Source of the DNA: Allacma fusca
Taxonomy: Eukaryota; Arthropoda; Collembola; Symphypleona; Sminthuridae
DNA: 64,000 nucleotides
NCBI GenBank assembly: GCA_947179485.1
Contig: OX359245.1
Location: forward strand, 33,591,067 to 33,655,066
Direction: 5' to 3'
Shown: positions 1-64,000 of the stretch, piece by piece
How the letters are laid out: every line of letters starts with the position of its first letter
Position numbering within the stretch: the first letter of the stretch is position 1
The notes under the pieces: generated by a model
Database searches by the model: none
Told to the model about the DNA's origin: nothing
What the model saw: only the letters and a program-made list of their open reading frames with translations
Translations under genes and position numbers: made by a program

Positions 1-787
1 TGACAGGCGTCGTACCAGTCATCATATGAGTCGTTGGCGGGGGGCCGGGCGTCAGAGTTGGGAGAGGGCGAGTTTGGCAAACTGTCGTCATCACTTCCGG
101 TGAAGTCACTTTCGGAAGTGAAGGTATATGTACAGGGCCTGGTTGGGGCGGTTGAGCGAGAGGATTCTGTATGGGGTCCGGTGGAGCTGTGGACAGGAGT
201 TGTTGAGGCAATGTCAGAGTAGGGCCTTGACGTGGCCCGTGTTTCTTGATCCAATTGGATCGACGGGTTTGGATTGCACAAATGTTGGCTGATTCCAAAC
301 ATGCCCGAGATATTTGTTCGAACCGAATTTGCGGATCGATTGAAATAACGGGCGTCGCTGAGACGTAATTCGGTGGGGCGTCGCGTAGTTGAAGGAGAAA
401 CTCGTTCCACATTTGGGATTGTTTCACCGTTGCTTGGAAGTAAGTTGCGCTCAACTGGTCCAGAAGAGAGGGAATTTGGTCCGGCAATACAATTCCCACA
501 GCAACATGGCGGAAGGTCCTCTTCAGAATAGGAATTGAGGAGTCGTAACAACTGAGTTCGTTCCCAGACGCGTCGGCAAATTGATAGGGAAATATTTGAA
601 CTGTGCAAATTGATACTGGGCAGCAGATTAGCGTGTCCGGGGTTCCGGGGAGATAAACTTTGATTAATTCCGTCCAGGGGTTGTCGGAGAGTCGAATGGC
701 AGGATTGATGCCCAGAGTTGTCGGGTATTGGACAATGCCTGGCACATAAGGGTACACAGGCGGGGACTGGGGATTGTTGCTGGTCAT
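1..787 (-). CDS. Third ORF of a Ty3/Gypsy element, partial (runs off the window)
   Basis: An open frame on the minus strand starts with ATG at 787-785, six bases after the pol stop, and stays open for 262 codons to the window edge, so its 3' end is missing. It lies where an env gene would be in an errantivirus-like element. The visible N-terminal part shows no signal peptide or membrane segment. It begins MTSNNPQSPPVYPYVPG, passes through a mixed hydrophobic region and becomes Pro/Gln/Thr-rich towards the window edge. A second minus frame (ATG at 800-798, overlapping the pol stop) is also open over the same stretch, but its composition looks like an out-of-frame reading. I do not recognise the protein. 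It could be a degenerate env, a structural protein or an accessory ORF. The frame is well supported; the function is unknown. Confidence 0.6.
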   Translation of the reverse strand, partial: MTSNNPQSPPVYPYVPGIVQYPTTLGINPAIRLSDNPWTELIKVYLPGTPDTLICCPVSICTVQIFPYQFADASGNELSCYDSSIPILKRTFRHVAVGIVLPDQIPSLLDQLSATYFQATVKQSQMWNEFLLQLRDAPPNYVSATPVISIDPQIRFEQISRACLESANICAIQTRRSNWIKKHGPRQGPTLTLPQQLLSTAPPDPIQNPLAQPPQPGPVHIPSLPKVTSPEVMTTVCQTRPLPTLTPGPPPTTHMMTGTTPV

Positions 788-792
788 TGTGG

Positions 793-3700
793 TCAGACAT
801 GGGAAAATGTAACTTTCTTTGATTTATTTCGTAAACGTGTGGAACGTCGAACTGTATGATTGCTATCAACTTGTTGGGGAGATTTGAGAATTGATTTTAG
901 CTTTGTGGAGTGATAACCAAAAGTTTGAGGCGAGAAGTTTGGAGGAGGAGAAGTTAAACGCTTAACTGGACGGTCTTCAGAAGATGTGGACGGTTGTTGT
1001 TTCATTTTGCTTGAAGGACTTGTGGAATGTTTACGGATGGGAGAAGGGAGAGAGGAATCGGAGTTTAGGGTGTCGGAGGGAAATTGTGTCAACCAAGCAT
1101 CAAAGTCGTGCTGGTCTTCCGTAGTATATACATACTCGGGATGAATAATGCCATCCCCCAAATCAATTTTTATGAGCTTGAGTTGGGAGAGGTGACACTT
1201 AATACTAGGTCTAAGCTTAGTAGAGGGAAAGGTTAAAACTAAGTCAGCATTATTGTTCTTATCAATATAAGTTATGGTATAAGGTCCAACCCAACGACAA
1301 AGAAGTTTGTCAGACAAACCAATTTTTCGCTGAGGGAGATAAAATCGAACGTGGGAACCAACTTTAAACTCTAAGGGTTGATACATAGCATCAAATCGTT
1401 CTTTGGCTTGTAATTGAGCCTTTTTAATTAACTGGGATATTCTTTGATGCATAATTTTGACCTGAGAAGCGCTGAGTTGAGTCATTTGTAAAAGTGTATT
1501 AGGAATGGAGTTGAGTAGAGGGGCTGGAGGAGCTCTACCGAAAAATGCTTGAAAAGGGGAAATTTTTGTAACTGAATGCTCGGAAGTATTATATGCAGTA
1601 ATTACATACGGAACAAATATGTCCCAATCTAACTGATTGTCCGAAACAAATTTGCTGAGCATAATTGCGAGAGTTTGATTTAATCTCTCTACAATTCCGT
1701 GGGAACGGGGGTGAAAGGGCATACTTACATGATGTGTAATGTTAAACCGTTTTAATAATTCTTGTAGAGTTGCAGATTTAAACTCCGCAGCTCCGTCAGA
1801 AATTAATATAGACATGCCTGGAAATGTTAAAATAAAAGATTCCAAATGCATGGCTATATGAGCAGCTTCTCTGTTGGGGAGGAGGGAAGTATGTACCCAT
1901 TTGGTAAATAAGTCGGTGAGGACGAGTACATATTTATTGCCTCTCGGAGTTTCACGAAAGGGGCCTAATAGATCCATAGCATATGTGCTCGCTGGAATTT
2001 TTATGGGAATGTTTTTCAAACTGTCCATACGTAATTTGGTGAGGTGCTGGCGACTTTGGCACTCTGGGCAATGAGTACAGTGCTTAAATGTGTCTGATGT
2101 AATTGATCTCCACCAATAAAATGGACGGAGACGTGCCAAAGTCCGCTGAAAATTCAAATGACCACCAAGGGGATGATTGTGAGCATTTTGTAACACGATG
2201 GGAATCATAGCTTTAGGGATGACTAAAAGTTTAGGATTGCGGGGGTTAAATTGAATAAAATAAATACCATCATCATTGGGAATTAGTTTGGAGCGCTTTT
2301 TCTGCAATAATTTATTTAAAGTATGATCAATAGCTTGAGCATGCTTTAAATCAGCAGGATTTATGAGAGGTATTGGTGGGAGTGGCTTGGGGCTGGATGT
2401 GGGAGATTGGGCTGTAAGACCGGGTATTGTAAGATCATCTTCCGTGTCTTTTGTAGTTGAAAGAGCGTAGGGGCAACGAGAGACACCATCTACGTTCCTA
2501 TGTAGAGTACCTTTCTTATACCTAATTACATAGCGAAATTGTTCTAATATTACAGCCATACGAGTAAGTCGGGCGGTGGGATTACGTTGGCATTTTAAAT
2601 AACATAAAGCATGATGGTCCGTAACAATTATGAAAGGTTTGAGATATAAAAATTCTCGAAGCTTTCGTGTGGCAAATACTACAGCTAAACATTCTTTTTC
2701 CGTAGCACCCCAATTTTTCTCAGCTGGAGTCAAAGCTCGGGAAATAAAATAAATTGGGTGTTCGCCATCCTCAAATTGTTGATGTAAAATGCCAGCTATG
2801 GCTAAATTACTTGCGTCCGTATATAAAATACATGGGAGTGTGGGATCATAGTGTCTAAGGACCGGAGCTGTGCATAGCGCATTTTTGAGAGTCAAAAATG
2901 CCTTATCACAGTCTGGGCTCCAATGATAGAGAGAATGTTTCTTCAATAATCCTTGGAGAGGAGCAGCTATTTGAGCAAAGTTCCAAATAAATCTGCGATA
3001 ATAACCTATAGTGCCTAAAAATTTTCGGAGAGTTTCTAAATTATTGGGTTTGGGCTGTTCCATTATTGCAGCTACTTTTGCTGATTCAGTGGATAAACCT
3101 TTTTGGGACAAAAAGAATCCAAACACTACATGTTCTTGCATACCAAAGAAACACTTTTTAGGATTCATGCGAAAATTAACTTTAGCTAAGCGCTGAAAAA
3201 CAAGTTCTATGGCGACCAGGTGAGAGGGAAAGTCTTTACTGTAGGGAATAATGTCATCAATATAAGATACAGCGTGAGTGTATCTTAAAGTACCGAGTGT
3301 ACGAGCAGCTAGCCTTTGAAAGTAGGCGGGGGCATTTTTCAGACCAAAACATACACGTAGGTACATATATAATCCGAATTCAGTGACAATAGCAGTTAAA
3401 TGTTGATCATCCGGGTGGATGAGGGCTTGGTAATAACCGCTAAATAAATCTAAGGGAGAAAAATACGCTGCACTTCGTAACTGAAAAAGCAAGTCATCAA
3501 TCCTTGGGAGAGGGAATATTTCGTCTACCGTGATTTTATTTAGTTTTTGAAAATCACAGACGAGTCGCCATTTACCTAATTTTTGGCGGACTAAAAATAC
3601 AGGGGTGGAATAATTGGAGTTTTCACAGGGAACAATTATACCTGCTTGAATTAATTTATCTAATTCTTGCTTTAAAATCTCACGCTCCGTGGTGCTCAAG

Positions 3701-4584
3701 CGGTAAGGTTTAGCTTGAACTGGAGTGTCAGAGTTTAAATTAATTCGCATGGGGGGCAGGGTGCAAACTTGAAGATCCATTAGTGTCCACGCAAATAAAT
3801 ATGAATATTTATTGAGTAGACTAATGATTGAGGCGCGTTCAGCTGGCCTTAATTTGGGATTAATATTTAAGGATTGTAATTGTTCAGGAGTAAAAGGGGT
3901 TGGATTTTGAGGAATTACCGGAGCTGTGTTTAAGCTTTGGGTGAAATCATAGCGTTGAGCATGACCTAAAAGAGTATCAGCTGGAATAATCTGTGTAGAT
4001 GTGGAAATGTTTGTGGCAAGCAAAACATTTTTCGCTGGGTTAATTACGGGAGGAAAAATTACTTTGTATTGTTTTTCTATGAGTGGATGAGGGTTGAAAA
4101 ATGTCGTGTGAGATGTGTGTAGTGGTGTAGTAGGTACATACATTTGGTGTCGAGGGGGAAGTTGGATAGTAAACAGTGTTTTGACTGGAGATGAACAGCC
4201 GCACTCGGATGAGCAAGTGGCTGAGTATGCATGTTTACGAAAGTAATGACATACGTGAGAGTTGTATAGTGAGTTAGAGTTCAGATGTATATGAAAGTCA
4301 AACTGTGTAATAAACTTACAGCCAAGAATGAGTGGAGGAGTGAGCGTTTCAAGGACATGGGCTTCTGTTGTGTAAAAGTAGTTATCAAGTTGGAACGTTA
4401 AGGAGGCTATATGGGACGTAGGAATGCGAGCTTTATCTGCTGTGATAACAAATCTTTGTGGGCAAGGAGTGATGACTGCACTGGAGGGGATGTGATTCTT
4501 TTGTATTAAATTATGAGAAGCTCCTGTATCAATTAATGCATCAATGGAGACATCATCAAAATAACACATGATATATGGGCACAT
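793..4584 (-). CDS. pol: Ty3/Gypsy Pol polyprotein (protease, RT, RNase H, integrase), intact
   Basis: A 1263-codon open frame counted from the first ATG. The aspartic protease motif DTGAS is at residues 19-23. Reverse transcriptase carries YIDD at 441-444, followed by RNase H with a TDAS motif. Integrase has an H-H-C-C zinc finger and catalytic D871, D930 and E966, which is DD35E spacing. The order PR-RT-RH-IN is that of Metaviridae (Ty3/Gypsy). The frame is -1 relative to gag and remains open upstream of the ATG, past the gag stop, so synthesis as a Gag-Pol fusion by -1 frameshifting is likely (inference). I see no chromodomain; the C-terminal ~150 residues are Ser/Pro/Lys-rich. There is no premature stop, so the element looks recent and could supply enzymes in trans. 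It is clearly related to the second Gypsy element in this window. Confidence 0.95.
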   Translation of the reverse strand: MCPYIMCYFDDVSIDALIDTGASHNLIQKNHIPSSAVITPCPQRFVITADKARIPTSHIASLTFQLDNYFYTTEAHVLETLTPPLILGCKFITQFDFHIHLNSNSLYNSHVCHYFRKHAYSATCSSECGCSSPVKTLFTIQLPPRHQMYVPTTPLHTSHTTFFNPHPLIEKQYKVIFPPVINPAKNVLLATNISTSTQIIPADTLLGHAQRYDFTQSLNTAPVIPQNPTPFTPEQLQSLNINPKLRPAERASIISLLNKYSYLFAWTLMDLQVCTLPPMRINLNSDTPVQAKPYRLSTTEREILKQELDKLIQAGIIVPCENSNYSTPVFLVRQKLGKWRLVCDFQKLNKITVDEIFPLPRIDDLLFQLRSAAYFSPLDLFSGYYQALIHPDDQHLTAIVTEFGLYMYLRVCFGLKNAPAYFQRLAARTLGTLRYTHAVSYIDDIIPYSKDFPSHLVAIELVFQRLAKVNFRMNPKKCFFGMQEHVVFGFFLSQKGLSTESAKVAAIMEQPKPNNLETLRKFLGTIGYYRRFIWNFAQIAAPLQGLLKKHSLYHWSPDCDKAFLTLKNALCTAPVLRHYDPTLPCILYTDASNLAIAGILHQQFEDGEHPIYFISRALTPAEKNWGATEKECLAVVFATRKLREFLYLKPFIIVTDHHALCYLKCQRNPTARLTRMAVILEQFRYVIRYKKGTLHRNVDGVSRCPYALSTTKDTEDDLTIPGLTAQSPTSSPKPLPPIPLINPADLKHAQAIDHTLNKLLQKKRSKLIPNDDGIYFIQFNPRNPKLLVIPKAMIPIVLQNAHNHPLGGHLNFQRTLARLRPFYWWRSITSDTFKHCTHCPECQSRQHLTKLRMDSLKNIPIKIPASTYAMDLLGPFRETPRGNKYVLVLTDLFTKWVHTSLLPNREAAHIAMHLESFILTFPGMSILISDGAAEFKSATLQELLKRFNITHHVSMPFHPRSHGIVERLNQTLAIMLSKFVSDNQLDWDIFVPYVITAYNTSEHSVTKISPFQAFFGRAPPAPLLNSIPNTLLQMTQLSASQVKIMHQRISQLIKKAQLQAKERFDAMYQPLEFKVGSHVRFYLPQRKIGLSDKLLCRWVGPYTITYIDKNNNADLVLTFPSTKLRPSIKCHLSQLKLIKIDLGDGIIHPEYVYTTEDQHDFDAWLTQFPSDTLNSDSSLPSPIRKHSTSPSSKMKQQPSTSSEDRPVKRLTSPPPNFSPQTFGYHSTKLKSILKSPQQVDSNHTVRRSTRLRNKSKKVTFSHV

Positions 4585-4604
4585 TGATGAAGCAGGTGAC
4601 AGGT

Positions 4605-6218
4605 TTATTGTGGATAAGTTATGGAGGGATATTGAAGATTCGCAAAGTGATTCTGGGGAGCTTGATTGTTTTGGGGCGGATTGGGATTGAATGAAATTTC
4701 CAATCTGTGGGCATTTTGGTCGTTCCGGCGATTGTTGCCGTTGTTCTGATTGTTGCGGAAGCCATTGTTGTTTCCGCGGAAATTGTTGTTCCGAAAGTTC
4801 GGGCGGGGACCCTGACCACGCTGGTTGGGCCCCCTTTGTTGGTTTCCCGAACGGCAGTCACGACTGATGTGACCGAACTTATTACAATTATAACATTGCA
4901 TGCCTTTGTGGGGATTTTGGTTTTGGCCTCTGTTATTATTGGGATTATTATTATTATTGTTATTGTTGTTGCCTCGGGGCTGGTGGGGAACCGGTTGATG
5001 AATGTTACCTTGATTACCGCGGTGATTATTATTATGAAAATTGCCGCGGCCATTGCCACGACCTCGTCCGCGGCCAGGGACAAAAGCAAAATTAGCTTGG
5101 GCATTAGGCGCATCAGACAAGGTAAGTTTTTGGATGGTGTCTTCCAAAGACTTAACTTTTGCAGCCATATCTGAGGGTCCAGCAGTCGTATCTGCAAATT
5201 CTCGTTGTTCGCAAAAACGAACGAGAGCAGCTATGCTCGTAAATGGAAAACCTGCCGCTGCAGATTTGTACTTGGGAAGGAGTCCTTCCATTCCCCAAGC
5301 AACACGGTCAGGTTGACTCATGGTTGGTTCATAGCGAGTGCAAATACTATCAACATCATACAAAAATTTAGCACTCGTCTCATTATCTTTTTGTTTGCGG
5401 GAAATTAATTGATTAAGATAAACCTGTCTGGGTTTTGCATAGCGTTCACGGAGGGCCGTGAAAAATGTATCAATACTAACAATAGTGGGCGGTGCTATTG
5501 CGAGTTGGGTTTGTAGCCATTGAAAAGGGTCACGAGCTAATAAATTGGGAGTGTGTCCTTGAAGAGTGGGCCAATCCCATTGGTATTGGGCCACGACACG
5601 TTGAACGTCAATAATAAAATCATGAACATCATGAGTTGCGGGAAGGAATTGTTTAATCTTTTGGAAGTCAACAATGGAATGAATGGGAGCGGTAGTTACC
5701 GTGACATTGACTGGAGGTGGTGCTGCTGCTGCTGCTGCGGCCATTTTGAATGGTTTGACTTTGCGAGTTTTGGTAGAGGGTCCGTGACGTAAAAAATGTT
5801 GGATTTTACGGGCCTTTAATATTTGTCGTTTAAAAGAGGGAACGGGTCGTGTAACTGGAGTAACTAATGGAAGAGCCGGTAACGGTGGAGGAAGTGGTGG
5901 AGGTAAGGAGATTGGCGGGGGGGTGCCTGGTGGAGTAGAGTATTGTGGACTGGGAGTTCTCGGAGGAGAAGCTTGTGCGGGAGGGACTACTGGAAGAACT
6001 GGCGGTGGAGGTGGTGTGTTTATAGGTAATGGCGGAGGTAATTGAGGTGACTTTTTACTACTGCTAGTGGTAGCTTTTGCTTTGGCTTTTGCTTGTTGTA
6101 AAACCTTGGCTAATTCAGAAGCGTCTTTTAAATCAGGGTCAGAATTTTTACGAGTGACGCGACTTGTAGAAGGTTTAGGGTCAGGTTTGGATGCTGAGGG
6201 CTTCTTTTTATCGGACAT
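4605..6218 (-). CDS. gag: Ty3/Gypsy Gag, intact
   Basis: A 537-residue ORF upstream of pol on the same strand. The N-terminal third is low-complexity and Pro/Ser/Lys-rich. A central region (FQWLQTQLAIAPP, FTALRERYAKPRQVY) resembles the capsid-type retrotransposon Gag domain. The C-terminal third is Arg/Gly/Asn-rich and holds one CCHC zinc knuckle, CYNCNKFGHISRDC (CX2CX4HX4C), the nucleocapsid signature. The long Asn runs come from AAT/AAC repeats. The product would form the virus-like particle that packages the element RNA. Gag of the second element aligns along most of its length, including the same knuckle, which supports the frame and the start. Confidence 0.92.
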   Translation of the reverse strand: MSDKKKPSASKPDPKPSTSRVTRKNSDPDLKDASELAKVLQQAKAKAKATTSSSKKSPQLPPPLPINTPPPPPVLPVVPPAQASPPRTPSPQYSTPPGTPPPISLPPPLPPPLPALPLVTPVTRPVPSFKRQILKARKIQHFLRHGPSTKTRKVKPFKMAAAAAAAPPPVNVTVTTAPIHSIVDFQKIKQFLPATHDVHDFIIDVQRVVAQYQWDWPTLQGHTPNLLARDPFQWLQTQLAIAPPTIVSIDTFFTALRERYAKPRQVYLNQLISRKQKDNETSAKFLYDVDSICTRYEPTMSQPDRVAWGMEGLLPKYKSAAAGFPFTSIAALVRFCEQREFADTTAGPSDMAAKVKSLEDTIQKLTLSDAPNAQANFAFVPGRGRGRGNGRGNFHNNNHRGNQGNIHQPVPHQPRGNNNNNNNNNPNNNRGQNQNPHKGMQCYNCNKFGHISRDCRSGNQQRGPNQRGQGPRPNFRNNNFRGNNNGFRNNQNNGNNRRNDQNAHRLEISFNPNPPQNNQAPQNHFANLQYPSITYPQ

Positions 6219-6739
6219 AAATTATAACGTATGTATGTACGTACCGTGACGGTGGTTCATGAAAATGAAACTGAACACTGTGCATTTACTATTTAAAATT
6301 CCTCCTGGATGAGGTGGGAACGGTACTGAGCTCTGTGGCTGTCCGTTGAGTATACCCAAATCCTCAGGGCATCGGTCGGTGAAGCGCAGGTAAATCCGTC
6401 TGCCTTCCGTGGACAAGAAATAATAACCCCGTTTATCAATAAAAACTTACGAGGGGTTCTTCGACCGGTCACAGTCAATAAGGTTGACTCCTCTGGGGGT
6501 AGTCCCGAATGAGCTGTGCGTGTTGCAACGTCAAAAATGCAGGAATGTTACCTCTGCGTGGCCAAAAACTGTAAATCTCAAAAATTCTCACGAAATATGA
6601 CACTTTAATCAAACTTGCCTGGTAATGAAATCAATTCTTAAAGTAAATCGATTGTTTCCCAAGGGGAGTGATAATTGAGAGTAATTCGGGAGCATTGCCA
6701 GGGAAAGAATATTTTGGCAATGTTTTACAAAGGCCACCA
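6219..6739 (-). other. Untranslated leader and primer binding site of the first Gypsy element
   Basis: The leader between the 5' LTR and gag contains no long ORF. The primer binding site is at complement(6722-6739), directly after the LTR end, and reads TGGTGGCCTTTGTAAAAC. The second Gypsy element has a closely similar PBS, TGGTGGCCCATGTCAAAG. Both imply a tRNA whose 3' end is GGCCACCA; I do not assign the tRNA. Confidence 0.6.
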
Positions 6740-7127
6740 TGTAAGAGTAGGTTATGGTCATACCATGAAATCCTAACTCCTGGATTATTTACTTATGTAA
6801 TTATCGAGAAATTGTAAATAATTGGAAATCGTGCTGATGAAAGGAATGATTATGAATAAACGATTGAGTGTGATTTTACATTAATCCGAAGACTAATTGC
6901 TTTTATTTATAATTGAAATCAAAAGGAAAAGGAAATGAAGATTAACAACTAAAAATAGGTGTTACTGGAATGACTCTCAGTTATTCACTGAAGAGTCTGG
7001 AAGAATCTTAAACTTAACAAGTGGCTACTTGAGCCTATTTTTACAATCTTAAGTCTAGACGTTACATCATAACGGATGTAACGGGACGTTGACACTCGTC
7101 GGCTTTAGCCGATGGGAAGTGCTTACA
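6740..7127 (-). repeat. 5' LTR of the first Gypsy element
   Basis: Boundaries were inferred from the PBS and from the matched inverted ends: on the minus strand the 388 bp segment starts TGTAAG and ends CTTACA. It contains an AATAAA signal (complement 6902-6907) and a hairpin near its start (CATCGGC and GCCGA arms around a TAAA loop). The partner 3' LTR lies outside the window, so it cannot be compared here and no target duplication can be checked. Confidence 0.6.
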
Positions 7128-10100
7128 TTGCACCTTTACACTAAGTGTTTAAGTAACTTTGAACTGACTTAACCTAAGGTTGTGTGTTTCACAACTTAAT
7201 TAATTATTCATGGGAAACTTAACTAATTTATGTAATTTCTATATACATACCTAACAATATCAAATCGACTTTATTAAAAGTAAATAACAGTACACCATCT
7301 CCAATACCTTTAGCTACTCGAATTTAAATGAGAATTCAGTAACAGTCATTAAATTAATCATCGCAGTGCAAAGTTCAGTAGTAACTACAATTACCTAAGA
7401 CAAGTAGCACTTTCAATATACTTTTGCTGAACTAACAAGGATAAGAGCACGCTGGAGTTTTCTGAGTTACAATTTTGGGTTTAAGTTCCACAGAGTTCCA
7501 TTTTTGCAACGTGTTAATTAATTATTATTTATTATTTTGCTAAATAATAACGTGCAAAAGAGTGATTTATTTGGCATGCTTCGACGTACTTTTAAAATAA
7601 TATTTTATTTGTGAGGTATTTTTATGTTATAAACTTGATGTGAACACCAGGTAGGTACACGTTTTGTTCCTGTTCCCAAACCCGCTTTTGTTCCCATATT
7701 TTGGGAACAATTTCTACGTTCCCAAACGTTCCCAAAGTGCTTTGGGAACAAAATTTGTGTTCCCGTACGCACACATTCCTGTTCCTGTTCCCAAAAACCT
7801 GGGTGTCTCCTGTTCCCATGGACAGCACTATCATGTACAAGCAATTTAGAAACAAGATAAATGGATCAAATACAGCAAAACCATAGTAATAATCAATTAG
7901 GTGTGGTAATAAGCACTCCATGTAAATTTCCTTGCTCCTCCTATTTAATAAGTAAATCAATACAGATTACAACAAAGAGGCAAGGAGGAAAGTATACAAA
8001 TAAATTACCTGCAAGTTGCAAGCACTGTCTTTCACAAATCTGAAGATGAAAATGCCATTGAAATTCTGTGTAAGATATTGTAAGTAAGACAAACGTCATC
8101 AGAATAGGATTTATAATTCGATAATTATTTAGTGCATGAGAACCCCAAAAACGCACACTACAAACAAATACAGACAACAATAAATGTTTATGTTAAAAAA
8201 TATTTATTGCACCCGACTAATGTACACCCCATTTGGGGAAGTACAAAAGAAATAATAAAATTATAAATGGGAATAAATCCTGTTATTGTTGTTGTTCCGT
8301 AATACAGATATTAATGCTTTATGTTCCAGCCGTAAAGATAACGATATATATGTTTCTACACAAATGTGAGGCTAATCTAAAACAAATCAGTCGTTCATTT
8401 GCCAGAACTAAAACTCAAAACCAGTTCTCGGCTCACAGAGCACCTGCAATGCTAATCGGGAATGAATAGTGAATGCGTTGTTTTATCCAAAGTGTAAATT
8501 GTAATCACGTTTTAAACTTCTACAACAGTGGACCTCATGGATAGAGGAACTGTAAAAGCGTATGTGGGGAAAGTGAAGATAAGCACTGTGCATTTTCCCC
8601 ACAAACTATTGGGAATACTTTGAGTACTTTTACACACACAATAAATAAATCTACAGGAAGTACAAATAAACCATACATAGGGTTAGTAAATATGAAAATA
8701 CCTATAACTGATCAGAAATTAACTGATAAAATTTAGACACTTGTGTATTTCATGTCACGAACCAATAGGTAGAGAATATCAAGGTTGCAAAATTAAAAAT
8801 GCAATAACATTTTCAGTTTAACGTATTTTAGGCATACTCAACGTAAACCAAATATTTTTGGCATACTCGTCCCAATTTGTTCGTTATAATTGTTCGTTAT
8901 ACAAATATGTCCGTTCGGCTGCATCTAATTAGTAATTTTGATGACTAAATCGCAAAGCAGTATGCTGATACTGTTAGTCTTTTATTTTATTTTAGGTAAG
9001 GGCACACATACGAGACAATGTGGGTGACAAAAACTGAACTGACACACTATTTTAAGAATAACAACGTTGATTGAATATCTCAGTATCATTTTATGCACAT
9101 TATTTTGGGAACACATCACTCATTTCCCGCGGAATCCTCACTGCACATGTTATTTTACCCCTGCGTTTCCCTACCCAATATTTCTCAGTATTCCACAAAT
9201 ATTCCGATCCAAGCTAAAATAATAGATTTTAAGCTTCATTTCTTCCTTTAGAATTTTCCATACACTAAAAACAGCGTAACTCCGCTAACAATTTACTGCA
9301 ACAATTATTAATAAATTTTTTTAAATTGTGTCTGCTTTGTTCCTGAGGATGAGTCTCTTAGATGTCGAAATCTTGCTACATGAATGATTAAGTATTTCAT
9401 GTAGCACAGTGATTTTCTTATATAGTGACTCCTAAGGGATGACAAAACACCTGGCAATACCTACTAATGTAAATTTAATCCTAGGAAACATTTAAACATG
9501 CTAATATAAATCGAATGCTGTCTAAGAGGAACCCACTATGTATTGTTATGACATTATGAAATTAACTACAACTGTTAGAATTAAGTCAAACAATTATTAC
9601 TAGTTTTAGAAATAATGAATTATCGTAATATTGTAAAAGATTAAGAATGTAGAATACGATGCTGACTAACTATTACTATCTCTTAGTATCTACGACTATC
9701 TATTCTGTTGAATAAATTAAGGGAGGTCATTCCAGGTTTCTCTCTTGACATAGCTTGACTTACCTTCTTGTGCTACTCAAGTGAGCCACCCTACACTATC
9801 ACTAACCTTACATTACACATTTTTAGTGTTCTTACAATATATAGGAAATTTACTGTAATTATGTTAAACGTTGAAGTATTTTCTGAAACTCTGATAAGGA
9901 AGATTCGGAAAAGGAAAAATTTCTGTTTTTTCCCCAAACGGTCAGGTATTCATGCTAATAGGCATCTCGAAAAGCAAAATGATATACGTCCTTAATTTTT
10001 GTACAGCATGCAGATGCAGATCATTTTGCCATGTCGATTGCACCGTCGATACAGCCCGTCTTTGATACAGGTTCATTGTCCCGATATAATAACGGGACCG

Positions 10101-10544
10101 GACCATATCAAACTATATTCGAACCTTGGACCTGACTAAAAATTTTTGCCCGGGCTGTACCAAGGCCAGCACGAGTCAGGAGCAACCATTAATAAATAAT
10201 ACACGATTCAAGGTAAAAAGTGCATGAGAAGCACTGCTTCTGTAGTACGCACTCATCCCAGCGTTACCTAGCTAAATAGATTTAGATAAACTTTGACAAA
10301 TATTAGGAATTCCGTGCGCATCTAGGATTCGTGAGGAGAAGTATAATTTTCCCCAGTGAACTCTAAAAGCATTCGGACCCATTCACTTAATTTTGGAAGT
10401 ATGATATTACACATACAATAGATCATCAAAGGACATTTTTATTACCAATGTTTCCTAATTATGTCAAAGTTCTCAGCTGAAACCAGTATTCAATAAATTA
10501 GATTGGCATCATGCAGAAAATATCCTAAGTCAAAGCTTGGGCTG
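7128..10544. other. Intergenic, AT-rich, with one GTTCCC-rich repeat block
   Basis: No gene is supported here. At about 7644-7830 there is a block built from repeated GTTCCC/GGGAAC words, bounded by ACACCAGGT on the left and ACCTGGGTGT on the right. It is probably a small transposon derivative with G/C-rich subterminal repeats. The remainder is unremarkable AT-rich sequence. Confidence 0.5.
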
Positions 10545-10552
10545 TATAAAAG
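10545..10552 (+). promoter_or_regulatory. TATA box of CRAL-TRIO gene A
   Basis: TATAAAAG lies 175 bp upstream of the gene A start codon. It implies transcription start near 10575 and a 5' leader of roughly 150 nt. The match to the consensus is good, but the start site is inferred. Confidence 0.5.
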
Positions 10553-10726
10553 GAGAACCCAATGATCTATAAGACATTGACAGAACCAGCCATTGAACAA
10601 ATCTCCTGAACTCAAACTTATATAAACTAGTTCAAAATCTTCCTATTTAACCTACAAAGTCACACTTTTTCATTTTATACATACATAGGTCACTTAATAT
10701 ACGCTAAAGTCAAAACCAAAGAAAAA

Positions 10727-11757
10727 ATGAAGTTACTGATTATTTGGGCTTCCATGTTTGTATTTATTAATTCGGGTTCAAGTTTGACTGATTACGTAAA
10801 ATCCCTTGCAATAATAATAGATTATAATATTGTAAAAAATCAAGGGACATCATAATTTTTTTTCTAATAATTTTCTCTCTTCTAGGAAAGAAATATCTTG
10901 GATTTTGAAGCCCCTCAAGAGCTTCAAGAAGCTTTCCCCTATTATCTTTCGGGATTTGACGAATCCGGCGCTCCTATTTGGATCTGGCAATTGGGTCGTT
11001 GGGACATTCGTAAATGGGTGGAAATAGGCGGGGAACCACTGAAAAACCTTGAGAAGCTAGGAAAACAAATGTTCTTCCGATTGAGAGAAAGCAGCCAGAA
11101 TCGAACTGAAGTTAATGATGGAGAGCGTACCGGATATATTAGTATTTTGGACATGGACGAATATCCTTTCCGACAAATCGCCCATGTTCAAAGTAATTTT
11201 TAAAAACAATTTTGCTACTGAAATTAGCAGGACACCACTTCGTTTGTATTCACTAATGAGCACTTTTTTTTTAAAGTTTTTAAAAAAGTTTTATCAATGA
11301 GATTCAAACGACAGATTTTTATTTTTAATCTTTAGCCCTGAAGTTTACACTGCATATGATTCAGAAACTCGGAGCTGCATTGAAATCTCATGATTTGAAG
11401 ATTAGGTATATTGTAAATGGTAATAATTATTAAGAAGTATTTTTATATTAATGATTAAATTAATTTTTAATTTTTGGTTATTTATTAAGATATAGTTACT
11501 TATGTACTAGACCAGCTGAATTTTTCAACAACTATTCAATTTCAATGTTTTCTTCGCAATCCTTCCAGCTAACTGTATTTATGACCTTGTGGGAATTATC
11601 GAATTATTTCCTTGGAGAAATTCACGGTGTCATTGAAATATACGGGAACAGTCCTAGTAAATGGAAGGCGCAATTGCTCAAGAAAATACCACATGATCAA
11701 CTCCCGGAGGCCTATGGAGGCAGCAAGGAACACAAATTTGTCAAAGTTTATGGATAA
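10727..11757 (+). CDS. Secreted mini CRAL-TRIO (Sec14-like) protein, gene A
   Basis: Four exons: 10727-10795, 10886-11192, 11336-11412 and 11569-11757, giving 213 aa. Exon 1 encodes a signal peptide (MKLLIIWASMFVFINSG). Exon 2 holds the core of the lipid-binding fold: FPYYLSGFDESGAPIWIW, then the LGRWDIRKWVE stretch and GYISILDMD. Exon 4 ends with QLPEAYGGSKEHKF, the usual end of a CRAL-TRIO domain. An NRT sequon fits passage through the secretory route. The N-terminal CRAL-TRIO helical domain and any GOLD domain are absent. In paralogues exon 3 uses a GTAATN donor; here that donor (11420) would shift the frame, but GTAAAT at 11413 restores it at a cost of two residues. Known family members bind or transfer hydrophobic lipids; the ligand here is unknown. 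An AATAAA follows at 11867. Confidence 0.85.
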
Positions 11758-11866
11758 CCATAGCAAATTGTAAGTTATGTACGGTAAACACCAATATTCG
11801 GGAATTTCTACATTTGCAAGTTTATTGTAAATAGAATATAAAATAGAGAATGCTTCATTTTGTTGT

Positions 11867-11872
11867 AATAAA
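11867..11872 (+). terminator. Polyadenylation signal of gene A
   Basis: AATAAA lies 110 bp after the gene A stop codon, in the position expected for cleavage and polyadenylation. Confidence 0.55.
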
Positions 11873-14575
11873 CGGATACAGTTACCTTGGTCTTTAATGT
11901 TTTTTTAAAAACAATTTTTTAAAAATTAAAATTGCAGTCATAAAAGTTTTGCAATTTGTTTTGCCACTTGTGTACATACGTATATTCAATCAATTTAAGA
12001 AGTCTTGTACGTGTTTTGATGCGTTTGCAAAGTCCGTCAGAAATTAAATTGAAACTGGAATAACGATGTGAATTACATACTGACATTTGTTTTCTTCATG
12101 TTAATATTTCTACTTTTAGGCACGTGTGGGTAATAAATATATTTTCCCGTGTGAATCCGACTATAATTCAGACTCCTCTTACGATCCACAAGGTAGTTTA
12201 TTTCTTACAATTAGTTAGCCAAGTTCGGAATAGAATTATGTCGGCGTCAGCATTCATCCAGGTTCAGTGAGGTAGAGACAGGTGGAAATCAATAAAGTAG
12301 TTATTATTAAAAAAAAACACAGTTCTAAACTTATTTCGGAACTGAACTTAGCAATATGCAACGGTAGGTTTAGATCTAGAAATGGATGACACTTGATAAT
12401 TTACCAACAGGAGAACAAGTCTTACTTAACGAGAATTATCTTTAAATCCGCGATAACAAGGACATAGGAAATTTTAACTTGGAATACAAGTCAGGAGCTC
12501 GACTACCAACTCTAAATAAATTAGGAACGTGCCCTCAAAATCTTTCAAAAAAGGCCGAAAGAAATAATTAACATACAATACAAAACACATACCCGATACA
12601 TTGGGATGCATAATTGGAGGCAGTGGAACAGACAACTTAACTGGAGATGATCAGCAAATGATAATCCACTTCAGTCGTTCAGGCCCAAACTGCAAAAGAT
12701 CCGCAGATATTGACAACAAGTCCGAGGTCTTTCCTTTGATGTCATTTCTACTTGTCATTTACGTAAATAAGAATATATGAATAATCCGACCTAATTATAA
12801 GAAGCAAAGATAAAAGGTGTAATCTGGTAAAGTAACAATACAAAAATAGGGTTGGTCAGAAAAGTGTTAGAGCTAACAAGTGGAAACTCCCACAATGCTA
12901 ACTTAAAATAGTAGAAAGCAACTTGGTACAGAGCATCAAAAATACCTGTAAATATAAAGATTTTTAGGATGTACTTAGGATGCAGGTAATAAAATGCTCT
13001 GGGAGTTATTTAAATGTCATGTATATAACAAAAACAATTTAAGTTTATTTCAAGAACGCAGTAATTACAAATAACTACGAAATATTACAACAGAAACCAC
13101 GGAAGTGGTGACTGACAATGAGCCCAGTTACCCCACGAGTCTCAAAAAGAGGGTGCCTACACACAAGGTCCAAAAAATTAGTGGACTAATGTTTTTGCTT
13201 TCCAGGGTATTTTTATGCTGGAAATTTCAGTGATTCTATAAAGTAGCCAATTTGCAAATAATGATCTAAGAGGCTCCAAATCCCATTTAAATAAGGGATA
13301 CATAACAATAATTTTTAAAACTAAACACCATAATTGAATTTAGTAGGATTTGGTTCTACTAACTCTCAAAAAACTGACGAGTTCGTGCGTACTCAGATCC
13401 TCACAATAAGTGCACGACGGGGTAAAAAAGGTGAGCAAACAATGATATATATATATATATACATATATCAGAAATAGGTACTTATGTAGATCAAAGCACA
13501 TTGTTAATTAAGAGTTAATTACAATTAATTGGCATAGCCAGAAAATGATATCAGAGGTTTCCATTTGTCTCGTTGTTAAAACCTTCATAAGTTCAGAAAG
13601 CGGATGATACAAAGATTAAAGGAAAATCAACAAACCTTTTTACCGAAATGTGTACAGACGTCCAGGCGTTTCACTAAAATAGTGTAACAATGTTTTAATT
13701 GTCATACGCACGCCTTTGGAAAATCTGAATTTCAACATATAGGAAAAAAATTATACATCCTTACTCCATTCTATTTTAAGCTAAAATTCCACGTTCTATT
13801 CCACACACTAAATCAGCGCGTGACCATTAGCTTGACTCCTTGTCAGGTCAGTTTATTTTTAGTTTATTGATTGTAAAATGTTCCATTCCGTCTCTTTTTA
13901 TGCATGTATACTGCCTTTGTGACTAAATGAACAATTAAATAATGCCAACCGATTTACTTCCAAGGAATCTAACAAAAACCCACTCTCTTTCCAGCAACTC
14001 ACCTGAACACTTGTTCTTTTTTTAAAGTTAAATAAATCTGAGTTTTTAAGTTGGCAAAAGTCGTCTCACTTTCCCCACATTTTGCACTGTACTCCATAAG
14101 TTCAGACTCATATGGTAAATACACCCGCAGCCATAACACCCGACAAAACAATAATATATGGACAAACAAACTTGTATGAGATAAAATATGCTGTAAATAA
14201 GTTCAGCTTGTAAGGTTCGTTCGGGATTACAGCGAGTTTTAAAAACACTAACTACAATACGAATATTCTGTTGTTATCTAGATCCATTGAAGAACGTAAA
14301 TTGCTTTTATTACTATGGACTGAAATAAGATGATTAATTTACTAAAAGGTAATACTACCGTTGTGATAAAATGCAGACCTATAAGCCTGGGTAAGTTTGT
14401 TTGCCGATAGAAATTCGGGTTTTATTTAATCGTGTCTTAGAATAATAATATTTTCATATCCAAAGTACTATTTATTGACAATAATACCGTCAATATTATA
14501 CCACATGTATTTGAAATACCGTATTTTCCGGTTGAAATTTGTGTGTACAATTTATATTTTAATAACTAAACTACT
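11873..14575. other. Intergenic between convergent genes A and B
   Basis: No supported gene. It contains a short (TA)n microsatellite at about 13445-13470 and otherwise AT-rich sequence. Confidence 0.5.
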
Positions 14576-16074
14576 TTAACCATACACTTGGACAAATTTA
14601 TGCATCTTATCGCCTCCATAAATTTCCGGGAGCTGATCCTGGGGAATGTGCTGACGCAATTGTACCTTCCAGTTGGCCCGATTGTTTCCATGTGTCTGTA
14701 TGATTTTATTCATATCTCCGAGTAAGCTCTTCGACAAATCCCACAGCGTCATAAATATAGAATTAGCTGCAAGATTTTATAAAGATAAAATTCTTTCTTA
14801 AACATATTTGTACATATGTACTTGCACAAGGACACTTTAGTTCATTAAAATGTATGTAATTACTAAAATAATTACCATTTATAATAAATACAGTTTTTAC
14901 ATCTACAGCTTTGATAGACGCTGCCCATTCCTGAATCAGACTCAGTGTAAACTTCAATGCTAGAAAATAAAAAAACATTCATTACATTCAGAAACCTGCT
15001 CAGGCACCAAAATTACATCAATGAGTCCGCCCAGAAACACTTGGAATTTTGAAATGGACTCTTTTATAAGTAATTATTATACTGCTAATTAACTAATTAT
15101 CAAAACAAAATTTTCTTAGAATCTAAAAATTTTTACTAGGAGCATGGGTGATTTTCCGGACTGGAAACCCATCCAAATCTGCAATACAAATGAAACCAGC
15201 ACGCTCTACATTATTCACTTCAGTTAGATTTCCGGGACTGGTCGAAAGTCGAAACCGGAGGAACATTTGATTTGCGTATGTCTCAACATTTTTCAGGTCC
15301 TCTCCACCTTTTCCAACCCACTTGCGAATTTCCCAACGACCCAGCGGCCAGATCCAAATAGGAGCGCCAGATTTGTCATAGCCAGAGAGATAGTACGGAA
15401 AATCTTTTTTAACTTCTTCAGGAACTTTGAAATCCATTATAGTTCTTTCCTAAGAAATAAGAGTCAATTTATTCAACAACAAAATTTTATGGGATGTAGG
15501 TACTAAAATAATTACAATAATGGTTTCCTCAATGTATTCTGGGTGGCAAACTTTTATGAAGACATAAAAATGTTTCATAAATACAGTGCGGAAAATCTTT
15601 TTTAACTTCTTCAGGAACTTTGAAATCCATTATAGTTCTTTCCTAAGAAATAAGAGTCAATTTATTCAACAAAAAATTTTTATGGGATGTAGGTACTAAA
15701 ATAATTACAATAATGGTTTCCTCAATGTATTCTGGGTGGTAAACTTTTATGAAGACATAAAAATGTTTCATAAATACAGTGAATTTCTCATAATGAACCT
15801 TCCTGTAATAATTCCTAGCTATCATTCCCATCATGAATTCATGATGAAATCTTCCCCTTATAAAAATGTAAACTGTAGCAATTCATAGTTAAATCTCTAT
15901 TTAATTGCAGGTGCTTTGATAACCCTTGGAAATAATTGTATGGGAAATTTACTATAATGAAAATGGAATACAGATTTTAATAAACGGGAATTTTACTTCA
16001 TCAGTTAAAATTGAACCAAGACTAGCGTTAACGAACGCAATTATTAGCACAACCAAAGTAATCCAGGTCTTCAT
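14576..16074 (-). CDS. Secreted mini CRAL-TRIO (Sec14-like) protein, gene B
   Basis: Four exons on the minus strand: 15997-16074, 15137-15449, 14876-14959 and 14576-14766, giving 221 aa. All junctions are GT-AG and the phases (0, 1, 1) match the paralogues. Exon 1 encodes a signal peptide (MKTWITLVVLIIAFVNASLG). Exon 2 begins ERTIMDFKVPEEVKKDFPYY and carries GAPIWIWPLGRW, an NLT sequon at the same place as NRT in gene A, and GFICIADLDG. Exon 4 ends QLPEIYGGDKMHKF. The gene is convergent with gene A. Intron 1 is enlarged to 547 bp by a 193 bp tandem duplication that includes the first 54 nt of exon 2. A lipid-binding or transfer role outside the cell is inferred from the fold and the signal peptide. 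Confidence 0.88.
15396..15781. repeat. 193 bp tandem duplication spanning the exon 2 start of gene B
   Basis: Two adjacent copies (15396-15588 and 15589-15781) are nearly identical. Each holds the 5' end of exon 2, its splice acceptor and the 3' part of intron 1. The upstream copy on the minus strand is therefore a decoy acceptor plus 54 nt of exon inside intron 1, with no matching donor. The near identity indicates a recent event. Confidence 0.9.
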
Positions 16075-16775
16075 TTTATTCTGTTCTTGTCACAGATTTT
16101 ACTGAATTTGATTTGTACACAGAAAAATCCAGCGCAGCTTTACAAATGTAATAATTATTCAAAATTGTTTTTAACTGAATGGGTCCGTCATAAGATTAGG
16201 CTTGGAGTTGTACTGAAAATATATTTGTTTTGTTTTATTAAATGCAAGGAGAGCTCGAGCCAAGAGCCAATTTAATTCAAGTGTATGTTTAAAATGACTG
16301 AGCCTGGCTATATGAAGTTGCTTCGAGCCAAGCTTCATTAGTCTGACCAGTTTCTGTTATCAGGAAGTTAAGTTCAAACAAGTTTTTAATTTTGTTTTCA
16401 TTTGAGAGTTTTAAGTTCAATAATAGGCAATTTTGATATTATAAATATTCATTTCAATACTTGGTTGTCAATACATGAGTTAGAAAACAGGATCATTGAG
16501 AAATACACACGAGTAATAAATGTATCTATGTATTTACATCTTAGGGAGGTATACACATCTCACGCTTTAATTGAAAGATATACTTCTTAGGCAAAATAAT
16601 CACAGTGTAATAATCGTGGTAATTACGGAATTCACATGTTCATTCCAGAACAAATATTTTCCCATATTAGGGCATTGATGAGTCCGGGTGTGGATAATAT
16701 ACAAACTGGTGAGACATGGGAAAATAACATGTATTGGCTTGAATGTGTTTGCAACCGGCTGATAAGCGCAAGGAC
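16075..16775. other. Intergenic upstream of gene B
   Basis: This stretch should hold the gene B promoter, but I see no clear TATA box at a convincing distance. No other gene is supported. Confidence 0.4.
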
Positions 16776-16783
16776 GGCACACC

Positions 16784-19171
16784 TAGTGCTGTAATTTGTC
16801 CTTTTAGTATTGTATTGTACTTTGGCGAAAAGTACAAAAGTAGTACAACCAAGATATTGTTTTGTACTCCGAGTTTTGTTTTTGTTTTGTACTTCTATCA
16901 GATTGTTTTTGTTTTTGTACAATCTGTATTGTATTGTTCTAAGGTTCTAGAAGACGCTAGAAATTTGCTAAAGTGATAGTTGTATCTGAGTTCAAGAGCA
17001 CGTAGGAATTGATTTGTGCAATTTAGTTGTTTAAAAATTACGTAAAAGATCAAAAAACCAGTCATTGACGAATCTCCCATATAAAATGCATTGAATCTGT
17101 TGACGGTCGAATTTTGAAGGGTGCAATTCTGTGGCACCAACCTATTTGTGAATAATCCCTGTAATAACCACATTGTAATTTCCAGAACAACATAATTTCA
17201 TAAACAATATTCACTACCATTGCTTAAAATTAGAATGGATAGAGTAGACGCGTGGGCTCTGATATCTATATTTTCAATTGGCTCAGCCGTTGGCTTTTAC
17301 CACCTATTTCATCGATGTAGAAATGTCCCCTATGCGTGGACTACATTTACAAATCGCATAGTTCGTTTGTTAGACTAGGTCTTTTGTGTTTGTTAGACAC
17401 AGACTAGATTTATCCAGGTCAACATTTAAACCATACGGTTAGCCAATTTTATTGATCAGTACTGATTCATTGGTATCATATCTGATGCCATTGAATTGTC
17501 ATTAGCCAGTGTTGATTTATTTCGTGACCTTTTTCATGAGGTCTTACTAATCCACATTAAATGTAACCTACAACTAGTACATCTTATCGGTGGCGTCTAA
17601 TAATCAACATAATAATAATAATAATAATAATAGGGTTTTATTGGTTGATATAGTGGCCTCAGCCATTACAACCTTTAATAATCAATATGGTGAAAGTCAG
17701 TCATGCAACTATTAGTGACACAGTAAGGTCAATCTGAGGTCATGTGACTATTAGTGACACAGTAAGGTCAACCTGAGGTCATGTGACTATTAGTGACACA
17801 GTAAGGTCAATCTGAGGTCATGTGACTACTAGTGACACAGTAAGGTCAACCTGAGGTCATGTGACTATTAGTGACACAGTAAGGTCAATCTGAGGTCATG
17901 TGACTACTAGTGACACAGTAAGGTCAATCTGAGGTCATGTGACTACTAGTGACACAGTAAGGTCAATCTGAGGTCATGTGACTACTAGTGACACAGTAAG
18001 GTCAATCTGAGGTCATGTGACTACTAGTGACACAGTAAGGTCAATCTGAGGTCATGTGACTACTAGTGACACAGTAAGGTCAATCTGAGGTCATGTGACT
18101 ATTAGTGACACAGTAAGGTCAATCTGAGGTCATGTGACTACTAGTGACACAGTAAGGTCAATCTGAGGTCATGTGACTACTAGTGACACAGTAAGGTCAA
18201 TCTGAGGTCATGTGACTACTAGTGACACAGTAAGGTCAATCTGAGGTCATGTGACTACTAGTGACACAGTAAGGTCAATCTGAGGTCATGTGACTACTAG
18301 TGACACAGTAAGGTCAATCTGAGGTCATGTGACTACTAGTGACACAGTAAGGTCAATCTGAGGTCATGTGACTACTAGTGACACAGTAAGGTCAACCTGA
18401 GGTCATGTGACTATTAGTGACACAGTAAGGTCAATCTGAGGTCATGTGACTACTAGTGACACAGTAAGGTCAATCTGAGGTCATGTGACTACTAGTGACA
18501 CAGTAAGGTCAATCTGAGGTCATGTGACTACTAGTGACACAGTAAGGTCAATCTGAGGTCATGTGACTACTAGTGACACAGTAAGGTCAATCTGAGGTCA
18601 TGTGACTACTAGTGACACAGTAAGGTCAATCTGAGGTCATGTGACTACTAGTGACACAGTAAGGTCATGTGACCTCAAATTGACCTTATTGGGTCACCAA
18701 TAGTCTCATGACAGATTACGGTTTTAAGGGGCGCATGACCTATAATGAAACTTGGTGAGTAACTAGTAGTAAATCACCTATGATTGACTTTATTGGCGCA
18801 TTAATGGTCACATGACACTAGAATGACATACTCAATGTAAGTGTATATTTTATATGGGCGATAGTAGGCGAATCTACCAATAATTAGTCAATGCCCAGTT
18901 TTTGTGCTTTGACGTGTTTTTTGACGATTCCAATTACACAAATCAATTCCTATGTGCTCTAGAAATCTATTACAACAATCACTTTAGTAAATTTCTAGCG
19001 TCTCTAGAACCTTGAAACAATACAATTTGGATTGTATTGTTTTTTTAAATTCCTGTTTTGTTTTTGTTTTAGTTTTGTATCTCGAAAATGGATATTGTTT
19101 GTTTAGTTTTGTACCAAAGACAAAAACAATACAAAAGTACAAAACTAAACGAGTACAATATTACAGCACTA
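16784..19171. mobile_element. hAT-like foldback (non-autonomous) element with internal minisatellite
   Basis: The element begins TAGTGCTGTAAT and ends with its inverse ATTACAGCACTA. It is flanked by a perfect 8 bp direct duplication, GGCACACC (16776-16783 and 19172-19179). A TAGNG terminus plus an 8 bp duplication is the hAT signature. The arms are long inverted repeats of about 250 bp (roughly 16784-17045 and 18905-19171), rich in TTTTGTAC words and sharing the segment GGTTCTAGA...GACGCTAGAAATTT. The centre (17698-18672) is a 39 bp minisatellite. No transposase ORF is present, so mobilisation in trans is inferred. Confidence 0.85.
17698..18672. repeat. Minisatellite, about 25 copies of a 39 bp unit
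   Basis: The unit runs TGACTACTAGTGACACAG, then TAAGGTCAATCTGAGGTCATG. Copies differ mainly at ACTAG/ATTAG and AATCTG/AACCTG. Each unit holds AGGTCA-N5-AGGTCA, a direct repeat with five-base spacing (DR5-type nuclear-receptor half-sites), and the E-box-like TCATGTGA. Right of the array (18663-18705) lies a diverged unit in reverse orientation, which suggests the array expanded from one arm of an originally palindromic element. Confidence 0.93.
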
Positions 19172-21895
19172 GGCACACCCCAAAATTATCTGCGATCAGC
19201 ACTACGTGCTAAGCAATGAGTCACTAGGGGTGAAGCATCAATGTTGCTGTGATGCACAAGCATGAACTACATTATTAGTACCCAACTAAATTTGTTATTT
19301 GCATACCAGCGAGAGACAACTATTTCCTCATTAAAACTCTACGTATAGATATATGTATGTATGTCTTTATTGTATCTCGCTTTTTCGCATTACAATCTTT
19401 AGTACATGTAATAGAATCCATTTCTTTGGTTTACGTGGTTAATTTTATTAAACTTAAGCTAAATTATATGCAAGCTTTCGACATCTAACAGACTGTCATC
19501 CTCAGGCATTAGCAAGCAAGTGATAGAAAAATTAGCAAATTGAGAAAAAATCATTTTTTTTAAAAGCAATTTTCTACATTTTTAGTACATGTGTTTGTAT
19601 TACATTTTCTTATCTTTTAACAAGCTCTATGTATGGCCCTGCGAGTTAAACGTTTGACGAAAAAGACAATTTAATCAAATAAAAATTCTGAAAGTAGATG
19701 GCGCAAGTTGTACTTACAGGTATATGTAATTGCATGTGTTTATACATGACCTGTTTTCTGAGGACAAACGTATTACCCGATTTCCTTCAAACACTTTAGG
19801 TTTCTTACTTTTTATCTAATCTAACCCTCCAAACAATTTGAGTTGCTTGGTACAATTGGTCTGGGAGACATAACGTCCGAATAGGTAGGCAGAGAAGCAG
19901 ACACTCGAACGCTTAGTCCCTAAAACATTATACATAATCCTGTACTTACGGTCGGTTCAACGTATTGTAAGGAAATTACGTTGTTGTTAAATCCACACAG
20001 TGCAAACATAAGCATTGATTTCCAGCAACAGGTTGCAATTAAATCATATCTATATAGGGTTTACAGTCTATGGTTAGTACAACGAACTTTCATTGTTTCA
20101 AGTACCTCACGTATGACTAACTAAACTTGCATGTAAATCAATAGATTTCTATAGAAAGCATCAGGCCCCATCAACACTCCTATTACATGAACATTGAACT
20201 TGATTACATCGTATTTTGACTCGCATGTAATGTCCGTGGACGTATTTTTGATTTTTTCGAATCAGTGCAGGGCGTAATCCGGACTATGAATAATCCCATG
20301 TTGTGCAGTCCACGGCCACAAAACACTTTTTATTCTTACTGTTAAATTAACTGACCAAATTAATAATCTACTTGTAATGACTTATAAGTAGACACTGAAG
20401 CCTGACAATAATTTTACTTCGGAAACCCAGATTTTGAAGCACCTAAATTTAAGATAGGGTTGATCATTCGAATCCGAGTTAAAATTATTGGAACCAGTAT
20501 TTCATTCGTATTTTCATCGGGATTGGTATCCTGAAATCTATTTTTTTAAGTAATTATTTAAATCCATATTGAGTAGAAAAGAAGTATCTATTCGAATTAG
20601 GATTCAAAGAGTCCTAACATAATCATTAAAATATTATTCGTTGGAATACAAAAAATTTCATTACGTTTGTGACTCATTGAGACGAAGCAGAACAAGGTCA
20701 CTAATTTGATTTCTGGAAATGTATTTGCTTCAATCCAAGTAATCAATTAGTTTTTTAGAAAAGTGCTAAGGCGGTAAAAATTGTAACCATTAATTCGTGT
20801 TTTGTTCAATCTATAAAAATACTTAAAGAGGATGTTATTTATTATACATCATACATCGATTTGTGTTTGGCCATCTTTAGCCATAATTCGAATAGATATA
20901 ATTAAATATTGTAAAGATTGAGAAGTGACAAACCGGGAAAGACGACATTTCATTGGGACCCCCAATAACAAAGCCAAACTCGGTCTAGATTTACTCTTTC
21001 ATACTAACTACAGTAAACTCTACATTACTAGGGATACCTTTATAATGAAGGCATGTTCTGATTTTAGAGGATTCGATTTTACCATCCCGTTTCCTATTTA
21101 CACAACGTATGTATAGGCCTATGCTTATAAGGGATAATGTTTATTATGGACAAATTTTGGCGGTCCCGTGAGCATCCCTGATAGCCAGAGTTGATTTTAC
21201 TGTAGCTTTACTCATGGTCATTGCTTTTAATGTATTATTTTGATTTTAGAATTATTATTTAAAATTGCAGAGACAAAAGTTATGGTTATGACCAGGACTC
21301 TAGGAACTCAAATTGGAACTAATTTTAATTGGGAGTTCTATATTACGTACTTTTTACAACTGTTTGGTACAATTGTATTGTACCACGGTACACACTATTA
21401 CAGCTTAAGTTACTTGCACCAGGTATTTTTCCTGGGGAAATTCCATATACTGCACCAGATATAATCCCCATGTAAAATCTCTATACCATGTAAGGAACTT
21501 TAACAAATATATAGTGGCATATGTATATAATGGCATGATTTTTGCCATCCTTTGGAAAGCATTATATAGAAAATTCACTGTGTTGTTAGGTATGTTAATT
21601 AAATACATTGTGTAAAACTTAAAATAATTGTAAATGATCAGTTGTGATTACTCACAACTCTAGATTAAGCCTAGCTCTGTAATCCTTATAAATTAATGAC
21701 CTAGGGATGGAGTTTGTGGCTATTAAAATTCGCGCTCTACTCTTAAGATCAGCGCGCAAGATTTAGGCATACAGTAAGCCCAAGACTGGGCTTGATTCGA
21801 AAGCCGTTTAGCCTCTACACTTTTCTGCTGTTGTGTTAACTTAAAGTTGGGCGTGCTCATTTCACTATATAGCTATGTACTATATTATTTCACTA

Positions 21896-22040
21896 TATAG
21901 CCAAGCAAGTCGGTGGTATACAGCAAGCCGAGAAGCACAGCGGGCTGAAAGCTGAAACTCTGTCGCAGAGGAGAGCTTTTTCAGCTCGCTCAACTCGCTG
22001 TGCTTCTCGGCTATATACCAACTCCTTGCAGCCTACTGGA
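21896..22040. repeat. Imperfect inverted repeat (long hairpin)
   Basis: The left arm, GCCGAGAAGCACAGCG followed by GCTGAAAGCT, pairs with AGCTTTTTCAGC and CGCTGTGCTTCTCGGC on the right. Outer segments (GGTGGTATA and TATACCAAC) extend the pairing. It could be a solo MITE or an RNA hairpin; I see no target duplication. Confidence 0.55.
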
Positions 22041-22069
22041 AGCTCGCAATATTACACAATTTTAGATTA

Positions 22070-22291
22070 GGGTGTACTCACATAAAGCATGTTTTGTCCG
22101 TGCACGTAAAATTCTTCTCCGTTACGGAGAGACCTCTCACATAAGTTCAGACCGTATGTAATTACTTACGTGAGTGTGAATGTGAGATGGCGGTTCGTAA
22201 GCGGTTGGAATGTTATTTCCGTTTAGTTCCTTCCGTGATGCCGACTAAAATATTTACAGTTACGGAAGCAATGTTTTATGTGAGTACACCC
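22070..22291. mobile_element. PIF/Harbinger-like MITE, 222 bp
   Basis: Terminal inverted repeats GGGTGTACTCACATAAA and TTTATGTGAGTACACCC are perfect. The flanking 3 bp TTA direct duplication (22067-22069, 22292-22294) is typical of Harbinger/Tourist elements. No coding capacity. Confidence 0.8.
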
Positions 22292-24405
22292 TTATCACTT
22301 AAAAGCGCTAATCGCAATTATTATAAACATTAGACATAAATCATCAGATTTTGATTAAATTAAGTCTGATAGTGATCTTTAGTGGGCCGGAAGCTGTTGT
22401 CCCATAATGTTTTGATGAAATACCAACTATCCATGTATATGAAACGAATTGTTAGTCTTACAGTTAATAGTTCACATGTCTTATATAAGATTACTTTACC
22501 CCGCGAAGCGGGACATTAATATTAAGCCTTCTCGACAGGCCTTGATACGGGATCTATAGCCATTTAAGGTTTTGTGAATACTCTCACAATTCTCAAGTAA
22601 TTGCTCCTGTGCGAAGCACAGGGCTTTTACTAGTTTTATTATTAAAAGTTCACAGTTCAATGTTCTTGTAATGAAATCAATTTTTATGTTAAAAGTATTG
22701 ATGATGTACTTTCCCACGGCTGATTGTGAGATCAGTAGAAGGCAACGACCGATTCCATGGATTGCAATTAATTAGTTGTATGTATGTATATTTTTATTGT
22801 GTTTACGAGTAGGCTCATTCACAAAATATTAACAAATAGTAACTGTAATTAGATACATTTAGTCCCGTATCAGATTTCCATACTTTTCGGTATTGCTACA
22901 CTTTGATGTTTTGATACTTGGGTTGCAATTTCTAGACGCTAGTTGTACAAACTGTTTAAAATAACCGGATTTGATTCACAACTATATTTAGATATGTCCG
23001 TGTGTTGTCTATGTCATCATTAATAATATTGCTAGTAAAAGCCACGTGCTTCACAGGGACAATTACTTGGTGAGGTGGTAGTGTGATTGTAGAAATTAAA
23101 GGCCAAACGGCTTACGAATCAACCCCTGTCGTAGAAACTTGTTGTATGCCTAAAGCGTGCGGGCTCGTATTAAGAGTAGCACTTTAAATAAACTGACAGG
23201 GAGTGTTCTTTTAATAATGAGGGCTTGGCATGCCACCTTTTTGGCGTTGTGTGAGACCATTGAACTATCAACGCGCGGAACTTTAAATAAACGGACAGAA
23301 AGTGCCCTTTAATAATAAGGACTAGTAAAAGCACTGTGCATCACAGGGACAATTACTCGAAGGATATTTGATTCTTAAATTACTTAATTTAATTAATTAG
23401 TTGAATTTTTAATCACTGTGAAAACTTGCTGCGTCCAGATCGACTCTAAAGTCTCATGCTGTTCTTAGGATCTTATGGAATCCGCATTGAATAACTGAAA
23501 GTCATTCCCAAAACACCTATTGGGACAGGCAATACAACTGTCCACCTCACTTTACAAGAATCAAATCAGCTTCTCTTCCGGAATTTTTGCTGTCAAAACC
23601 GCAATAAAGCTTCAAATTTATTTTATGTCAGTCAGTATTAAAATAAACTTTCAGGATTGAAATTTGTGGTAATTTAAGTAGTTCCTTAGGAATTCAACGC
23701 ATCGCGGCCCCTCAAGGAAATAGAGGATTTCTATCCATCAATTGTTGACACTGTTAAATTTGAAATATTGTTTCCAGCTAAAACCAAACATTTTGACTTC
23801 CCTTTCCTGATTGCTCACAATAATGCTGACACTGTTCAGTTCTCGGTCAAAATTTTGGTCTAGATCAGAAGCATTTTTGAGACTTTTTTCCGAAGTAATG
23901 CAGATCAATAAATGTTTTCCAAATTGTCGGACCAAACAGTTATTACCATTCCTATGTAAATATCTTAATGGGAAATTGTCGGAACAAATTATAAACTCGA
24001 TAGGTTTTTCGTGCTGATACAATTGAAAAGGATACAACAGAGTATTAAAGCATTATCTAAAGGAATTTATTTCAGACACATAAATAATTACCATTAATTA
24101 TTTTTTCTTTGGTGAAACATTTGATTCAAAGGATTCAAAGCCACAGCGTTTGTGCGAAAAGATTTCTAATATATGAGATTCAGTTAATATCTTTCCTGAA
24201 AAATCTTCAATTTTTTTTTAAACTTGAACATCTACACTTTTTATGCGTATCACGAAATCTACTCATATCCTTTTTTATTAGCACTTGGAAGATGTCTTAT
24301 AATCGTATTTTCAAACAAATTAAAGCTAAACTTATACAAACAAAAACTTCTAAAACAAAAATATATAGCTGGATAGTAACTTCACGGAAGTAAATTAATT
24401 GATTC

Positions 24406-26515
24406 TCAGTCATAAGATGCAACAAATTTGTGATCTTTCGTTCCTCCATAATATTCTGGGAGTTGATCTCTTGGAATCCCTCGCTTGCGAAACTCCGCCT
24501 TCCACGTGTTCGGATTGTTCCCATAAATTTCAATTGTTCCAAGGAGGTCGGTGAGAATAACTTTTGCGAAGACCCAAAACCTCTCGAATATGTAATTTGC
24601 TACCGGATACATACAAATAATTATGTACATTTGAAATTAAACTTCAGTTAAATATAAATAATTATTTAGTATAATTATTATATATTTAAAAATCTTACCA
24701 TTTACAATATACCCAAGTTTGATCTCTGCGGGTGTGATAGTTCTAGAATAGAAGCCGATTAGATCCAATACCAGGCGCAGAGCTATCCAAAATGATTGAT
24801 TTGATTTTAAATTCAAGTTTAATGTTAGATTTCATTTAAAATCAATGACAAACAATGTCTATAGTACTAAGAGTGAAGACGTTTTTCTAGTAGACGTTTT
24901 AAAATGTGTTTTTTATTAATGTTATGAAGACTTGCTAAAATCAAGATCATGTCTTGATTTCAGGGAATGCACAGCTTGCGACAATACGAACTGTGGAATT
25001 GGATTGGGTCAGTAATTTCCAATTACAAGTTTAACTCTTATTTTCAATTGTAAGTAAACCGTAGTTTCAAAATTGTACCATTCCAATATTCACAATCTTT
25101 GTACGGTGTTTCATCACATTTTCCTGCTCCCTGCCCTCCTTATCCTAAACAAGGGACAATGCATAAAATATGATTCCCAAATTTCAACGAAGTTCCCTCC
25201 AGATTTTAAAAACAATTCATTGTAATATGTCAAGAATTCAGAGTCATCAAAGATGAGAAGCAAAGCCTGAATTTTTCTGGATTTTACACATCCCAATGCT
25301 TTGTTCCATGTCAAAAATTCTTTACTGTTTACTTGTAGAATATTTTATGGGCTTTCCAGTGAGCTATTTGATAGATCCCTCAAGTAAGAGTGGAAACCAT
25401 GACCGGCAAAAATGTCAAAATTCTGAAGCAGATTTTTTTCAGAGGATTGACAACATCTTTAAAATTAATCCTGTCTTATATTTTTGGATTTCCCACCCGC
25501 TTGTATTTGACTCAGGATAATATAATAAAAATCCAATGAATTGGCATAAAATTTCCTACATGTTTGCTTAACACGTATTATTCCGCAATTTTAATATTTT
25601 TAAGAACGACAGACATTCCATGAAGAAATGTCAACATTCGAAATTCTTCCGTTTCCACATTTTCCTCACACTTGGTGCTGCATCCCTCAACTTCGTCGTA
25701 TTTTTTCTGATCACGATCACACTCAGCTGATGGACTAATCAAATAGATCCCTTGTGAATCCCTTGAAATTATTACAAATAAAAATATTTGTTGTGAAAGA
25801 TTTTCTTTCGGGAATAAAAAAAACCTCAAAAACCCAGATTTTGCTTCAAATATTTTTTTTATGATTGTACTTATTCCCATTTTCTAGGGCAAGGGACGAG
25901 GGACAGAAACTATGATGATGAGAGAAAAAAGGATATAAAAGAGTCTTGTAAAAAAACCTTTTAGTTACTAACAATAAGTGCATTTTGACAGCTTGAAAAT
26001 TTCCTTAGCACTTACTTGGAGCGTGGGTGACTTGCGCTAATGGATATGCTTGCAAATCCATTATGCTGATTAACCCAGGTTTCTCGTCACCCTCGACGGT
26101 ATTATTTCTCGCACTTTCCCTCCATCGAAGGATTATCTTTTTCACATACATCTCGACATTTTTCTGCTCCCCTTTTTCCACAAGTTTGCGGAAGTCCCAG
26201 CGTCCGAAGGGCCAGATCCAAATCGGAGCACCTTGGTCATCATAACCTGAGAGGTAATGGTAGAATGTTTTCCTCACCTCCTCAGATGGTTCAAATTCCA
26301 GGATATTTTTCTCCTACAATTTTCCAATTGTTATCAAATCAATGTCAAACTAGCTCAACATAGGAAAATGCTATCACAGTAAAATATTGTAAAATACACA
26401 GAATGTAATAATTATTATTGAAATTTTGAAATCTTATTACCTCTTCTGTCAAAGTCGACGCAAAATTAAACTCAGCAGCAGCAAGTAACAAAAGGGTCAA
26501 AAGGACGAGCTTCAT
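24406..26515 (-). CDS. Secreted mini CRAL-TRIO (Sec14-like) protein, gene C
   Basis: Four exons on the minus strand: 26441-26515, 26016-26313, 24699-24782 and 24406-24599, giving 216 aa. Exon 1 encodes a strong signal peptide (MKLVLLTLLLLAAAEFNFAS). Exon 2 starts EKNILEFEPSEEVRKTFYHY, then GAPIWIWPFGRW, an NNT sequon at the position shared with genes A and B, and GLISIMDLQAY. The 84 nt exon 3 encodes a stretch ending EIKLGYIVNG. Exon 4 ends QLPEYYGGTKDHKFVASYD. Exon phases match genes B and E. Intron 2 is 1.23 kb, far longer than in paralogues, and holds ORF fragments on the same strand (25578-25880 and 25114-25314) that I cannot identify. They may belong to another degraded gene or an insertion. 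Confidence 0.87.
25114..25880 (-). other. Unidentified coding-like fragments inside intron 2 of gene C
   Basis: Two minus-strand ORF fragments look protein-like. One contains CDRDQKKYDEVEGCSTKCEE followed by an acidic segment and LHGMSVVLKN, and is preceded by an acceptor-like TTTCAAG. The other contains ALLLIFDDSEFLTYYNELF. A similar fragment lies at 23738-24037 on the same strand. They may be pieces of a degraded multi-exon gene. I do not recognise a family and cannot show an intact reading frame. Confidence 0.2.
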
Positions 26516-27689
26516 GTTGAATTGTATTTACAATATATTGTGGCGGATGAAATCCTATAGGGAAGAGTGTGCTAAAAATGTTACCTTCAATGTGTTCATG
26601 AAGCCCACGAATTAAAGGTTACAAATACAACTCCCTGGGAATAATGTTGATCTCAACCTTCAACCTTCAGACCAGTTAATTCCTTAGTGTTGAAAACAGC
26701 TCCTGACCAGTTTTTACTGCAGCTACAGATAATACATAATACAGTAACCTGTTATTATCAGGTAAATTGCTCAAGATTGGCCTCATTTAATTCTAAGCCA
26801 TAAAACTCTAAATGACTGAATCCTGAAGCAACTTTAGGGAATTATTCCTCATGGGAATATCCGTAATGGGAAGGATACACTGTAGGGTGGGCAGTCGCCC
26901 TATGTGTTTTATTTCTGGGGATAATTAAATAGATGAAGTTGATTGTACAGTATGAAAATATATATCTAATGCATATATCATAATTGTAGGAGCGGATATG
27001 CAATTGTGATAATGACGCTTTTCATAAGCTCCTTATGAGCAAGTAACCTGTTTCGTGTAGGTTACATAATAATAAGTCATCCTCGAAGTTTTTGTATCCT
27101 AAATATTTTCCCATTGTATCCCACAATTTTTTTATTGCAAAAATACTTGCTTATTTGCAAATAGTATAGGGTTCTATGGAAAACATACGCAAGGAAATAC
27201 TGAGAGTATTACTTCACGAGCATGACGGACGTGTTTAAAAGCTCTGGAGGAGAATTATATTTATATCAATTGAGCTTAATTGGTCGGAAACATTATTATT
27301 CAGTGCATTGTTTACCATGGGTGGGATGACGCAAGTTATAAAAAAAATTTATATCCTTACTGCTTCCTGAAGGATCGTAAATCCAAATCAAAACGATAAT
27401 CTTCTTTCGATCATAATTTTAAGTGCTGAATAAAATGAGGAATAAAAAATCCAAGGTGATGTATTTTGAAGAGTATAGAGACGTTACAATTTTTGACGAA
27501 TTTTTAGGCCAGGTCTCATAAAGCTGATCGCAGGGTCTGCTACTGTTAATTCATTCATTTTGGTAGTAAATATGATGGATCTGAAGGAAGTTTCACATAA
27601 AATCCGGAGATTAAAAATAGAATGCTATAATAAAATTTTCGAGCGTAAGTGAGCAATTAACGCATGTGCTTTACAATTAGTCAGAAGTT
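26516..27689. other. Intergenic upstream of gene C
   Basis: No gene is supported. Gene C regulatory sequence should lie at the start, but I see no clear core promoter. Confidence 0.4.
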
Positions 27690-28116
27690 TGCAGATATCC
27701 CCGACAACAGGAGTTGGTCTTGAGGAATACAATTCAGCAGAGCCATCTTCTATTTGCTAGAATTACTCCCATAAATTTCAATAGAGGAAATGAAACCCCC
27801 AAGCAAGCTCTTCTCCATGTATCACACTCCTTGGAAAAGCTGTTAACTGCAATATAATTGTTTACAGTACTGAGTATTGACACAAATTGCATATCATTGG
27901 GTCTAATGTGATGAAATATTTACTTACTACTTGTTGATTTTATATTGAATTGTTCATGCTCATACTGCATGCAAATATTTGCATAGGGGTTTAATACAAA
28001 TGATATTGTTTCTATAATAATTACATACAATTTACCATTGATGATAAACGAAATTTCAAGATCCTACAAAACGTTTGTCATAAGGGCCAAAGTAAAATAT
28101 AGATGTGTACAAAATA
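27690..28116 (-). pseudogene. CRAL-TRIO gene relic: exons 3 and 4 only
   Basis: Complement(28036-28116) matches exon 3 of the paralogues with AG and GT sites kept. It reads through to DLEISFIING (compare DLKMSFIING in gene E) but has one in-frame TAG. Complement(27690-27846) matches exon 4: IEIYGSNSSK, a stop, then CIPQDQLL, with a frameshift in its first part and loss of the YGG motif. I find no exon 1 or exon 2 upstream within several kilobases. This is a dead copy. The orphan exon 1 at 53.0 kb on the same strand could be its missing 5' end, but 25 kb of mobile DNA separates them. Confidence 0.75.
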
Positions 28117-29114
28117 CTGATTTTAATAAATTTTACGAAAGATTAATGTCAGTATGCTGTCGATCGCAACTATTTAAATAAAGTGCGCTTGAATGTCCAA
28201 GGTCAGGTTGAACATTAGAATTTATGAAACATGTGCATTACACGGCTATACTTACATAACTAAATTATTCTGGATACTATTTTTCCAAAGTACAGACGAC
28301 TGAAAATTAACTTCCTAAACTATACGCATACATGTATACATTTATGTGTATAACTGATGGGTGATTCGATATGTGCTTTCTGTTCAAATTTGGACGCACA
28401 CAGTAATGCATGTCATCGCTCCGAAAGGCTCTTATGTCCTGACGAAAATTGTATTGCCTAATATAATCAAAGATGACAGTACTGGCCGTGTACATTAAAA
28501 CTTCCATGCCATGAGCCATGCTAGGGAGACAATGAGATCTGTGGAAGAGCATTCATTCGAGTTACCATCCGCATTTTGGCTTGGCTTTACTCCTAGTACT
28601 TACTTATAAGACGATTTGACAAACAATATGTATTAAAGGGTTTTTATGACAGAAAATTAATAAAATTACTATGTTACTTGTTTTATTTACGTTGGTGATG
28701 CACAAATAATGAAGTAAATTACATCTTAGCCAGGTGAACATAATAATATTTTCAATAACCACCATTGCTAAAGCTGGAAGCTGCAAGTTGGCCGATGACC
28801 GACAAAATATTCAACCTGGCCGAAAAATGGAAAACATTTACTAGATTCTACGAAGGTATGCGCTTTGCTGAAGCAGCAAAAAAACAGTTTATCCTAACAC
28901 TGCAGAACTAAAGCTGTAATAAAGGTTAATGATGTATAAATCATGAACACGTCATTACGTGCGTGAGTTTATTTACAACGTATTTTCATGAAACTATTTG
29001 AGTCAAATTCATTCCATCAATCAATTTAGTTTTTCCCCCAATAAATATACAGAAGAAACACCATGATAGTCTATATACTGATGGTGCCTGTGAATTATTA
29101 AAGGCTTGGTAATA

Positions 29115-29420
29115 GGGAGTTTGTACAAACTTCTGCGCTCCAAACTTATAAAACTTATACGCACATTTATAAGTTTAACTCCATAAGTTCTACTCGATGC
29201 GTGTAAGAGTTAGCGCCAAATATACGTCCAGGCAGACTTTAAACATTGGAGGGACTCACTCCGCACGAAGTGGCTGAAACTTATAGAGCAAGCTTATAAG
29301 TTTCATACGTGAGGCAAAGTGACGTAGCTGCCACGTGACCAGCGAAATTGAGGTCACTTTGATGCTATAAGTTACATAAGTTCTATAAGTATTGGCGCGG
29401 CAATTGTTGTACAAACTCCC
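29115..29420. mobile_element. Small inverted-repeat element (MITE), 306 bp
   Basis: Perfect 14 bp inverted ends, GGGAGTTTGTACAA and TTGTACAAACTCCC. TA dinucleotides flank both ends, compatible with a TA-duplicating family, but two bases are weak evidence. The interior has no coding capacity. Confidence 0.65.
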
Positions 29421-30029
29421 TAATCAGCGTATGTGAATCTGTCCTTTCCTGTACAAATGACAGTGTGGTAATGCTTTCCAGTATATTTACTGTAGGCAGC
29501 AACTTCATACGTAATACCCTTGATTGTGTGCACAAGGATCTCTCTTTGTCATTTACTGTTATGTCTGTCACCTCCTCAACTAGTCGCCAAATATTGTCAC
29601 AAGTATAAACAATAATATCTATTGGCTCAGCAAATCTGAAATTAACAGAGCACTCACCCGCCTAGAACCCACAGGAGCTTGGTGATACGTAGATATCATT
29701 AATAATTATCAAATATTGATCGGTGTATACTGCATGGTTATCGGGAAATGTAATTGTTTTCTTAATAGGTTTGAGGGAAGGACATTGGTGATTCAAACAT
29801 CTACGTTTTTCGACTAATTGAAACCATGCACTTAATGGCTAAGTTAAGCGGTTAACAGACAAACCGAATATAACTAAACACCATTTTATGAATGAAACCC
29901 TTAAGTACGTCCCCTGTTTTCATTAAATAAACATTTACTTATTGCAAAACCAATTATTGCCATTAATACAACGACATAAATACGCACTTCATGCATGGTA
30001 ACAAAAAATTGCAGGGACTAAAATATAAG

Positions 30030-30480
30030 GGTCCCACATTCTAAAGTCATAGAACATAAATTGTGCATATTATCTGCCAATCGGCGATATAATCGTATCT
30101 GTACGTATTTCAACATTTTTGAAATGCATTGAAATTCGAATTTGGATAAATAACCCGTTTTGACCTCTGTTTCATCTGATGTTTTAGCATCGTCTCCGTC
30201 CGAGACATGTTGGTTTTCTTCACTAACACCCTCACCACTATCGCTGAAGTTGCTTCCAACTTTGTGTCACTCACCTTTCTGGTTACAGGGTTTATTCACA
30301 GGGTCAGTTTCTCGATCGCGGTATGATCGGTGCTCCGACGTCCTATGCTGTTTTCCTCATGTTCACTTAATGATGATGATTGTGAAACATCTTCACCGTC
30401 TGTCTTCATTCTAGCTCTGAATTTGATGAGCTTACTTATCCACACTCTTGTTCGACTTTGGTGTGACTGAAATAGTAACA
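30030..30480 (-). other. Possible degraded coding exon, acidic/Ser-rich
   Basis: On the minus strand an acceptor-like TTACTATTTCAG precedes an open stretch containing KLIKFRARMKTDGEDVSQSS and HEENSIGRR. After a frame change, SNFSDSGEGVSEENQHVSDG and DDAKTSDE follow. The Ser/Asp/Glu-rich composition suggests real coding ancestry (for example a transposon protein N-terminus), but the frame is broken and no family is recognisable. Confidence 0.25.
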
Positions 30481-32534
30481 AGGTGTATTAACTAGCGGTA
30501 GTAGTACTATAGGTACATGCTATTGATGAAGAACAACTATAGCTATAGAGATAGACACCTATAGCGTTAGGACAACAAATATAGGCTTCACTAATTAATA
30601 ACAAATAATTAATTATTAATATAAGCACTAAATGTAAGTTTCCGAAAAGATCGGAAGAGTAGGACCTCTGGACACTAAACACCTCTGGACACTTTTTTAA
30701 GTGAATGCGCTTCCTCATAGTTTATACCACTGCAAAAGCAATAGTCACAGCATAGGCACATGAATTCTTTTTTTCGGTCAAAAGAGGCCTTGTACCAGCA
30801 GAACCTTGGTGGTACAAGGAAACGTGAATATTACCTTTTAAACGCTTCTTCCTGCCACCCTCGGGGCCTAGACGAAAAAATGCTTCCTACAAAATTATTT
30901 TCTTATTTATTCCTATGTGAATTAGCAATTTCTGTATTTCCAGTAAAGCAATACAATTAAAAATACTATACTATTAAATACATTATGTATACCTTGATGT
31001 TATGACGATTTTTAGTTCAAAAGTACAAATATCACGTATCGATGAATAGCAACATTTTCTCCAAAAATTGGCACAATGCTTTATCGTAGACACGAGTATT
31101 TGACTGTTGTGATTGTAGGAGAAGACGTGCATCACGTAACGTGAGGTCATACAGCATTTAGGCCATACGGGCAACGTCTGAGATTTGCAAATCATTTCAC
31201 CGTTTTAAAAACTTTGGACCACTTTCTTCAAAAATCATTTTCAATCAAAGTGAAATATAAAATTCAGAGAAACAATTGCAACTAGTAATATCAATAATTT
31301 CTTGTTAATGCCTCAGACAATGTTTCACTGTATGAGAATTAATACATCTAAATCGGTATTTATAACCATCAAAGCTCATGTTATCGTGTTAACACTGATA
31401 CATAGACTGCAAGCGACATTGAGTACAAACATACCAAATAATTTAAATAAACAATTTCGCCATATGTTGCTACAGAACTGGTTTGACCCAGTATTATTTA
31501 ATTAAAACTAACAACGAATTGGCGTACGCTGGATTGACATTTCGGAATACACAATCTAATTAATATTATATATGTAGCCGTCTTATGTCCCTGGACATTA
31601 CTATTAATATTTTAATGACATGACTTTGTCGTTTCGAATAGATGTTTAGACTACTTGCTGGTTCTGTAAGTGTAAGGTTCTCTGTAGGGGGCCCCTCTTC
31701 TAAGTACATCTTCTGCTATTATTATTTTTGTAACATCTTTTGTTATAATTCTAAACATTTTAAGTATGTCGATACTAATCTTTGATTAAATGAATTTGAC
31801 TGATGATTTGTTCATGATTTAAATAATAATAATACTTTAACCCTGTTCTGGTACTGCAGTGTTTGGATAAACTAGTTTTTTGCTGCTGCAAAGCGCATAC
31901 TTTAATAGAATCCAATGTTCTAACTTGAAAATGATTGTTAAGATAATAATGATGGCAGTCGTCATTTATTTACAAGAAATGTTGATACGCTGCGGTGCAC
32001 TATTTTTCATTCGTGCGAAAGAATTCTCCGAGTTTTATTTGAATTAATTTTTTGCACGTATTCGTGCAACACGAATACCAGGAATAGTACGACACTATTC
32101 CTTTTTATCATTTCGTTTTTGCTTTACAATCAACACATGTCAGATATTAATTGACACGATGAAGCTATTACGCATTAATACCGTTTTGGGTGATTCAATA
32201 AATTTGACCCTTTGGTGGTTAAAAATCAAGCAAATAATCAATTGGTGTAAGCCAAGTTTTAATTTTTCCCGTGTATGTGAGCTAAAGTTTTACAAATTAA
32301 CCTCGAATTACGTGCGTGTACCTGCCTGGAAAATTTAACCATGGCCTATTTTGTACACCTTTGAATATTTAGTAGTGAGGCTAATATGCTCCGTTATCAT
32401 TTAACCACCTGGATTAAATTTTAACTTGCAGCTAGTGTCAATCTTCCATTAACACATGTTAGACACAATTAATCGAAATTTAATGTGTACACACGTGTTT
32501 TCCTAGAACCAAAGCGTTCATTCAAATATTGAAT

Positions 32535-34387
32535 CAGAGCTGCTTTGCAAGTATCCGGTAGTACCTGAAAAATACCCGTTGGGTCGGGTTCGGGTTAGCT
32601 AAAATAAAGTACCCGATTCTCGGGGCGAGTGCGGGTAGTTGTAAGATACGCACCTGAAAAGTCAGGTCAGGGTGCCGTCGAATTCGGGTTAAAATAAAAT
32701 ACCTGAACACTTCATCGGGTTCAGGTTCGGGTCGCAGTACATGAAATACCTGAACCCGAACTTGAAATTTCAGTAAATGTGCAGGTATTTTTTTCCGCGA
32801 ATAAAATTCAAACTTCACGTGAATGAAACCTTCCTTTCAGTATGCAATATTTATAAGGGCACTTGGTTGGGAAAAACCGGGTGGTGTGGTTCAGATTTTT
32901 ATGGGAATACGGGAATATTCTTCGCAGTGAAAAATATTTCTGGCAGTGAAAATACCAAAAGGAAGGGATTGTTTTGAGAACAGGAATTTTTAAATACCTT
33001 CACCTTATTTTAACTAGTGTTTCTGTTCGGTATCGGGAATTCCCGAGGTTCCGGTTCGGTTTCGGTTCCGGTACGGTTTCGGGTTAACGTTTTAAAGAAC
33101 CGTTACATTTCGGTCCGGTTTCGGGTCAACGTTTTAAAGAACCGTTACATTTCGGTCCGGTTTCGGGTCATCGGTTTATGAACCGTCAAATTTCGGTCCG
33201 GTTTCGGGTACAAAAATCAAAACCGAAAGTTATCGGGAATGGTTTGTTAAAGCTGCCGTTTTGGATGAAAACGCGAAACTAGCATTTGATCAGCATTTGT
33301 CAACTATCATTTGAAAAGGCGACACAATTTTGGCTTACATAAAAATGAATCATATACATTTTCTGTCTGTTCGGAAAGGAACCGGAACCGGTTCGGGAAC
33401 CGCTTTTATTTTCCGGATCGGTTCCGGGAAGCCAAAAATGTCCCGGACTCGAAAATATCGGTTCCGGTTTTGGGAACAGAATTTTGATTTTTTTCGGTTC
33501 GGGAAAACGAGTCGGGTCGAGTTCATGTTTTGGTACCGTTCAGAAACACTTATTTTAACACCTTTTTGGACTCTTTCTAATTTGTTGGCATGTTTCAGGA
33601 AATTTTGTTTTGTCAAAACGGGGATTTTTAGATTTGGTCGCACTTATTTGATAGGGATTTATCGTCGTGTTCTGATATTATTTTTGCCAATCGGGATTTT
33701 TTAAATCGTTGAGGACCTCTCTGCAGTGACATAGGATTCAGCAGGAAAATTCGGAAAGGTTCTTCCAGGAAGATTTACAAAAATCAAATCCCTGCAAGGA
33801 GGTCAAATACCGAAGTGTTTAGCAAATCGATAACCATGCTTGTGTGGTAATTATATATGAGAGTTAAAGTTCAACGGTTTTTTATTTGATGATTAGAAGC
33901 AAGTAATAATTTATATATATTTATCATGAACTTTAAGTGTTTAAATAAAAACTAAGTTTTCAACATGAGTGAAGAAGTCATTAAAGAAATAAATCAGTGT
34001 GAAGATGCCAGAAGAAAGACCATAGGCCAGTGAAGAAATCACAAATACAGCCATTTCACTTAGTGTGATGAGTTCCCCTGCATTTTGAGTCTGTTTACTC
34101 ATACTTTTAGAGCTATCAATAAGAGTAACATACGGGCGATTGCAATACCTGAAAGTCAAGTGGGGGTTCAGGTTCGGGTCGGGTTTGGGTCGGATCCGAA
34201 CTTCAGGTAAATTTTCAGGTTCGGGTATTCTAGCTATACCCGGCGAAAAATACCTGACAAGTAAAGTATTTGCCCGGATCCGACTGAGCAAGTTCGGGAA
34301 GAAAATTTCGAAAATTTACCTGAAATGTCAGGTTCGGGTCGGGTTCAGGTGCGGATCTTAATTTTTTAATACCTGAAAGCAGCTCTG
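32535..34387. mobile_element. hAT-like element with TCGGGT-rich subterminal repeats
   Basis: The inverted ends are CAGAGCTGCTTT and AAAGCAGCTCTG. Next to each end lie many copies of TCGGGT/ACCCGA and TACCTGAAA words (about 32560-32790 and 34140-34380). CAGNG termini with iterated subterminal words fit hAT elements. No 8 bp target duplication is visible (TATTGAAT against TGACAAAT), so it is either old or bounded slightly differently. A second MITE is inserted inside. No transposase remains. Confidence 0.6.
33015..33551. mobile_element. Nested hAT-like MITE, 537 bp, GGTTCCGG-rich
   Basis: The left end TAGTGTTTCTG and right end CAGAAACACTT are inverted repeats with one terminal mismatch. A perfect 8 bp direct duplication ATTTTAAC flanks the element (33007-33014, 33552-33559). 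The interior near both ends is made of CGGTTCCGG/CCGGAACCG words, as in hAT subterminal arrays. It lies wholly within the element at 32535-34387 and so inserted later. Confidence 0.85.
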
Positions 34388-35049
34388 TGACAAATTCTAA
34401 TAATTTTGGTAAAGTTGTCCAGTATTATGCACATTAACGAGGACAATTTCGAAGCAAGGATAACTGACAAACATTTGATCTGTTCAGTTTTATAATTAAC
34501 GTTTTAAGCGCACGCTGTTTACCCTTTTTAATCACAACAATACTTCATTATTTCAAGAAAACATGTATGCCCCAAAATCAGAAATCAGATTTTTAATCGT
34601 GAAATTTATTTTTGTCGGTCAACTTACAGGCATCCGTACGACAGCTGCTTGTCCAAGTTTGTACTAGTGATGCTAACAAATTGGTTGAATTTGTTGTTGG
34701 TGGGTTATAAAACTTTATGCCAGTTTCCATACAATTTTGCTTATTGTCACGACATATAAAGTCAATGCAGTTATGAAGTGACTACAAATATTTAGACAAA
34801 ATATGATAAAGAGTAATTACTGAATATTAGTCATTTTTTTCAATTAGGATAGAGACGGTGCAAATCGCAATAACTCCTTTCATGTTAAGATCATTTACCT
34901 GTTTTGGTATTTTTTGTACTATCCTCTTTATAATTTTATTACCGTAAAAAATTAGGTGCATTTGTTTATTAAACCTCACTGTTGATTTCAAATCATTATT
35001 CAAATTGCCGCTAGACATCCCAGCTGCCTCTGTGGATGGCTTTCAAAAC

Positions 35050-36297
35050 GTTAACCTTGTTTTGGGACTGCAGTGTTGGGATAAACTGATTCTTCGCTGA
35101 TTCAGCAAAACGCATACCTTCGTAGAATCTAATGAATTTTTCCCATTTGTCTGCTGTCTGCCAATTTGGATAATTTGTCGGCTACGTTGGACTGTCAGCC
35201 GACAATTTTTGGCTTGATTGCACCAATTTTTGTCGGCCGTCGGCCAGGTCGGATAATTGGTGGGCTTTCGGCTATGTTGCAACCTTGACCGAATATTATC
35301 GGTCAAATGGAACAGAGATTGACGTAGACGGCACGTAGTAAATACATCTAATAAGTATTTTTAACTTGCGAACAGTGTTTGCAATGAAGATTTTTTTCAA
35401 CGAGATTAAAATGCTAATGAACAATAAATTAAGATTTGATTTTGCCAGTCACATTGACTGGATTCTCTTCAGTCATGTCAATCGCTTCCTCAAATTCCAT
35501 TAATTCTGCACTATTCTCCGGTTCCATGATATTTTACGGCAATATAGGTACTTAATTACAGTATTACTCCATTCGGAGCTGGAACAATAACTTATTGCAA
35601 CGTAATCAAGTGCTGACTCAATCATATATCACTGTAGGTGCAACGTTTTATGCAATTCGTAGTAATTTTGAATTTAACCGCTTTTCCGTTTTCACTTTCC
35701 CCTTTCACTCGGAATAACAACAACTTTTCTGTACACAAGGGTATATGTATGCAGACGTGCTGGACGAGATTTCTCGAGTATCGCGTATAAATCCAAGTAC
35801 GGGTTCAAATACTTTTGAATTTATGTCCCGAACTCGTACTCGTGCTTTGGTGTAAGCACTTTGAACGTACTCGTACTCGCTCTGATACTCGTTAGAAATA
35901 TACTCAAGTTCGAGTACGAGAACGGAAACTCGACCGACGAGTACTAGTACCAATCTTATGTTGATACCGTACTCGATCCGAACTCGTACTGTCGTTCTCA
36001 AACTCGAAACTCGAGTATCTTCTCGAACTATGCTACTTGGTGACACAAAGAAACAAATTAATTTCTCAGACAAGTAGTAGTTACAAATACTAAGATACAA
36101 CAGAAGTACATGCAAATAGGCAATACTGTTACAACCAGAATATGGGTGACGTAGCCCAGCACTCAATACATTAAATAAAGCACAGTAGTAAGAGTAATAA
36201 TAACTTTAATAGAGGTAATAGTAGTAGTAGTAATTGTAGTAGCGGTAGTAATGGAGTAATTGGCATACATCCTCTAGAGAGCTAGACAAAGATATCA
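35050..36297. other. Intergenic with dispersed repeats and a CTCGTACTCG-rich block
   Basis: 35050-35140 is a copy of the repeat also at 28.8 and 31.8 kb, followed by GTCGGC/GCCGAC words to about 35310. At about 35765-36030 a block is built from ACTCGTACTCG and its complement, again like the interior of a hAT derivative, but I cannot define its ends. 36190-36260 is a degenerate TAG/TAA trinucleotide run. Confidence 0.45.
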
Positions 36298-36743
36298 CCC
36301 GGTAAACCAAGACGTCTGGTAAAATCATGGTATGTTGCTGGTAAAGCTGGTATGAGCATGGCAACGGCAGTCTGCTGGCATGTTGTTGCCTAACCATACT
36401 TTAAGGTCTGGTTAAATAATGGGAAAACGTTGGCCTAACGGCATAATTCATTTGTAAATTGCATCTCGGCTTGCCGATAAAGGACCGTTACAAGATACTT
36501 GTAGGAAGTAAGTTTAAGGCAAATTATTGGCAAGCCATTAAAGGACCCGTACGGTAAATGCAGATAAAGTATAATTCTGAATGGCGCGCCGAATGTTCTT
36601 TTTTGGCTGCTAGTAATCAGCATGCTTTGTATTTTCTCGTGTAAATAGCATAAATTTCATAACGGCCAAACTCCATTTCAATCACATTGTTCACCGTGTC
36701 TCGAGAATATTTTCAAATACCGTGAGTTAACCCAAGACTGAAA

Positions 36744-37423
36744 ATGAAACCGATATATTATATCGTTGAGTTTCTGAAGGACAAAAGTGTGGCAGTCGTT
36801 CCATCAAACTGTTTATTACATAATAACATCAAATCACACTGGCCCGTAAATACAACCGATTATAAAGCCATAAAACTTGCTCAGCGAGCTGCAGAACCTT
36901 TGGATTGTCCCGAAGTGGAGTGGAAACTTTATGATTGCAAGTTAAAATGTGGATCAGGTAATTACAACACCATTTTGAGCAAACATTACTTGTACTATAA
37001 TTTATGCATCCCTCATCATAAATGTACTTCAAAATATCAAGTTTTTATTATGATTATAAGGCAGCATACTTATTGTACACAACATATTCCGTTTGATATG
37101 TGTGTTTTTATTAATAATTTTGATTACATATTACAGATTCATATAAAAAGGCTCAATCAGGGCTACAAAAGGCTATTGATAACAGCGAGGTTGAATTCAC
37201 TGAAACAGAAGGGGAAGAAAGTACTCCTGGACGTAAGCTTCGCAAGCGTACTAATCGGGCAGGAAAAACATTTCCATTAGAACTTCCGGAATATTCAGGA
37301 GAATGTTCAACAACATCCCGGTGCCCTATGACAACAACTGAATGTGTTTTCGATTCCAACGAACTTCAAAACATCTTTTTGGAAAATCCTCAAGGGAATT
37401 GTTTTCCATTCCGTCTGTTTTGA
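36744..37423 (+). pseudogene. 5' exons of a DUF4806-like transposon gene
   Basis: Exon 1 (36744-36957) begins MKPIYYIVEFLKDKSVAVVP and ends with a phase-1 GT donor. Exon 2 starts at 37137 after TTACAG and continues DSYKKAQSGLQKAIDNSEVE, then GRKLRKRTNRAGKTFPLEL. The YxVVEF...VVPS...WP opening is typical of proteins ending in DUF4806 found in arthropod and cnidarian transposons. The frame stops at 37421-37423 if no donor is used. The true exon 2 donor is uncertain, with weak candidates GTGTTT or GTTTTC. The Gypsy element begins 31 bp later and separates these exons from the rest of the gene at 43705-44741. Confidence 0.6.
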
Positions 37424-37454
37424 AAATGAGTCATAACTAAAGCCAATGTAATAC

Positions 37455-37988
37455 TGTAAGGTATACATACATAGTTGTAAGAAGTGTAGTTGTAAGAAGT
37501 GATTTTAGTCATGTAATAAAATTGTTATTAGTGTTAAAGGTCAGCTCTAGCTGCGACTAGAGCAGAGTAAAGAATCCCTGACGAGGGACTTCTCACGCTC
37601 CACTTTTGGACGCGTCTCATCTTATGAAATGATGTAATGATGTATGAATCACACACGACAGTGTTAAAGTGTGTGCAAATCTTATTTGCGAACTTCAGTC
37701 TTAGACTGAGAGTTATTCCTTTCTGTTTGATTTTTAGAATCCTCTGAGATTCCCCTATTGTTTTATTTTAAGTTTCTGAAGTTATTGTTGAAGTAATTAT
37801 CATTTCGTTTTCAGTTTCATTTCAAATAAACAATCAGCCTTCGGGTTGTTTCATTCAATAATTGTCTGGATTACATTTGAGACTTTTATTAATTGCTTTC
37901 ATCCAATTAATTACATTTTTAGCACGATTCATAATTAGTCAAGCTTGGAAAGTTACTCAAATGGAGTGACCTCAGCCTGACCTTAATA
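37455..37988 (+). repeat. 5' LTR of the second Gypsy element
   Basis: 534 bp, TGTAAGGTAT to CCTTAATA. By eye it differs from the 3' LTR at one position (TTTCAAATAAAC here, TTTCGAATAAAC there). It contains AATAAA signals and a GCTCTAG/CTAGAGC hairpin. Confidence 0.95.
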
Positions 37989-38006
37989 TGGTGGCCCATG
38001 TCAAAG
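37989..38006 (+). other. Primer binding site of the second Gypsy element
   Basis: TGGTGGCCCATGTCAAAG directly follows the LTR. The first nine bases match the PBS of the first element except at the ninth. About 500 nt of leader without a long ORF separates it from gag. Confidence 0.65.
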
Positions 38007-38509
38007 ACTTTTCACCAGTTTGCCCGTGAATAAGTCACCCGAATAGCTCTCAGATTAGGCTCCCCGGGTTAAAAGCGCAATAATTAAGCAATAAGTTTGA
38101 GATTTTGGCATTCATTTGCGATTGAATTTTAACATGAGGTTTGTCTAACGGTTGATTTTATTCCCGTCTCGAGAACAAAATTTTTTTTTAGGACTTGTAG
38201 ATTGCAACTACTGAAGTCAGGTGAACCAAGTGGCGAAAACTGCTGCTTTGGACCACCCCCGATTCTACTCTCCTGGCCCACGGAGGTTCCGAGGATTGAG
38301 TCATTGTTCGCAGAGGATTTGCCTGCCTTCCTGGATTTTTGCAGAGGACCTTTACCTGCTTTCACGTTTTCCACAGAAGATTTTCCTGTGTGTGTTGTTT
38401 TGACAGAGTGATTTTCCTGTCCAAGTGTTTAAGTGCTTTATTATTTTGGTCATATCAAGACTTTCTGATGTTTTACTGGAAAAAGGTACGTCAATAATTA
38501 TGATTTTTT

Positions 38510-40012
38510 ATGTCTGGCTCAAAACAGCCTCCAAAGAAACCCCTTGCATCTCAGTCATCAATTTCACCTCCGCCTCAAGGGCGTTCAACTCGTTCAAATT
38601 CTAACCCTGACATTTTAGATAAAGACCAATTAGCTAAGGTTTTAAAGGCTGCTCGTAAGCGCCAACCTGTAACTACAGTTTCAAGTAGCACAGCTCAGAC
38701 TCCTCCAACTACTACAACTGTTCCATTAATTCCACCCCTTAAAGCCAAAACTACTAAACCTACCCCTAGTGCTAGTTTTACTCAAAGTGCTTCGCAGAAA
38801 AATGCAAAACGTGCTTCTCGTAAATTTAAGATCCCACCTCCGGTAATAAATTTATGTGATTTATTTCAAGAACCTAGTGGTTATTTTTCAACAGTGTATT
38901 ATCATACGAATAAGATGGCGACGACAGTTCCGCCTACGATTGTGATTCAAACCTCTCCAGCGAATTCTTTTCTTAATTTTAAGAAGACAAATCAGTTTGA
39001 TCCAGCCAATCATGATGTTTTTGATTTTATTATGGATTTGGAGAGGACCATCGGTTTACTTAAATGGGATTGGGCGGAATTACAAAATAATCTTCCCAAT
39101 TTATTATTGCCTGACCCATATCTTTGGTTACAAGGTGAAATTCGACGCACAGGTTCCACTGTCGTTGATATTCCCACTATGTATACAGCTCTTCGTGAGA
39201 GATACGGTAAAAGCCGTCAGGTTTATTTGCACCAACTTAAGTCCAAAATACAAGTTGAAAAAGAGTCATGTGCAAAATTTTTGTATGCTATGGATACACT
39301 TTGCTCCCGATATGATGCGAACATGCCCGTCGCTGATAGAGTGGCTTGGGGCATTTCGGGACTACTCCCAAAATACGCCCAAGCTACTAGCGGCTTGAGC
39401 TTTACTAGTATCGCAGCCCTTGTTAGATTTTGCGAACATCGTGAATTTCAACAAGAAGCTACTCCCATTCCCGATACTACTGCTAAATTATTAGCTTTAG
39501 AAGAACAAATCAAAAAGTTAACTACATCTGATGCCCCACACGCTCACGTTAACGCATTAAATGGTAACCCACCTGCTCAACGTAATAATAATCGTCGCGG
39601 ACGAGGCGGTGGCAGAAATAATAATAATGGTGCTCCTCGTAATAATAATAATCAAAATAATGGTAATAATAATAATCCCAACCCTGCTCGTGGGCTCCAA
39701 TGCTATAATTGCAACAAATTTGGTCATTTTGCTCGCGACTGCCGGTCGGGAAATGGGCAGAGGGGACCCAACAATCAGCACCAGGGTCCCCAAAACAATC
39801 AAAATCGACAACAATTCCAGAACCGCAACAATGGCCAACGGAATTACCAAAACAACAATTTCCGCCGCAACAACAATTACAATCCCAACAATCGCCAAAA
39901 TGTTCAAAGAGTGGAACTTGCTTTTGCGCCTCCTCAACAGGCTGCAGTTCCCCAGCAAGTTCAAGCAAATCCCACTCTACAGTCATACCCACAGATTACT
40001 TACCCTCTGTAA
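38510..40012 (+). CDS. gag: Ty3/Gypsy Gag of the second element, intact
   Basis: A 500-residue ORF with the same layout as Gag of the first element: a basic, Ser/Pro/Thr-rich N-terminus, a capsid-like centre (YTALRERYGKSRQVYLHQL) and an Asn/Gln/Arg-rich tail with one CCHC knuckle, CYNCNKFGHFARDC. The -1 frame is open from within the last ~300 nt of gag into pol, without the pol ATG seen in the first element, so Pol would need a -1 frameshift. No disabling change is visible, so Gag may still be made although Pol cannot. Confidence 0.9.
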   Translation: MSGSKQPPKKPLASQSSISPPPQGRSTRSNSNPDILDKDQLAKVLKAARKRQPVTTVSSSTAQTPPTTTTVPLIPPLKAKTTKPTPSASFTQSASQKNAKRASRKFKIPPPVINLCDLFQEPSGYFSTVYYHTNKMATTVPPTIVIQTSPANSFLNFKKTNQFDPANHDVFDFIMDLERTIGLLKWDWAELQNNLPNLLLPDPYLWLQGEIRRTGSTVVDIPTMYTALRERYGKSRQVYLHQLKSKIQVEKESCAKFLYAMDTLCSRYDANMPVADRVAWGISGLLPKYAQATSGLSFTSIAALVRFCEHREFQQEATPIPDTTAKLLALEEQIKKLTTSDAPHAHVNALNGNPPAQRNNNRRGRGGGRNNNNGAPRNNNNQNNGNNNNPNPARGLQCYNCNKFGHFARDCRSGNGQRGPNNQHQGPQNNQNRQQFQNRNNGQRNYQNNNFRRNNNYNPNNRQNVQRVELAFAPPQQAAVPQQVQANPTLQSYPQITYPL

Positions 40013-42900
40013 ATGTTTTAAGTGCTACACATTGCCCCTACATCATGTGCTATTTTACCTCAGTGACAATTGATGCTTTAGTTGATACTGGTGCTACACA
40101 TACATTGATTTTACGCAGTGCAGTGCCAGCTGAGAGTAAAATTTTGCCAGGTCCTCCCTGTCATATTATGACCGCTGACAAAACCAAACTTAAAACTTCC
40201 AGTGTAGTAATTTTGTGTTTTAAGTTAGATAATATTAATTACACAACTACAGCTCATGTGTTAGATACTCTCACCCCCTCATTCATTTTAGGGTGTGCTT
40301 TCCTCAAACAATACACATTGGTTGTAGATGTTAGTCGTAGTATTATGTATAATTCACAAGTGACCCATTATCTTCGTAGTCATGCATACAATGAAGTGTG
40401 CTCAGTAGAATGTGGATGTTCATTACCAGTGAAGTCCTTGTTTACTATTAACCTTCCCCCTCGACGTCAAATGTACATTCCAACCACGGATATGAATTCC
40501 ACTCATACATGTGCATTCATTCCCAGCCCTACAGTACAAAAACAACTTCAAGTTATTTTTCCTCCTGTCATCAACCATAGTAAAAATGTTTAATTGGCTT
40601 CCAATGTGTCTCGCTCTCCTCAACTTATTGTTGCAGGCACAATTTTAGGTTACTCACAACGGTATGAGTTTGTTCAAGCCCTCTCTTCTGTCCCAGTTAT
40701 TCCCTCCGAAATTAAACCATTGACTACTGAACAACTTTCAGTTATCAATATTAATTCTCAGCTTACCCCAGACCAGCGTCATGCTATTATTCAACTTTTA
40801 AATCGGTATTCTTATCTTTTTGCATGGAGCATTAATGACTTACAGGCTTGCATTCTCCCTCATATGCGTATACAGTTGAACTCGGATATTCCAGTTCAGT
40901 CCAAACCGTATAGATTAAGCCCCCTTTAACGTGAAATATTAAAAAGTGAACTTGACAAACTCATACAGGCTAATATTATAGTCCCGTGTGAGTCTTCCAA
41001 TTATTCAACCCCAGTGTTTTTAGTTCGACAAAAATTAAATAAATGGAGATTAGTGTGTGATTTTACCAAATTGAACAAAATCACTAAAGATGAGTTATTT
41101 CCTCTCCCCCGCATTGATGATTTACTTTTCCAGCTCCGACATGCAAAATATTTTTCCCCCTTGGATTTATTTAGCGGCTATTATCAGGCTCTGATTCATC
41201 CTGATGATAGGCATTTATGCGCTATTATTACAGAATTTGGTATATATATGTATCTCCGCGTTTGTTTCGGTCTCAAAAATGCTCCGGCTTATTTCCAAAA
41301 GTTAGCTATAGCAACTTTGGGACGCTTACGCTATACACATGCTGTATCATATATAGATGATATAATTCCATACAGTCGTGATTTTCCTTCTCATTTAGTC
41401 GCCCTTGAATTAGTTTTTCAAGCTTTATCCCGAGTTAATTTTCGACTCAGTCCATGGAAATGTAATTTTGCTATGCAAGAACATATTATTTTCGGATTTT
41501 ATTTGACCCAACAAGGATTAACAACGGAACCGGCTAAAGTGGCTGCTATAATGCGCCAGCCGAAGCCCAATAATTTAGATACTCTTAGAAAATTTTTGGG
41601 CACTATAGGTTATTACCGAAGATTTATTTTAGGCTTTGCTCAGATTGCAGCTCCATTGCAGAGCTTACTCAAAAAACATTCTTTGTACCATTGGTCCAAG
41701 GATTGTGATGAGTCTTTTGAAAATCTCAAACAGGCAGTGTGTAAAGCCCCTGTGTTGAGACATTATGATGAGAATCGTCCATGTTTATTGTACACGGATG
41801 CGAGCAACCTTGCAATTGCAGGGATTCTCCACCAACAGTTTGAGGATGGCGAGCATCCCGTTTATTATGTCTCTCGTGCACTCACTCCTACGGAGAAAAA
41901 TTGGAGTGTCACTGAGAAAGAGTGTCTTGCTGTTGTATTTTCCACGAAAAAGTTACGTGAATTTTTATTTTTAAAGCCTTTTACAATTGTTACTGACCAT
42001 CATGCATTATGCTTTTTAAAGTGTCAGCGTGACCCTACTGCTAGACTTACAAAAATGTCTATAATATTACAGGAATATAGGTATGTGATACGTTATAAAA
42101 AAGGCTCTCTCCACAGGAATGTGGATGGCGTCTCCCGTTGTCCATATGCCCTGTCTAGTGATAAACAATCTGAGGAGGATTTGATTTTACCCGGTTTTAA
42201 TTCCTCTCTCATTACTCCTTTTGATCCGTTAATTAATCCTGACGACTTGAAACATGCTCAAGCAATTGATCCTGTTTTGCAGCGATTATTAACAAAAAAG
42301 CGCTCAAAAGTTACTTCCAACAGTGATGGTGTATATTTCATTCAGTTTAATTCTAGGCAACCCAATTTACTTTTAGTACCTAAGGCCTTGATTCCCACAT
42401 TATTACATAATGCCCATAATCATCCCTTAGCAGGTCATCTTAGTTTTCGTAGATGTTTGGCAAGGATTCGTCCCTATTATTGGTGGCGATCCATGACCGC
42501 GGACACTTTTAAGCATTGCTCACAATGCCCCGAGTGCCAAAGTCGCCAACATCAGACTCGTCTACGGATGGACAGTCTTAAAATAATTCCCATAAAAATC
42601 CCCGCTAGTACTTACGCGATGGATTTATTAGGCCCCTTTAAAGAAACTCCTAGAGGTAATAAATATGTGTTAGTTTTAACTGACTTGTTTACTAAATGGG
42701 TTCATGTTTCATTGCTTCCTGTCAAAGATGCTGCGAATGTTTCCATGCATCTCGAACAATTTATTTTAACTTTTCCAGGCATGTCCACATTAATTTCTGA
42801 TGGTGCCGCTGAATTTAAGTCGGCAGTTGTGCAAAAGTTAACACAACAGTTTAACATTACTCATAATTTTAAGTGGCTTCCAGTTGTGAAGCAAACTTGA
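39709..42900 (+). pseudogene. pol: Damaged Ty3/Gypsy pol of the second element
   Basis: Read in the -1 frame relative to gag. Protease (DTGAT), RT (YIDD), RNase H (TDAS) and the start of integrase (HHCC finger, first two catalytic Asp) are recognisable and closely similar to the first element. Two nonsense codons interrupt it: TAA at 40591-40593 (after KNV, where the first element has Leu) and TAA at 40927-40929. After NITH near residue 25 beyond the second integrase Asp the similarity stops; nine codons later the frame ends. The integrase Glu, the rest of pol and ORF3 are missing through one internal deletion. It cannot encode a working Pol. Confidence 0.92.
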
Positions 42901-43100
42901 TAATGCCTTCCTTGTAAATTATCAAGTGTAAGTATAGATGAAAAATACAAAACCAATCTTTTGTCTCTCTTTTCTCTTGCTGTGACTATCTACTCTATCA
43001 TTTTCAGAATTATACTTACCAGTACTTATCATGGTATAAGTTTTGATACAATTTTGGTCATTTATATTTTATTCATCATAAAATTGTTCACATTTTGAGG

Positions 43101-43127
43101 ACAAAATGTTTTTCCCGGACCCCGGGA
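43101..43127 (+). other. Region preceding the 3' LTR (polypurine tract position)
   Basis: ACAAAATGTTTTTCCCGGAC followed by CCCGGGA directly abuts the 3' LTR. It is where plus-strand priming should occur, but it is not a clean purine run, so the exact tract is uncertain. Confidence 0.35.
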
Positions 43128-43661
43128 TGTAAGGTATACATACATAGTTGTAAGAAGTGTAGTTGTAAGAAGTGATTTTAGTCATGTAATAAAATTGTTA
43201 TTAGTGTTAAAGGTCAGCTCTAGCTGCGACTAGAGCAGAGTAAAGAATCCCTGACGAGGGACTTCTCACGCTCCACTTTTGGACGCGTCTCATCTTATGA
43301 AATGATGTAATGATGTATGAATCACACACGACAGTGTTAAAGTGTGTGCAAATCTTATTTGCGAACTTCAGTCTTAGACTGAGAGTTATTCCTTTCTGTT
43401 TGATTTTTAGAATCCTCTGAGATTCCCCTATTGTTTTATTTTAAGTTTCTGAAGTTATTGTTGAAGTAATTATCATTTCGTTTTCAGTTTCATTTCGAAT
43501 AAACAATCAGCCTTCGGGTTGTTTCATTCAATAATTGTCTGGATTACATTTGAGACTTTTATTAATTGCTTTCATCCAATTAATTACATTTTTAGCACGA
43601 TTCATAATTAGTCAAGCTTGGAAAGTTACTCAAATGGAGTGACCTCAGCCTGACCTTAATA
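43128..43661 (+). repeat. 3' LTR of the second Gypsy element
   Basis: 534 bp, matching the 5' LTR except for one base, and followed by the ATAC target duplication. Confidence 0.95.
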
Positions 43662-43704
43662 ATACTAACAGTCTCCACATTTTAACTTCCAACGGCGATC
43701 ACAG

Positions 43705-44741
43705 GTACCGTGGAAATTCTTCTTTCTCCAGAGAAACCGAACGAAGTGGACGAGGTCTGTGATTCAATAAGCAGGCACAATTTTCCTATTCCTGCATCGG
43801 AAACATTTTCCAACACAAACACTGTTCAAACAATTTAAGATTTGACCGAGTCTTTCCAACCGCTGCTAGTGGAAACCAGAGGTATGTATACGGTGTATTG
43901 TAGTCTGATTTGAAATTTATGTGTCCATAATAAGCAAATTACATTCTGTACTATAGCACACACCATTCCTTTCTCAACAGTCACTGCAATTGTTAATTAC
44001 ATATCGCATATTTTTAAAGAGTTTCAGAAGATAGCTTTGAGGCAGCTTGTGAATATAGGCTCAGATGTTGCTCAACTGACCCGAAAACTTTCCATAAACG
44101 CCGATCGGCGTTTACCGGAAGAATTAGAAATACCCGGGGTTTGCATTCCAGTCAACACGCCAGAGGAATTTTGGGTCTTAGATGACTGGCTAGTGCAAAC
44201 AGAAAACAAGGCTAAATTTGTTAGTAATTTTAAGTTAAGCGTAGCAGGTCTTATCCAGTCAAATGGCTAGAATTGTCTTGATTAAAGAAAATTATTATGT
44301 GAACAGATTAATTACCTCAAAGAAATTGGGGGAATAAATACTGAAAACTTTGTCAAGAGGATTCTCGGTCGTGTAATTGGCGCTGAATTAGCTAATGCAG
44401 CTAATTATTCGGGAGCTCGAGACAAGGTCAAATTCAAGGGACATCCTCTTCTTCAATGCATTATTCGTAAGTTACAAATATAGCAAATTTGATATGCATG
44501 ATTTATTACTAAGTACTATAATTTATTTTATTCCCAGTCACACTGTATAATAATTATGATGCAATTTGCATTTCGATATGTTTTCATATTTTTAGTTTCT
44601 ATCAGAAAATCTCCAGAAGATACTGCACCTACAGATGCTGATGTAGAGAACGTTGTGAAGAAATGGCTTTTGGGTTCAGGAGATCGTAACGGTGGTCGAG
44701 CTGAACGTCAAAAAAGGAAGCAATTTCCAGACAGGGTTTAA
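43705..44741 (+). pseudogene. 3' exons of the DUF4806-like transposon gene
   Basis: Exons 43705-43881, 43981-44240, 44307-44466 and 44596-44741 are joined by GT-AG introns with consistent phases. They read VEILLSPEKPNEVDEVCDSI, a region containing LRQLVNIGSDVAQLTRKLS, then IPVNTPEEFWVLDDWL and, across the 66 bp intron, YLKEIGGINTENFVKRILGR and ELANAANYSG. That last part is the DUF4806 pattern. One in-frame TAA (43836-43838) breaks the first exon. The sequence before 43705 joins to the DNA left of the Gypsy element to form an intron. The family's biochemical role is not established; it accompanies transposases in several animal DNA transposons. Confidence 0.6.
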
Positions 44742-44766
44742 AGTTTGTGCAAAGTCTGCCATATAA

Positions 44767-46770
44767 ATGGCTGATTCTTTGAGTGAAAGGTCTAAGCGTA
44801 GAAAGTCAGCTAAATTAGTTTCAGATGTGCTAAGTAGTATTAGTCAAGGTGTAATTAATAATAGTACAGACGTTTTGAATCAGTCAACTTCCCGTCGTAA
44901 TGATAGTATGGTTAATCTCATTGCACCAGCATACCATCACGAAAATGAATTTAGAATTTTGGAAGTTGAGAATGAGCCTTTGCGTATTTATTTAACTAGC
45001 TCGTCGAGTTCTCAATATGAATCTGAACCTGAGGACGTGTCATTAGATGCTGAGCTATCTAAATGGTGCTGTGATCATCAGGTGACTCATTCAGCGGTCG
45101 ATTCTTTGTTAAAAATATTGAACAAACATGTTAGTGTATCTTTGCCTCTGTGTACGAGAACTCTGCTTTCTACCCCTCGCACAATACAGACAGAAAAAAT
45201 GGGCGAAGCCGATTTTTTTAACTTTGGAATAGAATCAAATGTTAGGTTAAGGATATGTTCTGGTATATCCTTAAAATATTTTCCGTTTCTTCCTAATAAT
45301 GCCGGTAGTATGTATCTGACAATGAGTGTCGGTTGTGATGGACTTCCCATCACCAAAAGTAGTAATGATCAGCTTTGGCCATTAATGGGAGTTCTGCATG
45401 AGTCGAAATGTCAAGACCCTTTTGTTATAGCACTTTTTAGTGGCAAGTCTAAACCAACTAATATCTATCTCTACTTGCAGAAGTTTATTTCGGAAGCTAC
45501 TCAATTATATTGTTCAGGGCTACAAGTAAATTCAGTCGTTTATAGATTTAGGATTAGCTTTTTTACAGCAGATGCTCCTGCTCGCAGCTTTCTAAAATGC
45601 GTTAAACCTCACAATGCGTATTTTTCTTGTGAGAAATGTGTACAAGAAGGTGATTATTATGACCATAGAGTAACGCTACCAGAAACTAATTGTAGGTTGC
45701 GATCGGATCAAAGCTTTATAATGCAATCTCAGGAAGAGCACCATGTATGTACTACACCGTTAACAGCATTACCTATCGGCATGGTTAGTCAATTTGTTCT
45801 GGATTATATGCACTTACAATTAGTGTGCTTAGGGGTAATGAGAAAATTAATTAATGCTTGGATGAAAGGAAGCTTGCAAGTACGATTACGTGCAAGGGAC
45901 ATCATAAAAATTTCTGACCGATTGTTGGCATTGAGAAAACATGTACCTTGTGAATTTGCTAGGAAACCCCGACAGCTACGGGAGGTAGACCGATTCAAAG
46001 CTACAGAATTCAGGTCTTTTTTGCTATATTATGGGTTAGTTGTCTTGCATGAAATTTTGCCTGACAATTTGTACCAGCACTTTCTGTTACTTAACTCTGC
46101 AATTTTTATGCTGGTTTCTCCTGCCGCTCATACGGATGCAGTTAATTCTGTAGCGAAGAACATGCTAAGAAAGTTTGTAGAACAGATGATGTCATATTAC
46201 GGTCAAGAATACATAACCTACAATGTTCATGCATTAATTCACCTAGCAGATGATGCTAAGAACGTTTGGAATTTAGATGGATTCAGTTGTTTCGGATACG
46301 AAAACTACATTCAAAAATTTAAAAATATGATTAAGTCAAAGAAACATTATTTACAGCAAGTTGTAAACCGGATATCGGAACAAAATACCTATGGTAAAGT
46401 GCATCAAATACCAAAATCTGGGTTTGTTAGAAACTCGAATAAAACCAAATATTTTATAAATGGTACACTCATTTGAACCAGTGATTCCGGTTCATGCTTT
46501 CTAACAACTTCATTCCAGGTTATTCAAATAATATCTCTAGATAAAATCGAGGAGGGAATAATTTGTTGTAAAAAATTTGAGAATGTAAGCGCAATACCCG
46601 ATTACCCAATAGACAGTAGAAAATTATGTGTGTATTTATGTACTGGCATTTCCCAAGTTGTAAATATCCCTGTTAAGAACTTAAGAAAAAAATGTGCATT
46701 GCTTCCTTCGTTTACTTTGGCTAATACTTATGTTTGTATTCCACTTACATCTGAAATTGTACACAACTAA
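44767..46770 (+). pseudogene. CACTA/EnSpm-related transposase with one premature stop
   Basis: A 667-residue frame interrupted only by TGA at 46474-46476; the same frame continues for 98 codons to TAA at 46768-46770. The order fits the animal transposase family related to Tnp2: N-terminal basic/Ser-rich region; SVGCDGLPITKSSNDQLWPL (first acidic block); FFTADAPARSF with PHNAYFSCEKC (second block and a Cys pair); and LDYMHLQLVCLGVMRKL (third block, typical of the family). The part after the stop (VIQIISLDKIEEGIICCKKF to VCIPLT) is the usual C-terminal region of these proteins, so the TGA is a mutation rather than the true end. The gene begins 25 bp after the DUF4806 gene. Confidence 0.75.
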
Positions 46771-47162
46771 TTTATAAATTTTACTTTACTGCGGATGTGT
46801 TTATAAATTGTATTGATCAGTGTGCTAATAAATTTCGCGTCTTAAAAGATATTTTGCGCTTACTTACTTATACATTAGCAGTACATTTTCTGGGTTGCAT
46901 GTTGGCATGTACAAATGGCTGCATACAATATATATCCTGGCTTTTTAACGGTTACCAATATAATTTCGCTAGTGGGCCGGGTGTAAACCACTATCACTTT
47001 ACTATGAGGAAACGTAAAGTAAACTTGTTGGCGCAATGTTCCCGAAGCTATGACATGGCCAGCAAAGGCCCGGCGGCCAAAGTTGACATTTACCCAAGAT
47101 TGGCACAGCTATGCTGGGCCAATACAAGCCCATAAGTTCTTGGTTTACTGGGCAACGATGTT
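46771..47162. other. Right end of the DNA transposon and edge of the LINE insertion
   Basis: No gene. Subterminal GGCC-containing words (GGCCCGGCGGCCAAAG, TGGGCCAATA) precede the candidate inverted end at 47138-47152. The first copy of the LINE target duplication (47150-47162) starts in the last three bases of that end. Confidence 0.5.
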
Positions 47163-47257
47163 GTATGTATGTATGTATTTTAGGGGTTCCCTCTCAACAT
47201 TGAGAGAGATACTGCTCAGGCCGTCAAGTGGGCCCATTGCAGATTGCCCTGTACACT

Positions 47258-50200
47258 TTACTTTGGGCGTGTTCCGAAGCGACCAGTTGCAATTGAGTAG
47301 TACAACAGGTCGCCCGAGCTCGCCTGTTTGAGGAGACTTAAGTCTAGGGTACATGCCTTAAGATAGATATTTCTAATCATGCAGAAGGCAGGGCATGTCG
47401 CTAGGAAGTGAAAGGCATCCTCATCCTCCATGCCACAATATGTGCACAGGGGGCAGGATGCCTTCCCAATTCTGTGGAGATGTTTTTGAAATCTGCCATG
47501 ACCAGAGATTACCTCCGTGAGCCACTTGATGTGGACTCGTGAGAACTTGGTCACCGATTTATTCCCAAATAGTGGAATGTTTATTAGTGATCTGGGGTGA
47601 GCACCAATTTTCAGGTTCTGCCATCTCTCAGTGTGCAAGGCACGCAGTTTGCTGCGTACAGTGTGTTTCACTACTGAGGTAGCAATTGGGAGTTTAATTG
47701 TGTCCTTGGTTGCTAAGGATTCTTTAGAGTAAGCTGCCTTAGCAAGTTTGTCTGCCTCCTCATTACCTTCAAAACCTTGATGACTTGGAATCCAATGGAG
47801 CTGAACAGTGTTATCTTTGGATAGACTGCTCAGCGCCATGTGACAATCAAGTACTAGTTTTGAAGAGGTGTAGGAGCTGTTTAGTGCAAGTAGGGAGCTC
47901 TGACTGTCACTGTAAAAAGTGATAGTTTCATTGCTATAGTTAGAATTCTTGAGCCAATTTGCTGCACACATGATTGCATGTATTTCACATTGAAATACTG
48001 TTGCATGTTTCTCAAGAGGGGTGGATTCGCGGAATATATCTTGCCGCGAGTTCCCTTCTCTCTTGTAGATATGAAAGCCACTGCCTGAAAACTGATCAGA
48101 TTTGGATCCATCAGTGTAACAGATGAGGCCCTTTTTGTCCAATGACAAGTCTTTGGTCCAATTGGACTTGTCTCCAATAACAATTTCCATATTGTTATTC
48201 TCGATTTGTAATGGGATGATACTATCGCTAGGTCTCAGCAGGATAGTTTCCATCGCCACCCATTCACTCCACAGTCTTGTGTGACTGCGTTTCACATGTG
48301 CCATAGATTTGCCGAGCCAGTGGTTCCTGGCCTGCAGTCTGTGCATTGTGCGTATAGCTATTCCCTGTAGATGCAAGTCTAGCGGAATAATACCTAGAAT
48401 TGCTTCTAAAGTGGCGGTTGGAGTGCTTCTGCAAGCACCCGTGATACTGAGACACGCTTGCCTCTGCACACCATTTAACTTAGCAAAGGTGTATTTTGCG
48501 CTGTACCCCGGATGCCAAACGATAACTGCGTATTCTAGAATGGGGCGCACAATTGTCGTGTACATCCAGTTAGCAATTTTTGGGTTGATGCCCCATTTCT
48601 TTCCAACCAAGCGTTTGATAGTAAGTAATGATGAACTGGCTTTGTTCGCAATGGAGAGACAGTGTACTCTCCAAGTGAGGTGGCTATCTAACATTACTCC
48701 TAAATATCTTATGCTTGGGTGGATGGTAATTTGATTGCCACGGTAGGAAAGCGTACTTATCCTCATTCGTGTGTTTCTGGTAAAGATGACTGCCCCCGTT
48801 TTTTCCGGGTTTAGTTTGAGACCCGTGCGTGTGCACCATCCATCGATGATGCCTAGACCCTTAAGAGTTCTATCCGCACATGTGCCGAAGTCTTTTCCTG
48901 CCTGGGCAAGGACCGCATCATCTGCAAATCCTTGCGATAAGACAGACGGCATCCTGGTTTGGAGCTGTTGCAGAAGCTCATCCATAACGAGATTCCAGAT
49001 TAGAGGAGACAAGACTCCACCTTGCGGGGTTCCCCTCTCAACCCTTCTCTCGCTGTGAGAGCTTCTCAGTGAGGAACAAACTAATCTGGATTGCAGCATA
49101 TGATTTATCCAACGACGAATCACAGGGTCAATACCAGTTCTGTTCAGAGCTGATTCCATCGCAGCAAAGAATAAGTTATTAAATGCTCCGTCGATATCCG
49201 CAAATATCGCAATGACAATTTCCTTATTTTCCAGGGCTTTTTCCACATAGCATACAAGTCGATGAAGTGCTGCCTCAGTGGAGGTCCCCCTTAAATAAGC
49301 AAATTGTTTGTTTCCACGAAGATTTGCTTGTAGTTGATGTGTCCTAATGTGACAGTCAACTAGTCTTTCGAGTGTTTTCAAAAGAAAAGAGGAAAGTGAG
49401 ATTGGTCTCCAAGCGGCCGAACTTTCGTAGCAGCCTTTTCCAGGTTTCGGGATGAATATCACTCTGGCCTTACGCCATTCTAGTGGCACGTAACCTAGTG
49501 TCAGACAACCTTTGTAGATTGTGCAAAGGTATGTGCTGAGTACATCCAAGCCCTTTAGTAAAACTATCGGGGAGATGTTGTCGGGGCCAGCAGCTTTGTA
49601 TGGACCAAAGGTACTTACTGCCCATTTTACTTTGGATGGATTCACTATTTTGTCTAGCTCCATCACCTCCATTTTATTGTGATCCCAAGTTATGTTGTTA
49701 TACAAGGGACTACATGGAAAGTGGTGAGCTAGTAATTCATCTAGTACTTGGCAATCATCCCTTGTGTGAGTACCATTCGGGAGTTTTATGCGAGTAGGAG
49801 TTCTTCTATTCTCCGAACTCAGTATTTTTTTAAGTCTAGCCGCCACTGGTAAGCTGGTTACGCTCTCACAGTAGGTTTGCCATGACTTACGCTTCTCGTT
49901 TCTGAGAACTTTTTTGTATTTGTTTCTGCATCTCTTATAGTTCTCCCAGGCCGTTGGATCACGCTCATCTGGGTTGCCAACAGTTCGGAGTAGACCACGG
50001 GATCTTTTGCGGAGAGCAGTCAGTTCATTGGTCCACCAAGGAACAGTTTTTTGCCTCCACGAAATTGTTTTCAGTGGACAGGCTTTGTCGAAGCTTTTTT
50101 GAATAGATGATGTTATCAGCAAAGCCTGACTCTCCAGTTTTTCAACATTGAGAGGTGCTTCCATGTGTACACCCTTTAAATCTTCGCATAAGAAATTAAT

Positions 50201-51037
50201 GTATTCCAACCAATCAGCCTTTCTAATGTTACGAGCTTTTATTGGATTTGGCTTCATGGCAGACACCAAAAATCCAATGTACAAGTGGTCAGACATGGAC
50301 TCGATGTCCAGAACATCCCACTGTCTTATTAGATTGAGTGCCCAACTGTTTGTGATTGTGACATCTAGGACCTCCTGTCTATTAGCAACTACAAATGTGG
50401 GTTTGTTTCCCACATTGCAGGTCTGCAGGTGGTTCCCTAGTAGAAATTCAAGTAGCTGTTCGCCTCTTGAGTTTATATTGGAGCTACCCCAAGCTGTGTG
50501 GTGAGCATTCGCATCTGCACCCATGACCAGCGGGATGTTTAGCTCGTTGCAGTATTCAACAAGGTTTGCGATGGATCTGCTGGGAGTTGATTGTGTGTCA
50601 CCAGGGCAGTATGCTGATGCAAACACAATTGTCTCATTTCTCCATTCAGTGGAGATAGCCACCAAGTCTCTATCATTAAATTGTGAGAGAGGAGTGGCAA
50701 TTATGTTTCTGGTTGTTACAATGCAAGTTCTAGGAGCTTCGTTTATTGTACCAACAAATATATTATCTCTTTTGCCGAGGCCAGAGATTTTGTTTTTGAC
50801 CAGATATGGTTCTTGGATGAGGAAGACGAGAGAATGAGCATGGCGCGCTTTACTGTTATTGCGCAAATGCATTGCATTCTTTTGTTGCATCACCAGACTG
50901 TCGCGCCAATTCATAAGTGAAGTTGACGCATCACGACAGTGATGCAAGTTAATTTGGGTCGTGTAAACATGGGGAGTATCTATAATAGGTACTCCCATGT
51001 TACGTGACCCAGGGAAAAGCCTAAAGGATGCAGACAT
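47258..51037 (-). CDS. LINE ORF2: AP-type endonuclease, reverse transcriptase, RNase H
   Basis: 1259 residues. The N-terminal endonuclease carries IQEPYL, MGADANAHHTAWGSS and SMSDHLYI blocks of the exonuclease-endonuclease-phosphatase fold. Reverse transcriptase follows with WRKARVIFIPKPGKG, WRPISLSSFLLKTLERL, FADIDGAFNNLFF, the RGTPQGGVLSPLIWNLVMD block and the catalytic FADD at 704-707. RNase H carries YTDGSKS with D976, then ECEIHA-like QCEIHAIM and SDSQSS blocks. A CX2C-X-H-X-C-type finger (CPLCTYCGMEDEDAFHFLATC) lies near the C-terminus. The protein nicks the target and reverse-transcribes the element RNA. No stops or frameshifts. Confidence 0.95.
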   Translation of the reverse strand: MSASFRLFPGSRNMGVPIIDTPHVYTTQINLHHCRDASTSLMNWRDSLVMQQKNAMHLRNNSKARHAHSLVFLIQEPYLVKNKISGLGKRDNIFVGTINEAPRTCIVTTRNIIATPLSQFNDRDLVAISTEWRNETIVFASAYCPGDTQSTPSRSIANLVEYCNELNIPLVMGADANAHHTAWGSSNINSRGEQLLEFLLGNHLQTCNVGNKPTFVVANRQEVLDVTITNSWALNLIRQWDVLDIESMSDHLYIGFLVSAMKPNPIKARNIRKADWLEYINFLCEDLKGVHMEAPLNVEKLESQALLITSSIQKSFDKACPLKTISWRQKTVPWWTNELTALRKRSRGLLRTVGNPDERDPTAWENYKRCRNKYKKVLRNEKRKSWQTYCESVTSLPVAARLKKILSSENRRTPTRIKLPNGTHTRDDCQVLDELLAHHFPCSPLYNNITWDHNKMEVMELDKIVNPSKVKWAVSTFGPYKAAGPDNISPIVLLKGLDVLSTYLCTIYKGCLTLGYVPLEWRKARVIFIPKPGKGCYESSAAWRPISLSSFLLKTLERLVDCHIRTHQLQANLRGNKQFAYLRGTSTEAALHRLVCYVEKALENKEIVIAIFADIDGAFNNLFFAAMESALNRTGIDPVIRRWINHMLQSRLVCSSLRSSHSERRVERGTPQGGVLSPLIWNLVMDELLQQLQTRMPSVLSQGFADDAVLAQAGKDFGTCADRTLKGLGIIDGWCTRTGLKLNPEKTGAVIFTRNTRMRISTLSYRGNQITIHPSIRYLGVMLDSHLTWRVHCLSIANKASSSLLTIKRLVGKKWGINPKIANWMYTTIVRPILEYAVIVWHPGYSAKYTFAKLNGVQRQACLSITGACRSTPTATLEAILGIIPLDLHLQGIAIRTMHRLQARNHWLGKSMAHVKRSHTRLWSEWVAMETILLRPSDSIIPLQIENNNMEIVIGDKSNWTKDLSLDKKGLICYTDGSKSDQFSGSGFHIYKREGNSRQDIFRESTPLEKHATVFQCEIHAIMCAANWLKNSNYSNETITFYSDSQSSLLALNSSYTSSKLVLDCHMALSSLSKDNTVQLHWIPSHQGFEGNEEADKLAKAAYSKESLATKDTIKLPIATSVVKHTVRSKLRALHTERWQNLKIGAHPRSLINIPLFGNKSVTKFSRVHIKWLTEVISGHGRFQKHLHRIGKASCPLCTYCGMEDEDAFHFLATCPAFCMIRNIYLKACTLDLSLLKQASSGDLLYYSIATGRFGTRPK

Positions 51038-51075
51038 TTACACAATAGGATGGGAAAGAGGTTGATGCATAGCAT

Positions 51076-52725
51076 CTACACAGGATCAGGTTTGGCGCGC
51101 TCAGATTTCTTCAGCCTTGCCTCAAAGCGTAGTGTACCCACGCTGTAGAAGAGCGTGAAATCTTTTGCGCGCAAATACTCCACTGAAGCAGGATCAACTC
51201 CTATGATCCTACTGCATCCAAGCAGTGGTGCTCCAGGAAGAGATTTGGCCGACCAAAACTCACTCCATCTGTGTGTGAGAAGTCCTGGATTCTGTGTCCT
51301 GAGTCTTTTGAGGAACTCAGGAAACGATTGCACAGGACCGTTTACACGCACATAGAAGGTAGCTTGGTTTTCCGATTTCCCCGGTGGGGCTTCGGTTGGT
51401 TTCCAGGCCGCGAAGGTGTGAGTCCCAATTTTACTCACCCACTTCACGTCTGGGCACCTGCTCGTAACCCACTCGTACGTGTGAGAGTTGAAACAATCAA
51501 CTCTAATTCGGCCTGACGAGGTCAGTGTGGGCTCCTTCATTTGAAGGATTTGCCCCTGACTGACCCCATCATCGTACAATTTGTACAATTCTAGTGTGAA
51601 GTGTTGGCACGCCTTTACACTGATCTTCCTCCCAACATCATCACCAGCTAGGGTAATGATGGCGGAGTGTTCCAGGAGAGGCGCTTCCTCTACTTCATTA
51701 GTGGTGGTGGCTATATCTTTAGGAGGTGCACTAGTGCCAGCTCCTAAAGAATTAGCAGAGGGAGGGGTTGGCAGGTCTGTCCGACCTTTCTTCCTCCCCT
51801 TTTTGCCCGACTCCCCAGCACTGGAGCCCGAGCTGTTAGGGCAGGGCCTCTTGCCTTCCTTAGTGGTGGGAGTGGATGGTTGGGGGGGAGCGTTCTTCTT
51901 TTTTTCGATACTGAGATCTTTCAAGTATCTCCTACGCTCTTTACTCGGCATTTTCCGAACGGCGGCGCTCGTGAGTCGGGTAAAGCTAGTGCTGGAAGTG
52001 GCTACTTCCTTGCCAATAGCTTCCGTTGCCGGCTCATGAGTGTCCGCTAAAAGAGAAGCAGCAGCTTCCTCTGGGATGACCACTTCCATCTCCTCCGATG
52101 TTAGAGGAGAGAGTGGGTTAATGAGGTCCGTATCTACAATAAATGGACAAGTGATGTATAAAGTTGATTTATAGGACCACCAAGACATATAGTGAGCAGC
52201 TGCGCCCCTTAAAGCCCACCTATGCCCCAGTCTGAACTGTGGGTGACTAGTGTGATGATCACATTTGGTTGCCCAGCTATGATCTTGCACACGTATGTCC
52301 GGGTAGTGCACATATAGTGTGCACACTCGAAGGATGCATATAAAAAGTACATTTGAGGTGTATACATTGTGTGTATATATAGAGGGAAAGTTTGAGGCAT
52401 TACAGAGCCAGAAATTATTTCCAGCCTGTGCCTTTGGAGTTGTGTAGGTTGAGGCACCTGTGGAGTAGATGAGAGTCAACACACGCTCAACGTTTCGGGA
52501 AGACCCTAACAGATGTCGCCCTAGTGTTGAACATGCGATGACTCCCATATAATCCACATAATGCCACCCAGCCACTACACGCCTCATGGATATAATCTTT
52601 TTTATATCAAAATATAGTATGGGGTTATGTGTCAAGTGACTTGCACTCACCTGGGCCTCTGGCACCTTCGTTCCCATTGGTTTCCATAGTCCAGGTGGGA
52701 TGCAAGTCCTATTGACACAATCCAA
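51076..52725 (-). CDS. LINE ORF1 (Gag-like RNA-binding protein)
   Basis: The frame is open over 549 codons, but the first ~200 look like translated 5' leader. A likely start is the ATG at 52089 (MEVVIPEEAAASLLADTHEP), giving 337 residues. The centre is Lys/Pro/Ser-rich (KERRRYLKDLSIEKKKN, then a basic stretch). The C-terminal half (W...CPDVKWVS, LTHRWSEFWSAKSLPGAPLL, GCSRIIGVDPASVEYL) resembles the DUF4780-type nucleic-acid-binding domain of arthropod LINE ORF1 proteins. It ends 38 bp before the ORF2 start codon. It probably coats the element RNA. No zinc knuckle is seen. Confidence 0.8.
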   Translation of the reverse strand: MDCVNRTCIPPGLWKPMGTKVPEAQVSASHLTHNPILYFDIKKIISMRRVVAGWHYVDYMGVIACSTLGRHLLGSSRNVERVLTLIYSTGASTYTTPKAQAGNNFWLCNASNFPSIYTHNVYTSNVLFICILRVCTLYVHYPDIRVQDHSWATKCDHHTSHPQFRLGHRWALRGAAAHYMSWWSYKSTLYITCPFIVDTDLINPLSPLTSEEMEVVIPEEAAASLLADTHEPATEAIGKEVATSSTSFTRLTSAAVRKMPSKERRRYLKDLSIEKKKNAPPQPSTPTTKEGKRPCPNSSGSSAGESGKKGRKKGRTDLPTPPSANSLGAGTSAPPKDIATTTNEVEEAPLLEHSAIITLAGDDVGRKISVKACQHFTLELYKLYDDGVSQGQILQMKEPTLTSSGRIRVDCFNSHTYEWVTSRCPDVKWVSKIGTHTFAAWKPTEAPPGKSENQATFYVRVNGPVQSFPEFLKRLRTQNPGLLTHRWSEFWSAKSLPGAPLLGCSRIIGVDPASVEYLRAKDFTLFYSVGTLRFEARLKKSERAKPDPV

Positions 52726-53008
52726 TACTTGTGTGTAACACAGAAAAATTCTACTCTTGGTTGGAGGAGAAAAGCAGCACGTCCTTACACTTCAGTGGCG
52801 CGAACGCGAATCGGGCAACGATGTTAGTCACTAATCTTAAGTTATGGCAAGTACGATTAAGCATTGTGGTAAACAGAAGGCAATTTTTCCAAACACTTGC
52901 AATAAAATGGGGTACAATGTAAAATTATTTCATCGAACTCCAGATTACTGGAAATAATATTAATATTTATTATGATTTAGTTATTCAAAACAGAAATTTA
53001 AGTTTTAC

Positions 53009-53086
53009 CTCTATAGTAAAGTTAAAACAGGAAGTTCTACAAATATTTAAAAATAGAAGTAACGTTGAAAATAATAAGAGCTTCAT
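53009..53086 (-). pseudogene. Orphan signal-peptide exon of a CRAL-TRIO gene
   Basis: ATG at 53086 encodes 26 codons starting MKLLLFSTLLLFLNIC and ends with GAG and a GTAAAA donor. It is close to exon 1 of gene E (MKPLLFSTLLLFLNIC), and its promoter is also conserved. No core exon follows: 180 bp downstream on this strand lie the LINE and then the DNA transposon. The remaining exons are either deleted or displaced beyond 36.3 kb. Confidence 0.7.
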
Positions 53087-53300
53087 GACGGCTGAATCAA
53101 AAGACACCTTCTCAACACTGCAATGGGATTTTCGTTTGGAATATATACAGATTGAAAAAAATTAAGTAAATCATTTCATATTATTTTAATACACTCTTCC
53201 TGAAAGTACTGAAATTTGAGAATTTTTAGTACTGCTCAGGGATTTAAATGCAAATGTACTTTAATTTACATGGAATAATCCCTCAGTCATAATTTACTTA
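53087..53300 (-). promoter_or_regulatory. Promoter paralogous to that of gene E
   Basis: A TATA-like TATATATTCC lies about 54 bp upstream of the ATG at the same spacing as in gene E. Further up, the block GCAAATGTACTTTAATTTAC (plus strand, then ATGGAATAATCC) is shared with the gene E upstream region. Conservation of this block in two diverged copies suggests function or recent duplication. Confidence 0.55.
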
Positions 53301-53345
53301 TTTTTCAACCTTCGAGCTTCGTTAAGACCTTTAAACTTCAGCCAG

Positions 53346-53470
53346 AATTTAGGAATTTTCATTCCCAAATTTAGGAATTTTCATTCCCAATTTTAGGAAT
53401 TTTCATTCCCAATTTTAGGAATTTTCATTCCCAATTTTAGGAATTTTCATTCCCAACTTTAGGAATGAAT
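53346..53470. repeat. Tandem repeat, 23 bp unit, about five copies
   Basis: The unit TTTAGGAATTTTCATTCCCA plus AAT/ATT is repeated with few changes. It lies just upstream of the conserved promoter block. Confidence 0.9.
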
Positions 53471-56400
53471 TGAGCCTTTCAATCAATTTGCAACTATTTT
53501 GATTTGAATTCAATTCACAAAACAGAGCATTCCCGGACTCCAAATTTTGATCCGAATTCCATGTATTGTACAATTTATTGTAAATTTTAAAAAAATATTC
53601 GAATATTACAGCTGTTTATTGATGATTTTGATGTTGGAGGGACAGATAATTTGCGCGAATATTTCAAGTGATCATTTAAAATTTCCTGATAGGATACGTT
53701 TCTGTGATATGAAAGTAGCTACGGAGGGTAGCTTACTATAGTGAGATTGCTATAGGCGAGATGGCCATATAGATATTTATACATATAGGGAAATACCTCG
53801 TTTTTTAAACTTATTCAGGGATAGGGATCTAGGATTACGATAAGGTGCATCGTAATTGACGACGGTGCATCGGACATGTCTGTAGTAACGTAGTAGGGCA
53901 CAAATATATGGGTAAAACTTATTGCTAGTGATGAAAATTTTTAAAAGGTAATAATTTTTACATTTTCCATAAATAACGCAATTCCAAGTTTTTCCTTACT
54001 TCATACACAGATAACGTACGTTTGTGGCGAAGTTTGTTTTATTTGTTACCCGGATGCAAAACCAATTTAGAGATTTAAACCTACCTGATTAAGGAAAAGT
54101 TGTTCTTACAATTAGAAGGTACTTGGACCATGATGGCGTTTACGATACTTTTCAATTACCAGTTACAATAAATTGGTCAAAGTAATAATAAAATAAATTG
54201 GTCTAAATGAGGTAATTTATTTAATGATGTATCTGAACATTCTGAACAACTGTGTAGGAAACAAAATAAATATATTATATATAATTATGGACTTTCTAGT
54301 GCGAAATTCATTACGATGCTGGAATTGTTGAAACTGACTCATACGAGCTGGTTTTACTATAGCTCATAGGATTTAATAAACAAAAGAATTTATTACTTTC
54401 CATAACTTTTTAAAAAACTCGAAACTACCCCCTCCCACCCACAGATCTGACTGCTGCAGCCGAAATTTGTATCCAAGTGAATGATGTTATTAGACGTTTA
54501 TGAAAAACCAAATATACAATATTTTGACGACAGTAATTTCCAAAAATTATTCCTTAATAAATTCCACGCATTTTTTCCAGAAACGGAATTTCCGGACGGA
54601 ATCTTGTTCGAGAGTTGTTGAGAATGCTTTAAAACAATAATAGAATTTAAAATTAGAAAAATCCGACTTAGCTTTTTGTTAAGCTGATTGAAAGTTCAAA
54701 CATGATGCGATTTGAGCTGTCTAAATACCACGCCCTTAGATTAGAGCTTCTAATGGGGACAAAATTCTTGTCCCGTCCCTGTCCCGATATTTTTTAAAAA
54801 CCTTTGTCCCCGTCCCGTCTCCAAAAATTATAAAAAAACGTCCCCGTCCCGTCCCTAAAAATTTTAAAAAAAAACGAGCCCCTCCCGTCCCAAAAAATTG
54901 AAAAATGTTGTCTTCGTCCCGTCCCTATAATTTAAAAAAACGTCCCCGGTGCTGAAAATCGGAGCATGTGAACAAAATTCCTGTCCCGTCCCGGTAATTA
55001 CTAAAAACAGTTCACAACCACAAGATCTAGCTTATTTATGGGTAATTCGAAGGATTTTTGGGTACCAAATCCGGTATGGGTAAGATATTGACCTCGGGGG
55101 TCACAGTTGGGTCATTGTGTGAAAAACTGGAACCAAACTTGACAGGCAACTCATCTGGGCTTAAACCAAAAGTTCTAGCCTATTTGCGGGCAATTCGAAT
55201 GATTTTTGGTACCCAATCCGGTATGGGTAAGATATTAACCTCGGGGGTTACAGCTGGGTCATCGTGGCACAAACTGGAACCAAACTCGGCACACGTTTAA
55301 TATGTGTCTAATTAAAGCCCTTATTCCAATCTGGGCCAGTTTTGTCACCGTTTAGATTATGAAACCGGTATCAACGCTCTTTGACCTCTTGAGGTCAGTA
55401 TTTTGGAATGTTGAGGTCATATCTCGCTGAAATTTTTTTTGCACGTTATTTAATTTTTATTCTTGCCATTTTTGAAGTAATATTGCTAATTTTCAGTTTG
55501 AATTTTTTGGTACCCCATGAGCCCCCCCTCATTTTTTGCTAACTTTGACCCGGGATATCTCCAAATCCCGTCCTCAGATTTTTTCGGGGCAATTATCAAA
55601 AATGATCTACGCATCAAGGCGCACCCTGCAGTAATTGTTTCGCTAAATTCGAACAGAGGGCATTTTCTCGTAAGGATTGTGCGGTGTCCTTCCCAAAGAA
55701 CATATGGAGAATTATTTAATGAAAAATTCGTTGCAAAATAAAACTGCGATGTTTTATGTGTCTCGAATTTAACAGCCTCAATTATCTATTTTTCCCTGAT
55801 TGCAAAATTGCAAACTATAACACTTCTTTCCACCGAACTGACTAGCATAGAAGTTTAAAGATTTAGCCTTATTTTCAAATTCAACCCACGTTTCAAACAC
55901 ATTCGAATTTTGATAAGTGGTAACTGCAGGAAGATCTTTGCAAGCATTGGTGTGTAATAAAATTTCAACCAGCACCGATTAATCTGATTCTCTTCGGGAC
56001 AAACAAGGCAATTTTCTGGAGTAAAAATGTGCTGGACACGGGCTACCATATTTGAATTTATGTTTCAGGATTGAAGTAAAAGATCCTATAGTGATCGTTA
56101 CATTATTTATTAATATTACTGCCATAATGCGTACCTGCTTTAAAGAGACGACTTAGCATTCTCAAACTGTGTGCTAAAAGAGAAAATATCCACTTAATAT
56201 TAATTATTACTGATAGTGCATTAATGTTGGCAATTTTTTCACTTCAATGTATTGCTCCGTGATATTTCCATACTTTCCTTTGGCTTAAATTCAGGTGTTA
56301 TCTAGTACTATGTTGAATGGGTTCTAACAGTCTATACATTATACAGTAGCTCAGAGGACGTATTTCTTTCCGAATGAATACAACCACAGGAGCAATAACT

Positions 56401-56842
56401 GAGGAAAATTCCAATACAGGGGATTCATGTAAACTTTTACTTTGATTCCTATTTTCAATAGCACTTCACTGAACTGTTCCCGTCCTCTTTCCCACATATG
56501 CCGGATACCCTGACCTATGTATGTATGTTATAAATGAGTTTTATAGTTAATATAATTGCTCCAGGTCAGGCTTTATCAAATCACTTTGGTTCTCAATAGG
56601 TCCGAGATTAGATTCTCTCAAGCTAAAACCTGTGAATCTTCCATTCAGCAATGTGGAAAAGTTCTGTCTTATTTCTAAAGCTTTTGGATTCAGTAATAAA
56701 TCCAGTTAGGATTTAGGAATCGCCTGTAGTAGTTCAATTGTAGCTTCAGTTACGTTTAATTTTGAATCAAGGGTATAGAATAGGAAAAGTATCTTTTCTG
56801 CTTATATTTTTAAAATTGAATTTTCAGTAGCAATCAGTTGGA
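53471..56842. other. Intergenic with two repeat blocks
   Basis: At 54757-55010 a block made of GTCCCGTCCC/GTCCCCGTCCC words on an AT background looks like another transposon derivative. 55027-55300 is a 148 bp tandem duplication, listed separately. TATAAATG at 56529-56536 is a possible core promoter for the micro-exon gene. TTTTCAG at 56820-56826 could be the acceptor of a 5' UTR intron. No other gene is supported. Confidence 0.45.
55027..55300. repeat. 148 bp tandem duplication, two diverged copies
   Basis: Copies begin CTAGCTTATTTATGGG (55027) and CTAGCCTATTTGCGGG (55175) and share TCCGGTATGGGTAAGATATT. Scattered differences show it is not recent. The open frame across it is a repeat artefact. 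Confidence 0.85.
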
Positions 56843-59800
56843 ATGAAACTCAGTAGCTTAATTTTTGCCTGCTGGGCTATAATTATTGCGCACGGAACAT
56901 CTGGAGATCTGATTCCGGGAAAGATTCAGGCTCCTCGTGTCAAACGAGAGAGCATCCGTCATGTTCGAAGTCCCACTGCTTTGGACCAGTCAAAGACAGA
57001 ATACCCAGGAATGGACGGAGATGAGTCAGGTAGTTAGTTCAGAATCTCAGAAATAATATTAGATTAGTGCTCCCAACTTTAGTTTTCAAGACTGAATTTA
57101 TAACCGGTGCGTAAAAGTATTCTGAAATTTTTCAGTTACTTTAATCTTAATTAATGATTACGCTCATGCGTATCTATGTCTTGCCATAATAATAATCCTT
57201 TCAAGAAGATTTTCCACAGATTTCGACCAGTTCTTCTAAGGAATCAATACATGTATTAATTTAACTTTAATAATTCCACCTACTTTGTATTTTACAGATG
57301 TAATGAAGAAATTCTATGAAGATGGTAAGCACTGGACCAGTACAGCACTTTAGACTATAACGCTGACTTTCTTTCCTAATACCTCAACTTGATCCTGTTA
57401 TGTCATTAATTGAAGTATGAAATTCCATGAATTGAAATTAAATCAAAGCTTCACAATCAATTTAATGTCAATGGAAAAAAATGTGACCATTTCCAAAATT
57501 TTTTTTAAATACATTAAAGTTCAAAAATGTTTTTTTTTAATCCACATCTCGGTATAGTCACCTCAAGTTTGTAATCAGTACAGTAATAATATTTTTGTTA
57601 TACGTGGGAGTTAGCCGAAGGACACAAGTGAATTATATTTCTATCAGATCTAGGAATCAACGTCTATAATAATTTAATTTCAATGTCACTTATATTTTAT
57701 TTTTGCAGTTTTTGGTGCGTTTGAAGAATTGAAAATAGGTAAGTTATGGAAGGAGATGTTTTAAAACACTAAACCCTCTTGAAATTCCGATTGGTTCATT
57801 ATAAATTTGCTTTCACTGAACTTGCCTGAAAAATATGTAGAAAATTTTTAATAATTTAGCGCTCAAAAACCTATTTTGCTAGTAATTCACTTTAGTATAT
57901 CGAAAAATCCCTTTTCTCAAAATTTTTTTTTACTTGGATTCAAATCTTCTGTATTTATGTACATATTTGTCTTCTCATGGGAAGAATCCTCCTATACATG
58001 AAAACCGAGCCCTGGAAACCATTATATTTTATCCAACCCTTCTTGAAAATTTTTGAGTAAAATTTAAAAATCTTTTTCCGCTGTTGCGTTGATATGGTTG
58101 GGATTCAGGCCGTAACCCCCAGGGAATACATAATTACAAGTAATTATAACTAGTAGCAATAAATGTGTCATTTGTATGCATTTTATTTTTTTCACAGTTG
58201 AAGGGTCGGAGGACGAAACGAGTAAGTAACAAAATTGGATTAAGACACTAAACCTAAGCGAAAACCCTTTTCCGAATTTTACTCAAAACCCCATGTAGTC
58301 TGAGGTCGAAGGGATTGTGAGAATTCCCATTAATTACTCAATTAGTTACTGTTAAATTAATCTTCCTCCGACTTTATCCTCCAGTTAAGTTCCTGAAACA
58401 GGAGGTTGTATTTCCTCTTCTTTCGTAATATTTTATGTCCTTGTAAATTTAGAATTCTTAAGAGTGTCATATATCTACTTTAAATTCCAACTCCTTTAAA
58501 AGGTTCGGAAATAAAATTTTGGTCTCGCCAAATGAGCCTAATCCCAAACAATGAGCACTCAGACCCAATTCTATAAATGTGCAGTAATTTGTTATTTAAA
58601 ACAAAAAATGGTGTGATTGATATTTACAATAGGATATTTCTTTTATGTATCAATTAACATTAATTTTTACATGTAATCACTTAGACGTATTTTAGAAATT
58701 CGGTGAGCTTCATAAAATCTTACATTTGAAGATTTACGTATTGCCAGTTAAATTTCTCAACTAATACATCCTTCAGAACATAATTTGTAACTTATGTTTT
58801 TATTCCTCCTGTGCCACTTAAAATGGAAAAAGTAGCTGTTCCAGATTGTGTCTATTGATATTTCCCCCCATCATCATGTCCCAGAGGTATAAATGAATGT
58901 AAGTCTAGGAAAAACAAGGATTCAAATACTTTACCAACGCCACTTGTTTCTAACCTACACAACAGTCAGCTCACAAAAATTCCCTAACCTTGACATAATT
59001 AATGGGTGGAGATGTTTGGTGGTAAAGTATTCAAATAATTTATTCGTTATTTTTATTTTGCAGGTGCGTCGAGAGTTGCCATATGTAAGTTAATGTAAAT
59101 TATGGTTGGCGTGTACCTTTTTGCTTGTAAACTTTGCTGTATAACTTATCTAGTATTTACTTTTATAAGCTAATTTACTACTATAAGCTCAAAATCCTGC
59201 CGTTCGTGGTTCCCAGATATTTTTTTATTATGCCTGGAAAAGTTTTTATACTACTGACGAATTTTTCCTGACTCAAATTGAAAATCTAGCCTCTCGAATA
59301 TATTTTCTCTGGACTTGAGCCGATGGTCCTAATAATGAATTTTGTTATAAAAATTAAAATATTTAGTATGTCAATAATGTATTAAAGTTTGAGTGCCTTT
59401 ATTTCATTTTTACAACAGCGAGACCCGCCATTTTGGAATGGTACAGAGGTAAGCAATTCAGCTTCGTTTATAGACCTTGACTGTTTTATTAAAATTATTA
59501 GAAATTGTTTTACCATCTCAGATATTGAGATTTAAAAAACACGTGCGTTTTTCGAAATTATTTTAGGGATTTTTTCGTCCGCTATTAAAAAAAATGCTTT
59601 ATTCCGTAGTTTTTACTAAAATTACAATGAATGATTTAAAAAGAACGAAACTTATATTTGAAATACAGATGAAAGGGGTTACTTAAATTTGCAATTGATA
59701 ATTTTTATCACACTTACTTTATTTTTTACAGGAACGCCGGTCTCACGTGAAGATACTGCTAAAGGTAAGCATTTTAACAGCACTAATAAGACTTAACTCA

Positions 59801-60831
59801 AAAAACACATCCCTGACTAACCTACTGGTCATATTTGTTCTTTTATTTATTTGTGTCGTTCAAACCTCTGACGTTATTTTAATGCTTGCTTTAATTTTTT
59901 TCGTGTGATTGCTGTAACAATTTGTTGGTATTAATTATACTTATTACTGCTATTTTTAAAGTGAATAATTATCTAAAGCCGTCAATCCTCAAGTCATTTT
60001 TTTCAGAGATTAATTTGTTCAGGACACAGGACATGAGCTCAAAATTATATTTTAGTGCATTTCTAAAAACATTTTATTCACAACATCTTTCTTTATATAA
60101 ATCTGCTAAATGTCAAATTAATCCGTAGATTTCTCGCCTGCTCAGATTTTACATCAAGGAATAGGAGGAGGAATTAATTATTTAAATGTTTTCGTGATTT
60201 TTCTTTTCTCAAATGTATCATCCAAACTGTTTGAATGGACGTGTATTCCTGGTCGTGGCTGATGTTGACTGTATGATTTTACAGCATTAAAAGAGATTGC
60301 AGCCAAACCCAGTTCGAGTAAAGGTACTAGCCAATTTATTTATTCATATATTTTTACACGGCTTCCACTCTTTTGAACACTCCTTCAATAGAAGGAATTC
60401 AGATTTCTTTCTTAGGCCTACAATGATTTCGTGCTTCTTCCTTAAAAATGTAATACTAATATATTTTATTGCGTTTCTTTCTGACCATTCAACTTCTGTT
60501 GGTATTAATTTTAAAAATTTGCCAAATAACTGAATTTATATAAAAAGGATTTTAAGTTGAGTGCATCTTTTATAAATTTGTAATTTTAATAAGTCAAAGC
60601 ATTTAATTCGTTTCTGGTTAAAGGATGCAGTTAATTTAGTAAACCAAAATCCAGAACTTGTGCGTCTGGTTAATTTCAAATTTTTTACACATCTAATTTC
60701 AAGTTATTAGCCGGAGACGTCAACAAACGAAATCACTAACAGAGGGACGACAGGCTTCCCGAGCATCCTCTGGCACTGCACGTCAGCCAATCAAACGATC
60801 AACAGCTCCTCGGAATCTCCCTGGCACATAG
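56843..60831 (+). CDS. Secreted protein encoded by a micro-exon gene (nine exons)
   Basis: Exons: 56843-57029, 57298-57324 (27 nt), 57709-57738 (30), 58198-58221 (24), 59064-59084 (21), 59419-59448 (30), 59732-59764 (33), 60286-60324 (39) and 60704-60831. All eight introns are phase 1, so each internal exon is a cassette of whole codons. Splice sites are strong, mostly TTTTNCAG and GTAAGT/GTAAGC. The product has 172 aa. Exon 1 encodes a signal peptide (MKLSSLIFACWAIIIAHGTS) and a furin-like site RVKR; the micro-exons read DVMKKFYED, VFGAFEELKI, VEGSEDET, SASRVAI, SRPAILEWYR, GTPVSREDTAK and ALKEIAAKPSSSK; the last exon is Arg/Ser/Thr-rich and ends at TAG 60829. A competing acceptor at 60711 gives a nine-residue ending instead. 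I recognise no family. The function is unknown; a secreted, processed, alternatively spliced peptide is inferred. Confidence 0.8.
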
Positions 60832-62080
60832 GACAGGTACTTCAACAAAAATAGACGAAATTAAATTCTTCGCCTTGCTCTATGTACCTCAAGATTCTTT
60901 TTTGCAAATTATTGCCTCTAATTATGCCTGTAATTACTATGCAGAAGAGTTCATTCAAATCCTAGTCTCAAAGATCTACAATAAGCATTACACACAAAAA
61001 TTGTATTCAACAGCAATGTCGAACGTACCACTTATTTATTAAAATTTATTTTTGAGATTAGTTTCAGAAAAATTGTTGTAAATGTAATTATGTTGAAGTC
61101 AAAAAATTATATTTTTCCAAATTTTAATTGAAAATAAAATTGGAGTTTTTGTCGCTAAATTATGCAGTGTTAGCTTATCAGTGCAGTGTTAATAAATTTT
61201 TTATGCATGCCAGTTACTCGTGGAACTCAACAGGGCAGTCGTATGCTAAACATAACTAATTAAGAATAATTATAAATATTTGTTTAACTTGAATGCTACT
61301 CATTTTGTCTTTCCGGTTTCTTTTGTTCTCCATAGTTTTCAGTATGGAATTATTTCTTTTTTATTAGCATTAACGGGATTAAACATAGTGAAGCTCCAAG
61401 AAATTATAATTATTCATGCTATGTTTGTACATTATTGTATCATTTAATTTAAAACTTTAATTCCTGAATTTTATTCAATAGCCCGTTTTTAAAAATAGTA
61501 GTAGCTACAAGGAGTCCTTTATAATTATTTAGCGCTAAAAGTATTTCCCCTTTTTTCACAGCATTTTTGTAACTGCAATCATCCAAGTCAATTCAAAATC
61601 CGGAAGTTTCTTTGCCAGATTACGGAATAATATTACATTTTTTATGCATATGTGAGATTTGTTGGACAAGATGATTAGGTCAATCCTGTTTCTAACGTAT
61701 TAAATATAATTATGAAAGAATTAGGATTTATAAAGGCACTATAAATAAATTAAGAATGTGCTACAAATTTGGCATGCATTTAGTCAATAAAGATATGATT
61801 TAACATGCCATAACATCCCAGGATCAAATTCTAATAATGCAAAAATAGTACTTTCCCTTTCTACAACATTGCGTAAGCTAATTGTCCTATTTCAAAATTT
61901 GTGGAACCAATTGTTTTTATAACAACACAGCAGCTATTATTTCATGTGACCGTATATTCGTATATGTCTGTCGTATCTAACCGTTTTGCAGTTACAGATC
62001 TTAGTTTTTATTTTAATTCGTAGAATTTGTGTACAAAATTTTCTAAAGAATAAATCAATCAATCTTTGCATCTCTCAGAA
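60832..62080. other. Intergenic between the convergent micro-exon gene and gene E
   Basis: AATAAA at 61133-61138 could end the micro-exon gene transcript. Nothing else is recognisable. Confidence 0.4.
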
Positions 62081-63088
62081 TCAGTCAAACGTTTCAAGAT
62101 ATTTTCGACCCGTTGGTCCCCCATAAATTTCAGGAAGCTGGTCTTGCGGAATATGTTTAAGCAATTGTCCTTTCCATGTCCCTGGATTTCCATAAATTTC
62201 TATAGATGTGACTGCAGGTCCGAGGTAATGCTTCCCCAAATCCCACACTCTTCTAAATAAGAAGTTAGCTAAAAAAAATATTTATTTTTTAACTCCGTTC
62301 ATAGAATTGCTCGCATCAGCATACAGTTCTAGCATAATGCAAAATTTTGATTTAAATCCCAGTATAAAAAGACCAAAGGCAAATTACCATTAATGATAAA
62401 GGACATCTTCAAATCTCCAGGCTGAAGTACAGAATCAAATTTTTTGAAGTGCTTAACCAAATACATCATGGCTGGAAAAATATATGTTAAATAAAATAAA
62501 AATAAATATGCATATATGCCTCAACGTTTTAAAAATGAATTTTAAAAACTTGCACATAAAAATGCATTTTTGTAATAATTTTAAAACTCACTCTCAGGAT
62601 GACTGACTTGTGACATTGAAAAGCCATCCATGTCCATAATGCTTACGAATCCACTGTGAGTGTTCTCCTCGTGATCGCAACTAATTCTACCACTCTCTCG
62701 AAACCGAAGGAGGATTTGACTCCCATGCTTATCCATTGCCTCAAATGACTCCCCACCTTTCTCCACATATTTCCGAAGGTTCCAGCGACCGAGCTGGAAG
62801 ATCCAAACTGGGGCTCCACCAAAATCATATCCAGCGAGATAGTAGGGAAAGTCCTTCTTAACTTCAGCTGGGACCTCATAATCCAAAATATTTTGTTCCT
62901 AATAAATAATAAATTGTACAATGTTTCCACAATTTCTAAAATAAGCTTGCAAAGTAACTAAGTAATTGACTTTTCTAAATTAAAGGAATTAAAGGAAAAT
63001 TAAATCTTACCTCCACAGTAAAGTTGAAACAAAAAGATTCGCAAATGTTTAAAAAGAGAAGCAACGTTGAAAATAATAAGGGCTTCAT
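62081..63088 (-). CDS. Secreted mini CRAL-TRIO (Sec14-like) protein, gene E
   Basis: Four exons on the minus strand: 63011-63088, 62592-62898, 62388-62471 and 62081-62268, giving 218 aa. All introns are 112-120 bp, GT-AG, with the phases of genes B and C. Exon 1 encodes a signal peptide (MKPLLFSTLLLFLNICESFC) followed by an NFT sequon. Exon 2 begins EQNILDYEVPAEVKKDFPYY, with GAPVWIFQLGRWNLRKYVE and GFVSIMDMDG. Exon 3 ends DLKMSFIING. Exon 4 ends HIPQDQLPEIYGGPTGRKY. Like its paralogues it consists of little more than the CRAL-TRIO fold. It is convergent with the micro-exon gene. A TATA-like element lies 54-61 bp upstream of the ATG. Confidence 0.9.
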
Positions 63089-63300
63089 GACGGCTTAATT
63101 GAAAGACAAGTTCTCCACACAGTATTGGGATTTTCTTGGGAATATATACACAATGGAATCGTTGAATGACGCAAATAATATCATTATAATAATATTTTAT
63201 TCCTCAGCCCTGAAATGTAAGAGCTTTTAGTAATTACTGCTAAGGGATTGAAATGCAAATGTACTTTAATTTACATAGAATAATCCACAAACACTAATTA
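63089..63300 (-). promoter_or_regulatory. Promoter of gene E
   Basis: TATATATT at complement(63142-63149) is followed by about 54 nt to the ATG, implying a leader of only ~30 nt. The block GCAAATGTACTTTAATTTAC (63255-63274) is shared with the orphan copy at 53.2 kb. Confidence 0.6.
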
Positions 63301-64000
63301 AATTATTTTTAAATCCAAGAGCTTCGTCCATGGCCCTTTCACTTGAATCCGAAATTCAACACTCAGTTTGAGAATTTATTGAATTTTCCAACGATTTTGG
63401 TGCTATCGTTGCTTATTTTCAAGTCATAACTCTGAGCTGAATAATATCTGAAACTCGCACATTTTTATTGAAAATTTTACCGTTACGTTGTAAACTCCAT
63501 TTTTTATTTCCGGGAAACATTTAAGGCGTTATTATAATAAATTTCCCAATTCGTAAAGAGCCTTTGGTTTAAAAACGAACTATAAAGTAAGATCTGGTTT
63601 AAAATATTTGCTTACTTATCTTTTCGTTACTTGACGAAAGATACTCTTTGTCATTAGAGTCTACCTGAGCCAGGAGGAAAATGTTTTATTTACAATTACT
63701 ATAGAAGAAATCCGAGCTAAGAAAATGGGTCAGCAATACAGTAATTATTGACAAATTTTCCCCGTTGTTTAAATTGACCCATCCTCTAATAACTAAAAAT
63801 AGATTATGTAATAAAAGACGCTGACATCACGCTTAGATTTAATTCGTCATATAAATTCAAACAGGCTGGATTCAAATCTCGAGCAAGTCATGGTCAAATC
63901 CCCAAGAAATTGATTTTAATCATTTTACGGTACATACAACGATAATGTAGACTTGTTCAAAGCCCTTTGTATAAAAACAATGAAAAATTAGGATTGAGCA
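63301..64000. other. Intergenic to window end
   Basis: AT-rich sequence in which I see no gene, repeat or RNA. Confidence 0.4.

Follow-up and report, generated by a model that had tools for sequence, protein, structure and literature searches.

On the forward strand of the window (the whole 64-kb stretch of DNA that was analysed) lies a succession of very short exons that share one reading-frame phase (Table 1), flanked by SEC14-like genes. Six consecutive micro-exons with strong splice sites, of 27, 30, 24, 21, 30 and 33 nt, span positions 57298-59764, with acceptors of 6.8-11.4 bits and donors of 6.5-10.9 bits in these six of the seven micro-exons (exons 2-7). The initial annotation had described a first exon followed by seven internal exons, the seventh of 39 nt, all in phase 1, and this arrangement was recovered: all seven internal lengths are multiples of three, every exon is in phase 1, and AG and GT flank each one—with the 39-nt exon having weaker sites. 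When the seven micro-exons are joined, phase 1 contains no stop codon while the other two frames contain five and six, and none of the seven junction codons entering exons 2-8 is a stop. The core of the observation, a uniform-phase micro-exon layout, holds, and the layout is real. The exon coordinates and phases, the splice consensus, the hydrophobic N-terminus, the RVKR motif and the flanking genes can all be read directly from the DNA. Exon 8 has alternative GT ends at 60317 (donor 2.9) and 60311, and both resulting lengths are also multiples of three. Weaker competing acceptors were seen in or near the micro-exons at 57241, 58204 and 59669, with competing sites scoring 3.3-4.5.

Table 1. 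Features of the micro-exon gene in the window (splice-site scores in bits).
Feature	Position	Strand	Length (nt)	Phase	Acceptor	Donor	Remarks
Exon 1	56843..57029	+	187	ends in 1		7.1	ATG; hydrophobic N-terminus, hydrophilic tail
Micro-exon 2	57298..57324	+	27	1-1	8.8	9.0	only phase 1 open
Micro-exon 3	57709..57738	+	30	1-1	8.6	10.5	only phase 1 open
Micro-exon 4	58198..58221	+	24	1-1	9.8	7.6	strongly acidic, charge -4
Micro-exon 5	59064..59084	+	21	1-1	10.2	6.5	weaker donor at 59094 (4.0)
Micro-exon 6	59419..59448	+	30	1-1	6.8	10.9	
Micro-exon 7	59732..59764	+	33	1-1	11.4	10.9	weaker donor at 59746 (3.7)
Micro-exon 8	60285..60323	+	39	1-1	6.0	4.3	less certain
Last exon, initial model	60704..60831	+					41 whole codons, then stop; basic; start uncertain
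Two AATAAA motifs	61133..61196	+					start 302 and 360 nt past 60831; common by chance in AT-rich DNA

The 3' end of the gene is uncertain, as three weak acceptors compete for the last exon and lead to two different ends. The site at 60704 (score 1.9) yields the basic last exon and the 172-residue product proposed initially; its frame does stay open to the stop codon at 60829-60831, but this acceptor is the lowest-scoring of the three. The acceptor at 60743 (2.1) reaches the same stop and gives 159 residues, and the one at 60711 (3.8) meets a phase 1 stop codon at 60737-60739, giving 139. A reading of 60711-60836 as an exon in phase 0, where the donor is good (6.5), was rejected because all three exon 8 GT sites found keep phase 1; this frame is also the least coding-like of the three (GC by codon position 0.36/0.60/0.69, log-odds -0.46 to -0.74).

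The predicted protein has 135-172 residues with exon 8 and 126-159 without it, the spread reflecting the alternative boundaries of exons 8 and 9. The sequence supports a micro-exon gene for a protein that is probably secreted: the N-terminus is hydrophobic, with a putative signal peptide at about residues 1-21 (judged by eye; GRAVY 1.25 over residues 1-21). The furin-like RVKR that the initial annotation had noticed after it was located at residues 32-35, closing a short pro-stretch within exon 1. No cysteine occurs in the predicted protein outside the signal peptide. Pfam returned no family, either for the exon 1 frame or for the exon pieces strung together with an X at each junction; a PDB search with the same pieces gave one weak match (E 0.25), which we took as chance. 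Exon 1 had no confirmed relative in a viral contig collection, and no convincing copy turned up when the window was searched by tblastn with the pieces upstream of the initially proposed last exon.

To what extent could such a cluster arise by chance? In 200 second-order simulations, comparable exons appeared at a mean of 0.77 per 64-kb strand, with a maximum of two within 2.5 kb, against six in the real sequence. The threshold for this control (a sum of 16.5) was chosen after the real scores were known, the lowest of the six being 16.7, and the splice matrices were approximate and had no training on this species. A looser control with 60 first-order simulations was less decisive: the best real chain scored 64.6 and the simulated maximum was 54.5, with simulated chains running to as many as 14 weak exons and the best real chain taking in doubtful exons at 57083-57106 and 61619-61651. 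The former, considered as an extra micro-exon (score 13.7, phase 1 open), was rejected, the chance expectation being 0.41 such exons per 4 kb over 60 simulations. Besides the six, the window holds 10 further candidate exons on the forward strand and seven on the reverse strand at a score of at least 15, and the best exon chains outside the gene have at most three exons. A second micro-exon gene in the window was likewise rejected, with at most two consecutive candidates that are open in phase 1 and a multiple of three in length (8330-8365 and 8996-9019, forward strand).

Five of the seven micro-exons have a GC content of 0.41-0.54, exon 1 has 0.48 and the last exon starting at 60704 has 0.52, against 0.25-0.32 in the introns; exons 2 and 3, at 0.26 and 0.30, are intron-like, which counts against a coding reading. 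Whatever the frame, the micro-exons have negative codon log-odds, with phase 1 the least negative (-0.34 to -0.44 versus -0.42 to -0.53).

The neighbouring genes offer an internal reference for the splice sites and a pointer to the lineage. A CRAL_TRIO match was found in six of the ten window frames scanned, and four of these six frames can be aligned as paralogues, with 44-48% identity to the first. In the four aligned frames, the acceptors at the frame starts score 11.3, 8.7, 8.5 and 0.9 and the best donors 4.2, 2.0, 9.2 and 6.5, with best acceptors of 5.1, 1.7 and 6.7 in three other SEC14-like frames scored; the splice sites of exons 2-7 score on a par with these neighbouring exons. The window also contains retroelements, including a LINE that we presume to lie near the R1/LOA/Jockey clades. 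Two retroelement proteins and the SEC14-like alignment had no confirmed relative in a viral contig collection, nor did one retroelement protein and the alignment in a prokaryotic one; records from the genome that the window belongs to may be absent from these collections. The window gave no Rfam match and no tRNA. According to passages of PMC5490193, Sec14-like genes form one of the five largest expanded families in Folsomia candida (154 genes), and both springtails studied there stand far above any other hexapod in their number; CRAL-TRIO families are expanded in Lepidoptera too. The GC content of F. candida is given in the same passages as 37.5%, and that of the window is 36.8%. Because this family is reportedly hugely expanded in springtails, the SEC14-like neighbours indicate that the DNA probably comes from a springtail, and hence from outside the known bicycle lineages—an assignment based on one gene family and GC content. 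As a separate observation, elements of the R1/LOA/Jockey group are described in part of PMC12693562 as very rare in the springtail Orchesella dallaii (13 copies), which, given the placement of the LINE, is a point against springtail origin.

With moderate confidence, we favor the reading that this is a genuine arthropod, most likely springtail, protein-coding gene with a secreted product and mostly constitutive micro-exons. Its architecture is best read as the product of convergence with the schistosome micro-exon genes (MEGs) or the bicycle genes, or of a very distant relationship to them. The density of strong exons relative to the simulations, the absence of phase 1 stops, exon GC above that of the introns and the splice-score match with the SEC14-like genes argue for this gene model; the GC of exons 2 and 3, which resembles that of introns, the negative codon log-odds, the uncertain last exon and the weaker competing splice sites argue against it. 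From the features described above we infer transcription, secretion, cleavage, constitutive splicing and species. A transcript would start at about 56.8 kb and end at about 61.2 kb; once spliced, it would consist of the signal-peptide exon, seven (at least six) phase 1 micro-exons and a last exon, and would code for a small protein. The product would enter the secretory pathway and lose its signal peptide, and a furin-type protease would probably cut after RVKR, removing the short pro-stretch. The mature protein should be hydrophilic, with a basic C-terminal end if the initially proposed frame is right. The micro-exons would most likely be constitutive for the most part, and their uniform phase and length would make the occasional skipping, gain or loss of an exon harmless to the frame—so that the protein could evolve quickly.

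The initial annotation went further and presented the gene as variably spliceable, with up to 128 secreted variants. A gene for a probably secreted protein stands, and every subset of micro-exons does keep the frame; "variably spliceable" holds only in that sense, while the number is arithmetic, and strong sites at six of the seven micro-exons fit constitutive inclusion equally well or better. That the micro-exons are in fact skipped in many combinations, giving many secreted variants from one locus in the manner of MEGs, is in our view unlikely. All seven being symmetric would permit it; the multiple, weak donors of exon 8 and the weaker competing donors and acceptors noted above are consistent with it, and passages of PMC10526429 attribute at least 87 proteins to 35 MEGs, whose micro-exons are mostly multiples of three. 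Yet the main sites of exons 2-7 are strong and their competitors weaker, and bicycle genes are equally symmetric; the main text of the bicycle structure paper contains neither "alternative" nor "isoform". Furthermore, exons 2 and 3 together resemble, by eye, one amphipathic helix, which skipping would presumably break.

As for precedent, the comparison with the MEG layout made initially is an analogy. In the passages of PMC10526429 that describe them, MEGs combine a signal peptide with internal exons of 6-81 nt that are mostly multiples of three (here, all seven are), introns of hundreds of bases and, in one clade, a basic C-terminus. They differ in having 10-20 exons, more than here, and in that most MEG exons measure 15 nt, compared with 21-39 nt here; by eye, the exon 1 peptide lacks the hydrophobic-aromatic motif, closed by a basic residue, that the same passages place downstream of the signal peptide. 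The SEC14-like neighbours suggest, indirectly, an arthropod rather than a trematode. MEGs are not the sole precedent: the bicycle genes, which the initial annotation did not mention, are an arthropod family that follows the same rule of phase. Among the literature matches listed, we found no report of springtail micro-exon genes and nothing relevant on symmetric or phase 1 micro-exons in secreted genes.

Bicycle genes, described in Hormaphis cornu and other aphids, likewise consist of a signal-peptide exon followed by many micro-exons of near-uniform phase, and putative homologues are known in Daktulosphaira, Maconellicoccus, Phenacoccus and Ericerus. Could the gene belong to this effector family of aphids, phylloxerans and scale insects—that is, be a salivary gene of a sap-sucking insect? 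The bicycle classifier, which uses gene structure only (coefficients from PMC9168663, section 17; cut-off 0.72), returned 0.847-0.968 for all 12 exon models, i.e., three last exons combined with exon 8 ending at 60323, 60317 or 60311 or absent; it was trained on one aphid and may not calibrate to springtails. All seven internal exons begin in one phase (named 2 in bicycle work) and the N-terminus is hydrophobic. The lack of a CYC motif and of any cysteine beyond the signal peptide speaks against membership, although putative homologues in non-aphid species, scale insects included, lack obvious CYC motifs and part of PMC13041983 reports saposin-like folds in one cysteine-free bicycle protein. 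The nine exons here compare with about 17 on average (minimum 5) in bicycle genes; the bicycle study's candidates include none in Psylloidea, Aleyrodoidea or Fulgoroidea, and the SEC14-like cluster suggests a springtail. With the gene probably of another lineage, we regard membership as decidedly improbable.

It is very unlikely that a decayed gene left exon 1 and the micro-exons behind, or that they are partly chance, with no protein product: the weak sites at exon 8 and the last exon, the retroelements in the window, a GC in exons 2 and 3 like that of introns and the negative log-odds would fit decay, but six strong, stop-free exons in one phase and AG/GT ends at all seven micro-exons would not. 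Slimmer still is the chance of a neuropeptide- or antimicrobial-like precursor from which RVKR and later basic sites free short peptides, which the hydrophobic N-terminus, RVKR and the RRR and KR in the initially proposed last exon would suit, and against which stand the lack of a Pfam match, of repeated peptide copies (by eye, in the translated exon pieces) and, also by eye, of the usual Gly-Lys/Arg amidation signal after the signal peptide, except for GK in exon 1.

A bolder extension of the favored gene model, which we consider doubtful, is that springtails independently evolved secreted proteins of uniform-phase micro-exons, as a third origin, or that this gene represents a far older hexapod root of the bicycle genes, with micro-exon skipping varying the product in addition. 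The layout is known for secreted host-interface proteins in two parasitic lifestyles, those of flukes and of sap-sucking insects. Its occurrence in a free-living soil arthropod, if true, would mean that the architecture is not bound to parasitism, and that the bicycle classifier either picks up convergence or exposes a much older family. Automatic annotation easily misses such genes, so more of them may be hidden.

On the forward strand, a chain of short exons runs from 56843 to about 60831, opening with an exon whose N-terminus is hydrophobic (GRAVY 1.25 over 21 residues) and which also encodes, at residues 32–35, the RVKR that the initial annotation had placed after a signal peptide. Its description of seven internal exons, all multiples of three and all in phase 1, agrees with our coordinates—in each of the seven, the first base lies two before a codon and the last base one into the next.

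Coordinates of the exon chain, candidate last-exon acceptors and neighbouring features
Feature	Position	Strand	Details
Exon 1	56843-57029	+	187 nt, ATG start, donor score 7.1, phase-1 end
Micro-exon 2	57298-57324	+	27 nt
Micro-exon 3	57709-57738	+	30 nt
Micro-exon 4	58198-58221	+	24 nt
Micro-exon 5	59064-59084	+	21 nt
Micro-exon 6	59419-59448	+	30 nt
Micro-exon 7	59732-59764	+	33 nt
Micro-exon 8	60285-60323	+	39 nt; sites weaker
Last-exon acceptor	60704	+	AAG, score 1.9
Last-exon acceptor	60711	+	TAG, score 3.8
Last-exon acceptor	60743	+	CAG, score 2.1
CRAL_TRIO frame	10886-11203	+	Pfam match
CRAL_TRIO frame	11464-11757	+	Pfam match
CRAL_TRIO frame	15123-15449	-	Pfam match
CRAL_TRIO frame	26005-26313	-	Pfam match
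CRAL_TRIO frame	62081-62281	-	Pfam match
CRAL_TRIO frame	62581-62898	-	Pfam match
Ty3/gypsy-like element	793-6221	-	RT, RNase H, integrase, zinc-knuckle domains
Second Ty3/gypsy-like element	38504-42900	+	zinc-knuckle gag frame 38504-40012
LINE	47258-51037	-	endonuclease, RT, RNase H
DUF4780 frame	51076-52791	-	adjoins LINE

Under generic splice matrices—approximations not trained on Allacma fusca—exons 2–7 score 6.8–11.4 bits at their acceptors and 6.5–10.9 bits at their donors. As a control, 200 strands, each 64 kb long, were simulated with a second-order Markov model and their phase-1-open, multiple-of-three exons counted at a sum threshold of 16.5, a value chosen with the real scores already known (the weakest of exons 2–7 reaches 16.7). 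The simulated strands held a mean of 0.77 comparable exons per 64 kb, and the maximum within 2.5 kb was six in the real strand vs at most two in any simulated one (0 in 100 strands, 1 in 89 and 2 in 11). A looser chain score separates real from simulated strands less decisively: the real strand reaches 64.6, with a chain that takes in two doubtful additional exons, vs at most 54.5 among 60 strands simulated to first order. Across the seven micro-exons, phase 1 contains no stop vs five and six in the remaining frames; codon log-odds are negative in every frame and nearest zero in phase 1, and codon-usage support is therefore weak. GC is intron-like in exons 2 (0.26) and 3 (0.30) and 0.41–0.54 in the other five. 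An extra micro-exon at 57083-57106 is possible, yet the number expected by chance covers such a candidate. The reverse strand carries a strong 39-nt micro-exon candidate 669 bases ahead of exon 1 (56135-56173, score 18.9, phase 1 open); no convincing partner exons were found for it, the best reverse-strand phase-1 chain comprising three exons.

The 3′ part of the gene admits several models. Exon 8 scores 6.0 at its acceptor and 4.3 at its donor, and two additional GT sites within it preserve the reading frame. The 172-residue product initially annotated was recovered with the acceptor at 60704, which is, however, the lowest-scoring of three competitors. Acceptor 60743 gives 159 residues with the same C-terminal ending, while 60711, in phase 1, leads to a stop codon at 60737-60739 and 139 residues. 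Evidence on the frame of the long last-exon tract is mixed: the initially annotated frame has a GC3 of 0.33, low like that of the remaining coding frames in the window, and an unusually high GC2 (0.70 vs 0.35–0.46 elsewhere), and its log-odds rank best among the three frames on two of three codon tables (−0.24 and −0.23), whereas the third, the host table, places the 60711-model frame first (−0.43 vs −0.51). Raised GC extends to about 60836; AATAAA occurs at 61133 and 61191, and three ATTAAA were also listed.

The likeness to schistosome micro-exon genes (MEGs) proposed at the outset stands as regards architecture, but that architecture is shared with bicycle genes, an effector family of aphids, phylloxerans and scale insects. 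MEGs are described as having a signal peptide, 10–20 exons, sizes of 6–81 nt that are mainly multiples of three, and splice isoforms (PMC10526429); bicycle genes combine a signal sequence with micro-exons nearly all of one phase, and their classifier coefficients are printed (PMC9168663). With these coefficients, which come from training on one aphid, all 12 exon models tried exceeded the 0.72 cut-off, scoring 0.847–0.968; when exon 8 is taken to end at 60323, the three last exons gave 0.882, 0.918 and 0.954, the last for the 60711 model with its early stop. The outcome is a strong structural resemblance to bicycle genes, short of membership. Unlike bicycle genes, the Allacma gene lacks the CYC motif, with no cysteine encoded beyond the putative signal peptide, and its lineage probably lies outside the family; the motif is described as likewise missing in putative bicycle homologues of non-aphid species (PMC9168663). 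One cysteine-free bicycle protein is reported to retain saposin-like folds (preprint PMC13041983), and cysteine absence alone therefore does not rule out membership. Pfam returned no family for the exon 1 frame, nor for the exon pieces joined with X at junctions.

Arithmetically, every micro-exon subset does preserve the frame, which would give at most the 128 (2 to the 7th) variants first proposed; frame-safe skipping is equally a consequence of a uniform-phase architecture retained for other reasons. We lean towards constitutive inclusion, which would agree with strong main sites in six of the seven micro-exons and a possible amphipathic helix spanning exons 2 and 3 (judged by eye), whereas weaker competing sites of 3.3–4.5 bits, lying within exons 2, 4, 5 and 7 or close to them, would point to splicing variation. 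As far as its main text goes, the bicycle structure paper (PMC9168663) lacks the words 'alternative' and 'isoform'.

Around this gene, SEC14-like genes sit between retroelements. CRAL_TRIO matches were found in six of ten frames scanned against Pfam (one exceeds the cut-off, one equals it and four fall short), and four of the six align as paralogues, with 44–48% identity to the first. The SEC14-like gene at 62 kb lies about 1.25 kb from the initially annotated last-exon end, on the opposite strand and pointing towards it. A further frame (24406-24636, reverse strand) appears SEC14-like by eye, without a Pfam match. At 15392-15781 a 193-base unit is duplicated in tandem almost perfectly (97%), overlapping the beginning of a SEC14-like exon. 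The cluster fits the large Sec14 expansion reported for springtails: Sec14-like proteins are among the five largest expanded families of Folsomia candida (154 genes), their numbers in this species and Orchesella cincta are given as far above any other hexapod, and CRAL-TRIO families are expanded in Lepidoptera too (PMC5490193). This was the only paper that a literature search on expanded SEC14-like and CRAL-TRIO proteins in insect genomes returned. The same source places F. candida GC at 37.5%, slightly above O. cincta; that of the window is 36.8%. On this evidence a springtail origin of the window is probable.

Among the mobile elements, frames following the gag of the second Ty3/gypsy-like element resemble, by eye, the pol region of its counterpart at 793-6221. 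The long terminal repeats of the second element may be marked by a two-unit, 15-base tandem repeat that occurs at both 37472 and 43145. The DUF4780 frame may be the first ORF of the LINE; in Orchesella dallaii, R1/LOA/Jockey elements are described as few (PMC12693562), which would speak against that one species as the source. Some 25 copies of a 39-base unit, with 98% matches, form a satellite-like array at 17700-18667. Finally, a 569-codon forward frame at 44767-46476, whose only matches, to DUF1258 and DUF4218, are sub-threshold, looks like what we take to be a transposase-derived gene.
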